A stretch of 33,266 nucleotides of DNA from Nitrospirales bacterium. Its GTDB lineage: Bacteria; Nitrospirota; Nitrospiria; Nitrospirales; UBA8639. Made by a program: the position numbers and the translations under genes. The stretch lies in contig BQIW01000050.1 of the NCBI GenBank assembly GCA_021604105.1, positions 1 through 33,266 on the forward strand. Reading direction: 5' to 3'. This document shows positions 1-33,266 of this stretch, in pieces. The notes under the pieces are model-generated. The model had not been told where the DNA came from, ran no database searches, and was given only the letters and a program-made list of their open reading frames with translations. The stretch's first letter is position 1; every line of letters begins with the position of its first letter.

Positions 1-286
1 ATTTCAACAAAAACTATCCCCTGTCAAATCACAAATTGAATTGAGACAAAATTCAGTTACGAAACTTTTTATTATCTCTTAAGAACAACATAATCCTGGA
101 AAACCTTTCCATGGTTTCCTAAATCAAATGTTATGCTTACCCTTATACCGCTGAAACGATGCAACTGTAAAAGATTACATGCCGTGGATGAAGAGGGCTA
201 TCAATCTTATGGAAACTGTCCCTAATAATTAAGGACTCATTGTTTCCGCAGACTTCCCTGGCCTTGTAGTGTGGCCGAGCAGTGCA

Positions 287-426
287 GCCGACACCGGAGA
301 AAAGGCGCGCATTGTTTAAGCGCAGCCAGTTTGCGCGCTGCCGGTGTCGGCGAACCGCAGAGGGGACCCGAACGGCCAAGCCACGGCCAACATGGCTTTG
401 GCTACTTTTGCCGAAACAAAAGTGGC
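287..426. repeat. Cluster of nested inverted repeats
   Basis: Three stem-loops lie in 140 bp. The first pairs GCCGACACCGG (287-297) perfectly with 341-351, and inside it GCGCGCA (305-311) pairs with TGCGCGC (332-338). The second pairs AAGCCA (378-383) with TGGCTT (393-398). The third pairs GCTACTTTTG (401-410) with CAAAAGTGGC (417-426), with one G-T pair and a six-base loop. The third hairpin resembles dispersed intergenic repeats seen in many Gram-negative genomes that are often mis-annotated as small ORFs; that resemblance is from memory. It could be a dispersed repeat or a structured RNA. Confidence 0.55.
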
Positions 427-603
427 TCGGCTGCCAGGCAGTATCACAACTTTTTTAAATCATTCCATTGGTGGAATTGTGTGCCCAAACATAGCGGAAA
501 TTATTTGGGAAATCTTGAGGTCTTCGTCTAACTGTGTGACTTCTATATTCTAGACTTGCACCATCTCACCTTTATTGTCAGAATGGCGATAGGACGCATT
601 GTC

Positions 604-622
604 GGAATCCGGCACGGATTCC
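604..622. repeat. Short perfect hairpin upstream of small ORF
   Basis: GGAATCCG (604-611) and CGGATTCC (615-622) form an 8-bp perfect stem with a three-base loop. It lies about 75 bp before the start at 698. No T-run follows on the plus strand, so it does not look like an intrinsic terminator for plus-strand transcription. It could act in the 5' leader of the next gene or be the end of the upstream repeat region. Confidence 0.35.
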
Positions 623-697
623 AACAGCTAGGTTTATGGAGGAAGGGTGAGCATTGGCGCCCTTACAAGTAAAAGGCTAAATCTGAAAGGAACAATC

Positions 698-1063
698 ATG
701 ACTGAACTGGACACGACGCTCCCGCATATCACCACAACCGAAACATTGGTGAGATTTTATGTCCTCCTGTCCCAATACATCGATCGCTGCCTGGATGAGG
801 CCACCAAACGGTCACTTCCGGAAGGAGAATTTCAAAAACATCTGGCCGAGACTCATACGCAAGCAACGGAACTTCTCGCGACAAACCGAGTGGTTAAGAA
901 CAAGGCGGAGACGGAATTTCAACGGATCACAACCCTGTGTGAACAATTTTTGAAAAACCCGAACGATCAAGCCCTTAAAAATAGTTTGCACCATGAGCAT
1001 GACGTTCTGAGAATAAAAATGTTAGCGTTGAGTGACCTCCTAGCAGTGTTTCGATCGGTGTAG
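698..1063 (+). CDS. Hypothetical small helical protein (121 aa)
   Basis: I do not recognise the family. The protein begins MTELDTTLPHITTTETLVRF and is charged and almost wholly alpha-helical by eye, with no signal peptide, membrane segment or cysteine pattern. The open frame extends back to 647, but the ATG at 698 is preceded by GAAAGGAAC at a suitable distance and is preferred. It precedes the HEAT-repeat row by about 140 bp on the same strand, so it may be co-transcribed, but nothing shows a shared function. The coding call is supported by the ribosome binding site and sensible amino-acid composition; overlapping frames are clearly worse. Confidence 0.65.
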   Translation: MTELDTTLPHITTTETLVRFYVLLSQYIDRCLDEATKRSLPEGEFQKHLAETHTQATELLATNRVVKNKAETEFQRITTLCEQFLKNPNDQALKNSLHHEHDVLRIKMLALSDLLAVFRSV

Positions 1064-1200
1064 GGGATACCACGGCCCGTACAGACAACCTTTCTCCAAC
1101 CTCATTGACCCCTCAAAAAATCGTGTGGTAACGTCGACCTTCGGGTTTTCCCTAATGGTATGGGAACCGGTTAAGTCCAAATTCCCCACGTGGAACCTAT

Positions 1201-2298
1201 ATGGTCGACTCGGTCGCTGAACATATTTTCGCCTTGGACGACGAAGATTGGGGGGTGCGCGAAGACGCAGCGGTAGCACTCGGACGTCTTGGCGATCCCC
1301 GTAGCGTTCAACCATTGATTCGGGCGCTTCGCGATTCGGATCGGGCCGTACGTGAGGCCGCAACTGCAGCCCTAAAATCGCTTGGGGAACCGGCCATTCT
1401 CTCATTAGGATTTTGCCTTCAGGATCTGAATCCTCAGGTTCAGGAATTGGCCGCTTGCATCCTGGCCGATATTGCCAACGAACAGGTATTAGATCCTTTG
1501 TTGTCCGCGGCATTAAGTCCTAACTGGATTGTGCGAATGTCGGCAGCCAAAGGCCTTGGTCGGATTCAGAATTCCCAGGCCATTGATACGTTAATTTTGC
1601 TTCTCCAAGATAAAGTGCCGGCTGTGCGGGAGGAAGCAGGACGGGCCATACAAGCCATAGGCAAAACCAGCATTCCAAAATTATTGGAAAAATTACAGGA
1701 TCAAAATTGGAAAATCCGGTTGCGGGCAGTGGAAGCGTTAGCCCTTTTGAAACCCCTTGAAGCAGTTGGACATCTGATGATTCTGGTTCTCGAAGATTCC
1801 GATACAGCCGTGCGCCAAGACGCCGTGCGAGCACTCGGACAGATTGGCGATCCTCGTGCCATTCCCTTGTTGCTATCATCCCTCGCCCTCGAAACGCCCT
1901 CACTCAAATTGCCCTCGATTGAAGCACTTGGGCAGCTCAGGTCTACCGAAGCCATTCCCAAATTAATTGCGCTGGTCAACTCGCTACCTCAAGAAGCCTA
2001 CGAAGATCGCATGGAAGGATGCACCGACCCTCAATATAAAGAAGAGCTTCCGCCCCTGGAAGCCGCTATCAGGGCCCTGGGGAAGATTCGGGACCCACAG
2101 GCTATTCCGGCCCTTATTCAAGCACTGCAGAGTACCCTCTTGCGGACAGAAGCTGCTGAAGCGTTAACTCAGTTTGGCCAGACAGCCGTGAATCCATTGT
2201 TAAATCTCTTAAAAACGACCAAAAATGACAATCTCCGTCGTCATGTGTTGGAATCCCTTTCTCACCTTGGCTGGAGGCCCGGGCAGATACGTATCTAG
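1201..2298 (+). CDS. HEAT-repeat protein 1 (365 aa)
   Basis: The whole protein is a run of about eleven 30-31-residue HEAT-like (PBS-lyase type) repeats. Typical units read VREDAAVALGRLGDPRSVQPL near the N terminus and VRQDAVRALGQIGDPRAIPLL in the middle. Such repeats stack into a solenoid used as a protein-binding scaffold; a few family members are phycobilin lyases, but no such pathway is visible here. A less regular insert lies around residues 255-285. There is no signal peptide or membrane segment, so it is probably cytoplasmic. It ends in an LGWxPG motif shared with the third HEAT gene. The ATG at 1201 has no strong ribosome binding site, and a stop at 1153 prevents a longer form. Confidence 0.85.
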   Translation: MVDSVAEHIFALDDEDWGVREDAAVALGRLGDPRSVQPLIRALRDSDRAVREAATAALKSLGEPAILSLGFCLQDLNPQVQELAACILADIANEQVLDPLLSAALSPNWIVRMSAAKGLGRIQNSQAIDTLILLLQDKVPAVREEAGRAIQAIGKTSIPKLLEKLQDQNWKIRLRAVEALALLKPLEAVGHLMILVLEDSDTAVRQDAVRALGQIGDPRAIPLLLSSLALETPSLKLPSIEALGQLRSTEAIPKLIALVNSLPQEAYEDRMEGCTDPQYKEELPPLEAAIRALGKIRDPQAIPALIQALQSTLLRTEAAEALTQFGQTAVNPLLNLLKTTKNDNLRRHVLESLSHLGWRPGQIRI

Positions 2299-2313
2299 CT
2301 GAAAGACCTGAGG

Positions 2314-3405
2314 ATGCCGAAAGAAACATTCGAAACCATCATTTCTGAACTGGATCATGAGGAAGATTGGCGCCGAATGCGGGCCACTTCCACCTGCATG
2401 AAAGGTGGGCCCAAGGCCGTTGAGGCCATAATTCACGCCATGGCGACGGGCTCTTCTCATTACAAGGTGGAAGCGGCAAAAATGTTAGCCCGCCTACGGG
2501 ACCCCCGAGCCGGCCAGGCCCTCGCTCATGTCCTGAAGGATGAGGATGAACAGGTGAAACAGGCAGCCGTAGATGCCTTGGAGCATATGGCTGGCATTTT
2601 GGATGAAGCCACCGCGTCTGCACTCTTAGAATATTTACGCGACGATACTCTCCAGGAAAAAGTTACGGCCCTACTCGGTGTGATTCCCACTTCTATCGGC
2701 CCTCTGTCGGAACGGCTCAAAGATCCCGATCCAGCCATCCGTCTCCGGGCCGCAGAGATTCTCGCCCATCTCCTTGACCCTCGATCCGCCAATGCGTTTG
2801 TTGATGCCATGTCCGACCCCGATCTTCGTGACCTGGCCACCGATACCTTGCGCAAATTGGGTGCGATTCGGGAACGTGTCGATCAAACGATGGACGACCT
2901 GCGGGCGGTGGACGAATCAGAGTTGAAAGAAGGCGTCCGGCAGGAAGCGGTTATTCAACTGCATCGTATCGGACGGCCAATCGTTGAAATTCTGATTGAA
3001 TACCTGGAGGACGATGACTGGGTGGTTCGGGAAGCCGCCGCTGACACCCTTGGCAAAATTGGCGATATTCGGGCAGTGGAACCGCTCATGATCCGGCTCC
3101 GGTCTGACAAAGACACGGGGGTGAAAGAACACGCGCTGAAATCCCTTGGGCTCATCGGCGATCCACGGCCGGTAGAATTATTCATTGAATCCATTCCCAT
3201 TCGCCCTCTTCGCATACTCGCTGTCGAAGCTCTGGAGAAAGTGAAAGATATCGAGGTCCTGAGACCCCATATGGAATTATTTGCCCGATTAAAAACCGAC
3301 CGGGACGGCTTGATTTCCTATAATTCCGGGGTCATCCTTGACAAACTCGAGGCTGCCACTGCACAAATGAACATGGCTGAAGAAACCTGGGCCGCAAAGG
3401 AATAA
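2314..3405 (+). CDS. HEAT-repeat protein 2 (363 aa)
   Basis: This second HEAT-repeat protein starts 15 bp after the stop of the first, which implies one transcript. Clear units include VEAAKMLARLRDPRAGQAL near residue 55 and VREAAADTLGKIGDIRAVEPL near 235. The middle part, around residues 195-215, is acidic and less repeat-like. The C-terminal 40 residues leave the repeat pattern and end in a charged helix with several methionines. No catalytic motif, signal peptide or membrane helix is visible. Its role is probably scaffolding of a partner; the partner cannot be read from the sequence. It is less similar to its neighbours than expected from a recent tandem duplication. Confidence 0.85.
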   Translation: MPKETFETIISELDHEEDWRRMRATSTCMKGGPKAVEAIIHAMATGSSHYKVEAAKMLARLRDPRAGQALAHVLKDEDEQVKQAAVDALEHMAGILDEATASALLEYLRDDTLQEKVTALLGVIPTSIGPLSERLKDPDPAIRLRAAEILAHLLDPRSANAFVDAMSDPDLRDLATDTLRKLGAIRERVDQTMDDLRAVDESELKEGVRQEAVIQLHRIGRPIVEILIEYLEDDDWVVREAAADTLGKIGDIRAVEPLMIRLRSDKDTGVKEHALKSLGLIGDPRPVELFIESIPIRPLRILAVEALEKVKDIEVLRPHMELFARLKTDRDGLISYNSGVILDKLEAATAQMNMAEETWAAKE

Positions 3406-3419
3406 AGGAGTGAAGACCC

Positions 3420-4190
3420 ATGACGGAAGGTAACCCCGTAGACCCCTTATTGTCGGCGCTTCGCGATGACAATGAAGCCCTTCGAAATCATGCCGCTTCC
3501 AGACTAGGAGAAGCCGGTTCAGAAGCCATTCCCAAGCTGATAAATATGTTCCTGGAAGACGATTGTGTAGTACGTGAGGCAGCCACGAGTGCGTTGGTTC
3601 AAATTGGTGAACCGGCCGTTGACCCCCTGATCGAGGCGTTAAAAGATGATGAGGAATGGTCTGTTCGGGAACAGGCAGCCACCGCTCTCGGGAAACTCCG
3701 TGCGATTAAATCGGTGGAACCCCTGATACAAGCCCTCCGTCATGACAAAGATGGAGGTGTCCGCACCGCCGCCATCTGGGCATTGGAACGCATTGGTCAT
3801 CCTGATGCAGTTCCCGCCCTGGTGGATGCCTTGATGGACGCAACTCTTCGTGAGGATGCTGCAAGAGTGTTAAAAAAATTGGGAGATTCCCGCGCGACTG
3901 ATGCTCTAGTGGAGGGCTTACAAGCCTCGAACTGGATTGTGCGCCGGCACGCGGCAGAGGCGTTAGGGAAAATTGGCGATCCTCGCAGCTTGGATCCTTT
4001 AATTCATGCTCTGGCGGATGAGGACTGGTTGGTCCGTCGGAATGCCGCAGAATCACTGGCTCGCTTCAAGGACAGTCGCGCCATCGACCCCTTGGTTCCC
4101 TTGCTCGAAGATGAAAATGAAATGGTTCGGGACACTGCCGAAGGTGCCCTGGCAAGCTTGGGATGGACACCCGGATCTTCCCGTTCATAG
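3420..4190 (+). CDS. HEAT-repeat protein 3 (256 aa)
   Basis: The protein consists of about eight very regular HEAT-like units, for example VREQAATALGKLRAIKSVEPL near residue 82 and VRRHAAEALGKIGDPRSLDPL near 175. It has almost no non-repeat sequence and ends in LGWTPG, matching the end of the first HEAT protein. It begins 14 bp after the second HEAT gene, with AAAGGAG upstream of the ATG. It is predicted to be a soluble cytoplasmic solenoid. Because it is the most regular of the four, it may bind the same partner as gene 1, but that is inference. Confidence 0.87.
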   Translation: MTEGNPVDPLLSALRDDNEALRNHAASRLGEAGSEAIPKLINMFLEDDCVVREAATSALVQIGEPAVDPLIEALKDDEEWSVREQAATALGKLRAIKSVEPLIQALRHDKDGGVRTAAIWALERIGHPDAVPALVDALMDATLREDAARVLKKLGDSRATDALVEGLQASNWIVRRHAAEALGKIGDPRSLDPLIHALADEDWLVRRNAAESLARFKDSRAIDPLVPLLEDENEMVRDTAEGALASLGWTPGSSRS

Positions 4191-4247
4191 AAGCAATCAA
4201 TGCTCTTTTCGCTTTCTTTTAACTATTACGAAGGACACTGACACATT

Positions 4248-4916
4248 ATGGCTAATGAAGCACCCGCAAAACTCATTTCGATCGGGCCCAAGAGTGGCAC
4301 GAAAAAGGATGGGTTTAATCTTGTGACTGAAAACGTCACGGCGATCCATCTTGAGACTAAACAAATTGAGGTCGAACTCTTGGCGTATGATGGAAAGACC
4401 GTTCTTATGGATGTCGGTGAAGAGGCTGCCGAAGACCTCCAAAAGATTAAAATCGGGGACGGGGCGACTCTTCGCGTCGTTGAAGAAGATGGCAAACGTA
4501 TCGTCAAGAGTTTTCGCATCCGCTCTAAAGACCCCAATATTCAACGGGCCGATGCGGCACTGCAAGACCTTACCGATACGCACTGGCTTAATCGCAAGCA
4601 TGCCATTGAAGTGCTTGGCGAACTCCGGGTGGAAGCAGCCGTCAAGCCGTTGGTGGACATGCTCGGTGATGAAGTCGGTGATGTCCGGCAGCGAGCCTAT
4701 GAGGCCTTGATCAAAATAGGAGCACCCTGTGTCGCTGAGGTGATACCCCTTCTGGTCTCCGAAGATGACGACCTTCGACAATCGGCAACTGAAATTCTTC
4801 GCAAGATTGGAAAACCCGCAGTTGAGCCTTTGGCCCAGGCATTAGGCGAGGCGGATGAAAGACTCCAAAAACGCATCATGAAGGTGTTGGACCGCATGGG
4901 GTATAAACGTAAATAG
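4248..4916 (+). CDS. HEAT-repeat protein 4 with N-terminal beta domain (222 aa)
   Basis: This is the last gene of the HEAT row, 57 bp after the third, with GAAGGA upstream. It differs from the others: residues 1-90 look like a beta-rich domain (alternating segments such as VELLAYDGKTVLMDV and ATLRVVEEDGKRIVKSF), followed by about four HEAT units from residue 105 to the C terminus. The N-terminal domain is not one I can name; its short strands resemble small barrel folds. No signal peptide is seen. A domain plus solenoid architecture suggests an adaptor, with the repeats as docking surface. Confidence 0.83.
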   Translation: MANEAPAKLISIGPKSGTKKDGFNLVTENVTAIHLETKQIEVELLAYDGKTVLMDVGEEAAEDLQKIKIGDGATLRVVEEDGKRIVKSFRIRSKDPNIQRADAALQDLTDTHWLNRKHAIEVLGELRVEAAVKPLVDMLGDEVGDVRQRAYEALIKIGAPCVAEVIPLLVSEDDDLRQSATEILRKIGKPAVEPLAQALGEADERLQKRIMKVLDRMGYKRK

Positions 4917-4983
4917 GGCAATCAGGATGGAACAATAGCCATCCCATCGCTGATAAAAAACCCAGAAGGCAACCGAACGCGCC

Positions 4984-5022
4984 CCTGGCTCTTCTCCGGA
5001 CAGGCTTTCCAACTGAGCCAGG
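4984..5022. repeat. Inverted repeat between convergent genes
   Basis: CCTGGCTC (4984-4991) pairs perfectly with GAGCCAGG (5015-5022) across a 23-base loop. A smaller hairpin, GGATGG/CCATCC, lies at 4925-4944. Both sit between the HEAT row (plus) and the dehydrogenase gene (minus), where terminators are expected, but neither has a proper T-run. They may stop transcription weakly from both sides. Confidence 0.3.
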
Positions 5023-5052
5023 CGTTGAGCAAGAAGCGTGTCTTACGATCTC

Positions 5053-6384
5053 TTAGCTTGTTTGGGAAGGATGGGTTCCCACGGTTTTTCGACCCACCGA
5101 AAGATAATAAAATCCCTGATTTTCCATCCGGTGCGGTTCATAGACATTGCGAAGATCGATAAAAATCGGAGCAGTAACTGCGGCCCGAACCCGGTCTAAA
5201 TCCAAATTTCTAAACTGGTTCCATTCCGTGACCAACACCACGGCATCCGCCCCTTCCATCGTGTGATAGGCATCCTGACAGGGAACCATGGTTGGCAACA
5301 CCTTCATCGATATCTCCAAGGCCTCCGGATCGTAGGTCCGCACGCTTCCGCCCGCTTTCATAATCTGCTCTGCGAGGAACAATGCCGGTGAATCCCGAAT
5401 ATCGTCCGTGTTGGGTTTAAACGCCAATCCGAGTATGGCAATGGTTTTTCCACGTACCTCCCCGACCGCTTCTCGAATTTTCTCCATCATCCGGACTCGC
5501 TGATCGTCGTTCACTCGTTTGGTAGCCTTGGCTATGGTCATTTCATAATTATTTTCGTTTCCGATATTGATTAATGCGGCAGTATCTTTTCCAAAACACG
5601 ACCCTCCATATCCAGGACCCGCATGCAGAAATTTCGACCCGATTCGTTTATCTAATCCCATACCTTTGGCCACCATTTGCACGTCGGCTCCAACCCGTTC
5701 GCAGAGGTTGGCCATTTCATTAATAAATGAGATTTTCGTGGCCAAGAACACATTTGAAGCGTATTTAATCATTTCAGCGGTTGGAATATCAGTAATCACA
5801 ATGGGCGTTTCAAGGATATACAAGGGACGGTACAGATCTTTCATAATCGCCACCGATTCAGGACTGTCGGCCCCAATCACCACACGATTGGGCCGCATGA
5901 AATCCTCAATCGCCGACCCTTCCCGAAGAAATTCCGGATTCGAGACCACGCCAAAACTAGAGGGGGTTTCCTGGTTCGCCTGAATAATCGATCGAATACG
6001 TTTGGCCGTTCCGACGGGCACGGTGGATTTGGTCACCACGACCTTATATCCCGTCATCCGGGTTCCCACATTTTTGGCCACTTCATCGATAAAAGACAGA
6101 TCGGCAGACCCGTCCTCACGGGAAGGGGTTCCCACGGCAATAAAAATGACGAGAGCTTCATCGACCGCTTGGTGTAAATCCGTGGTAAATCGAAGACGGC
6201 CGGCCGTCAGATTTTTGGTCACGAGTTCGGAAAGGCCAGGCTCAAAAAATGGCACCTTGCCTTTTTCCAACGCCGTAATCCGTTTGGCATCCGTGTCCAT
6301 ACACAGCACGTTCAAGCCAAATTCCGCAAAACAAGCCCCTGTGACCAATCCAACGTACCCGGTTCCAATCACGCTGACATACAT
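5053..6384 (-). CDS. ugd: UDP-glucose 6-dehydrogenase
   Basis: The enzyme oxidises UDP-glucose to UDP-glucuronate with two NAD+, supplying precursors for exopolysaccharide or lipopolysaccharide. The 443 residues match the usual family length. The N-terminal Rossmann motif GTGYVG is at residues 7-12. The sequence TKSTVPVGT (118-126) and the EMIKYASN helix (204-211) are typical. The catalytic cysteine is C263 in GYGGSCFGKD. The C-terminal domain contains LAFKPNTDDIRDSP, which binds the nucleotide sugar. The start has an ideal AAGGAGG six bases upstream. It is transcribed away from the tRNA gene and not in an operon with sugar genes here. A GDP-mannose dehydrogenase is the main alternative, but the motif pattern favours UDP-glucose. 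Confidence 0.92.
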   Translation of the reverse strand: MYVSVIGTGYVGLVTGACFAEFGLNVLCMDTDAKRITALEKGKVPFFEPGLSELVTKNLTAGRLRFTTDLHQAVDEALVIFIAVGTPSREDGSADLSFIDEVAKNVGTRMTGYKVVVTKSTVPVGTAKRIRSIIQANQETPSSFGVVSNPEFLREGSAIEDFMRPNRVVIGADSPESVAIMKDLYRPLYILETPIVITDIPTAEMIKYASNVFLATKISFINEMANLCERVGADVQMVAKGMGLDKRIGSKFLHAGPGYGGSCFGKDTAALINIGNENNYEMTIAKATKRVNDDQRVRMMEKIREAVGEVRGKTIAILGLAFKPNTDDIRDSPALFLAEQIMKAGGSVRTYDPEALEISMKVLPTMVPCQDAYHTMEGADAVVLVTEWNQFRNLDLDRVRAAVTAPIFIDLRNVYEPHRMENQGFYYLSVGRKTVGTHPSQTS

Positions 6385-6464
6385 GAACGTATCCTCCTTG
6401 ATCTCAATATGATATTCCTATTTTACTCGGTCAAAATCTTATTGCACTTAAAAAAGAACGAACT

Positions 6465-6493
6465 AGTATACCCAATTTAATGTTGCTTGACAG
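6465..6493 (-). promoter_or_regulatory. Probable sigma-70 promoter of ugd
   Basis: Reading the minus strand, CTGTCA (6493-6488) is followed after 17 bases by TATACT (6470-6465). The -10 element is five of six to consensus. It lies about 80 bases before the ugd start codon. Its -35 region overlaps that of the tRNA promoter on the other strand. Confidence 0.5.
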
Positions 6494-6515
6494 CCTCCAG
6501 GGTGCCAACTAGAAT
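6487..6515 (+). promoter_or_regulatory. Probable sigma-70 promoter of tRNA-Gly
   Basis: TTGACA (6487-6492), a perfect -35 element, is followed by a 17-base spacer and TAGAAT (6510-6515). Initiation would fall near 6522, giving a leader of about 15 bases before the tRNA at 6537. The match and position are what a stable-RNA promoter should show. Confidence 0.7.
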
Positions 6516-6536
6516 CAGTTCAAAATTTCCAACAGA

Positions 6537-6611
6537 GCGGGAATAGCTCAGTGGTAGAGCATCGCCTTGCCAAGGCGAGGGTCGGGGGTTCAAATCCCCT
6601 TTCCCGCTCCA
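6537..6611 (+). tRNA. tRNA-Gly (anticodon GCC)
   Basis: A complete cloverleaf can be drawn. The acceptor arm GCGGGAA pairs with TTCCCGC, the D arm reads GCTCAGTGGTAGAGC, and the anticodon stem TCGCC/GGCGA flanks the loop TTGCCAA with anticodon GCC. The T arm contains GGTTCAAAT. The discriminator base is T and CCA is encoded (6609-6611). The gene follows a near-consensus promoter. Its 3' portion from the anticodon loop onward is repeated at 18892-18938. Confidence 0.95.
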
Positions 6612-6613
6612 AT
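6567..6613 (+). repeat. Putative attachment site, copy inside tRNA-Gly
   Basis: These 47 bases, from the anticodon loop to just after CCA, recur at 18892-18938 with one mismatch (G6575 against A18900). The last 38 bases (6576-6613) are identical. Tyrosine recombinases commonly cross over at the anticodon loop and leave such a repeat, with the intact tRNA on one side. Confidence 0.8.
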
Positions 6614-6836
6614 TCTCCAAAAGTCTTTCAAGTCTGATTGCGCCTGTCAGGCTTTCCATCTGGAGTTTCATCCGACAATTTCCTCACTGTTTCCCTGATT
6701 TTCCGCTCCTATTCTGGCCACCCATGCGAAAAATTGGCTGCCATTCATGGCATCTTGTGATCAAGTAAAGCCTGCTTCACTTCGTAATTGACCCCAAGGT
6801 GGGGAAGCCATGTGGCAAGGATCTGTCGGGTACTGT

Positions 6837-7306
6837 TCAATGAGCGGCATCATAGCTAAGAAGGTGGTCGGACACCAACAACCGTAGATCCCTGCATTCC
6901 TCCTTTACGAATCGACGAAAAATGCTTTTGACCACCGGATGAATGCGAAGACGTCACAAGAGAATGTCTAGGGAATCTCCATCGTGATCAACTGCACGCC
7001 AGAAATACTGAGGTCGACCGTAACTGGCCATAAACAATTCATCGATATGCCACATGTCACCCAACAGTTTTTGCCGCTTTCTTTACTTGCCAACATTGTC
7101 AAATCAAAACTTCTGCCACCCTTTGTGAACATTTTCGTAGATGACCGTGATTCCGCGCTCGGCAAGCAATACTTTCGCTTCACGGAAGCTGAGGTAAAAC
7201 CGGTGTTAAGCCAAAGAACATTGCTGATGATGGCGGCTGGAAAACGGTAACCCCGGTAGCTGCTTGATGGGGTTTTCGTCCCCCCAGGCTGTCTAATTCC
7301 AGCCAA
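6837..7306 (-). pseudogene. Decayed IS6-family transposase
   Basis: Read on the minus strand, pieces of an IS6 (IS26/IS240-like) DDE transposase appear in shifting frames. From 7306 the first frame gives YRGYRFPAAIISNVLWL. A frameshift follows, then SFREAKVLLAERGITVIYEN, the usual N-terminal helical region. After another shift comes DMWHIDELFMASYG and then FWRAVDHDGDSLDIL, which contain the first two catalytic aspartates. A stop follows at once, then a degraded RRFVKEECRDLRLLVSDHLL segment ending with a second stop. The C-terminal glutamate region cannot be recognised, and no terminal inverted repeats were found. The gene cannot encode an active enzyme and marks older mobile DNA at the island edge. 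Confidence 0.8.
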
Positions 7307-7897
7307 TTTAATAATATCTCCCTATCTGTACTACATCTTCCTTATCGCAAAGTGTATCGTTTCAGATAACAACCGTATCTCTTTAGATACGAATCGCATC
7401 TCCTCAAAAAGCTCTTTTCCAACAACCATGAAGACGAAAGGAAGCAACCAATACTTCAACTATGTCCTAGGAGTCACCCTCTACTCAAGTAAGAAGCAAG
7501 TCTTCGATTTTCGGACTTTGAAAGCATCTTGATCGACAAGGATTTTTTGCTCCCCAGTTGTCCTTAATATCTGGACTGAAAATTATATCCCTGCCATAGG
7601 GAGAAGCGGCATTCTTCTTGCTCGTTTTAAAGTATCAAGTTCACATTTGTCAGAAGGTTTCCGTCAAACTCGCATCTACTTGCTAGGAATGGGGATCAGA
7701 GAGAGACAGTCATTCCTGTCATTCCCGTCCTTTCTGTAATTGGATGGGAAAAATTCATGACGTAGACCAATAAAGGATCCTTCCAATATTTAAGCCATGT
7801 ACCTGAAAACCACTCTTTAAAAAACACATGATCCCTCCGCAGGTCCTCCTCATCTCTATATATTTAAAAAAAGAGCCTATAAACAAGGATTATTGTG
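7307..7897. other. Gene-free A+T-rich island segment
   Basis: I find no coding sequence here on either strand. A small dyad, CGTATC/GATACG, lies near 7373-7390, and short related words around it suggest a binding site or a degenerate repeat. The final 40 bases are strongly A+T rich and lead into the AAGGA ribosome binding site of the SGNH hydrolase gene, so the promoter is probably here, though no good -35/-10 pair stands out. A missing integrase gene could once have occupied this segment. Confidence 0.5.
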
Positions 7898-9487
7898 ATG
7901 CACCGAATGGTTTGCATTGGGGGAAGTGTCACGCAGGGTATGAAAAACTTTGCGGTGTTTGAGCCCCAATTGTCCTACCCTGCAATCATTGCTCATGAAA
8001 TGGGGCTTTCCGATGATGAATTTCGCTATCCTCATTTTCCGGGTAAGGGCAGCTTGCCTTTGAATATCGAGTACCTTCTTCGAAAAATGGATCAGACCTT
8101 CGGGGAAAACGTCAATCTCCTGGAGCTTCCCTTCGCGGCGATACTGTTGCGTGAATGGATGGACGACATAGAAGACTATTGGGAAAGAGGACCTGGAATC
8201 ACACCATTAAATTATGACGGGGATTTCCACAACCTCGCCGTGTGGGGTTTTGAGCTTCAGGATTCCTACCAAATCACAGCGAAATTATGCCAACAGGTCA
8301 TTTCACAAAATAAACCCACGGATAATTGGTTCACCCAAATTCCCGAACATGCGATGTTGTCGATCGCTCGGCGGGTCTTGAATCCCAGCCACTCGTCCGA
8401 CCCCAAAAAACTCAAGGCTAGCCAGGTCCAAAGAGCGGCAGAAATGGCGCGAAGGGACGGAATTGAAAATTTGATAATTAATTTGGGCGCAAACAATGTG
8501 CTGATGAGTGTAGTTGACCTCGTGTATGAGGAAAGCGACGAATGGACGATTAAACAGAAAAACCCAGAGTGTCGGACCGAGGCACATCATCCCAATAAAA
8601 AGCACGTTACGGTTTATACCCCTGCGCATTATGCACAATTGCTCGATCGGCTCATGACCAAAGTGGAACGGATGAATTCAGGGAAAGGCGTACAGAGGGT
8701 ATTTTGGGGCAATGTACCCCCGGTAACGGTTTTTCCCGTGTGCCACGGAGTCGGTGGCCGCATGGAATCGGCAGAGGGTCTCAGCTCTCCGTATGGCGAC
8801 AGAGACAACCAACATCCTGATTGGTATCGCCGCTACTTTAAATTTTATACTCGACCCTGGATACCGGGTACTCGCTTTCGTTCGGACGAAGATCCCCACT
8901 TGACAGGAAAAGAAATTATTCAGATTGACACTACCATCGCGAGATACAACAAATTACTGAGAAATAAGGTCGATCAACACAACAAGCAACGCCGCGACGC
9001 AGGCAGGAGTGAGGACTGGTTTATTGTTGACTTTCACAAGCTCCTTGATGAGCTGGCTTTCAGGCGGTATCAGGAAGATCCGACTGTTCCGCGGCCCGAT
9101 GAATGGCATCCACATAAAATCCCGCCAGAGTATGAAAAATTACAGCTCGATACCAGGTTTTTACGGGCCCACAACGGACAACGTATAGCTGGAGGATTTT
9201 TCAGTCTGGATGGCGTACACACGACCACAGTCGGAAGCGGGCTGGTGGCTCAGGAAGTCATCGACGAAATGCAACGAAGGGGGGTGGAATTCCACAAATG
9301 GACTAATGGAACGAAAACTCAACGCAATGCCCCGATAACGATTGACTATAGCCGGCTGATTCGACTGGATACATTAATCACCAAGCTTCCTTCCACAATG
9401 GACGACCTTTGGGACAAACTCGAAGACGGGGATGAACTGATAGATCTGTTTACACGAGCATTCAGGGGTATGGCCAAGCATTTCTGA
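7898..9487 (+). CDS. SGNH/GDSL-like hydrolase, cytosolic (529 aa)
   Basis: SGNH enzymes hydrolyse esters of lipids, aryl alcohols or acylated sugars. Block I is at the extreme N terminus, CIGGSVTQG, with S10 as nucleophile. Block II is NLAVWG (G117). Block III reads NLGANN (195-200), with Asn in place of the usual Asp of GxND. Block V is SLDGVHTTTVG, giving D438 and H441. At 529 residues it is about twice the size of a minimal SGNH enzyme, the extra mass lying between blocks III and V. There is no signal peptide, so it should act in the cytoplasm. The ATG at 7898 sits eight bases after AAGGA; a GTG three bases earlier is possible. It opens the island's gene row, 121 bp before the next start. 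Substrate unknown; lipid ester is a guess from its neighbours. Confidence 0.75.
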   Translation: MHRMVCIGGSVTQGMKNFAVFEPQLSYPAIIAHEMGLSDDEFRYPHFPGKGSLPLNIEYLLRKMDQTFGENVNLLELPFAAILLREWMDDIEDYWERGPGITPLNYDGDFHNLAVWGFELQDSYQITAKLCQQVISQNKPTDNWFTQIPEHAMLSIARRVLNPSHSSDPKKLKASQVQRAAEMARRDGIENLIINLGANNVLMSVVDLVYEESDEWTIKQKNPECRTEAHHPNKKHVTVYTPAHYAQLLDRLMTKVERMNSGKGVQRVFWGNVPPVTVFPVCHGVGGRMESAEGLSSPYGDRDNQHPDWYRRYFKFYTRPWIPGTRFRSDEDPHLTGKEIIQIDTTIARYNKLLRNKVDQHNKQRRDAGRSEDWFIVDFHKLLDELAFRRYQEDPTVPRPDEWHPHKIPPEYEKLQLDTRFLRAHNGQRIAGGFFSLDGVHTTTVGSGLVAQEVIDEMQRRGVEFHKWTNGTKTQRNAPITIDYSRLIRLDTLITKLPSTMDDLWDKLEDGDELIDLFTRAFRGMAKHF

Positions 9488-9608
9488 ATATTTCACCAGG
9501 TGCATTGATCTTCCTCATCGGAACAAAAAGGAAATATTGACTGCAGCCACAATAACCCGAACCAGTTTTTCGTCGGCTTTCATTTTCAGTCAAAAAGGAG
9601 ACTTAAAG

Positions 9609-10535
9609 ATGGAGGGCACTAATGGAAATCACGAAAGAGGAACAAGGAGACAATTGCCTATAAAAGGAGAAAGGAAAAATATTACCGAACTTACGGCTGT
9701 TGCGCGGATTAGGCCTGGAACGTATCCGGATGAGCGACTTCCACATGAATACAAAGACCTAATCTTTCAAAGTACCATGAACTTTAAGGATACGTTACCC
9801 GGTCTTCCAAAAAACTTTCTCACCGGTTTTGAGGATAGGCTGGGACAATTCGCCGACGCCCTGGCAAACGAAATATTTGAATCAGCCCATCCTTCGATAG
9901 ACCCTGAAAAATTGGTGGCTCATCATTTCGAAACGCTTCGAGTCCCTTCAAAATACGCCGATCCGTTCAAAGAATTTCTTATCGAATTCGTTGAAAAGTT
10001 CTTGAAACAGCGTCGGCCAATGACGTGGTTGGATCACCTCAAATGGTTTGGAAATTGGGCTCATGAGTATAGGCAAGACGCCATTAGAAAGATGTCAACC
10101 ATCCATTACGCACGATGGTTTATTGTGGACGAACATACTCTTCCTGGACTTGATGGTGCGCATATTGTGTTTACAAGTAATTACGACGGGGAGTTGGCAG
10201 CCTATCTGGAGGATTTCGCCAATGTGGATGAAGGTCCGCTCAATCTTGTATTTGGCCATTGCATTGGTTGGCCTGGTGCCAGACCCGCCAATGGCTTCAT
10301 AAAGTATGTAAAAGAGCATGAATATCCAGCCTTAATATTTTATGCCAATTATCCATTGGCCACGGTCGGCGAAGTGCGAAGGGCACTCGATTGGAAAAAC
10401 AAAACCCAAAATTTCATAGAAAAGGATTTGCCAAAATTGCTCAAGCGGAAGTCCGGAAAATGGGAGGCGGCCGCAAGAAAAACTTTAAGCAGGTACCTCA
10501 ACGAACTGGCAAAACCAACCTCCAACCGCGGATAA
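9609..10535 (+). CDS. Ferredoxin-fold protein, DyP companion (308 aa)
   Basis: I cannot give a precise function. Two segments resemble the two halves of a dimeric alpha/beta-barrel protein: ITELTAVARIRPG at residues 25-37, and IHYARWFIVDE at 165-175 followed by IVFTSNYDGELAAYLEDF (186-203) and GHCIGWPGA. From memory, such tandem modules occur in bacterial proteins encoded near or fused to heme peroxidases; that should be checked. DyP peroxidases share this fold class. There is no signal peptide or membrane segment. The frame is open from 9537, but the ATG at 9609 is preceded by AAAAAGGAG and is chosen. It ends 80 bp before the DyP-P450 start. Possible roles are heme handling, a non-catalytic partner, or an enzyme on the same substrate. 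Confidence 0.72.
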   Translation: MEGTNGNHERGTRRQLPIKGERKNITELTAVARIRPGTYPDERLPHEYKDLIFQSTMNFKDTLPGLPKNFLTGFEDRLGQFADALANEIFESAHPSIDPEKLVAHHFETLRVPSKYADPFKEFLIEFVEKFLKQRRPMTWLDHLKWFGNWAHEYRQDAIRKMSTIHYARWFIVDEHTLPGLDGAHIVFTSNYDGELAAYLEDFANVDEGPLNLVFGHCIGWPGARPANGFIKYVKEHEYPALIFYANYPLATVGEVRRALDWKNKTQNFIEKDLPKLLKRKSGKWEAAARKTLSRYLNELAKPTSNRG

Positions 10536-10615
10536 GGGTCAGAGGCTACTCTTGTAGTCTCAAAATAATTAAAGAGTCTGACAAGCGTCGAGGAGTCTTT
10601 CACCAAGGGAGACCG

Positions 10616-13600
10616 ATGATGAGTATGCCACCTATAAATGAACTAAAAAAAAATCTAATCGATATTCAAGGAAATGTTCTACGCGGTTATGGCCTTCGAT
10701 ATGCTACCTATCGTTTCTATAACGTAGGCGACCGGGAACAAGGAAGGAATTGGCTCAAGGAAATTCTCAAACCGAAAACCGGCCTTCTAAAAGATTTAAA
10801 AATTACTACTTCCGAATTCTGGCCAAAGGGTAAAAAACCCCCCTTTACTCTCAATATTGCCTACAGCCACCTTGGCCTGACAGCGTTGGACCTAGACACA
10901 GAGGTCCTAGCCACATTTCCCGAAGAATTTCGAGATGGCATGCGGAAACGGGCCGTCACAATATTGGGAGACGAACCCAAAGCGAATAAAAAGAAGGCAA
11001 GTACGAATGAAAATCATGAGACTATCCCAAAGCATTGGAAAGCTTCTTTTTTAGAAGAATCCGACACTGAGAAAATTCATTTTCTGGTAATAATTACCGC
11101 TGAGACGGAAGACTTACAAAAAAAAGGTGTGACTTGCCTTGAACAAACGATTTCCAAATTTGACAGGGTTAAATTCTTATTTGCTCTTGAGGGGAAACGA
11201 CGCCCACAACCCAATCATAATAAAGAGCACTTCGGCTTTACAGACGGGATCAGTCAACCTTACCTGGAGGGGACAGAATCCCTGTTCGAGGGCAAATCAG
11301 GCAACCCCGGTCAGGGGACCCCAGAGAAAAATGGCAAATGGCAGAACCTCAAGCCGGGGGAGTTTATTTTGGGTTATGAGGACGAGTTTGGGGAAGTCGC
11401 ACTGGTTCCCTCGCATTATGATTTACGAAAAAATGGAACGTACTTAGTTCTGCGAGTCCTTGAGGAAGATGTGGCGGCTTTTAGAAAATTCCTCAAGGCT
11501 ACAGCTAAAAAGCTTTGGCCTACGGCTTATCAGGAAGATCCTGATCATTTTGAAGGCCTAATTGCAGCTAAGATTATGGGAAGATGGCCAAGCGGCTGCC
11601 CCGTGATACATTCACCTTCAAAAGATAATACCCGCATTGCCACCGATCCCCAGAAAAACAACAACTTTCTTTACAAACGAGAAGATCCAGAAGGCAAAAA
11701 GTGTCCGCTTGGCGCGCACATCCGACGAGCCAATCCCAGGGACCAATTGCTCTTAACGTCGAAGGACATCTTCGATGAAAAAGAAAATTATGAATATCAC
11801 CTGAATCGGCACCGGATTATCCGTCGCGGTCTCCCCTACGGAAATGAATACAGAGGAAGACGCGGTGACGGGGGAAACCGAGGGATAATTTTCATGGCAT
11901 TCAATTCCAGCATTGGCCGGCAGTTTGAGTTTTTACAAAGGCAGTGGATCAACAATGGTGAATTTCTCGGTCTGGACAAAACAGACCGGGATCCCATTAT
12001 GGGAATGAGGGATGGGAAGAACGCAAAATTCACAGTACCTGGAGCTGAAAACCCCTTTGCACACGATCTCCAACGCTTTGTCACCGAACGAGGAGGAGAG
12101 TATTTTTTTTATCCCGGTCTCACCGCTTTGCGGAAAATTTCAGAAGGGGCGTTCGGGGCCAATCCAACCTTCCAATCTCCATCAAAGGCCCTGCCGTCTA
12201 TGGCCCATCAAGCCCTCCAATCTCAACCCAAGGCCTTACCGTCTATGGCCCATCCCTCCTTCTTATCCGAATATCAGGCATTGAAATCCATGTCGCATCC
12301 TTTCAAGGGAGCGGCAGCCAGGCAACAATTGGTGAGTAAATGGTTAATTGGAAATGCCAAGGAAATGTTTGACGAGTTACGTGAGAAGAAACCGATTTTT
12401 ATTGTGCCGCCCGTCCCTCCTCCCAAAAAACTTCCTGATTTAGGGAAGCCTTGGATAGTCATTGCGACCAAATATGACGATGTATTGGAGATTCTCCGGG
12501 ATCAAAATGAAAATTTTTCAGTGGCCCTCTATGCAAAAAAAATGGTTGACCCCCGTGGGCCTTTCGTTCTTGGCTTGGAACACCATACGGATACATACAA
12601 AAAGGAATTAAATATTATCAAAAGGGCGGTCTATCCTCAGAATGGTGATGTGGGAACAACAATCTACGATACGATTGACCGCCTAGCCAGTGAGATCACC
12701 AGCAAAATTCAGAGAAAGGGGAAAATTGATGTCATTGAGGAGTTGGTATGGCCCGTCACCCTACGCTTGAACGGGGAATTTTTTGGAGTGCCCGGGCCTG
12801 GCCCAGGTTCTGACCTGAAGATCTTCAAAAGATGGTGTCGCGACATTTATACGGATTTATTCCTCAACCTTCGTGAAAACAAGGAGTGGGAGAGACGGGC
12901 CGATATCGCAGTGACGGAGATGAATAATTATCTGGACGACCTTATTCAGGTCAGGCGAAAGGAGCTTAAAAATTCGCAGAAGGAGCCTGACACCGTTCTC
13001 GACCGTTTAATCCAAATCCAGGAAGGGGCAGGTGACAAATTCGAGGATGAAGATCCGTGGGTGGGTGTTCGCCGCAATATCTTTGGCATGGTGATTGCCG
13101 TAGTAGAGACAACTTTAAAGGCTGTGCCACGTACCATTGACCAGCTGCTCAAGCATGAAGGCATATTTCCAAAAGCCAGGGAGGCAGCGCTGGCATATTC
13201 CCATACTCAGGACCCGGGCCAATTTAAAAAATATGTGTTTGAGGCCATGAGATTTAATCCACAAAACCATGTGCTTTTTCGATTGGCTCTCAAACCCTTT
13301 ACACTGGCTGCCGGGACGGATCGCGAAACAGATTGCCCAGCACCTGCCTTGGTGTTTGCCGGGAATCTGGGAGCCATGTTCGACACCGAGAAGATCCAGG
13401 ACCCAGAGAAATTTCGTTTGGACAGGCCGGATGACAACTACTTATTTTTTGGGTACGAACATCATAAATGTCTGGGAGAGCAGATCAGCCGAATACAAAT
13501 CCCTCTTCTGATCAAACATGTGGTGACCTTGAGTAATCTCCGTAGACCTGAGGCTGGTGATCAATTCGACCATTTGGACCTGCGACCGGAGCACTTCTTG

Positions 13601-13621
13601 CTGGAATTCGATGCTTCCTAA
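10616..13621 (+). CDS. DyP-type peroxidase / cytochrome P450 fusion (1001 aa)
   Basis: Two heme enzymes lie in one chain. Residues 10-510 are a DyP-type peroxidase: DIQGNVLRGYG (16-26), HFGFTDGISQP with D210 of the GxxDG motif, CPLGAHIRRANPRD with proximal H368, IIRRGLPYG with distal arginines R403/R404, QFEFLQRQW, and RGGEYFFYPGLTALR (492-506). Residues 518-562 are three 15-residue repeats acting as a linker. Residues 605-1001 are a P450: I-helix AVVETT with E831/T832, the ExxR motif E876-R879, and heme loop FFGYEHHKCLG with ligand C952. All key residues are kept, so both halves could be active. No reductase or ferredoxin gene is near; the P450 may use peroxide or a peroxidase product. The open frame begins at 10391, but GGGAG before the ATG pair at 10616/10619 fits, and the earlier part overlaps the previous gene. 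There is no signal peptide. Confidence 0.93.
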   Translation: MMSMPPINELKKNLIDIQGNVLRGYGLRYATYRFYNVGDREQGRNWLKEILKPKTGLLKDLKITTSEFWPKGKKPPFTLNIAYSHLGLTALDLDTEVLATFPEEFRDGMRKRAVTILGDEPKANKKKASTNENHETIPKHWKASFLEESDTEKIHFLVIITAETEDLQKKGVTCLEQTISKFDRVKFLFALEGKRRPQPNHNKEHFGFTDGISQPYLEGTESLFEGKSGNPGQGTPEKNGKWQNLKPGEFILGYEDEFGEVALVPSHYDLRKNGTYLVLRVLEEDVAAFRKFLKATAKKLWPTAYQEDPDHFEGLIAAKIMGRWPSGCPVIHSPSKDNTRIATDPQKNNNFLYKREDPEGKKCPLGAHIRRANPRDQLLLTSKDIFDEKENYEYHLNRHRIIRRGLPYGNEYRGRRGDGGNRGIIFMAFNSSIGRQFEFLQRQWINNGEFLGLDKTDRDPIMGMRDGKNAKFTVPGAENPFAHDLQRFVTERGGEYFFYPGLTALRKISEGAFGANPTFQSPSKALPSMAHQALQSQPKALPSMAHPSFLSEYQALKSMSHPFKGAAARQQLVSKWLIGNAKEMFDELREKKPIFIVPPVPPPKKLPDLGKPWIVIATKYDDVLEILRDQNENFSVALYAKKMVDPRGPFVLGLEHHTDTYKKELNIIKRAVYPQNGDVGTTIYDTIDRLASEITSKIQRKGKIDVIEELVWPVTLRLNGEFFGVPGPGPGSDLKIFKRWCRDIYTDLFLNLRENKEWERRADIAVTEMNNYLDDLIQVRRKELKNSQKEPDTVLDRLIQIQEGAGDKFEDEDPWVGVRRNIFGMVIAVVETTLKAVPRTIDQLLKHEGIFPKAREAALAYSHTQDPGQFKKYVFEAMRFNPQNHVLFRLALKPFTLAAGTDRETDCPAPALVFAGNLGAMFDTEKIQDPEKFRLDRPDDNYLFFGYEHHKCLGEQISRIQIPLLIKHVVTLSNLRRPEAGDQFDHLDLRPEHFLLEFDAS
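12167..12301 (+). repeat. Three 45-bp tandem repeats in the fusion linker
   Basis: Three consecutive 15-codon units encode TFQSPSKALPSMAHQ, ALQSQPKALPSMAHP and SFLSEYQALKSMSHP (residues 518-562). The first two are nearly identical at the core KALPSMAH; the third has diverged. They lie exactly between the last DyP motif and the first P450 segment, so they look like a flexible spacer that grew by in-frame duplication. Confidence 0.85.
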
Positions 13622-13836
13622 AGTGCTTTTGATATAGGACTGAAACCAGACAGGTCTGAAAACAATCGAAATTTTGCTGTTTAAAAAATAAGGAGGTGGA
13701 TCAAGAATAGCGCTCAATGCGGAAAAAGCGGCAATGGTATTTCTCAATTAGGCTAATTTACCTGATTCGTCGAGGATGTCTCATAACCTCACTACTTCGG
13801 CAGGATTGTGAGGCATTTAGCCGCGGGGGAATAATA

Positions 13837-15186
13837 ATGAAGGCTTTAAAAATTTCAGCCATCTCTCTCCTTCTATTTTTTCCATCGGTCACCTTGGTAT
13901 ACGGGGAAGCATTCCGTAACCTGCATCAGGGCACGGCTGCAGCAGGACAAGGTGATGCATTTGCCGCTCAGGCCGACGATCCCTCCGCGCTTTATTATAA
14001 TCCGGCAGGAATGACCCAGTTAGAAAGCGTACAACTTTATACCGGCCTACTCTTAGTTGGTGGGAATTATCATTATACAAGTCCGGCAGGACAGAAATTC
14101 GATGGCACGCTCGATGGCACCATAGCCTCCCCTCCTCCCTCCTACTTTTATCTCACTGCCAACCTCAACCAGCTCAATATTGACGTTCTGAAAGACTTCA
14201 CGTTGGGCATTGGCCTCAACAGTCCTTTTGGTTTGCTTATTCGCTGGCCTAACGATATCCCCTTTTCCGAAATTGACGTGTTTGGCACTCTTCCGTTGGT
14301 CGATATTAAGCCAACTGTGGCATATAAGGTGAACGACTATTTTTCGATCGGAGGCGGATTGGATATTTACACGTTTGCCAACTTTTTGGGGGAAGGACAA
14401 CTTGAGGTTCAGGCTTCTGGCCGAGGAACCAACTTTCCCTCTGGTGCTCTCGTAGAGGTAAATGGAACCGATACCGCTGTTGGTTTTAATCTGGGTGGAC
14501 TTCTAACCCTCTGGCGAACTGGAGGAAAACCCCGATTAAACTTCGCCTTTGTCTATCGAAGCCCGACGACTCTTCGATTAAAAGGGGAGCTTCAACTTAA
14601 TGGAACCAAATTGAATGATACGGTCATAGACCTCAAGCTTCCACAAATTTTCAATTGGGGAGTAGCCCTCTGGCCTCTCCGAAACGAAACCAGCGAATGG
14701 AAAGTCGAGGTTGATCTGGACTATGTGGACTGGGGTTCATTCAACAATACGGACGTTCACAATGCAGATACCGGCGAGGTCCAATTGCCTCAACCGAGAA
14801 ATTGGAAAAGTGTTTTTGTGATCAAAGTCGGAACGGAATATAAATGGCTTCACCTTTCCTCCATGCCTAACTGGGAAATGGCGTTACGCGCCGGATACAT
14901 ACGATCAGAAACCCCTGTCCCCAATTCAACATTCGAGCCACTGGTCCCGGATGCCGATTTTAACGGGTTTTCGATCGGCATTGGAATGATTTGCAAAGGC
15001 CATGCACGCTTTCTTGGCATTGTCCCCTGCCAAAATTCTATTACGAAGAGCATCGGTTTGGATTTGACTTATGTGAACCAGCTGTATGAGTCCCGCACAA
15101 TTAAAAACAATCCTCAGGCCCTAGTGAATGGCAAATATGACACCACCCTGCATGCCGGAGGAATTGGCGTGCGAATGACATTCTGA
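13837..15186 (+). CDS. FadL/TodX-family outer-membrane channel (449 aa)
   Basis: FadL proteins are 14-stranded barrels with a periplasmic hatch that pass long-chain fatty acids or aromatic hydrocarbons across the outer membrane. A signal peptide spans residues 1-23 (MKALKISAISLLLFFPSVTL, then VYG), with cleavage likely before EAF. The family signature follows: GTAAAGQGDAFAAQADDPSA and then LYYNPAGMTQLE. The remainder alternates polar and aromatic residues as in beta strands and ends in the aromatic IGVRMTF, a proper barrel C terminus. Length is typical. The frame is open from 13717, but the ATG at 13837 after GGGGGA gives the signal peptide at the true N terminus. It lies 215 bp after the DyP-P450 gene; a strong AAGGAGG at 13690 in that gap has no start at suitable spacing. 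The cargo is probably hydrophobic. Confidence 0.9.
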   Translation: MKALKISAISLLLFFPSVTLVYGEAFRNLHQGTAAAGQGDAFAAQADDPSALYYNPAGMTQLESVQLYTGLLLVGGNYHYTSPAGQKFDGTLDGTIASPPPSYFYLTANLNQLNIDVLKDFTLGIGLNSPFGLLIRWPNDIPFSEIDVFGTLPLVDIKPTVAYKVNDYFSIGGGLDIYTFANFLGEGQLEVQASGRGTNFPSGALVEVNGTDTAVGFNLGGLLTLWRTGGKPRLNFAFVYRSPTTLRLKGELQLNGTKLNDTVIDLKLPQIFNWGVALWPLRNETSEWKVEVDLDYVDWGSFNNTDVHNADTGEVQLPQPRNWKSVFVIKVGTEYKWLHLSSMPNWEMALRAGYIRSETPVPNSTFEPLVPDADFNGFSIGIGMICKGHARFLGIVPCQNSITKSIGLDLTYVNQLYESRTIKNNPQALVNGKYDTTLHAGGIGVRMTF

Positions 15187-15296
15187 ACAAATCAACGCCT
15201 GAAATATTTCTCAATCACATGACAAGTTTTGCATCCATATTCGGAGACTGAATCACCCGAATCCTGATCGATGTTGATCAGTTCGTCGATAACGTT

Positions 15297-18200
15297 ATGA
15301 CTGACTTTCTCCCCATAGAACATACCATTCTTGAAAGACCTTTCATGCTTTTTCGCCCATTCGGCAAAGAAGCAAGCGGAGAACCTATTAACGATATGAC
15401 AGGGGTGTCCATCCGCGAGAACGTCAAATACCTTGAAGAGTTTGTGAGTCGTGAACGGGGGGCAGAAGCCGGCACGATCGTAGCAAAGGAATTGGTAAGG
15501 CGCTTAAACGAACGGATACCCGAACCGGCTTATCATGTCACCACTGAATTTTTAGCGAGGGGGTCCACAGGTTATTCAAACGAGTTTGTCGCCTATCTCG
15601 TAGAGCTCTGCATTGATTTATCCAAGGATCCTGACTTTCAAAAACACGTAGGTGAAAGGCTGGTCCCAGACTGGCTTATTAGAGTTATGCGATTTTTTTC
15701 CATCAAGCAAATTTATAACAGTGCAGACAAATGGGTGGGATTTTATAACAAGAGTTCCTATCTTCTGGAGAAGATGCAGATTTCAACCCATTCAGTCACC
15801 ATTCGTCTAAGACTCACGCCCCGAACCGAGGAGCAGTTTGGGGAATACCGTAAGTCCTGTGGCAGAATTTGGTGTAATGCCATTAAATACGGTATCGCCA
15901 GTGTTCCCAGGCGGGTGCATGATCTGCCGCCGGCGAGAATAGACGATCATGGTTGTATCGCAAAAGGCCAGGATTTTTGTGAGTGGAGATTTACGTGGAA
16001 CGAACCTCGCCGAACGTGGAATCCTGCCAAACCCCTGGCCCGGTGGATTCTCAATAAGGAAATTGAGGGGCAGAAACAATCTTTTCAACAGCAATATGAT
16101 GAGTTAAATACTGCCAATGTTGAACTACAAGACAGCTCCGCCAAATTGGGAGAAAGTGCCGCAGCATTGGCGCATCGCGTTGAACAGTTAACGGCCCTTC
16201 ATGAAGCCGGAATTGCTTTCACCTCAGCCCGAGACTATAAGACCTGGGTTCAAAGAGCATTACAAGCGATCATTGCCATTCTTCATTATGATCGGGCGAT
16301 TATTAGTCGTTACGACCGGATACGTCAAGTCACGTATGATGCCCAACTGATTAATGTGTCCGAAGAAATCGCGACGTTCGCCAACTCGCTTGAGGTACCT
16401 GTCACTGACCCCCAAAGCATAGAAGGACAAGTTTTGCTTCAGCAAATGCCACTGCTTCTAGACGATATTCATCACGAATGGCATAGACTACATCCCCTTA
16501 ATCAACAACTCGTGAACCTTACTAACGCCAAATCGTTTATCTCCGTGCCATTAGTGGGGAAGGAAGGGGTGTTAGGATCCCTCACTGTGGACCGAAAAGA
16601 GGACAATTCTCTGAAACAGGATGACTTAAACCTAATGATCACGTTGGCAAATCAGCTCGCATTGGCTCTCGAAAATGTCGACGCTTACGGAGAGATTGAG
16701 GCATTAAATGTCGGATTAGAGGCAAAAGTTCAAACTCGTACAGCAGAATTGGAAGCTGCAAACGATCGTTTGAAGGAACTTGATCGCCTCAAGACCGAAT
16801 TCTTTAACAATTTGAATCATGAGCTTCGCACTCCCCTTACACTGAGTATGGGAGCGTTTAAAAGCCTATTTAAGGATGTATCCATTTCAACGGAGGCACG
16901 GCAGTGGATACTTACAGGTTACGAAAACTCTAAGCTTCTTTTGGATCTTATCAATGATTTACTAAAATTGGCCAAATTAGACAGCGGCCATTTTAAACTC
17001 CAAAAACGGTGTTTTGATCTGAATGCGTTCATTCAAGGTATAGCCTCCAACTTCAAGGCGTCGGCAAAAAAACGTCTTCACCTGAGAGAAATGACCGGAG
17101 TTATTCCGATTGAAGCGGATCCTCGGCAATTGAAAGCCGTATTCTATAATTTGTTTTCGAATGGGTTGAAATTTAGTGATCATCAGGAAGGGCAGGTCTG
17201 GGCAGCCTTAACTGTAAAGAATCGACACGTTCTCGTCGCAGTTCAGGATAATGGCATTGGAATTCCTGACGATCAACTGGAACGAATTTTCGAACGCTTC
17301 ACTCAGGTAGAGGGAAGTCCCAACCGACGCTTTGAGGGTACGGGAATCGGACTGGCTTTGGTAAAGGAAATTGTCACCCTTCATGGAGGGCAAATCACCG
17401 TACAAAGTAAACCTAATCAGGGATCGACTTTCACCATCATGCTTCCCTGTGGATCTGCCCGTGAGGATAACCTCGTGAACATTGAAGACAATGAAGGGCT
17501 GGCATTTCTTGACCCCAGTGGTTTCAAAAAACCAGAGGTTCGTTTAGAAGTGCCACTCTCTGAAACTGTAGAGGGAAAACCTTTAGTCCTTGTTGCTGAA
17601 GACAATGCCGACATGCGGAATTATTTGGTGCGGATTCTTTCCTGCCAGTACCTTGTCGAGCCCGCAGAAAACGGACTTCAGGCTTTTGAAAAGGCCAAGA
17701 TGGTTAAACCTGAGTTGATTTTGACTGATGTCATGATGCCGAAAATGAGCGGGTATGATTTGCTGCAATCTATTCGGAGCGAAAAAACTCTATGCAATAT
17801 CCCTGTCATCTTCCTTACCGCTCGCGCTGACGAGGAGGAACGACTCAAGGGACTCGAAAAGGGTGCGGACGATTATGTAATCAAACCCTTCAACGAGAAC
17901 GAGGTGTTGGCTCGAGTTCACAACCTGATACGGTCAAGAAGGCAGGAACGGGAAATCAGGGAGCTTCGCGAACAAAAACTGACTCGTTTTCTTCCTCGTC
18001 ATCTTGCTGAACTTGTCCTTGAGGGAAATGCTGACCAATTCCTCAAAGGTCATCGAAGAGAAATCACAGTGATGTTTATAGATTTGCGTGGATTTACCGC
18101 TTATGCTGAAATTGCCGACCCTGAAGATTTGCAAAATGAACTTCGAAAATATCAGTTTGAAATGGGGAGGTTGATTATCGAATTTCACGGCACATTGGAG

Positions 18201-18632
18201 AGATTCACCGGTGATTCCATCATGGTCTTTTTTAATGATCCCCTTCCTTCACCCAATCACACCGATCTGGCCTTAAACCTAGCACTTGCAATGCGGGAAC
18301 GAATGAAGCAATTGTGCAGAGATTGGGAAAATCGAGAAATTCCGCTTGGGGCCGGGATAGGAATTGCCACTGGCTTGGCCACCATGGGTCTCATGGGCTT
18401 AGAGGAACGTGTGGACTATGCTGCCATTGGTCCCGTAGTTAATTTGGCCGCACGCTTGTGTGATATAGCTAAAAATAGCCAAATTCTCATTACCCAATGC
18501 ATCTTTCACAAAATGGAGAAACGCATTATTGCCGAACCACTGGGAAACTTTCCCCTAAAGGGAATTCACCCCGCTGTTCCTGTTTATAACTTAATTGGAC
18601 TACGACCTAACTGGGAGAATCTGTCCCACTGA
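15297..18632 (+). CDS. Hybrid sensor kinase-receiver-adenylyl cyclase (1111 aa)
   Basis: Domains in order: residues 1-235, a V4R-like ligand-sensing region ending in the typical HGCIAKGQDFCEWRF with C220 and C228 (also C188, C193); a coiled coil about 258-298; GAF about 300-462; a second coiled coil 465-500; HisKA with phospho-acceptor H508 in NHELRTP; HATPase with the N box NLFSNGLKFS (618-627), DNGIGIP (651-657) and GTGIGLALVK (681-690); a receiver with D811 and K863; and a class III cyclase (920-1065) with metal-binding D929 and D973, D1040 for adenine choice, and N1049/R1053. No membrane segment is seen, so it senses a cytoplasmic ligand. It probably links that ligand to phosphorelay and cAMP. 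Position K969 of typical cyclases is arginine here, which leaves activity slightly uncertain. No clear ribosome binding site precedes the ATG at 15297. It is the last island gene and may regulate the others. Confidence 0.88.
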   Translation: MTDFLPIEHTILERPFMLFRPFGKEASGEPINDMTGVSIRENVKYLEEFVSRERGAEAGTIVAKELVRRLNERIPEPAYHVTTEFLARGSTGYSNEFVAYLVELCIDLSKDPDFQKHVGERLVPDWLIRVMRFFSIKQIYNSADKWVGFYNKSSYLLEKMQISTHSVTIRLRLTPRTEEQFGEYRKSCGRIWCNAIKYGIASVPRRVHDLPPARIDDHGCIAKGQDFCEWRFTWNEPRRTWNPAKPLARWILNKEIEGQKQSFQQQYDELNTANVELQDSSAKLGESAAALAHRVEQLTALHEAGIAFTSARDYKTWVQRALQAIIAILHYDRAIISRYDRIRQVTYDAQLINVSEEIATFANSLEVPVTDPQSIEGQVLLQQMPLLLDDIHHEWHRLHPLNQQLVNLTNAKSFISVPLVGKEGVLGSLTVDRKEDNSLKQDDLNLMITLANQLALALENVDAYGEIEALNVGLEAKVQTRTAELEAANDRLKELDRLKTEFFNNLNHELRTPLTLSMGAFKSLFKDVSISTEARQWILTGYENSKLLLDLINDLLKLAKLDSGHFKLQKRCFDLNAFIQGIASNFKASAKKRLHLREMTGVIPIEADPRQLKAVFYNLFSNGLKFSDHQEGQVWAALTVKNRHVLVAVQDNGIGIPDDQLERIFERFTQVEGSPNRRFEGTGIGLALVKEIVTLHGGQITVQSKPNQGSTFTIMLPCGSAREDNLVNIEDNEGLAFLDPSGFKKPEVRLEVPLSETVEGKPLVLVAEDNADMRNYLVRILSCQYLVEPAENGLQAFEKAKMVKPELILTDVMMPKMSGYDLLQSIRSEKTLCNIPVIFLTARADEEERLKGLEKGADDYVIKPFNENEVLARVHNLIRSRRQEREIRELREQKLTRFLPRHLAELVLEGNADQFLKGHRREITVMFIDLRGFTAYAEIADPEDLQNELRKYQFEMGRLIIEFHGTLERFTGDSIMVFFNDPLPSPNHTDLALNLALAMRERMKQLCRDWENREIPLGAGIGIATGLATMGLMGLEERVDYAAIGPVVNLAARLCDIAKNSQILITQCIFHKMEKRIIAEPLGNFPLKGIHPAVPVYNLIGLRPNWENLSH

Positions 18633-18891
18633 TTTCTGGTAGATCAATTTCCACTCAAAATTAACTAGAAATGAAATTTCTCGACAAAACAAAGCTTACC
18701 ATTGTTCTATTTCATATCTCCGGAACCGTAATATGTAAGTTCCCCTATAGCCGAGACAGGCCCATGGAGCGAGTATCATGTTGTGATTACGAACTATCAG
18801 GGAATCACTGTAGGGCTTTAAGCTATTGATTTTATGAATGGATGGGAAACCAGAAATAAAATCAAGCACTTGGGAAATTGTTCATTCCTTT
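18633..18891. other. Gene-free right end of island
   Basis: The 259 bases between the sensor gene and the partial tRNA copy hold no coding sequence, terminator or integrase fragment that I can recognise. The stretch is A+T rich. Short ORFs near its right end overlap the tRNA fragment and are not credible. Confidence 0.5.
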
Positions 18892-18938
18892 TTGCCAAGA
18901 CGAGGGTCGGGGGTTCAAATCCCCTTTCCCGCTCCAAT
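18892..18938 (+). repeat. Partial tRNA-Gly copy, putative second attachment site
   Basis: This copy matches 46 of 47 bases of 6567-6613 and begins at the anticodon loop. No 5' half of a tRNA precedes it, so it cannot make a functional tRNA. It would be the original 3' end displaced when the island inserted. The bases on either side are unrelated to those flanking the first copy, apart from a short CTC. Confidence 0.85.
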
Positions 18939-18986
18939 CTCAAGCGGGTAGTTTCAACTTTATTGCGACTCCTGCTTTCTCACCCT

Positions 18987-19139
18987 TCATTTGCCGGGGG
19001 GCTGAGGTTCAACTTTCAAATTCATGCCGTCTAGTGGCTCCCAAAGACTTTCCTCCTTGGTTGGCCCGGGAATTTTTACCAGTATTTCCAAATCCTCATT
19101 CAAATCTTTGAGAAAATCTTTCATTTGTCCAACTGTCAT
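18987..19139 (-). CDS. Small hypothetical protein (50 aa)
   Basis: The minus strand reads MTVGQMKDFLKDLNEDLEIL and continues to a stop at 18987. GGGAAGGGA lies about six bases upstream of the ATG, a reasonable ribosome binding site. The pattern of a short N-terminal helix with DLEILVKIPGP and then a WEPLDG turn resembles small proteins of the MTVGEL-type family found in phages and bacteria, but I cannot assign a function. It lies just outside the island's right repeat, on the same strand as the methyltransferase-like gene and downstream of it by 157 bp. It is too short to be certain. Confidence 0.5.
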   Translation of the reverse strand: MTVGQMKDFLKDLNEDLEILVKIPGPTKEESLWEPLDGMNLKVEPQPPGK

Positions 19140-19296
19140 GGTTTGTCCCTTCCCATAAAAAATGTTATTTCCTTCTGCGCTGCTAGCACTTCAATTCTTT
19201 CCTTTTCTACATGAAAGAATAAAAAGACTCTGACAGGTCAGATAGATGAACTTTTTCACTATTTCCCACGCATTGGGAGGAAATTATTCCTTCCAT

Positions 19297-20604
19297 TCAG
19301 TCGGTCACCAAAATCACCCACCAAGGGGTGGATTCTTCATGCATCCGGGAAAACTGCCTGGCAGTAAAACTGCTAGGAACGCCCTCCAGGACTGCCCCCC
19401 GGCGAATTTCCACATACCGGAACCGGCAAGGAATCTGCAGATCGTCCTTTGTCCCAATTTTAAAAGGCATAGGATCTCGCAGATTGGCCAAACGGGATAG
19501 GTCTTTTCTCTCTCCGACGGCCATGGTGAACAACTCCTTATACACTTCCCCAAAAATTCCCGGAAGAAGAGCTTTAGTAAAAATCGTATTGATTGGACGG
19601 AATCGATTATCCGCCAACAACTGGCTGAGCACCTCCCAAAACACCTCATCATCGATTGCCGAAAGAATACTTACCCTACTTCGTTCCGCCATGAATCGTA
19701 TCAGGGCCAAGGGACCCAGTATGTCAAATTTCCAATGGGGAAAGGTTAAGGTGCGTCCCTGGTGAGAGACCTCCAAAACGTGTTCCCCTTCATAGCGGCT
19801 CTTGTGATAATCCCCCCGACTGGATTGAAGATATGTTTGGATAATTTCAGGAGCCACGCGACTGGGTTCGTAGGCAAAGGTGGGATTAGCCGGAGCATGG
19901 CACGTACTGAGGGTGTAACGAGGCAACCGCCCTTTGCCCTTTGAAAATGTATCCAGGCTCATGCCCCCCCAGAATTTAAATTGTAATTCTTCAGGCGAGA
20001 AGCTCTGCAAATATCGCTCACGATCCTGATTTTTGTGATAAACGCCGCCTACCCGAGATCCCGGCATCAACCGATCAAACGCATGCAAGGTTAGCGAAGC
20101 ACGTTGCGTCCGTAGATAGGGGATATAGTGGTCCACCAATTCCTGCTCAAAGGACAAATCTCCAGCCCCCACATCTAACAGGGAGGGTGTGGCCGTATGC
20201 CGTAACGCGTCATAGGGATTTGAGGCATTTCGAATAATTTCCTCCCATCGGGCTCCGGACAGTTCTTCCGGATTTCCTTGACTTCTGCCATTGGCCAAGA
20301 GGCCCCATACCATGAGCGCACGCACGGCTTTGGAGGGAGGAAAGCCGGTCAATTCTTTGAGAACTCTGTTCCCCTCTTTGCTTCCGGAGGGTTTGGAGAA
20401 TTGTTGCAGGGCATCGAGTAATCGATCACGAAGGGAAGAATCAAGCGAAGCCTCTTGTATACGATGAATAAGGGCAGGCAGCATGGATTGAAAGGTTTCA
20501 GAAACCATGTATCTCCTACTTGCCTCCCAGTGGTGCGGAAAGGATTCCCGACAGACCTTGATTGTCTCCCGAAATGCTGCCAACCCGAGTTCCCGTTCAT
20601 TCAT
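19297..20604 (-). CDS. Methyltransferase-like protein of unknown function (435 aa)
   Basis: I do not recognise the exact family. The motif SLLDVGAGDLSFEQ around residue 145 resembles motif I of class I SAM-dependent methyltransferases, and LTLHAFDRLMPGSR follows where motif II is expected. The N-terminal 100 residues are helical. Residues 210-435 carry no motif I can place; HAPANPTFAYEPSR is a conspicuous conserved-looking loop. There is no signal peptide or membrane helix. The start has no strong ribosome binding site. It is divergent from the ChaN-like lipoprotein gene. A methyltransferase function is plausible but unproven; it could be a catalytically altered relative. Confidence 0.6.
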   Translation of the reverse strand: MNERELGLAAFRETIKVCRESFPHHWEASRRYMVSETFQSMLPALIHRIQEASLDSSLRDRLLDALQQFSKPSGSKEGNRVLKELTGFPPSKAVRALMVWGLLANGRSQGNPEELSGARWEEIIRNASNPYDALRHTATPSLLDVGAGDLSFEQELVDHYIPYLRTQRASLTLHAFDRLMPGSRVGGVYHKNQDRERYLQSFSPEELQFKFWGGMSLDTFSKGKGRLPRYTLSTCHAPANPTFAYEPSRVAPEIIQTYLQSSRGDYHKSRYEGEHVLEVSHQGRTLTFPHWKFDILGPLALIRFMAERSRVSILSAIDDEVFWEVLSQLLADNRFRPINTIFTKALLPGIFGEVYKELFTMAVGERKDLSRLANLRDPMPFKIGTKDDLQIPCRFRYVEIRRGAVLEGVPSSFTARQFSRMHEESTPWWVILVTD

Positions 20605-20635
20605 AACATGTCAACTTTAAATTGGAATGTTGACA

Positions 20636-20658
20636 AAGGCCGCCAGCGGCCTTCTTTT
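20636..20658 (+). terminator. Terminator-like hairpin between divergent genes
   Basis: AAGGCCG (20636-20642) pairs with CGGCCTT (20647-20653) around the tetraloop CCAG and is followed by CTTTT. It has the shape of a short intrinsic terminator on the plus strand and, with the A-run on its left, partly on the minus strand. It lies just upstream of a minus-strand start and no plus-strand gene ends nearby, so it may instead be an attenuator or a dispersed palindrome. Confidence 0.35.
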
Positions 20659-20877
20659 CCAGAGGCCTCAGGACAGGACCAGACGAGCCTTTTCGAACAC
20701 TCCATGATTTTTCCAGTGGGTCTCAGTCCTCACATGTTAATGAAAAGCCCAAATATTTGAATAATCCAATTGCCCACTTCCGACAGACCCTCGATCCGAT
20801 TCTTCCCGCACCTTAGCCGTTCAGAATATTCTGAAACAACCGAATGGCTCCCGAAATATTGCCCACAGGAGAGAACT

Positions 20878-20964
20878 ATGCTACACCTTGCCTCGTTATG
20901 GTCACCCAATATTTTTCACGGGCGAAACCACACTTCCTCACCCTACTCCTGGGTATTATGGTGA
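20878..20964 (+). other. Short upstream ORF with strong ribosome binding site
   Basis: AGGAG (20867-20871) lies six bases before the ATG at 20878, the best initiation signal in this region. That frame encodes only 28 residues, starting MLHLASLW and ending at a TGA inside the signal-peptide coding part of the ChaN-like gene, in another frame. It could be a leader peptide controlling the lipoprotein gene by translational coupling, or the sign of an indel in the sequence. Confidence 0.3.
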
Positions 20965-21863
20965 TGAGCGCCAGCTCCGGATGTGCGACGTCACAAGCCA
21001 ACCCGACATTTGAAGTCAACCACATCTACGATGTTTCCCGGCAGCAAGTCACCACATTCAACGATCTGCTCCCACACCTCTTAGCCGCCGATGTGATCTA
21101 TATCGGCGAGGAACATTATACCCCCTCACACCTTGAGGCAGCCCAGAAAATCCTGAATGCTCTCCTTGCCCATAACCAACACCCAGCGTTGGCCATGGAA
21201 ATGTTTAGTTGGGATGGACAATCCGGGCTAGACCGGTACATCCAGGAATCCGACTTTACGACCGAACAAATGATAAAGGACTCACAATGGAACACCAATT
21301 GGGGTGGAGAGTTTGCCGATTATCAACCATTGGTGACCTTTGCCAAATCCCATCAACTCAAAATCTTTGGCCTTAACCCGCCACGCCCCCTTGTTCGCTT
21401 GGTCGCCAAAAAGGGATTAGCCGAAGCCTTGCAAGACCCGGAAATGGGAAAATGGCCCATTCAAGAAATCGTGACCGATAATCCCGCATATGAGCAATTA
21501 ATCTTTGAACAAATTGAAGCGTGCCATCCCGGCTTGCCAAAGGACGTGTATCGCCGAATCTTCGAAGCATCCATCTTCAGGGATGAGGGCATGGCTCAGA
21601 TTATCGCCAATTACCTCAACACGCGATCCCGGACCGACGGACCTCTGGTGAGCTACACGGGCGGCGGTCATATTCAGTATAAAATCCCTGTCCCTAAGCG
21701 GGTTGAACGAAAGCACCCCGGCGTCAAATCCGTTACCATATATCTCGAAGCATGGGATCCCTCCAAAAAGGAGGAGGTTCGTTCGGAGATGAAGGCCGGT
21801 ATTGCCGATTTTCTCTGGCTTACCCCTTTGGGCCCCCAGGGTCTTCAGCCCCGTTGCGGCTAA
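20898..21863 (+). CDS. ChaN-like heme-binding lipoprotein (321 aa)
   Basis: The protein belongs to the ChaN family (Pfam Cofac_haem_bdg type), surface lipoproteins that bind heme as a dimer and are linked to iron uptake. Residues 1-29 form a lipoprotein signal: basic start, hydrophobic LTLLLGIMVM, lipobox SSGC with C29. Family features follow: DVIYIGEEHYTPSHLEAAQ, then ALAMEMFSWDGQSGLDRYI. The C-terminal SYTGGGHIQYKIPVPKRV is also typical. The start is unsettled. The frame is open from an ATG at 20844, which would put 18 residues before the signal, and neither ATG has a good ribosome binding site; 20898 gives the better signal peptide. A double-CDGSH gene follows after 46 bp, probably in the same operon, which fits a role in iron or heme handling. 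Confidence 0.82.
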   Translation: MVTQYFSRAKPHFLTLLLGIMVMSASSGCATSQANPTFEVNHIYDVSRQQVTTFNDLLPHLLAADVIYIGEEHYTPSHLEAAQKILNALLAHNQHPALAMEMFSWDGQSGLDRYIQESDFTTEQMIKDSQWNTNWGGEFADYQPLVTFAKSHQLKIFGLNPPRPLVRLVAKKGLAEALQDPEMGKWPIQEIVTDNPAYEQLIFEQIEACHPGLPKDVYRRIFEASIFRDEGMAQIIANYLNTRSRTDGPLVSYTGGGHIQYKIPVPKRVERKHPGVKSVTIYLEAWDPSKKEEVRSEMKAGIADFLWLTPLGPQGLQPRCG

Positions 21864-21909
21864 TTGGATTTTTTACCAAATTCTTGAAAAACGAAGGAGA
21901 ACCAAACAC

Positions 21910-22155
21910 ATGGGCGACCCGATTATCATTCCACAACGAACCCCGTACGTCATGGACATGGAACCAGGAACTTATTATTGGTGCCGATGTGGGCGATCAA
22001 AAACCCAGCCATTTTGTGATGGGTCTCACACTGGAACGGACATTTCCCCTATCGAGGTGGAACTCAAAGAAAAACAAAAGGTGGCGTGGTGTGGGTGCAA
22101 ACACAGCAAAAAATCTCCCTTCTGCGACGGCACACATTCCAGACTGGAATCGTAA
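21910..22155 (+). CDS. Double CDGSH-type iron-sulfur protein (82 aa)
   Basis: Two complete CDGSH motifs are visible. The first is CRCGRSKTQPFCDGSH (residues 25-40) and the second CGCKHSKKSPFCDGTH (63-78). Each supplies three cysteines and one histidine to a [2Fe-2S] cluster, so the protein should hold two clusters in one chain, as bacterial relatives of mitoNEET-type proteins do. It has no signal peptide or membrane anchor and is therefore cytosolic. AAGGAG is placed well before the ATG at 21910. It follows the ChaN-like gene closely on the same strand. Likely roles are electron or cluster transfer in iron homeostasis or redox response; the partner is not visible. Confidence 0.9.
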   Translation: MGDPIIIPQRTPYVMDMEPGTYYWCRCGRSKTQPFCDGSHTGTDISPIEVELKEKQKVAWCGCKHSKKSPFCDGTHSRLES

Positions 22156-22467
22156 ATTACAGCTCTCGACTCATTGAATTACGCCGGATATTTTACACAA
22201 CCGGGTTGGCCATCTTTCTCTCCTGGATGTAGCCCATAAAACCGTAGCCTTCGCAGCTACCCACACTCAAAACTTCATATTTGATTTAAGTGTTATAAAC
22301 TAGCATAAAAAATCTAATTACAAATTACTAGCCAATAGCTTGCATCGCGGAAATAAAATTTACTACAATCCTCAACGATCATGGGTAGCTGATCTAGCAG
22401 TTGGAATGCTATCCCAAAAATTAGGTTATGTAAGATCTTTTCAATGTCCGAAAGTGAGGATTTTCGT
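22156..22467. other. Intergenic region with small hairpin
   Basis: There is no credible gene in these 312 bases. GTAGC/GCTAC forms a short hairpin near 22244-22260, preceded by another GTAGC, so two alternative pairings are possible. I compared it with common riboswitch cores and found no match. From about 22270 the sequence is strongly A+T rich and probably contains the promoter of the small membrane protein gene. Confidence 0.4.
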
Positions 22468-22635
22468 ATGAGGCGGATTACCAGCTTTCTGAGTGCTCTT
22501 CTTGTATTGGCCGCAAACCCAGCCTTTGCCAATGAACCAGGCGGAGGATATGAGGGGATTACGGCCATGTACTATGGAATGATCGGAGTCATCCTGGCTT
22601 ATGGGGTCTATGACATTTTCTTCAAGAAGTCATAA
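22468..22635 (+). CDS. Small exported membrane protein (55 aa)
   Basis: The product begins MRRITSFLSALLVLAANPAF, a signal peptide or first membrane helix, with likely cleavage at AFA before NEPGGGYEG. A second hydrophobic stretch (MYYGMIGVILAYGVYDIFF) then ends in KKS. GAGG lies about eight bases before the ATG at 22468; an ATG at 22444 would add eight residues but fits the signal peptide less well. The mature protein would be a single short helix with a lysine anchor in the cytoplasm. I do not know the family. It converges on the arylesterase gene with a stem-loop between. Confidence 0.7.
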   Translation: MRRITSFLSALLVLAANPAFANEPGGGYEGITAMYYGMIGVILAYGVYDIFFKKS

Positions 22636-22680
22636 CACCTCCTGCATTCCATAACACGCCAATTAGAGAATAACCTTTTT

Positions 22681-22706
22681 ACCCCTTCCCAAACATGGGA
22701 AGGGGT
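22681..22706. terminator. Perfect stem-loop between convergent genes
   Basis: ACCCCTTCCC (22681-22690) pairs perfectly with GGGAAGGGGT (22697-22706) around a six-base loop. The position, between two convergent genes, suggests a bidirectional terminator. A T-run precedes the stem on the plus strand instead of following it, so it lacks the usual U-tract in either direction and may work mainly as an RNA end-stabilising structure. Confidence 0.6.
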
Positions 22707-22718
22707 AGTATCTATATC

Positions 22719-23513
22719 TCAGTTGGCCGGATGCCCCGATCCATTTTGGAGGAAAGGCTCCAAGGATTGAAACACATTCCGAGCCACGATGGTGTAGCCT
22801 TCTGCTGTGGGATGAATTCCATCCGCCTGATTTAAGTCCGGGTGAGCGGCCACTCCTTCCAATAAAAATGGTATCAGTGGAAGAGTCAATTCCTGGGCGA
22901 GTTGTTCATACATTTTAAAAAACTTCCCGGTGTAAGCTTCGCCATAATTTGGCGGAAGGCGCATGCCTGCTAAAATGACCATCACTCCTTCGTCCCGCAA
23001 CCGGTCAATGATGCTGCGGAGATTGGCATAGGTTTGTTCCAGAGGTAATCCCCGGAGTCCATCATTGACTCCCAATTCTAATATAACAACCGTCGGTCGA
23101 CTTTTTAAAATCCACTCTACCCGTCGTATTCCCCCCGCTGAGGTGTCTCCGCTCACTCCGGCATTAACCACCTCATAGTGAAATCCACGTTCCCGTAAAA
23201 GTTTTTCCAATTGAGCCGGATAGGATTCCTCCGTTGACACGCCTAATCCAGCCGTTAAGCTATCACCAAATGCCACGATTTTAGGAAAGGATTTGTTCTT
23301 TCGCACCAAAAGCCCGGATGAAGATTGTTCTTCGGCTGGGTACTGGGCCCGAGAGTCTAACAAGTCGGAACTGCGATTCATGGATTCCGATACTGAAGAG
23401 GGGCTTTCCTCAGGACCACACCCCCAGATTCCCAGACAGAAGAGCACCAGGACTGATAGGATACATATATGCATAATAGCTGGATAAGGTCTCTCAACTC
23501 TATTATTCATCAT
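22719..23513 (-). CDS. TesA-like arylesterase/lysophospholipase lipoprotein (264 aa)
   Basis: This is a compact SGNH esterase of the TesA type, which cleaves aryl and acyl esters, thioesters or lysophospholipids in the periplasm. The lipobox LGIWGC (C32) ends a lipoprotein signal, followed by a serine-rich spacer to residue 75. Block I is FGDSLTAGLG with S85, block II NAGVSGDTSAGG, block III LGVND (N150), and block V DGIHPTAEGY with D231 and H234, so all four family residues are present. Two ATGs start the frame (23513, 23510) without a strong ribosome binding site; starting at residue 14 would also leave a signal. It is divergent from the ABC transporter genes with only 23 bp between, the same arrangement as tesA with ybbA-ybbP in E. 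coli. Confidence 0.88.
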   Translation of the reverse strand: MMNNRVERPYPAIMHICILSVLVLFCLGIWGCGPEESPSSVSESMNRSSDLLDSRAQYPAEEQSSSGLLVRKNKSFPKIVAFGDSLTAGLGVSTEESYPAQLEKLLRERGFHYEVVNAGVSGDTSAGGIRRVEWILKSRPTVVILELGVNDGLRGLPLEQTYANLRSIIDRLRDEGVMVILAGMRLPPNYGEAYTGKFFKMYEQLAQELTLPLIPFLLEGVAAHPDLNQADGIHPTAEGYTIVARNVFQSLEPFLQNGSGHPAN

Positions 23514-23536
23514 TTGAACCCGTTTGTGTAATCAAC

Positions 23537-24304
23537 GTGAATGTTCCTTCATCGTCTACGTCGCCTTCACCCTCTTTGACGTCCCAAACTCCAGCATCCC
23601 AGCTTCTCATTTCTGTCAATCATCTTGGAATGCAGCTTCGGGCGGGTAGTCAATCTGTCAAGATTTTACAGGACATTTCCTTCGAGGTCTTTACCAATCA
23701 GACAGTTGCTATTGTCGGACCCTCTGGAAGCGGTAAATCCACTCTTCTGGGATTACTTGCAGGCCTCGATCGACCAACACAGGGATCTATCCACATCCAC
23801 CAGACTGACATCACGACCTTAAGCGAGACCGAAATGGCGCACTTTCGACGTAAGCACATTGGTTATGTATTTCAGGCCTTTCATCTCATTCCCACTTTGA
23901 CTGCCCTGGAAAATGTGGCACTGCCTTTAGAATTGCAAGGAGTAACCACAGGTACATTACGAGCCCAAACACTTTTACAGTCCGTCGGACTGGAACATCG
24001 TCTCCACCATTATCCCGTTCAACTCTCCGGTGGCGAACAACAACGAGTAGCCTTGGCCCGAGCCTTTATTGTCCGCCCTCCGCTCCTGCTTGCCGACGAA
24101 CCCACCGGCAATCTGGATAGCTCGACCGGTGCAATGGTGATTGATCTGTTGTGGGAACTTCATCAGCAACACGGCAGCACTCTCGTTTTTGTCACTCACG
24201 ACATGTCATTGGCCGCTCGCGCACAACGTATCTTAACCTTGCGGGATGGAGCAATGGTCAACGAGCTCCCCCCCCAATTATTATCCTCTGGCTCAGAGGC
24301 ATGA
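23537..24304 (+). CDS. ABC transporter ATP-binding protein, YbbA/LolD type (255 aa)
   Basis: This is the ATPase subunit of a MacB/LolD-class ABC system that drives its permease partner by ATP hydrolysis at the inner membrane. Walker A is GPSGSGKST (61-69), the Q-loop VFQAFH (Q113), the signature LSGGEQQR (163-170), Walker B LLLADEP (183-189), and the switch histidine H221 in VTHD. About 22 serine- and proline-rich residues precede the domain. The frame starts with GTG and has no good ribosome binding site, so the exact N terminus is uncertain. Its last bases overlap the permease start (ATGA). By its location beside the TesA-like gene it is the counterpart of E. coli YbbA. Confidence 0.92.
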
Positions 24305-26961
24305 TCCCCGTTTCTGTCAAACTCGCCTGGCGGGAAATCCACAGCGCCTGGTCTCGTTTCCTATTTTTGTTTCTCTGCATTGCACTCGGTGTCGGCGCCA
24401 TTGTGGCCGTGGACCTGTTTGCCGTGAATGTCGCCCAAGTCATTCTTGGGGATACCCGCGCTCTGCTAGGCGGTGATATCGAACTGAAATGGCGACGGGC
24501 TATTTCCAACAAGGGCCATGACGTGCTGGCCTCCCTCCCTGACCGTCATATCGTTCTCTCCCACGTAACTGAAATCGCTGCAATGGCGACGGTGAACAAC
24601 CCTAACAACTCCCAAGCGCCCCATCCCAAAATTACTTCTCAATTGGTGGAACTCAAGGCCATAGATTCAGCCTATCCCCTCTATGGTCGGTTGGTCGCGG
24701 AGCCTGATCTCCCGGCAGCGCAACTGCTGAATCCGCTTCAATCCAATTGCAGTCGCTCGCCGTGTTTTGGAGCACTGGTCCAGGAATCCTTGCTGATCCG
24801 GCTCAACCTGACCGTTGGCAGCGAGCTGCAGATTGGCCAAGGAAACTTCCTTATCACCGCCATACTGAGAAAAGAACCGGACAAGATTGCTAATGGATTT
24901 CGTTTGGGCCCACGGGTCATGATTTCCCAGGACGCGCTCAAGGCCACTGCCTTGATCCAAACCGGTAGCCGGATTCAGGAACGATATCGTCTGTCCATAC
25001 CCAATTCTACCTCTCTTGAGCCATTGATGGGTGAGTTACGTGGGCGCCTTAGCCAGGAAGGAGCCCGGGTCACCTCATTTCGCGATGCCCAGCCACGACT
25101 CCGCCGGTTCCTTGACCAATTAAACCTCTATCTTGGACTTATTGGGTTTACAATCTTATTGGTCGGTGGGATCGGAGTGGCTTGCACGATTCAAGGCTTC
25201 CTCACACAAAAAATACCCATAATAGCTACTCTCAAAACCCTGGGAGCGGATTCTTCACAAATCATTCGGCTTTACCTCACGCAAAGCCTCATCCTGGGAG
25301 GGATCGGCAGTTTCTTTGGAGTCATAGTCGGCGTGGTGCTTCACCAAGGCTTACCGCTATTGCTTCAAGGCATTATTCCTGAAACCATGCCCATGAATCC
25401 CACGGTCGCTCCTATCCTGCGTGGGATGGTTCTTGGCATCCTCGCCACACTGGCCTTCTCACTCTGGCCTCTATTGGCCATCCGCAATGTCTCTCCGGCA
25501 TTGGTATATCGACAATCGGTGAACCAGTCCCAAACTATGGCCAACACCCAATCCAGATTAAAACGATGGCGGACCATCCTCCAGCATTGGTGGAATGACC
25601 GGGCACAGGTCGTGGTCAGTATCAGCATCATGGTGGGCGTGACCGGCCTGGCCATGTGGCAAGCCCACTCACTGACCCTCGGTTTATTTTTTTCCGGTGC
25701 ATGTGCAGTGGCGATTCTCCTCTTAATAGGAGGCACTGAAGTTCTGTATAGCATTCTCCGGCATGTGCCGATTCCTCAGCGGTATTTGTTGCGCCATGCA
25801 GTGAGGAATCTTCAACGGCCTGGAAATTTTACCAAAGCCATGACGTTGGCCATTGGAATTGGTGTCATGCTCATGACCACACTAACCATTGTGCAACGGT
25901 CCTTACTTGATCTGATAGGAAACCAGATACCCTCCCAGGCTCCTTCATTTTTTTTCATAGACATCCAACCGGACCAATCTCCCCAATTTATGGACGTGCT
26001 ACAACAACAATTCCCTGGTTCACCGTATAAATTAGTTCCAGTGGTGAGGTCTCGCCTCACGGCCATCAACGGACAACCCATCAATCCTGAAGAGCATAAA
26101 GGCAAACGAAACGGATGGTATTTCACCAGGGAATACGTACTGACGACATCCCGGAGTCTGCCAGAAGATAACGTCCTCACTGAAGGACAATGGTGGGATT
26201 ATACCCAGGAATCGGACGCAGATGGGGCGACGAGAGCATCATCAAATTTCCCCATGGTCTCCGTGGAGGAAGACGCCGCAAAAAATCTTGGACTCACCCT
26301 GGGTTCAACTCTGACGTTGGATATTCAAGGGGTGCCACTTGTCGCAAAAGTGAGCAGTCTTCGACAGGTGGATTGGGGAAGTTTTTCCATAAATTTTTTC
26401 ATGATCCTTCAGCCTGGGTCTTTTGACGGCGCCCCGTTCACCTACATCGCCACAACCAGAGTGCCAACAACTCTCGAAGTCCCCTTACAGCAAGCCATCG
26501 TCGCCGCCATGCCCAATGTGACAGCCATTAAAGTGGGAGATGTACTGGAGAGTATTGGTCGGATTTTTCACCAATTGGCCCTGGGGATTCAAGCCTTGGC
26601 CCTGTTATGTCTGGTCACCGGCGCCGTAGTCATGATTGCAGCGATTTCCATCAACCGGTACCGGCGTCTGCATGAATTGGCAATTGTGAAAGCACTGGGA
26701 GCAAGTCGCAGGCTCCTTGTATTCTCGCTGGGAGTAGAATTCGGTGTCATTGGAGCCTTTGCAGGCCTTGTTGGACTGGGATTGGGGTGTCTCCTCTCCT
26801 GGTCTCTCTTGTACTTCTTTTTTGACCTGACCTGGACCTTCGATCTCTTCATATTGAGCACCGGTTTGCTTTTGACCATTCTGCTATGCCTCGCGACGGG
26901 TTTTCTCGGAACGTACCGATTGCTAGGATTTCCTCCCCTGTCCGTACTTCGTCAAGAATAA
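24301..26961 (+). CDS. FtsX-like ABC permease, YbbP type (886 aa)
   Basis: This is a large permease with two FtsX-type modules, pairing with the upstream ATPase. About ten membrane helices are visible: one near residue 20-45; three around 275-395 (for example GLIGFTILLVGGIGVACTI); three or so around 440-540; and three at the C terminus from about 760 on. Two large extracytoplasmic regions, about 50-270 and 545-755, separate them. The frame is open from 24151, but the ATG at 24301 overlaps the ATPase stop as ATGA, which indicates translational coupling. The length and layout fit YbbP/DUF214 proteins. The exported or extracted substrate is unknown; lipids or lipoproteins are usual for the class. 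Confidence 0.9.
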   Translation: MIPVSVKLAWREIHSAWSRFLFLFLCIALGVGAIVAVDLFAVNVAQVILGDTRALLGGDIELKWRRAISNKGHDVLASLPDRHIVLSHVTEIAAMATVNNPNNSQAPHPKITSQLVELKAIDSAYPLYGRLVAEPDLPAAQLLNPLQSNCSRSPCFGALVQESLLIRLNLTVGSELQIGQGNFLITAILRKEPDKIANGFRLGPRVMISQDALKATALIQTGSRIQERYRLSIPNSTSLEPLMGELRGRLSQEGARVTSFRDAQPRLRRFLDQLNLYLGLIGFTILLVGGIGVACTIQGFLTQKIPIIATLKTLGADSSQIIRLYLTQSLILGGIGSFFGVIVGVVLHQGLPLLLQGIIPETMPMNPTVAPILRGMVLGILATLAFSLWPLLAIRNVSPALVYRQSVNQSQTMANTQSRLKRWRTILQHWWNDRAQVVVSISIMVGVTGLAMWQAHSLTLGLFFSGACAVAILLLIGGTEVLYSILRHVPIPQRYLLRHAVRNLQRPGNFTKAMTLAIGIGVMLMTTLTIVQRSLLDLIGNQIPSQAPSFFFIDIQPDQSPQFMDVLQQQFPGSPYKLVPVVRSRLTAINGQPINPEEHKGKRNGWYFTREYVLTTSRSLPEDNVLTEGQWWDYTQESDADGATRASSNFPMVSVEEDAAKNLGLTLGSTLTLDIQGVPLVAKVSSLRQVDWGSFSINFFMILQPGSFDGAPFTYIATTRVPTTLEVPLQQAIVAAMPNVTAIKVGDVLESIGRIFHQLALGIQALALLCLVTGAVVMIAAISINRYRRLHELAIVKALGASRRLLVFSLGVEFGVIGAFAGLVGLGLGCLLSWSLLYFFFDLTWTFDLFILSTGLLLTILLCLATGFLGTYRLLGFPPLSVLRQE

Positions 26962-26963
26962 AT

Positions 26964-26989
26964 CCCGCCCAACAGGTTGCAGGGTTTTT
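26964..26989 (+). terminator. Possible intrinsic terminator after permease
   Basis: Three bases after the permease stop, CCC pairs with GGG and CAAC with GTTG in an imperfect stem, immediately followed by TTTTTC. The loop is tight and the stem has an internal loop, so it is a weak but well-placed terminator for the ATPase-permease transcript. Confidence 0.4.
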
Positions 26990-27297
26990 CTCCCAAAACC
27001 ACACCCGCGCCTGGTGCTGCCTTCTCTCCTCGATATACCTCTCCGACGAGTTATCCATTTAGATACAATGTGTATGCTGTGGAATAACAACCTGTCCCAC
27101 AACTGAGGCCCTAATACCTCATCCGCTTTTCATTCTTTAAAAAATCACAATGCCAATTTTAAAAATTTCGCCATCCATTCAACAGTATTTCAATGCGTTA
27201 TATGCACGAGACCCCTAAAAGATCTCTCGTATCCCTTTTGGGTACATTCTTTGCTTCGTAAATGGCAAACACAAAGTATATGGATATGGGGGAAGCC
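26990..27297. other. Gene-free spacer
   Basis: I see no gene in these 308 bases. TACAAT near 27064 could be a -10 element, without a convincing -35 partner. A small dyad, CGAGA/TCTCG, lies near 27208-27231. The middle is rich in A and T and probably holds the promoter of the following small ORF or of the response regulator gene. Confidence 0.4.
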
Positions 27298-27468
27298 ATG
27301 GAAATTATTTTAGCCATCTGTATAACAGGACTTGGAATCTTCGGAGGCATGCTCGTCATTTGGAACGGGCAATACCCTGCACCCTTAAAAGAGCAGCGGA
27401 CACTGCACGCACAGCAAACAGTGATAACTGGAACAACACAGACCTCTACCTGCACAACAGTTGTGTAG
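27298..27468 (+). CDS. Possible small membrane protein (56 aa)
   Basis: The ORF starts MEIILAICITGLGIFGGMLV, a single hydrophobic helix, followed by a polar tail rich in threonine and glutamine. GGGGGAAGCC just before the ATG at 27298 is a good ribosome binding site; a longer frame starts at 27262. The tail does not look like a typical conserved domain, and I do not recognise a family. It lies 111 bp before the response regulator gene on the same strand and may be co-transcribed. Confidence 0.4.
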   Translation: MEIILAICITGLGIFGGMLVIWNGQYPAPLKEQRTLHAQQTVITGTTQTSTCTTVV

Positions 27469-27579
27469 GAATCAAAAGGCATACCTACCGTGATGATCAC
27501 AAACGAAGAGGAGACACTCAGCCTGCTCGATCCATCAGGATGATGGATTATTCAGCCTAAGGGTAAAAAGGAGACCTTG

Positions 27580-28017
27580 ATGTCAAAAAACATACTCATT
27601 ATTGATGATGATGAAATGAGTCGCAGATTGCTCCGGATGGTCCTGGAATATGATGGATGTCAGTGCGTGGAAGCCGAAAACGGAGCCACAGGGTTATCAC
27701 TTATTGAATCAAAATCTTTTGATCTTGTGATTCTGGATAATGCCATGCCCGTCATGACCGGCATGGATTTTTTGGAACGGTTTCAGCATATCCCACGCAA
27801 GCCAGACATCCCGATCATTATGGTGACCGGATTCCTCAACGCCGTCGTTCGCGAAAACGCCACACGCTTAGGAGCCTATGCCATTATCGGCAAACCCTAT
27901 GATTTTGGGGAATTACGGGCCATAGTCACTCAATTATGTCCTCCAGCCGGCTTCCCACAACCCCATTCTTTCGTGGTTTCCAACGTATCCCAAACCTATA
28001 GTCCCCCTCCAGCATGA
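27580..28017 (+). CDS. Stand-alone response regulator receiver (145 aa)
   Basis: This is a CheY-like receiver with no output domain. The acidic pocket is IIDDDE (8-13), the phospho-acceptor is D53 in VILDNAMP, the conserved threonine is in MVTG (83), and K105 lies in IGKPYD. The receiver ends about residue 120; the last 25 residues are a proline- and serine-rich tail without a domain. The ATG at 27580 follows AAAAAGGAGACC. No histidine kinase is next to it, so it must be phosphorylated from elsewhere and act by protein-protein contact. It converges on the AsmA-family gene. Confidence 0.9.
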   Translation: MSKNILIIDDDEMSRRLLRMVLEYDGCQCVEAENGATGLSLIESKSFDLVILDNAMPVMTGMDFLERFQHIPRKPDIPIIMVTGFLNAVVRENATRLGAYAIIGKPYDFGELRAIVTQLCPPAGFPQPHSFVVSNVSQTYSPPPA

Positions 28018-28064
28018 AACAGGGATGAAGAAATGATTCCTTCAAAAAAAGCGTGCTCCTATGG

Positions 28065-29930
28065 CTAATGTCCAAATAACTGTTTCAGAACATCCGCTCC
28101 GTCTTGTAAGAGTTGTTGTAATTCCTGTTCATCTCCCTGTAAAACTTTCTCAATCCTCCGCTCTACGTTCGATTTGACCTGACGCCCAAAGGATTGCGTA
28201 TCCAATTGCAGGAGCGGTTTCTGAACGGTTCCCAGAACGGTAAAAGGCAGCACTAACCTTCCCTGATGCCACGCAACTTTGGCCATCGGAAACCGCTGAA
28301 TAATCCGGTCGCCGATCATCTGTGAAACGGCGAGATTGCCTTGAAGATGCAACGATTCATCAAAGGCGAGGCTTCCTGCCCCTGTCATTGAGAAATCGGG
28401 TGCCTCAACGGTCAATTGCCGAATCACCAATCCCCGGTCTTCCAGTTCTATGTTGGTATCAATCAAGGAAAATTTTGTCGCACCGGTGGATTTCTCCAGA
28501 AGGTCCGGTAGCTGAAGAGCATCTTCAATCCCTTGCATGACATCAAATCCAACTAATTGTCCATCCCGAATAATCAATCGGATTGGTCCCGTCATCTTTG
28601 ATGGCCCGGAGGGCGAGTGCGCCGCACCCGCGACGCTCCAATGCACCTCTCCCGTACCGGTCAACCGGGGTGAGGAAGACCGTAAAGCCTGCGTAATTGA
28701 TTCAACCGCAAAATTCGTGAACGTTCCCTGGAACGAGAGCAAGGGAACAGTTGGTGTCCCATCCCACCTTCCATGGGCCTCAAGATTTCCCCTAAACGCT
28801 TGAGCCTTGAGCAAGACCAGGTCCACCTTTGTCCCTTGGATCACTGTTTCAATACGGACCTGCTCCAGTGAAAAGGGGCGGTGCACGGAAAGCGCCCAGG
28901 GAAGATCTTCGGAGGCCAGAACAGGGGCCTCACCTGACAAAATCAGACGTCCAGGAGTACCTTGCCCCGAAAGGTGAATCGTCGTCCCACCCATTTGGAG
29001 ATCAACGGTCAATGGATCAATCCTCACTCCTGTAAACGATTTCGGTGACCCCTGGGGGATCAGAAATGCTATCAGATGGGCCTGAAGGTCCTTGACGAAC
29101 ACAGGTCTATCCAACGCTATATTCAGGGGCAGATCATCCGTCGATAGGTCCGGAATCCGCACGTCCAACTCAAGCCTTCCATCCCTCACTTGGCCCTGTG
29201 CGGTTCCCTCTATCCTGCCTATGCTGCCCGCGAGATCAATCATTGACAGATCAACAGTGGATTGAAGGGGGCCAAATCGCCCGGTCATCTCCAATGGGAG
29301 CTGATTGGGTATCACCACACCCTTCATGCGCAGACTGGCCGTCTGTCCCAATTGAACGGAATTCGTGACAAACTCCAGTTGCTCGAGATGGTAGGAACGA
29401 AAGGGTTCTTTGGCACGATCCTCATACTGAAGAGTCCCTCCAGTCATGGAGAACCGCTCCACCGCAAACACACCGAATAAGGGCTTGAGAGCATTGGCTG
29501 GATTTGAATCCGCCTTCTCAGGCGGATGGAGATTGGGATCTTCTCCGACAGTGGCCAGATTCAACGTCCCATCATGCCTGCGGATAACGTGGACGCTCGG
29601 ATCATGAAGACGCACATGCTCAACCTGAATGTGCCGGCGCAACAGGGGGAGCCACCGAATCTCCACCTCAGCAGAGGGAATCGTGACAAAGGCCTGAGAA
29701 CTGAAGGACGGATCATCTCCAACCGTCATGCCCTTCATCCGAAAACCCAGTTTAGGAAAAACGGTTAAGCGGACATCCTGAACATCCACGGGTCGATGAA
29801 GGGCCTGCTCCAGAAAGGGGAGATACCGATCCCGATACCGATTCAAATCCAGCAAAACCGGAAGAAGCAGGATGACCACAATAACCAGGCCAATGAGGAT
29901 AGCGAGACCAACCATGATAGTACTCTTCAC
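28065..29930 (-). CDS. AsmA-family protein (621 aa)
   Basis: AsmA-like proteins are inner-membrane anchored, with a long beta-rich periplasmic part resembling lipid-transfer bridges between the two membranes. A single helix lies at residues 6-29 (GLAILIGLVIVVILLLPVLL), followed by the family's N-terminal pattern, including LLDLNRYRDRYLPFLEQAL and FPKLGFRMKGMTVGDDPSF. The rest is a run of short strands, with an AsmA C-terminal part around 430-560. The start is GTG (29930) with GGGAG upstream; an ATG five codons later is the alternative. It is divergent from polA. The likely role is phospholipid traffic or outer-membrane homeostasis, inferred from the family. Confidence 0.85.
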   Translation of the reverse strand: MKSTIMVGLAILIGLVIVVILLLPVLLDLNRYRDRYLPFLEQALHRPVDVQDVRLTVFPKLGFRMKGMTVGDDPSFSSQAFVTIPSAEVEIRWLPLLRRHIQVEHVRLHDPSVHVIRRHDGTLNLATVGEDPNLHPPEKADSNPANALKPLFGVFAVERFSMTGGTLQYEDRAKEPFRSYHLEQLEFVTNSVQLGQTASLRMKGVVIPNQLPLEMTGRFGPLQSTVDLSMIDLAGSIGRIEGTAQGQVRDGRLELDVRIPDLSTDDLPLNIALDRPVFVKDLQAHLIAFLIPQGSPKSFTGVRIDPLTVDLQMGGTTIHLSGQGTPGRLILSGEAPVLASEDLPWALSVHRPFSLEQVRIETVIQGTKVDLVLLKAQAFRGNLEAHGRWDGTPTVPLLSFQGTFTNFAVESITQALRSSSPRLTGTGEVHWSVAGAAHSPSGPSKMTGPIRLIIRDGQLVGFDVMQGIEDALQLPDLLEKSTGATKFSLIDTNIELEDRGLVIRQLTVEAPDFSMTGAGSLAFDESLHLQGNLAVSQMIGDRIIQRFPMAKVAWHQGRLVLPFTVLGTVQKPLLQLDTQSFGRQVKSNVERRIEKVLQGDEQELQQLLQDGADVLKQLFGH

Positions 29931-30077
29931 GAAGACATGCTCCCGTCATGAGCCAGAGGATTCGGTAGTTTACCATGTTCTATTTCTCTCCGTAGATAAA
30001 CCATCCTAAGATATCGACACCTCAAGGACTATCAGGTATCTTCAAGGGCCAACAATCACACAAAGAGGATATTTCCC

Positions 30078-32936
30078 GTGAACACCGTGAGTGAACCAGC
30101 TTCCCGTCTCCCTATTCGTCATGTCGTGTTAGTCGATGCCTCAGGATTTATTTTCAGGGCATTTCATGCCATCAAGATTTTGAACAGTCCGAATGGCACT
30201 CCCGTCAATGCCGTTTATGGATTCATCACCATGTTGATGAAACTCTTGGAAGATATGCAACCCGACCACATCGCCATCATCTTTGACTCCGCACGCAAAA
30301 CCTTTCGGAACGAGCTTGATCCCAACTATAAGGCCAACCGCAGCGAGCCCCCAGAGGAATTGGTGCCCCAATTTGGCCTCGTCCGTGAGGCAACCCGGGC
30401 CTTTAATTTTGATTGCATTGAGTTAAACGGATTCGAGGCAGACGACTTGATCGCCACATACACCAAGGAAGCATTGGCAGCCGGCGCGGACGTGACCATT
30501 GTCTCCTCGGACAAAGATCTCATGCAGTTGGTCTCGGATCAAGTCAGTATGTTCGATTCCATCAAAAACCGCAGGATCGGGCCCGCACAGGTTCTGGAGA
30601 AATTCGGCGTGCCGCCTGAAAAAGTTGTCGACGTTCAGTCCTTGGCAGGAGATTCGACGGACAATGTGCCCGGGGTCCCGGGTATCGGCATCAAAACAGC
30701 CGCACAACTCATTCAGGAATATGGTGATCTGGATACCCTCCTGGCGCGCGCATCAGAAATTAAGCAGAACAAACGACGGGAAAGTCTCATGGAGCATGCC
30801 GAAAAGGCCCGCCTCTCCCGCGAACTGGTTCGTCTTCGCTTCGATGTGCCATTAGCCATCCCATTAGAACAATTGGAGCGACGCCAGCCGAACATGGAAT
30901 TATTAGTCAACTTCCTCAATGAACAAGGATTCAAATCGATTCTGGCTCGCATACAAAGCCGCGTGAAGGGTGAACAGGAACCCGGGATCACTCCTTCTCC
31001 AACACCGGCCAGCGATGCACCAGCCACGAAAGATTCCGAACCAAGGCCGCTGCCTACCCAAGCCCAGTACGAGTTAATTCAAACAGTGTCAGCCCTTCAA
31101 GGCTGGGTGGAGGAAGCGACTCGTCGCGGGGTGGTGGCCGTCGACTGCGAAACCACCTCTCTCGATCAAACCAGAGCTGAGTTGGTTGGGTTCTCTCTGA
31201 GCCTGGAACCCGGCCAGGCCTGTTATGTACCTGTCGGGCATGTGGCTCCCGGATCCACGTCGCATCAGGATTTGCTCTCACACGATACGTCTGCTGCCTT
31301 ACCGGAAAGACCGGAACAGATTCCTCTCCAGAAGGCGCTCGACATCCTTGGGCCACTGCTGAAAGACCCCGGGGTGCTCAAGATCGGGCACAATATCAAA
31401 TACGACATGGTTGTGTTTCGCCGGTATGGACTCAACGTGTCTCCCGTGGACGATACCATGCTGCTCTCATACGTCTTAGAAGGTGGCATGCATGGCCATG
31501 GCATGGACGAATTGGCCGAACACTTTTTGGGGCATACGACAATCAAATTTAAGGACATCACGGGTACTGGAAAGTCCCAGGTCACGTTTGATCAGGTTCC
31601 TTTAGAAAAAGCGTTGGAATACGCGGCTGAAGATGCCGAAGTGACCCTGCGGCTCCATCAGGTCCTCAAGCCTCGTCTCATCAGTGAACACATGACCACC
31701 GTCTACGAAACGCTCGAGCGTCACTTAATTCCCGTGCTGGCGACCATGGAGCAAACAGGTATCAAAGTCGATGTGTCCCAACTCAAACAGGTCAGCCAGG
31801 AGTTTTTTTTTCGTCTACGTGAATTGGAACAAGAGATCCATCGCCTGGCCGGAAAGACCTTCAATGTTGGTTCCCCCAAACAACTCGGCGAAGTGATGTT
31901 TGACGACCTCGCCTTGGGAGGGGGTCAAAAAGGCAAAGCCGGCAGCTATAGCACAGGGGTCGATGTCCTCGAATCCTTAGCGGCCCAAGGCCATGAACTC
32001 CCGTCACGGGTCCTGGAATGGCGGCATTTGGAAAAACTGCGCAGCACATATGCCGATGCGCTCATCCGTCAAATCAATCCCGACACGAACCGGGTGCATA
32101 CCTCCTATGCCATGGCATCTGCCGCAACGGGAAGACTCTCCTCCACAGACCCCAATCTCCAGAACATTCCTATTCGCACCGAAGAAGGTCGAAGAATCCG
32201 GCGCGCCTTTGTCGCGGAACCTGGTTGGACACTGCTTTCGCTGGATTATTCACAGATTGAACTGCGTCTGCTCGCCCACGTCGCGGATATTCCCGTACTC
32301 AAGAAAGCCTTTTGGGATGGCCACGATATTCATGCACTCACCGCCAGCCAGGTCTTCGGCATCCCCCTGGAACAGATGGATCCGGGAATTCGACGTAAAG
32401 CCAAGGCCATAAATTTCGGCATCATTTATGGAATCAGCGCCTTCGGATTGGCCCGCCAATTGAGCGTGGAGCCGGGCGAGGCCGCTGCCTACATCAAAAC
32501 CTATTTCGAACAGTATCCCGGCATCCAGGATTACATGGAGCGCACCAAACAATTTTGCCGACAATATGGATACGTCCAGACATTGTTTGGACGTCGGTGC
32601 CATGTCCCTGGCATTCATGATAAAAATCCCGCCAGACGAAATTTCTCTGAACGAGCGGCCATCAATGCCCCATTGCAAGGCACGGCGGCAGACATCCTGA
32701 AGCGGGCCATGATCCGCGTACCCGCAGCCTTGGCACAGCATGGGCTATCCCCCAAGGCGAAAATGCTGTTAACCGTCCACGATGAGTTACTATTCGAGGT
32801 AGAAGAAGGGGCGGTCGAGCAAACCACTGCGGTCATCAAGCAGGTCATGGAAGGGGCCACACTGCCTGCCCTACAATTGTCGATCCCGCTAACGGTCGAA
32901 GCCGGACAGGGTCACTCCTGGGACAAAGCCCATTAA
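30078..32936 (+). CDS. polA: DNA polymerase I
   Basis: This enzyme fills gaps and removes RNA primers during replication and repair. All three domains are present in 952 residues. The 5'-3' exonuclease (about 14-295) has VLVDASG, D116-D123 region acidic residues and GDSTDNVPGVPGIG. The proofreading domain (about 325-540) keeps its carboxylates: D356/E358 in VDCET, N439 and D443 in HNIKYD, and D519 in YAAED. The polymerase domain has LDYSQIELR (D723), RRKAKAINFGIIYG (K774, Y784) and VHDE (D902). It is slightly longer than the E. coli enzyme, mainly by a linker near 300-330 and an insert near 390-415. The start is GTG with GAGGAT upstream. It is divergent from the AsmA gene. Confidence 0.97.
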   Translation: MNTVSEPASRLPIRHVVLVDASGFIFRAFHAIKILNSPNGTPVNAVYGFITMLMKLLEDMQPDHIAIIFDSARKTFRNELDPNYKANRSEPPEELVPQFGLVREATRAFNFDCIELNGFEADDLIATYTKEALAAGADVTIVSSDKDLMQLVSDQVSMFDSIKNRRIGPAQVLEKFGVPPEKVVDVQSLAGDSTDNVPGVPGIGIKTAAQLIQEYGDLDTLLARASEIKQNKRRESLMEHAEKARLSRELVRLRFDVPLAIPLEQLERRQPNMELLVNFLNEQGFKSILARIQSRVKGEQEPGITPSPTPASDAPATKDSEPRPLPTQAQYELIQTVSALQGWVEEATRRGVVAVDCETTSLDQTRAELVGFSLSLEPGQACYVPVGHVAPGSTSHQDLLSHDTSAALPERPEQIPLQKALDILGPLLKDPGVLKIGHNIKYDMVVFRRYGLNVSPVDDTMLLSYVLEGGMHGHGMDELAEHFLGHTTIKFKDITGTGKSQVTFDQVPLEKALEYAAEDAEVTLRLHQVLKPRLISEHMTTVYETLERHLIPVLATMEQTGIKVDVSQLKQVSQEFFFRLRELEQEIHRLAGKTFNVGSPKQLGEVMFDDLALGGGQKGKAGSYSTGVDVLESLAAQGHELPSRVLEWRHLEKLRSTYADALIRQINPDTNRVHTSYAMASAATGRLSSTDPNLQNIPIRTEEGRRIRRAFVAEPGWTLLSLDYSQIELRLLAHVADIPVLKKAFWDGHDIHALTASQVFGIPLEQMDPGIRRKAKAINFGIIYGISAFGLARQLSVEPGEAAAYIKTYFEQYPGIQDYMERTKQFCRQYGYVQTLFGRRCHVPGIHDKNPARRNFSERAAINAPLQGTAADILKRAMIRVPAALAQHGLSPKAKMLLTVHDELLFEVEEGAVEQTTAVIKQVMEGATLPALQLSIPLTVEAGQGHSWDKAH

Positions 32937-32978
32937 AAACAAAAAAAAGTCGTATAGGAGAAAGGAAGTTTAGAAATA

Positions 32979-33266
32979 ATGGAGATACCGACCTATAGTG
33001 AATTATTAAAACTTGTCTGGTTTCTGGTGTGGCGACACGTGGTGATTCTGATGTTTGTGAGTATGACGATCGGATGGGCGGTTCCGGTGATCTTCAATAG
33101 CACGATCTCTGCAGACTCTCAGTATATTTTAGAAATCTGTATTTATGGGGTGTTATTCTTCGGCATCACCCCGTTTATATTGAAGACCCTGTTTCAAAAA
33201 CAATTTCAAGGCTTTCAAGTCATCTTCCAACGCGAACCCGACTCACCACCACTTTCCTCATCATAA
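32979..33266 (+). CDS. Small two-helix membrane protein (95 aa)
   Basis: The protein is complete: its TAA is the last three bases of the window. Two membrane helices are visible, roughly residues 13-39 (WFLVWRHVVILMFVSMTIGW and on) and 49-69 (ILEICIYGVLFFGITPFIL), followed by a short polar tail with FQREPDSPP. GGAGAAAGGA lies well before the ATG. It starts 42 bp after polA and is likely in the same transcript. I do not recognise a family, and the polA link need not be functional. Confidence 0.72.
   Translation: MEIPTYSELLKLVWFLVWRHVVILMFVSMTIGWAVPVIFNSTISADSQYILEICIYGVLFFGITPFILKTLFQKQFQGFQVIFQREPDSPPLSSS

Follow-up and report, generated by a model that had tools for sequence, protein, structure and literature searches.

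A mobile gene module built around a DyP–P450 fusion in Nitrospirales

Single chains that join an N-terminal haem enzyme of the peroxidase type to a C-terminal cytochrome P450 are known from the fungal dioxygenase–P450 fusions (5,8-LDS/Ppo, DOX-AOS and DOX-EAS), in which the N-domain is an animal-type peroxidase/COX. For the fungal LDS, EAS and 8-AOS enzymes, PMC13049297 describes an (N/T/I)QxQ motif in the I-helix. A functional parallel only is provided by the oleate-diol synthase of Pseudomonas aeruginosa, a bacterial two-haem-enzyme fatty-acid route that contains no DyP or P450, and whose enzymes PA2077 and PA2078 are reported as periplasmic c-type dihaem peroxidases (PMC4496055). Among DyPs, the D-type enzyme (PDB 7anv) and Alr1585 (5c2i) stand alone in those entries, with no P450, while soluble N-terminal V4R sensor domains on signalling proteins are known from the phenol sensors DmpR, MopR and PoxR and the kinase PcrS.

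Here we analysed a stretch of 33,266 nucleotides from a Nitrospirales bacterium (contig BQIW01000050.1; hereafter the window), which encodes a DyP–P450 fusion on the + strand at 10616..13621, with the DyP at about 10661-12160 and the P450 at about 12218-13618. The frame is readable from 10391, and alignment with relatives favours 10616 as the start. The fusion passed the cut-offs for DyP_N (PF21105; 52.1 against 27.5 bits), TIGR01413 (102.5 against 100.5 bits) and P450 (PF00067; 35.1 against 22.8 bits), and fell just below that for PF20628 (19.8 against 20); the peroxidase–P450 identity given in the preliminary description is thus borne out by three families above their cut-offs. Furthermore, a phmmer search against PDB sequences matched residues 87-585 to DyPs with E-values down to 5e-55, with 8re3 as the best match. 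Searches of the open-access literature turned up no description of such a fusion, and this union of two haem enzymes is apparently undescribed.

The fusion gene lies on a 12.3-kb genomic island (6614..18891, no strand assigned) that sits in a tRNA-Gly (GCC) gene, located with ARAGORN at 6537..6611 on the + strand. The 3' part of this tRNA gene (attL-like repeat, 6567..6613, + strand) is repeated at the other end of the island (attR-like, 18892..18938, + strand) over 47 bp, of which 46 are identical by BLAST. The island has a G+C content of 46.0% against 50.5% outside, BLAST revealed the empty site in three genomes of the same genus (G043, G053 and G030), and the tRNA-Gly is intact at the same position in loci L138-L142. 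The island is therefore real, and is now delimited by the tRNA-Gly gene and its 47-bp repeat. Its whole intact coding cargo consists of five module genes, whereas the segment 6614-7890 looks degenerate and holds one small frame without a Pfam match. The five + strand genes that had been placed inside one island were indeed found there as frames, with best starts at 7898, 9609, 10616, 13837 and 15297; starts were chosen by ribosome-binding-like sequence and, for the fusion, also by the alignment. No integrase was seen in the window island; in another genome (G058), the same tRNA holds a different island, and that one carries an integrase.

We surveyed the module in a sample of 196 genomes of the order Nitrospirales, six of which, including that of the window, encode a full-length DyP–P450 fusion. 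The companion gene, the fusion, the FadL channel and the histidine kinase follow in the same order in all five fusion loci outside the window, and beyond those four genes none is common to all six loci. As judged from these gene maps, the order is conserved far beyond chance, and a chance neighbourhood of the five genes is ruled out. The earlier proposal of one module holds, since the four genes stay linked and another esterase-type hydrolase fills the slot of the window's SGNH gene in four of the five other loci. We regard the unity and mobility of the module, the family membership of its main parts and its catalytic residues as established. In many distant modules, none of the adjoining genes encodes a FadL channel, a hydrolase or a kinase, and these three are therefore lineage accessories.

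On balance, we lean towards a horizontally mobile module that regulates itself and acts by oxidation on a single hydrophobic compound, which is probably ester-linked. Judging by its family, the FadL-type channel would pass the compound through the outer membrane, and a cytosolic esterase, at a slot where a swap of families is observed, would free the reactive part. The DyP haem would then perform the first oxidation with H2O2 or an organic hydroperoxide, while the companion, with its ABM fold, may shape the DyP active site or handle the reactive product of the DyP. The tethered P450 would oxidise that intermediate a second time, with its fusion or adjacency to the DyP serving to channel it, and the V4R-like domain may bind substrate or product and thereby drive phosphotransfer, in the window also towards a receiver and a cyclase. 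The uptake, ester release, oxidation and signalling assigned in the preliminary description can reasonably be inferred from the protein families. Peroxide is handled by DyP and catalase-like proteins, which would suit a module against peroxide or haem stress in which the other genes are unrelated passengers; this is very improbable, as the FadL channel and a dedicated soluble sensor keep a fixed order in 5/5 fusions, with a hydrolase in 4/5, and neither the P450 nor the companion is a stress protein.

The residues of both haem domains are those of their families. The DyP domain of the window contains FGFTDG (with the GxxDG Asp), GAHIRRANPRD (with the proximal His) and RHRIIRRG (with the Arg), which we take to be the key residues of DyPs and which are common to 7anv and 5c2i; across the alignment, the proximal His is kept in 49 of 49 rows and the distal Asp in 48. 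The P450 domain has the Cys loop HKCLG and the ExxR motif EAMR, and both Cys and ExxR are kept in all 39 rows reaching them. In the fusions, the Cys loop retains HxCxG, while the Gly four residues before the Cys is lost in five or more of the six. Since fungal DOX-P450s likewise keep HxC, for example HEC in 9-AOS as given in PMC13049297, the loop favours an oxylipin-like lipid pathway, in which the hydrolase would free a fatty acid from a lipid, the DyP would form or consume a fatty-acid hydroperoxide, the P450 would rearrange or hydroxylate it and the product would be a signal read by the kinase, in parallel to the fungal dioxygenase–P450 and animal COX–P450 couples with a different peroxidase fold. 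This pathway is no more than a tentative possibility: the window I-helix reads VVETTLKA and lacks the fungal NQxQ, the acid-Thr pair of ordinary O2-activating P450s is kept in five of the six Nitrospirales fusions, and the N-domain is a DyP rather than an animal-type peroxidase. A search of the genome for animal-type peroxidases gave no match, but all 14 controls were unmatched too. A point against the favoured module is that neither a ferredoxin nor a reductase gene was seen in the window island, whereas in one alphaproteobacterial version both lie next to the P450.

The neighbouring genes add to the parts list of such a lipid pathway, which comprises LCAT-like and lipase-like hydrolases, FadL and GST–P450 partners. 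Thus, an LCAT-like hydrolase lies beside the module in L056 and L027, and a DUF676/lipase-like hydrolase in four Nitrospirales loci and one Methylomirabilota locus; catalase-like neighbours occur in L031, L035, L036, L059 and L091, and L031 also has a RoxA/RoxB and dihaem-peroxidase-like neighbour. Against it, no lipoxygenase or desaturase was present among the scanned neighbours. In the window, the hydrolase slot is occupied by an SGNH-type gene (7898..9487, + strand), assigned by motif only. Its translation contains GGSVTQG, GANN and DGVH, presumably blocks I, III and V of the SGNH pattern, and has no apparent signal peptide. No SGNH/GDSL profile matched in Pfam or NCBIfam, the sole Pfam hit being ApbE below the cut-off, and a search of PDB sequences gave nothing. 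The cytosolic SGNH esterase proposed earlier is therefore carried by the three blocks and the N-terminus, and not by a profile. The gene occurs in one of the 196 genomes, that of the window, so that an SGNH protein as a fixed part of the module is ruled out, and its plasmid homologues are not adjacent to a DyP. The replacement in four of the five other fusion loci is an unrelated alpha/beta hydrolase, and the remaining locus (G035) has no hydrolase in the slot. These sequences indicate that the hydrolase family is interchangeable at the module, with a putative esterase function.

Between hydrolase and fusion lies the companion gene (COMP; 9609..10535, + strand), whose product matched no Pfam or NCBIfam profile, the ABM sequence profile included, and gave chance matches only, mostly to CheY, against PDB sequences. 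Companion loci were found on genome contigs with an alignment of the companion, whereas the single-protein query P0003 found none. In all 36 named loci thus found, the companion either neighbours a DyP or is fused to one, and a P450 is also present in 30 of them. Conversely, the 20 Nitrospirales regions read and the window together contain 11 DyPs that are joined to a P450 or lie next to one, and all 11 have the companion. The loci take the forms of separate genes, DyP–P450 fusions, GST–P450 partners and P450–companion–DyP proteins of 1400–2000 residues; one row (L076) consists of a serine hydrolase, Omp85, a double companion, a DyP and a GST-P450, and so pairs a hydrolase with an outer-membrane protein once more. 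Linkage and fusion thus mark the companion, a previously unnamed protein, as a regular partner of DyPs.

The model of the window companion itself had no Foldseek match at E<=0.001, and VIA-align filled its list with helix matches (Z up to 6.2). A compact relative from L056 was then folded as a monomer. Its best Foldseek match was ABM-like (E 9.7e-4, prob 1.00), several matches reached a target TM of ~0.6-0.7, and the closest proteins were ABM proteins and polyketide cyclases. The relative's model indicates that the companion core is an ABM (antibiotic biosynthesis monooxygenase)-like alpha+beta fold, to which the window protein adds a lineage-specific helical insertion. With this fold, the companion could be an ABM-type cyclase or monooxygenase in a pathway that makes a hydrophobic compound, either a secondary metabolite or antibiotic-like, and the mobile, patchy island (6/196 genomes) and the versions on plasmids or as giant fusions would fit such a role. 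We consider it unlikely, given that the common gene set holds no PKS, NRPS or terpene synthase, so that a ready-made substrate would be needed, and that no export system was seen.

Returning to the favoured oxidation of one hydrophobic compound, import and sensing would be served by the last two genes of the island. The gene at 13837..15186 (+ strand) encodes a FadL/TodX-type outer-membrane channel with a signal-like N-terminus, and the channel class named in the preliminary description is upheld by FadL/Toluene_X (PF03349), well above its cut-off (136.9 against 29.7 bits). The soluble sensor at 15297..18632 (+ strand) comprises a V4R-like domain extending to ~16016, GAF (16248-16670), histidine kinase (16791-17450), receiver (17586-17918) and class III cyclase (18057-18563; PF00211, 61.4 against 21.9 bits, passed). 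Its relatives match residues 1 to ~723 only, the receiver and cyclase part being specific to the window, and the cyclase, absent from five of five relatives, is ruled out as a fixed part of the module. The proposed co-occurrence accordingly stood for companion, FadL and kinase (5/5) and failed for the SGNH gene (1/196 genomes) and the cyclase (0/5).

As for the multidomain architecture, GAF, kinase, receiver and cyclase are confirmed by profile, while the V4R-like part is sub-threshold and is backed by its Cys pattern. One of six members matched V4R (PF02830) below the cut-off (E 0.021), the window gave no match, and a search of PDB sequences with the sensor returned no V4R protein. C193, C220 and C228 are invariant in 6/6, with D/H/E three residues before C220. 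This resembles the Cys...Cys-x7-Cys arrangement of DmpR, MopR, PoxR and PcrS and may be a zinc site, the putative counterparts in DmpR being residues 151/177/185 with Glu172, as given in PMC7264223. Unlike in those proteins, the window domain scores below the Pfam cut-off and is joined to a GAF–kinase, and here to receiver and cyclase. It is plausible that the V4R-like domain senses a ligand. Since the structurally known V4R sensors bind phenols, according to PMC7264223 and PMC10715001, a tentative possibility is uptake and degradation or detoxification of an aromatic or phenolic compound by FadL/TodX import, cleavage of a phenolic ester, oxidation by DyP and P450, and phenol sensing by V4R. 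DyPs are reported to oxidise aromatics, a tyrosinase lies beside the DyP in one Nitrospira locus, and, by the titles of structure entries, some enzymes with the ABM fold act on aromatic polyketides. On the other hand, neither the island nor the set common to the six loci holds a ring-cleavage or aromatic catabolism gene, and acyl lipids are suggested by the LCAT-like and lipase-like enzymes.

The preferred self-regulated module was also inspected for promoters. Sigma-54 sites in the whole window numbered 13 against a shuffle mean of 8.5 (9/100 shuffles reach 13), which does not exceed chance. Upstream of the first module gene, the six loci gave four matches against 0.71 expected from local background and a shuffle mean of 0.47 (0/2000 reach 4), an excess that is suggestive only because the 500-bp span was picked after a first look. 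Sigma-70 promoters and terminators were not above shuffles.

To our knowledge, the fungal dioxygenase–P450 system has no companion, FadL channel or kinase. A broader proposal, which we hold to be improbable, would see in these modules a widespread and undescribed bacterial class of two-haem oxidation systems with a new family of DyP-bound ABM-fold companions, a convergent counterpart of the COX/dioxygenase–P450 couples that would make oxylipin-like signals from esterase-released lipids, sense them by V4R-like kinases and travel on islands and plasmids. What many DyPs do in the cell, and on which substrates, is not settled, and the combination of a DyP with P450, companion, importer, esterase and sensor narrows the question of DyP role to one testable pathway, in which the sensor domain gives direct access to the ligand. 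Across several phyla, members of the companion family could flag DyPs with a biosynthetic or catabolic role and, if the lipid chemistry is true, the pairing of haem peroxidase and P450 seen in fungi and animals would have arisen independently in this module.

The five genes of the preliminary description, on a single strand of the window, were all found in place. Pfam and NCBIfam profiles identified the third as a DyP–P450 fusion, the fourth as a FadL/TodX-type channel, and the fifth gene product as a soluble protein with GAF, kinase, receiver and class III cyclase domains. The first gene contains SGNH motifs without a family profile match, and the second, the companion (9609–10535), matched nothing in either Pfam or NCBIfam. 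Alignment with relatives places the start of the fusion at about 10616, not 10391. The genomic island proposed for these genes was also confirmed. The tRNA-Gly(GCC) gene lies at 6537–6611, a second copy of its 3' 47 bp, with one mismatch, is present at 18892–18938, and three genomes of the same genus (G043, G053 and G030) have the left flank, the tRNA and the right flank joined without a gap, indicating that the 12.3 kb is an insertion. The G+C content is 46.0% in the island versus 50.5% outside. Since 6614–7890 holds a single small frame of more than 100 residues, without a Pfam match, and no integrase was seen within the window island, its intact cargo is the five module genes and nothing more. 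The same tRNA-Gly in G058 (L141) carries an unrelated island of ~7.9 kb with perfect repeats, an adjoining phage-type integrase and a Schlafen/AlbA_2 gene; the site is an integration hotspot in this genus. At 1201–4916 of the window are four HEAT-repeat-like genes in a row (assigned by eye), with 92–100% protein identity across the same-genus loci L138 to L142.

We searched the 196-genome order sample with the fusion protein: 29 genomes gave some match and six contained full-length DyP–P450 fusions (the window, G035, G061, G158, G083 and G136). The companion, fusion, FadL and kinase genes share order and orientation in all five non-window loci, and an all-against-all open-frame comparison revealed them as the sole set common to the six regions, further genes being common to two to four. 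The predicted co-occurrence thus held for these four genes, whereas the SGNH-type gene and the receiver/cyclase part were, among the six loci, specific to the window. Indeed, the SGNH-type gene occurs in one of the 196 genomes, and its relatives, carried by two Nostoc plasmids and one Photobacterium plasmid, have no DyP or companion gene beside them. The slot upstream of the companion, where the window has this unrelated gene, holds mutually homologous alpha/beta hydrolases in G061, G158, G083 and G136 (DUF676, Lipase_3 and Abhydrolase matches in the two scanned, all below the Pfam cut-off), and no hydrolase in G035. The kinases of the relatives align with window residues 1 to ~723 only, so that the receiver and cyclase were added in the window; G035 and G136 instead carry a sigma-54-type response regulator gene beside the kinase, its family read from the sequence rather than a profile. 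A TOTE conflict-system primase-helicase gene (L022:1270–3807) adjoins the G061 module.

When named genomes were scanned with the alignment of companion sequences, 36 loci emerged from 79 pattern matches, a sample biased by the patterns, chiefly [TS]IHYARW[VF], and including L051–L053 as repeats of G035, G061 and G158. In all 36 loci a DyP either neighboured the companion or shared its chain, and a P450 did likewise in 30; the remaining six were L057, L059, L070, L081, L082 and L086, the sequences of the last three starting at or within the module. The architectures vary by lineage: besides the Nitrospirales order (companion, DyP–P450, FadL, kinase), we found hydrolase, companion and DyP–P450 in Methylomirabilota L055, whose contig ends at this point; companion, DyP, P450 and an LCAT-like gene in L056, an alphaproteobacterial MAG; and a single P450–companion–DyP chain of 1395–2014 residues in 19 alphaproteobacterial loci (L060–L068, L071–L075, L077–L080 and L085; two overlapping frames in L078). 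A double companion with DyP and a GST-like–P450 of ~700 residues, the GST-like part N-terminal, occurs in L058, L076, L083 and L084 (Bacteroidia, Glaciecola, Polyangia and Gemmataceae), GST_C being profile-measured for L076 and assigned by eye in the others. Catalase-like, double companion and DyP genes make up L059 and Nitrospira L031, L035 and L036; in these three Nitrospira loci (L031:6235–11607), cytochrome c genes lie directly upstream, one of which, in L031, weakly matches RoxA/RoxB and dihaem peroxidases. Methylorubrum populi plasmid pMPPM03 (L091) encodes consecutively a ferredoxin, an FAD oxidoreductase, a P450, a catalase family protein, a hypothetical protein and a DyP, and represents a form that encodes electron donors of its own; its hypothetical protein is companion-related by tblastn, yet was missed by the companion profiles. 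Across 20 Nitrospirales regions and the window, every DyP with a P450 in its chain or next to it (11 of 11) has a companion, and the six companion-free DyPs have no such P450. Companion–DyP pairs without a P450 also exist, for example on a Nostoc plasmid. A conserved, companion-free ThiF–YcaO–nitroreductase–DyP cassette was seen in the Nitrospirales loci L033, L037, L038, L039 and L040, and partially in L018 and L019; by Pfam on L038 and comparison, all four genes are present in five of the six companion-free DyP regions (L034 is the exception), resembling a peptide-modifying (azole) cluster with an added DyP.

The L056 companion model (163 residues, 34 sequences, mean pLDDT 88.5) matched ABM-type proteins, polyketide cyclases, NIPSNAP and IsdI in Foldseek (best E 9.7e-4, probability 1.00; target TM ~0.6 to 0.7 for several). 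The window companion model (pLDDT 78.6), which has a helical insertion, returned nothing at E<=0.001. ABM-like proteins and DyP fall into one broad fold group, and a mixed companion–DyP assembly is therefore a natural guess.

The catalytic residues were examined in an alignment that includes three duplicate rows. The DyP proximal His is present in 49/49 rows, the distal Asp in 48/49 (Glu in L066) and the Arg in 48/49 (L083 is unaligned there), and the P450 Cys and ExxR in all 39 rows reaching them, two being cut by contig ends. The I-helix acid–Thr pair is retained in five of the six Nitrospirales fusions (Asp–Pro in G136), all five split Nitrospira P450s, L056, L069, L076 and L084; the acid is missing in L058 and L083, and Pro replaces it, as Pro–Thr, in all 19 alphaproteobacterial chains. 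From these lineage-specific motifs, the P450 of the window is apparently capable of oxygen activation, and the alphaproteobacterial P450s may depend on peroxide or hydroperoxide. No electron donor gene, a normal feature of P450 pathways, was seen in the window island. For comparison, the P450 partners of fungal dioxygenase fusions have (N/T/I)QxQ in the I-helix (8-LDS, EAS and 8-AOS) and retain HxC in the Cys loop (PMC13049297).

In the N-terminal 240 residues of the sensors, C193, C220 and C228 are kept in all six, and the third residue before C220 is an acid or a His. The zinc ligands of DmpR are Cys151, Glu172, Cys177 and Cys185 (PMC7264223); relative to these, the last Cys pair is spaced by eight in both proteins and the first spacing is off by one. 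Pfam V4R matched one sensor of six, below the cut-off (E 0.021), and the N-terminal part matched no PDB sequence. Judged from sequence, "V4R-like" is a fair label, short of a proven family assignment. Nine of the alphaproteobacterial chains were scanned (L060, L061, L062, L063, L066, L067, L068, L071 and L075), and in all nine the closest gene upstream encodes a TPR protein; four of these proteins (L061, L063, L068 and L071) also contain a class III cyclase domain, notably recalling the cyclase of the window sensor.

The V4R resemblance, DyP chemistry in general and a tyrosinase in L026 would point to an aromatic substrate; in that position, L028 and L029, both split Nitrospira modules, instead carry a metallophosphoesterase-like gene. 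LCAT-like and lipase-like enzymes, FadL, GST domains, catalase-like proteins and the RoxA/RoxB-like cytochrome gene adjoining the L031 version would point to a lipid. The swappable esterase-type hydrolases (SGNH-type, DUF676/lipase-like and LCAT-like), the outer-membrane channel and the two oxidising haem domains fit a hydrophobic ester that is taken up and then oxidised stepwise. Literature searches limited to an open-access collection turned up no paper on a DyP–P450 fusion or gene cluster, and the records of the plasmid copies are variously annotated as 'Dyp-type peroxidase', 'cytochrome P450' or 'hypothetical protein'. The peroxidase–P450 couple itself is already known, and the most novel part here is the companion family.

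Follow-up and report, generated by a model that had tools for sequence, protein, structure and literature searches.

A DyP-type peroxidase fused to a cytochrome P450 in a conserved operon of Nitrospirales: a candidate analogue of the fungal oxylipin synthases

In this study, we report that a bacterium of the order Nitrospirales encodes a DyP-type peroxidase and a cytochrome P450 in a single chain, that this fusion is genuine, and that it lies in an operon conserved in five other genomes of the order. The window, as we call the whole stretch of DNA analysed, spans 33,266 nucleotides (contig BQIW01000050.1, assembly GCA_021604105.1) and belongs to a 4.9-Mb draft genome of 217 contigs. Positions 10616-13621 of its forward strand translate into one stop-free reading frame of 1001 residues, with a GGAG Shine-Dalgarno-like site 5′ of an ATGATG start and a coding-type codon-position GC pattern in both halves. 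The frame, its domains and its neighbours are as follows:

7895..9487, + strand: possible SGNH/GDSL-type esterase, a tentative member of the operon (GGSVTQ, NLGANN and DGVH, recognised by eye)
9537..10535, + strand (the start may be the ATG at 9609): gene X, of an undescribed family of DyP partners, with homologues beside related DyPs
10616..13621, + strand: DyP-P450 fusion, a single open frame of 1001 residues with single-frame orthologues in five other Nitrospirales genomes
10616..12145, + strand: class-V-type DyP domain, residues 1-510 (DyP_N, Dyp_perox_C and DyPs of the PDB)
12146..12355, + strand: inter-domain linker with the imperfect repeats KALPSMAH / KALPSMAH / QALKSMSH, which are absent from the other orthologues
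12356..13618, + strand: P450 domain, about residues 581-1001, of an oxygenase-partnered P450 family (Pfam, PDB, alignment)
13717..15186, + strand: outer-membrane porin of the FadL/TodX family, for lipids or hydrocarbons (PF03349, E 8e-40)
15297..18632, + strand: sensor histidine kinase with GAF, HisKA, HATPase, receiver and cyclase domains (Pfam)

The presence of a DyP and a P450 in one chain, first read from the sequence in the initial annotation, was confirmed by the translation and by Pfam, NCBIfam and PDB matches. Indeed, Pfam recognises DyP_N (E 1e-13, 52.2 against a cut-off of 27.5), Dyp_perox_C just at threshold (20.2 against a curated cut-off of 20) and p450 (E 7e-9, 35.3 against a curated cut-off of 22.8 bits), and the NCBIfam model Dyp_perox_fam passes its curated cut-off (102.7 against 100.5). 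In the PDB, residues 12-510 match DyPs, with 8re3 as the best match (E 4e-55), and residues from about 600 to 1000 match bacterial P450s. Judged by these profiles and by its catalytic residues, the N-terminal half is a DyP-type peroxidase of class V; judged by its Pfam match, its cysteine ligand and its ExxR motif, the C-terminal half is a cytochrome P450. The AlphaFold2 model, built on an alignment of 38 sequences of which only two covered the P450, has a mean pLDDT of 56, mostly below 50 in the P450 half, and contains no confident domain interface.

All the heme-binding and catalytic residues first singled out (D210, H368, R403/R404, ExxR and C952) stand at the positions then given:

11243..11245, + strand: codon of D210, the distal Asp of GxxDG (here GFTDG), kept in 21 of 21 P450-linked DyPs
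11717..11719, + strand: codon of H368, the proximal heme ligand, in GAHIRR, kept in 21 of 21
11822..11827, + strand: codons of R403/R404, the distal Arg; R403 kept in 21 of 21, R404 in 18 of 21
13106..13114, + strand: I-helix E831-T832-T833, with the acid-alcohol pair present (alignment of relatives)
13241..13252, + strand: ExxR motif, E876-R879 (alignment of relatives)
13469..13471, + strand: codon of C952, the heme thiolate ligand, in the loop FGYEHHKCLG (alignment of relatives)

The position of R404 is occupied by Val in three of the 21 aligned P450-linked DyPs. Since all of them have the residues that correspond to D210, H368 and R403, the DyP site of this group should, on alignment, react with peroxide. 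The same Asp, His and Arg, together with the sequence family, link the N-terminal half to the class V (former C/D) enzymes 8re3, AnaPX, MscDyP and PsaPOX; while these stand alone, the window DyP is fused to a P450.

The P450 half is more unusual. It lacks the C-helix HxxxR of ordinary bacterial P450s, with YxxE in its place, and its cysteine loop departs from the ordinary FGxGxHxCxG by a Glu that replaces the usual Gly before the Cys; both features are typical of bacterial P450s, but the superfamily does not strictly require them. P450s usually activate O2 with an I-helix pair made of an acidic residue and a following Thr, and in CYP152-type peroxygenases Arg-Pro replaces this pair. The Arg-Pro signature is not found in the window P450, which has E831-T832 in the alignment. 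The acidic residue and Thr are kept in 10 of 20 DyP-linked P450s and lost in the other 10, so that the group does not share it as a fixed feature. These data do not establish the initial suggestion that peroxide might stand in for a reductase: the window P450 keeps the pair, although it is missing from half of the P450s linked to a DyP. Redox genes within 6 kb did not discriminate either: ferredoxin genes were absent from the loci of the P450 family (0/37) and from the controls (0/40) alike, and FAD reductase genes lay at 0/37 and 2/40 of them.

Single-frame, full-length orthologues of the fusion are present in six Nitrospirales genomes including that of the window, from two families, with 38-64% pairwise identity from end to end. 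An initial scan of genome contigs with the window protein as the single query gave no match. An orthologue from another genus (46% identity to the window fusion) is likewise a single frame, and a two-sequence profile run against 396 genomes of the phylum yielded four more fusions from another family, with open frames of 972, 1026, 946 and 966 codons. These five relatives keep the frame whole, whereas a split frame in relatives had been named at the outset as what would refute the fusion. The closest named fused relative is the Nitrospirales MAG OFTM51. In the P450 tree, the P450 halves of the six fusions form one clade with a support of 1.00; the linker between the domains varies in length and sequence. 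The DyP half of one orthologue (L089 8701-11760) carries an insertion of ~70-85 residues near its C-terminus.

The surroundings of the fusion are also conserved. At 6/6 fused Nitrospirales loci, gene X, the fusion, the FadL-family gene and the sensor kinase gene follow one another in this order on one strand, with the FadL-family gene directly 3′ of the fusion. Compared over the roughly 250 aa of their N-terminal sensor regions, the six kinases share 45-77% identity, which indicates that they are orthologues and not just any kinases. The window kinase carries a receiver and a guanylate-cyclase-type domain, neither of which occurs in the two relatives that were scanned, which are shorter (739 and 771 aa). 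As for the putative esterase gene upstream of gene X, database searches, Pfam and NCBIfam among them, gave no support for this identity; in four relatives, the gene before X has weak, sub-threshold matches to esterases or lipases. Elsewhere in the window, four consecutive genes (1201-4916) encode HEAT-repeat proteins, and a ChaN-like heme-binding protein is encoded about 7 kb downstream of the fusion (20844-21863).

Gene X is a general partner of related DyPs and not peculiar to the fusion: its homologues lie upstream of and beside 51 of 54 related DyPs (loci L029-L083) in many phyla, including many stand-alone bacterial class V DyPs. No Pfam, NCBIfam or convincing PDB match was found for the family, a Foldseek search with its predicted structure (pLDDT 65) returned no match at E < 0.1, and profile comparison with DyP gave nothing. 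Two members match ABM weakly (best E 0.0024), which we regard as a lead only. A long form of 506-620 aa exists at four loci (L092, L093, L094 and L097), where an extra stretch separates the conserved parts; in one member this stretch has a weak, sub-threshold match to Wzy_C. Catalase-family proteins, which resemble catalase only weakly, adjoin some X-DyP pairs. On plasmid pSCLO_2 of Sphingobium cloacae (L104 273-7320), such a protein, X and DyP stand beside an oleate hydratase and fatty-acid genes, with no P450. A Methylorubrum P450 beside X, DyP and catalase was set aside as an ordinary P450 from outside the family, with ferredoxin and FAD reductase genes adjoining.

The domain pair extends beyond Nitrospirales. 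An alphaproteobacterial genome (G613) encodes a 1007-aa DyP-P450 with X upstream, and at three proteobacterial loci, in Novosphingobium, Pararhizobium and genome G1046, a single chain of 1423-1443 aa has the reversed order P450-X-DyP. Current annotation names just the DyP domain for the Novosphingobium chain and just a P450 for the Pararhizobium one. The two domain orders imply at least two fusion events, and the G613 fusion may represent a third. An apparent 1024-aa P450 fusion in Nannocystis was rejected as an overlong reading frame running across a HemD-like gene.

By sequence, the window P450 belongs to a rare, distinct family. Its C-helix lacks the H/R pair and mostly has Y, N or H and then E or D instead, and in the trees the family stands apart from ordinary P450s, its long-branch member L121 excepted, which was not placed. 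The plasmid relatives of the family were found by P450 sequence alone, and the partners of these sister P450s are of several kinds. The next gene in Rhizobium etli and Sinorhizobium medicae encodes an animal-type heme peroxidase according to Pfam, and the best PDB matches of the R. etli protein are prostaglandin H synthases (COX-2, E about 1e-57):

L106 5929-8831: P450 followed by a COX-2-like, animal-type heme peroxidase, on a rhizobial plasmid of R. etli IE4771
L105 5857-8774: P450 followed by a COX-2-like, animal-type heme peroxidase, on a rhizobial plasmid of S. medicae
L111 5860-8777: P450 followed, in the COX place, by a frame of equal length, on a rhizobial plasmid of R. gallicum (this frame itself contributed to the COX profile)

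These plasmids thus possibly carry a bacterial COX-P450 pair. In Methylobacterium, Bradyrhizobium and Nitrosovibrio-class genomes (L107, L108, L109, L110, L115 and L125-L129), the genes beside sister P450s are RoxA/oleate-dioxygenase-like di-heme genes, identified by Pfam for two of the Methylobacterium/Bradyrhizobium proteins, and the Bradyrhizobium gene lies near an oleate hydratase gene. The RoxA-like group includes the oleate 10S-dioxygenase and the diol synthase of P. aeruginosa (PMC4496055). In Skermanella, X, DyP and P450 are consecutive. One Nitrospirota locus (L094 7649-14907, genome G240) combines P450, X, DyP and a divergent RoxA-like gene. Beside the P450s of this family, the DyP unit thus stands where sister P450s have COX-2-like and RoxA-like, that is lipid-oxygenase-like, proteins.

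We measured this association with a profile of 19 family P450s on alphaproteobacterial, myxobacterial-phylum and Nitrosovibrio-class samples. A partner is adjacent or fused in 14 of 15 further members (X and DyP in eight, RoxA-like in six), Nannocystis having neither; the 15 include Nannocystis and Nitrosovibrio, both already found by P450 match. Among 40 lower-scoring ordinary P450s from the first two sample searches, none has a partner beside it. The difference is large (Fisher p=3e-12), with independence overstated by the shared ancestry of the loci; the controls were selected on score with no matching for lineage, and the threshold that divides the family from ordinary P450s (169 versus 155 bits) was drawn once the scores were known. 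We therefore trust the direction of the association and not its exact size. Over the whole family, 34 of 37 loci have a partner, a biased count as some loci were found through their DyP, and the three loci with none nearby are in G202, G217 and Nannocystis.

On balance, we think it probable, by a modest degree, that the fusion is a bifunctional two-heme enzyme resembling an oxylipin synthase. Gene X and the DyP half would form a first unit acting on an unsaturated lipid, in all likelihood a fatty acid, and the oxidised product is probably a hydroperoxide or a similar activated lipid. Passed from one heme to the other, this product would be rearranged by the P450 half, using its O-O bond, to a diol, an epoxy alcohol, an allene oxide or the like. 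The FadL protein would import the substrate or export the product, and the kinase, conserved along with the fusion, may sense that product as a signal, by analogy with the oxylipin system of P. aeruginosa. A fatty acid is suggested by the COX-2-like and oleate-dioxygenase-like partners, by FadL and by the fatty-acid genes beside some relatives. Against this proposal, we know of no DyP that makes fatty-acid hydroperoxides, a plain peroxidase consumes peroxide, the window P450 keeps the E-T pair usual for O2 activation, and three of the 37 family loci lack a partner nearby. In its favour, the P450s that accompany fungal dioxygenases are described as self-sufficient, and in some of them a Thr occupies the distal position near the iron (PMC13049297).

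That DyPs consume peroxide is also the basis of a protective or peroxygenase pairing, in which the P450 hydroxylates its substrate with a reductase or H2O2 and the DyP protects it from bleaching by clearing excess H2O2 or lipid hydroperoxides. The fully intact DyP site, the E-T pair and the catalase-family neighbours of some X-DyP pairs all agree with such a role. We nonetheless consider it unlikely, as the known relatives of the COX-like and RoxA-like proteins, which hold the DyP's position next to sister P450s, are oxygenases rather than scavengers, and as FadL and gene X would be left unexplained. The lipid could instead be an isoprenoid, since RoxA-like proteins, which pair with sister P450s, also include rubber oxygenases, and the FadL/TodX family also takes up hydrocarbons; the DyP half would then oxidatively cleave or oxygenate such a lipid (a carotenoid, a polyprenoid or one of hopanoid type), leaving the P450 to finish the product. 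In line with this pathway and with the main proposal alike, class V DyPs are reported to oxidise beta-carotene, in some cases with no H2O2 added, and alkene cleavage is reported for one of them (PMC8197335, PMC7181223). The COX-2-like partner and the oleate hydratase neighbours favour fatty acids, and we hold the isoprenoid pathway to be a serious, if rather improbable, alternative. It is very improbable that the two halves are independent activities, merely expressed together in one chain without sharing an intermediate: the variable linker and the model lacking a confident interface would fit, but both fusion orders, and the persistent adjacency of the unfused genes in several phyla, speak against it. 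Finally, an assembly or gene-calling artefact joining two genes, conceivable in a draft of 217 contigs, is ruled out by the same single frame and gene order in five other genomes, the frame being moreover stop-free and of coding character in both halves.

Fusions of a dioxygenase to a P450 are well known as a kind. The lipid-oxidising reading places the window protein beside the fungal Ppo/linoleate diol synthases (DOX-P450, CYP6001-6005), in which an N-terminal heme oxidase and a C-terminal P450 also share one chain. The analogy, put forward in the initial annotation, has gained from the COX-2-like and RoxA/oleate-dioxygenase-like neighbours of sister P450s, the former in Rhizobium and Sinorhizobium, and from FadL in the operon, while the chemistry attached to it is still conjectural. 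The window protein is bacterial, is accompanied by gene X, and has a DyP as its first domain instead of an animal-type heme peroxidase. With this DyP and no PF03098 match to the fusion in Pfam, it is not a member of the Ppo/LDS family, and the comparison suggests a functional analogue. In the oomycete CYP5619 proteins, the P450 precedes the heme oxidase, as it does in the P450-X-DyP chains of Novosphingobium and Pararhizobium; their oxidase half is a heme peroxidase/dioxygenase like that of CYP6001 and not a DyP (PMC5919972). The oleate diol synthase system of P. aeruginosa (PA2077/PA2078, RoxA-like) is likewise a bacterial lipid-oxygenase operon, with a regulator gene, OdsR, and a FadL-named exporter, ExFadLO, which according to a title cited in PMC5155153 exports oxygenated fatty acids. 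It differs in that both steps are carried out by periplasmic di-heme cytochrome c proteins, with neither P450 nor DyP, and in that OdsR is LysR-type whereas the Nitrospirales operon has a sensor kinase; no CXXCH c-type heme motif occurs in the 1001-residue fusion, against two in the RoxA/OdsA type. Our search of an open-access library found no description of such a fusion, which does not prove absence, and neither "P450" nor "fusion" occurs in the text of a 2021 review of DyPs.

More tentatively, with a likelihood we put below that of the enzyme model itself, X and DyP might be an unrecognised lipid dioxygenase and DyP-P450 a further, independent two-heme oxylipin synthase; the P450 family would then serve as the common second step after three unrelated oxygenases, COX-like, RoxA-like and DyP, and in Nitrospirales a lipid signal would be read by the adjacent kinase. 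The partner-swapping P450 family itself extends wider than the fusion. If the model is true, the joining of a lipid-oxidising heme enzyme with a P450 would have happened repeatedly, out of superfamilies that are not related. The model would also give a concrete physiological setting to class V DyPs, of whose natural roles little is known, would put a name to gene X as an undescribed family of partners, and would predict oxylipin-type signalling in Nitrospirales.
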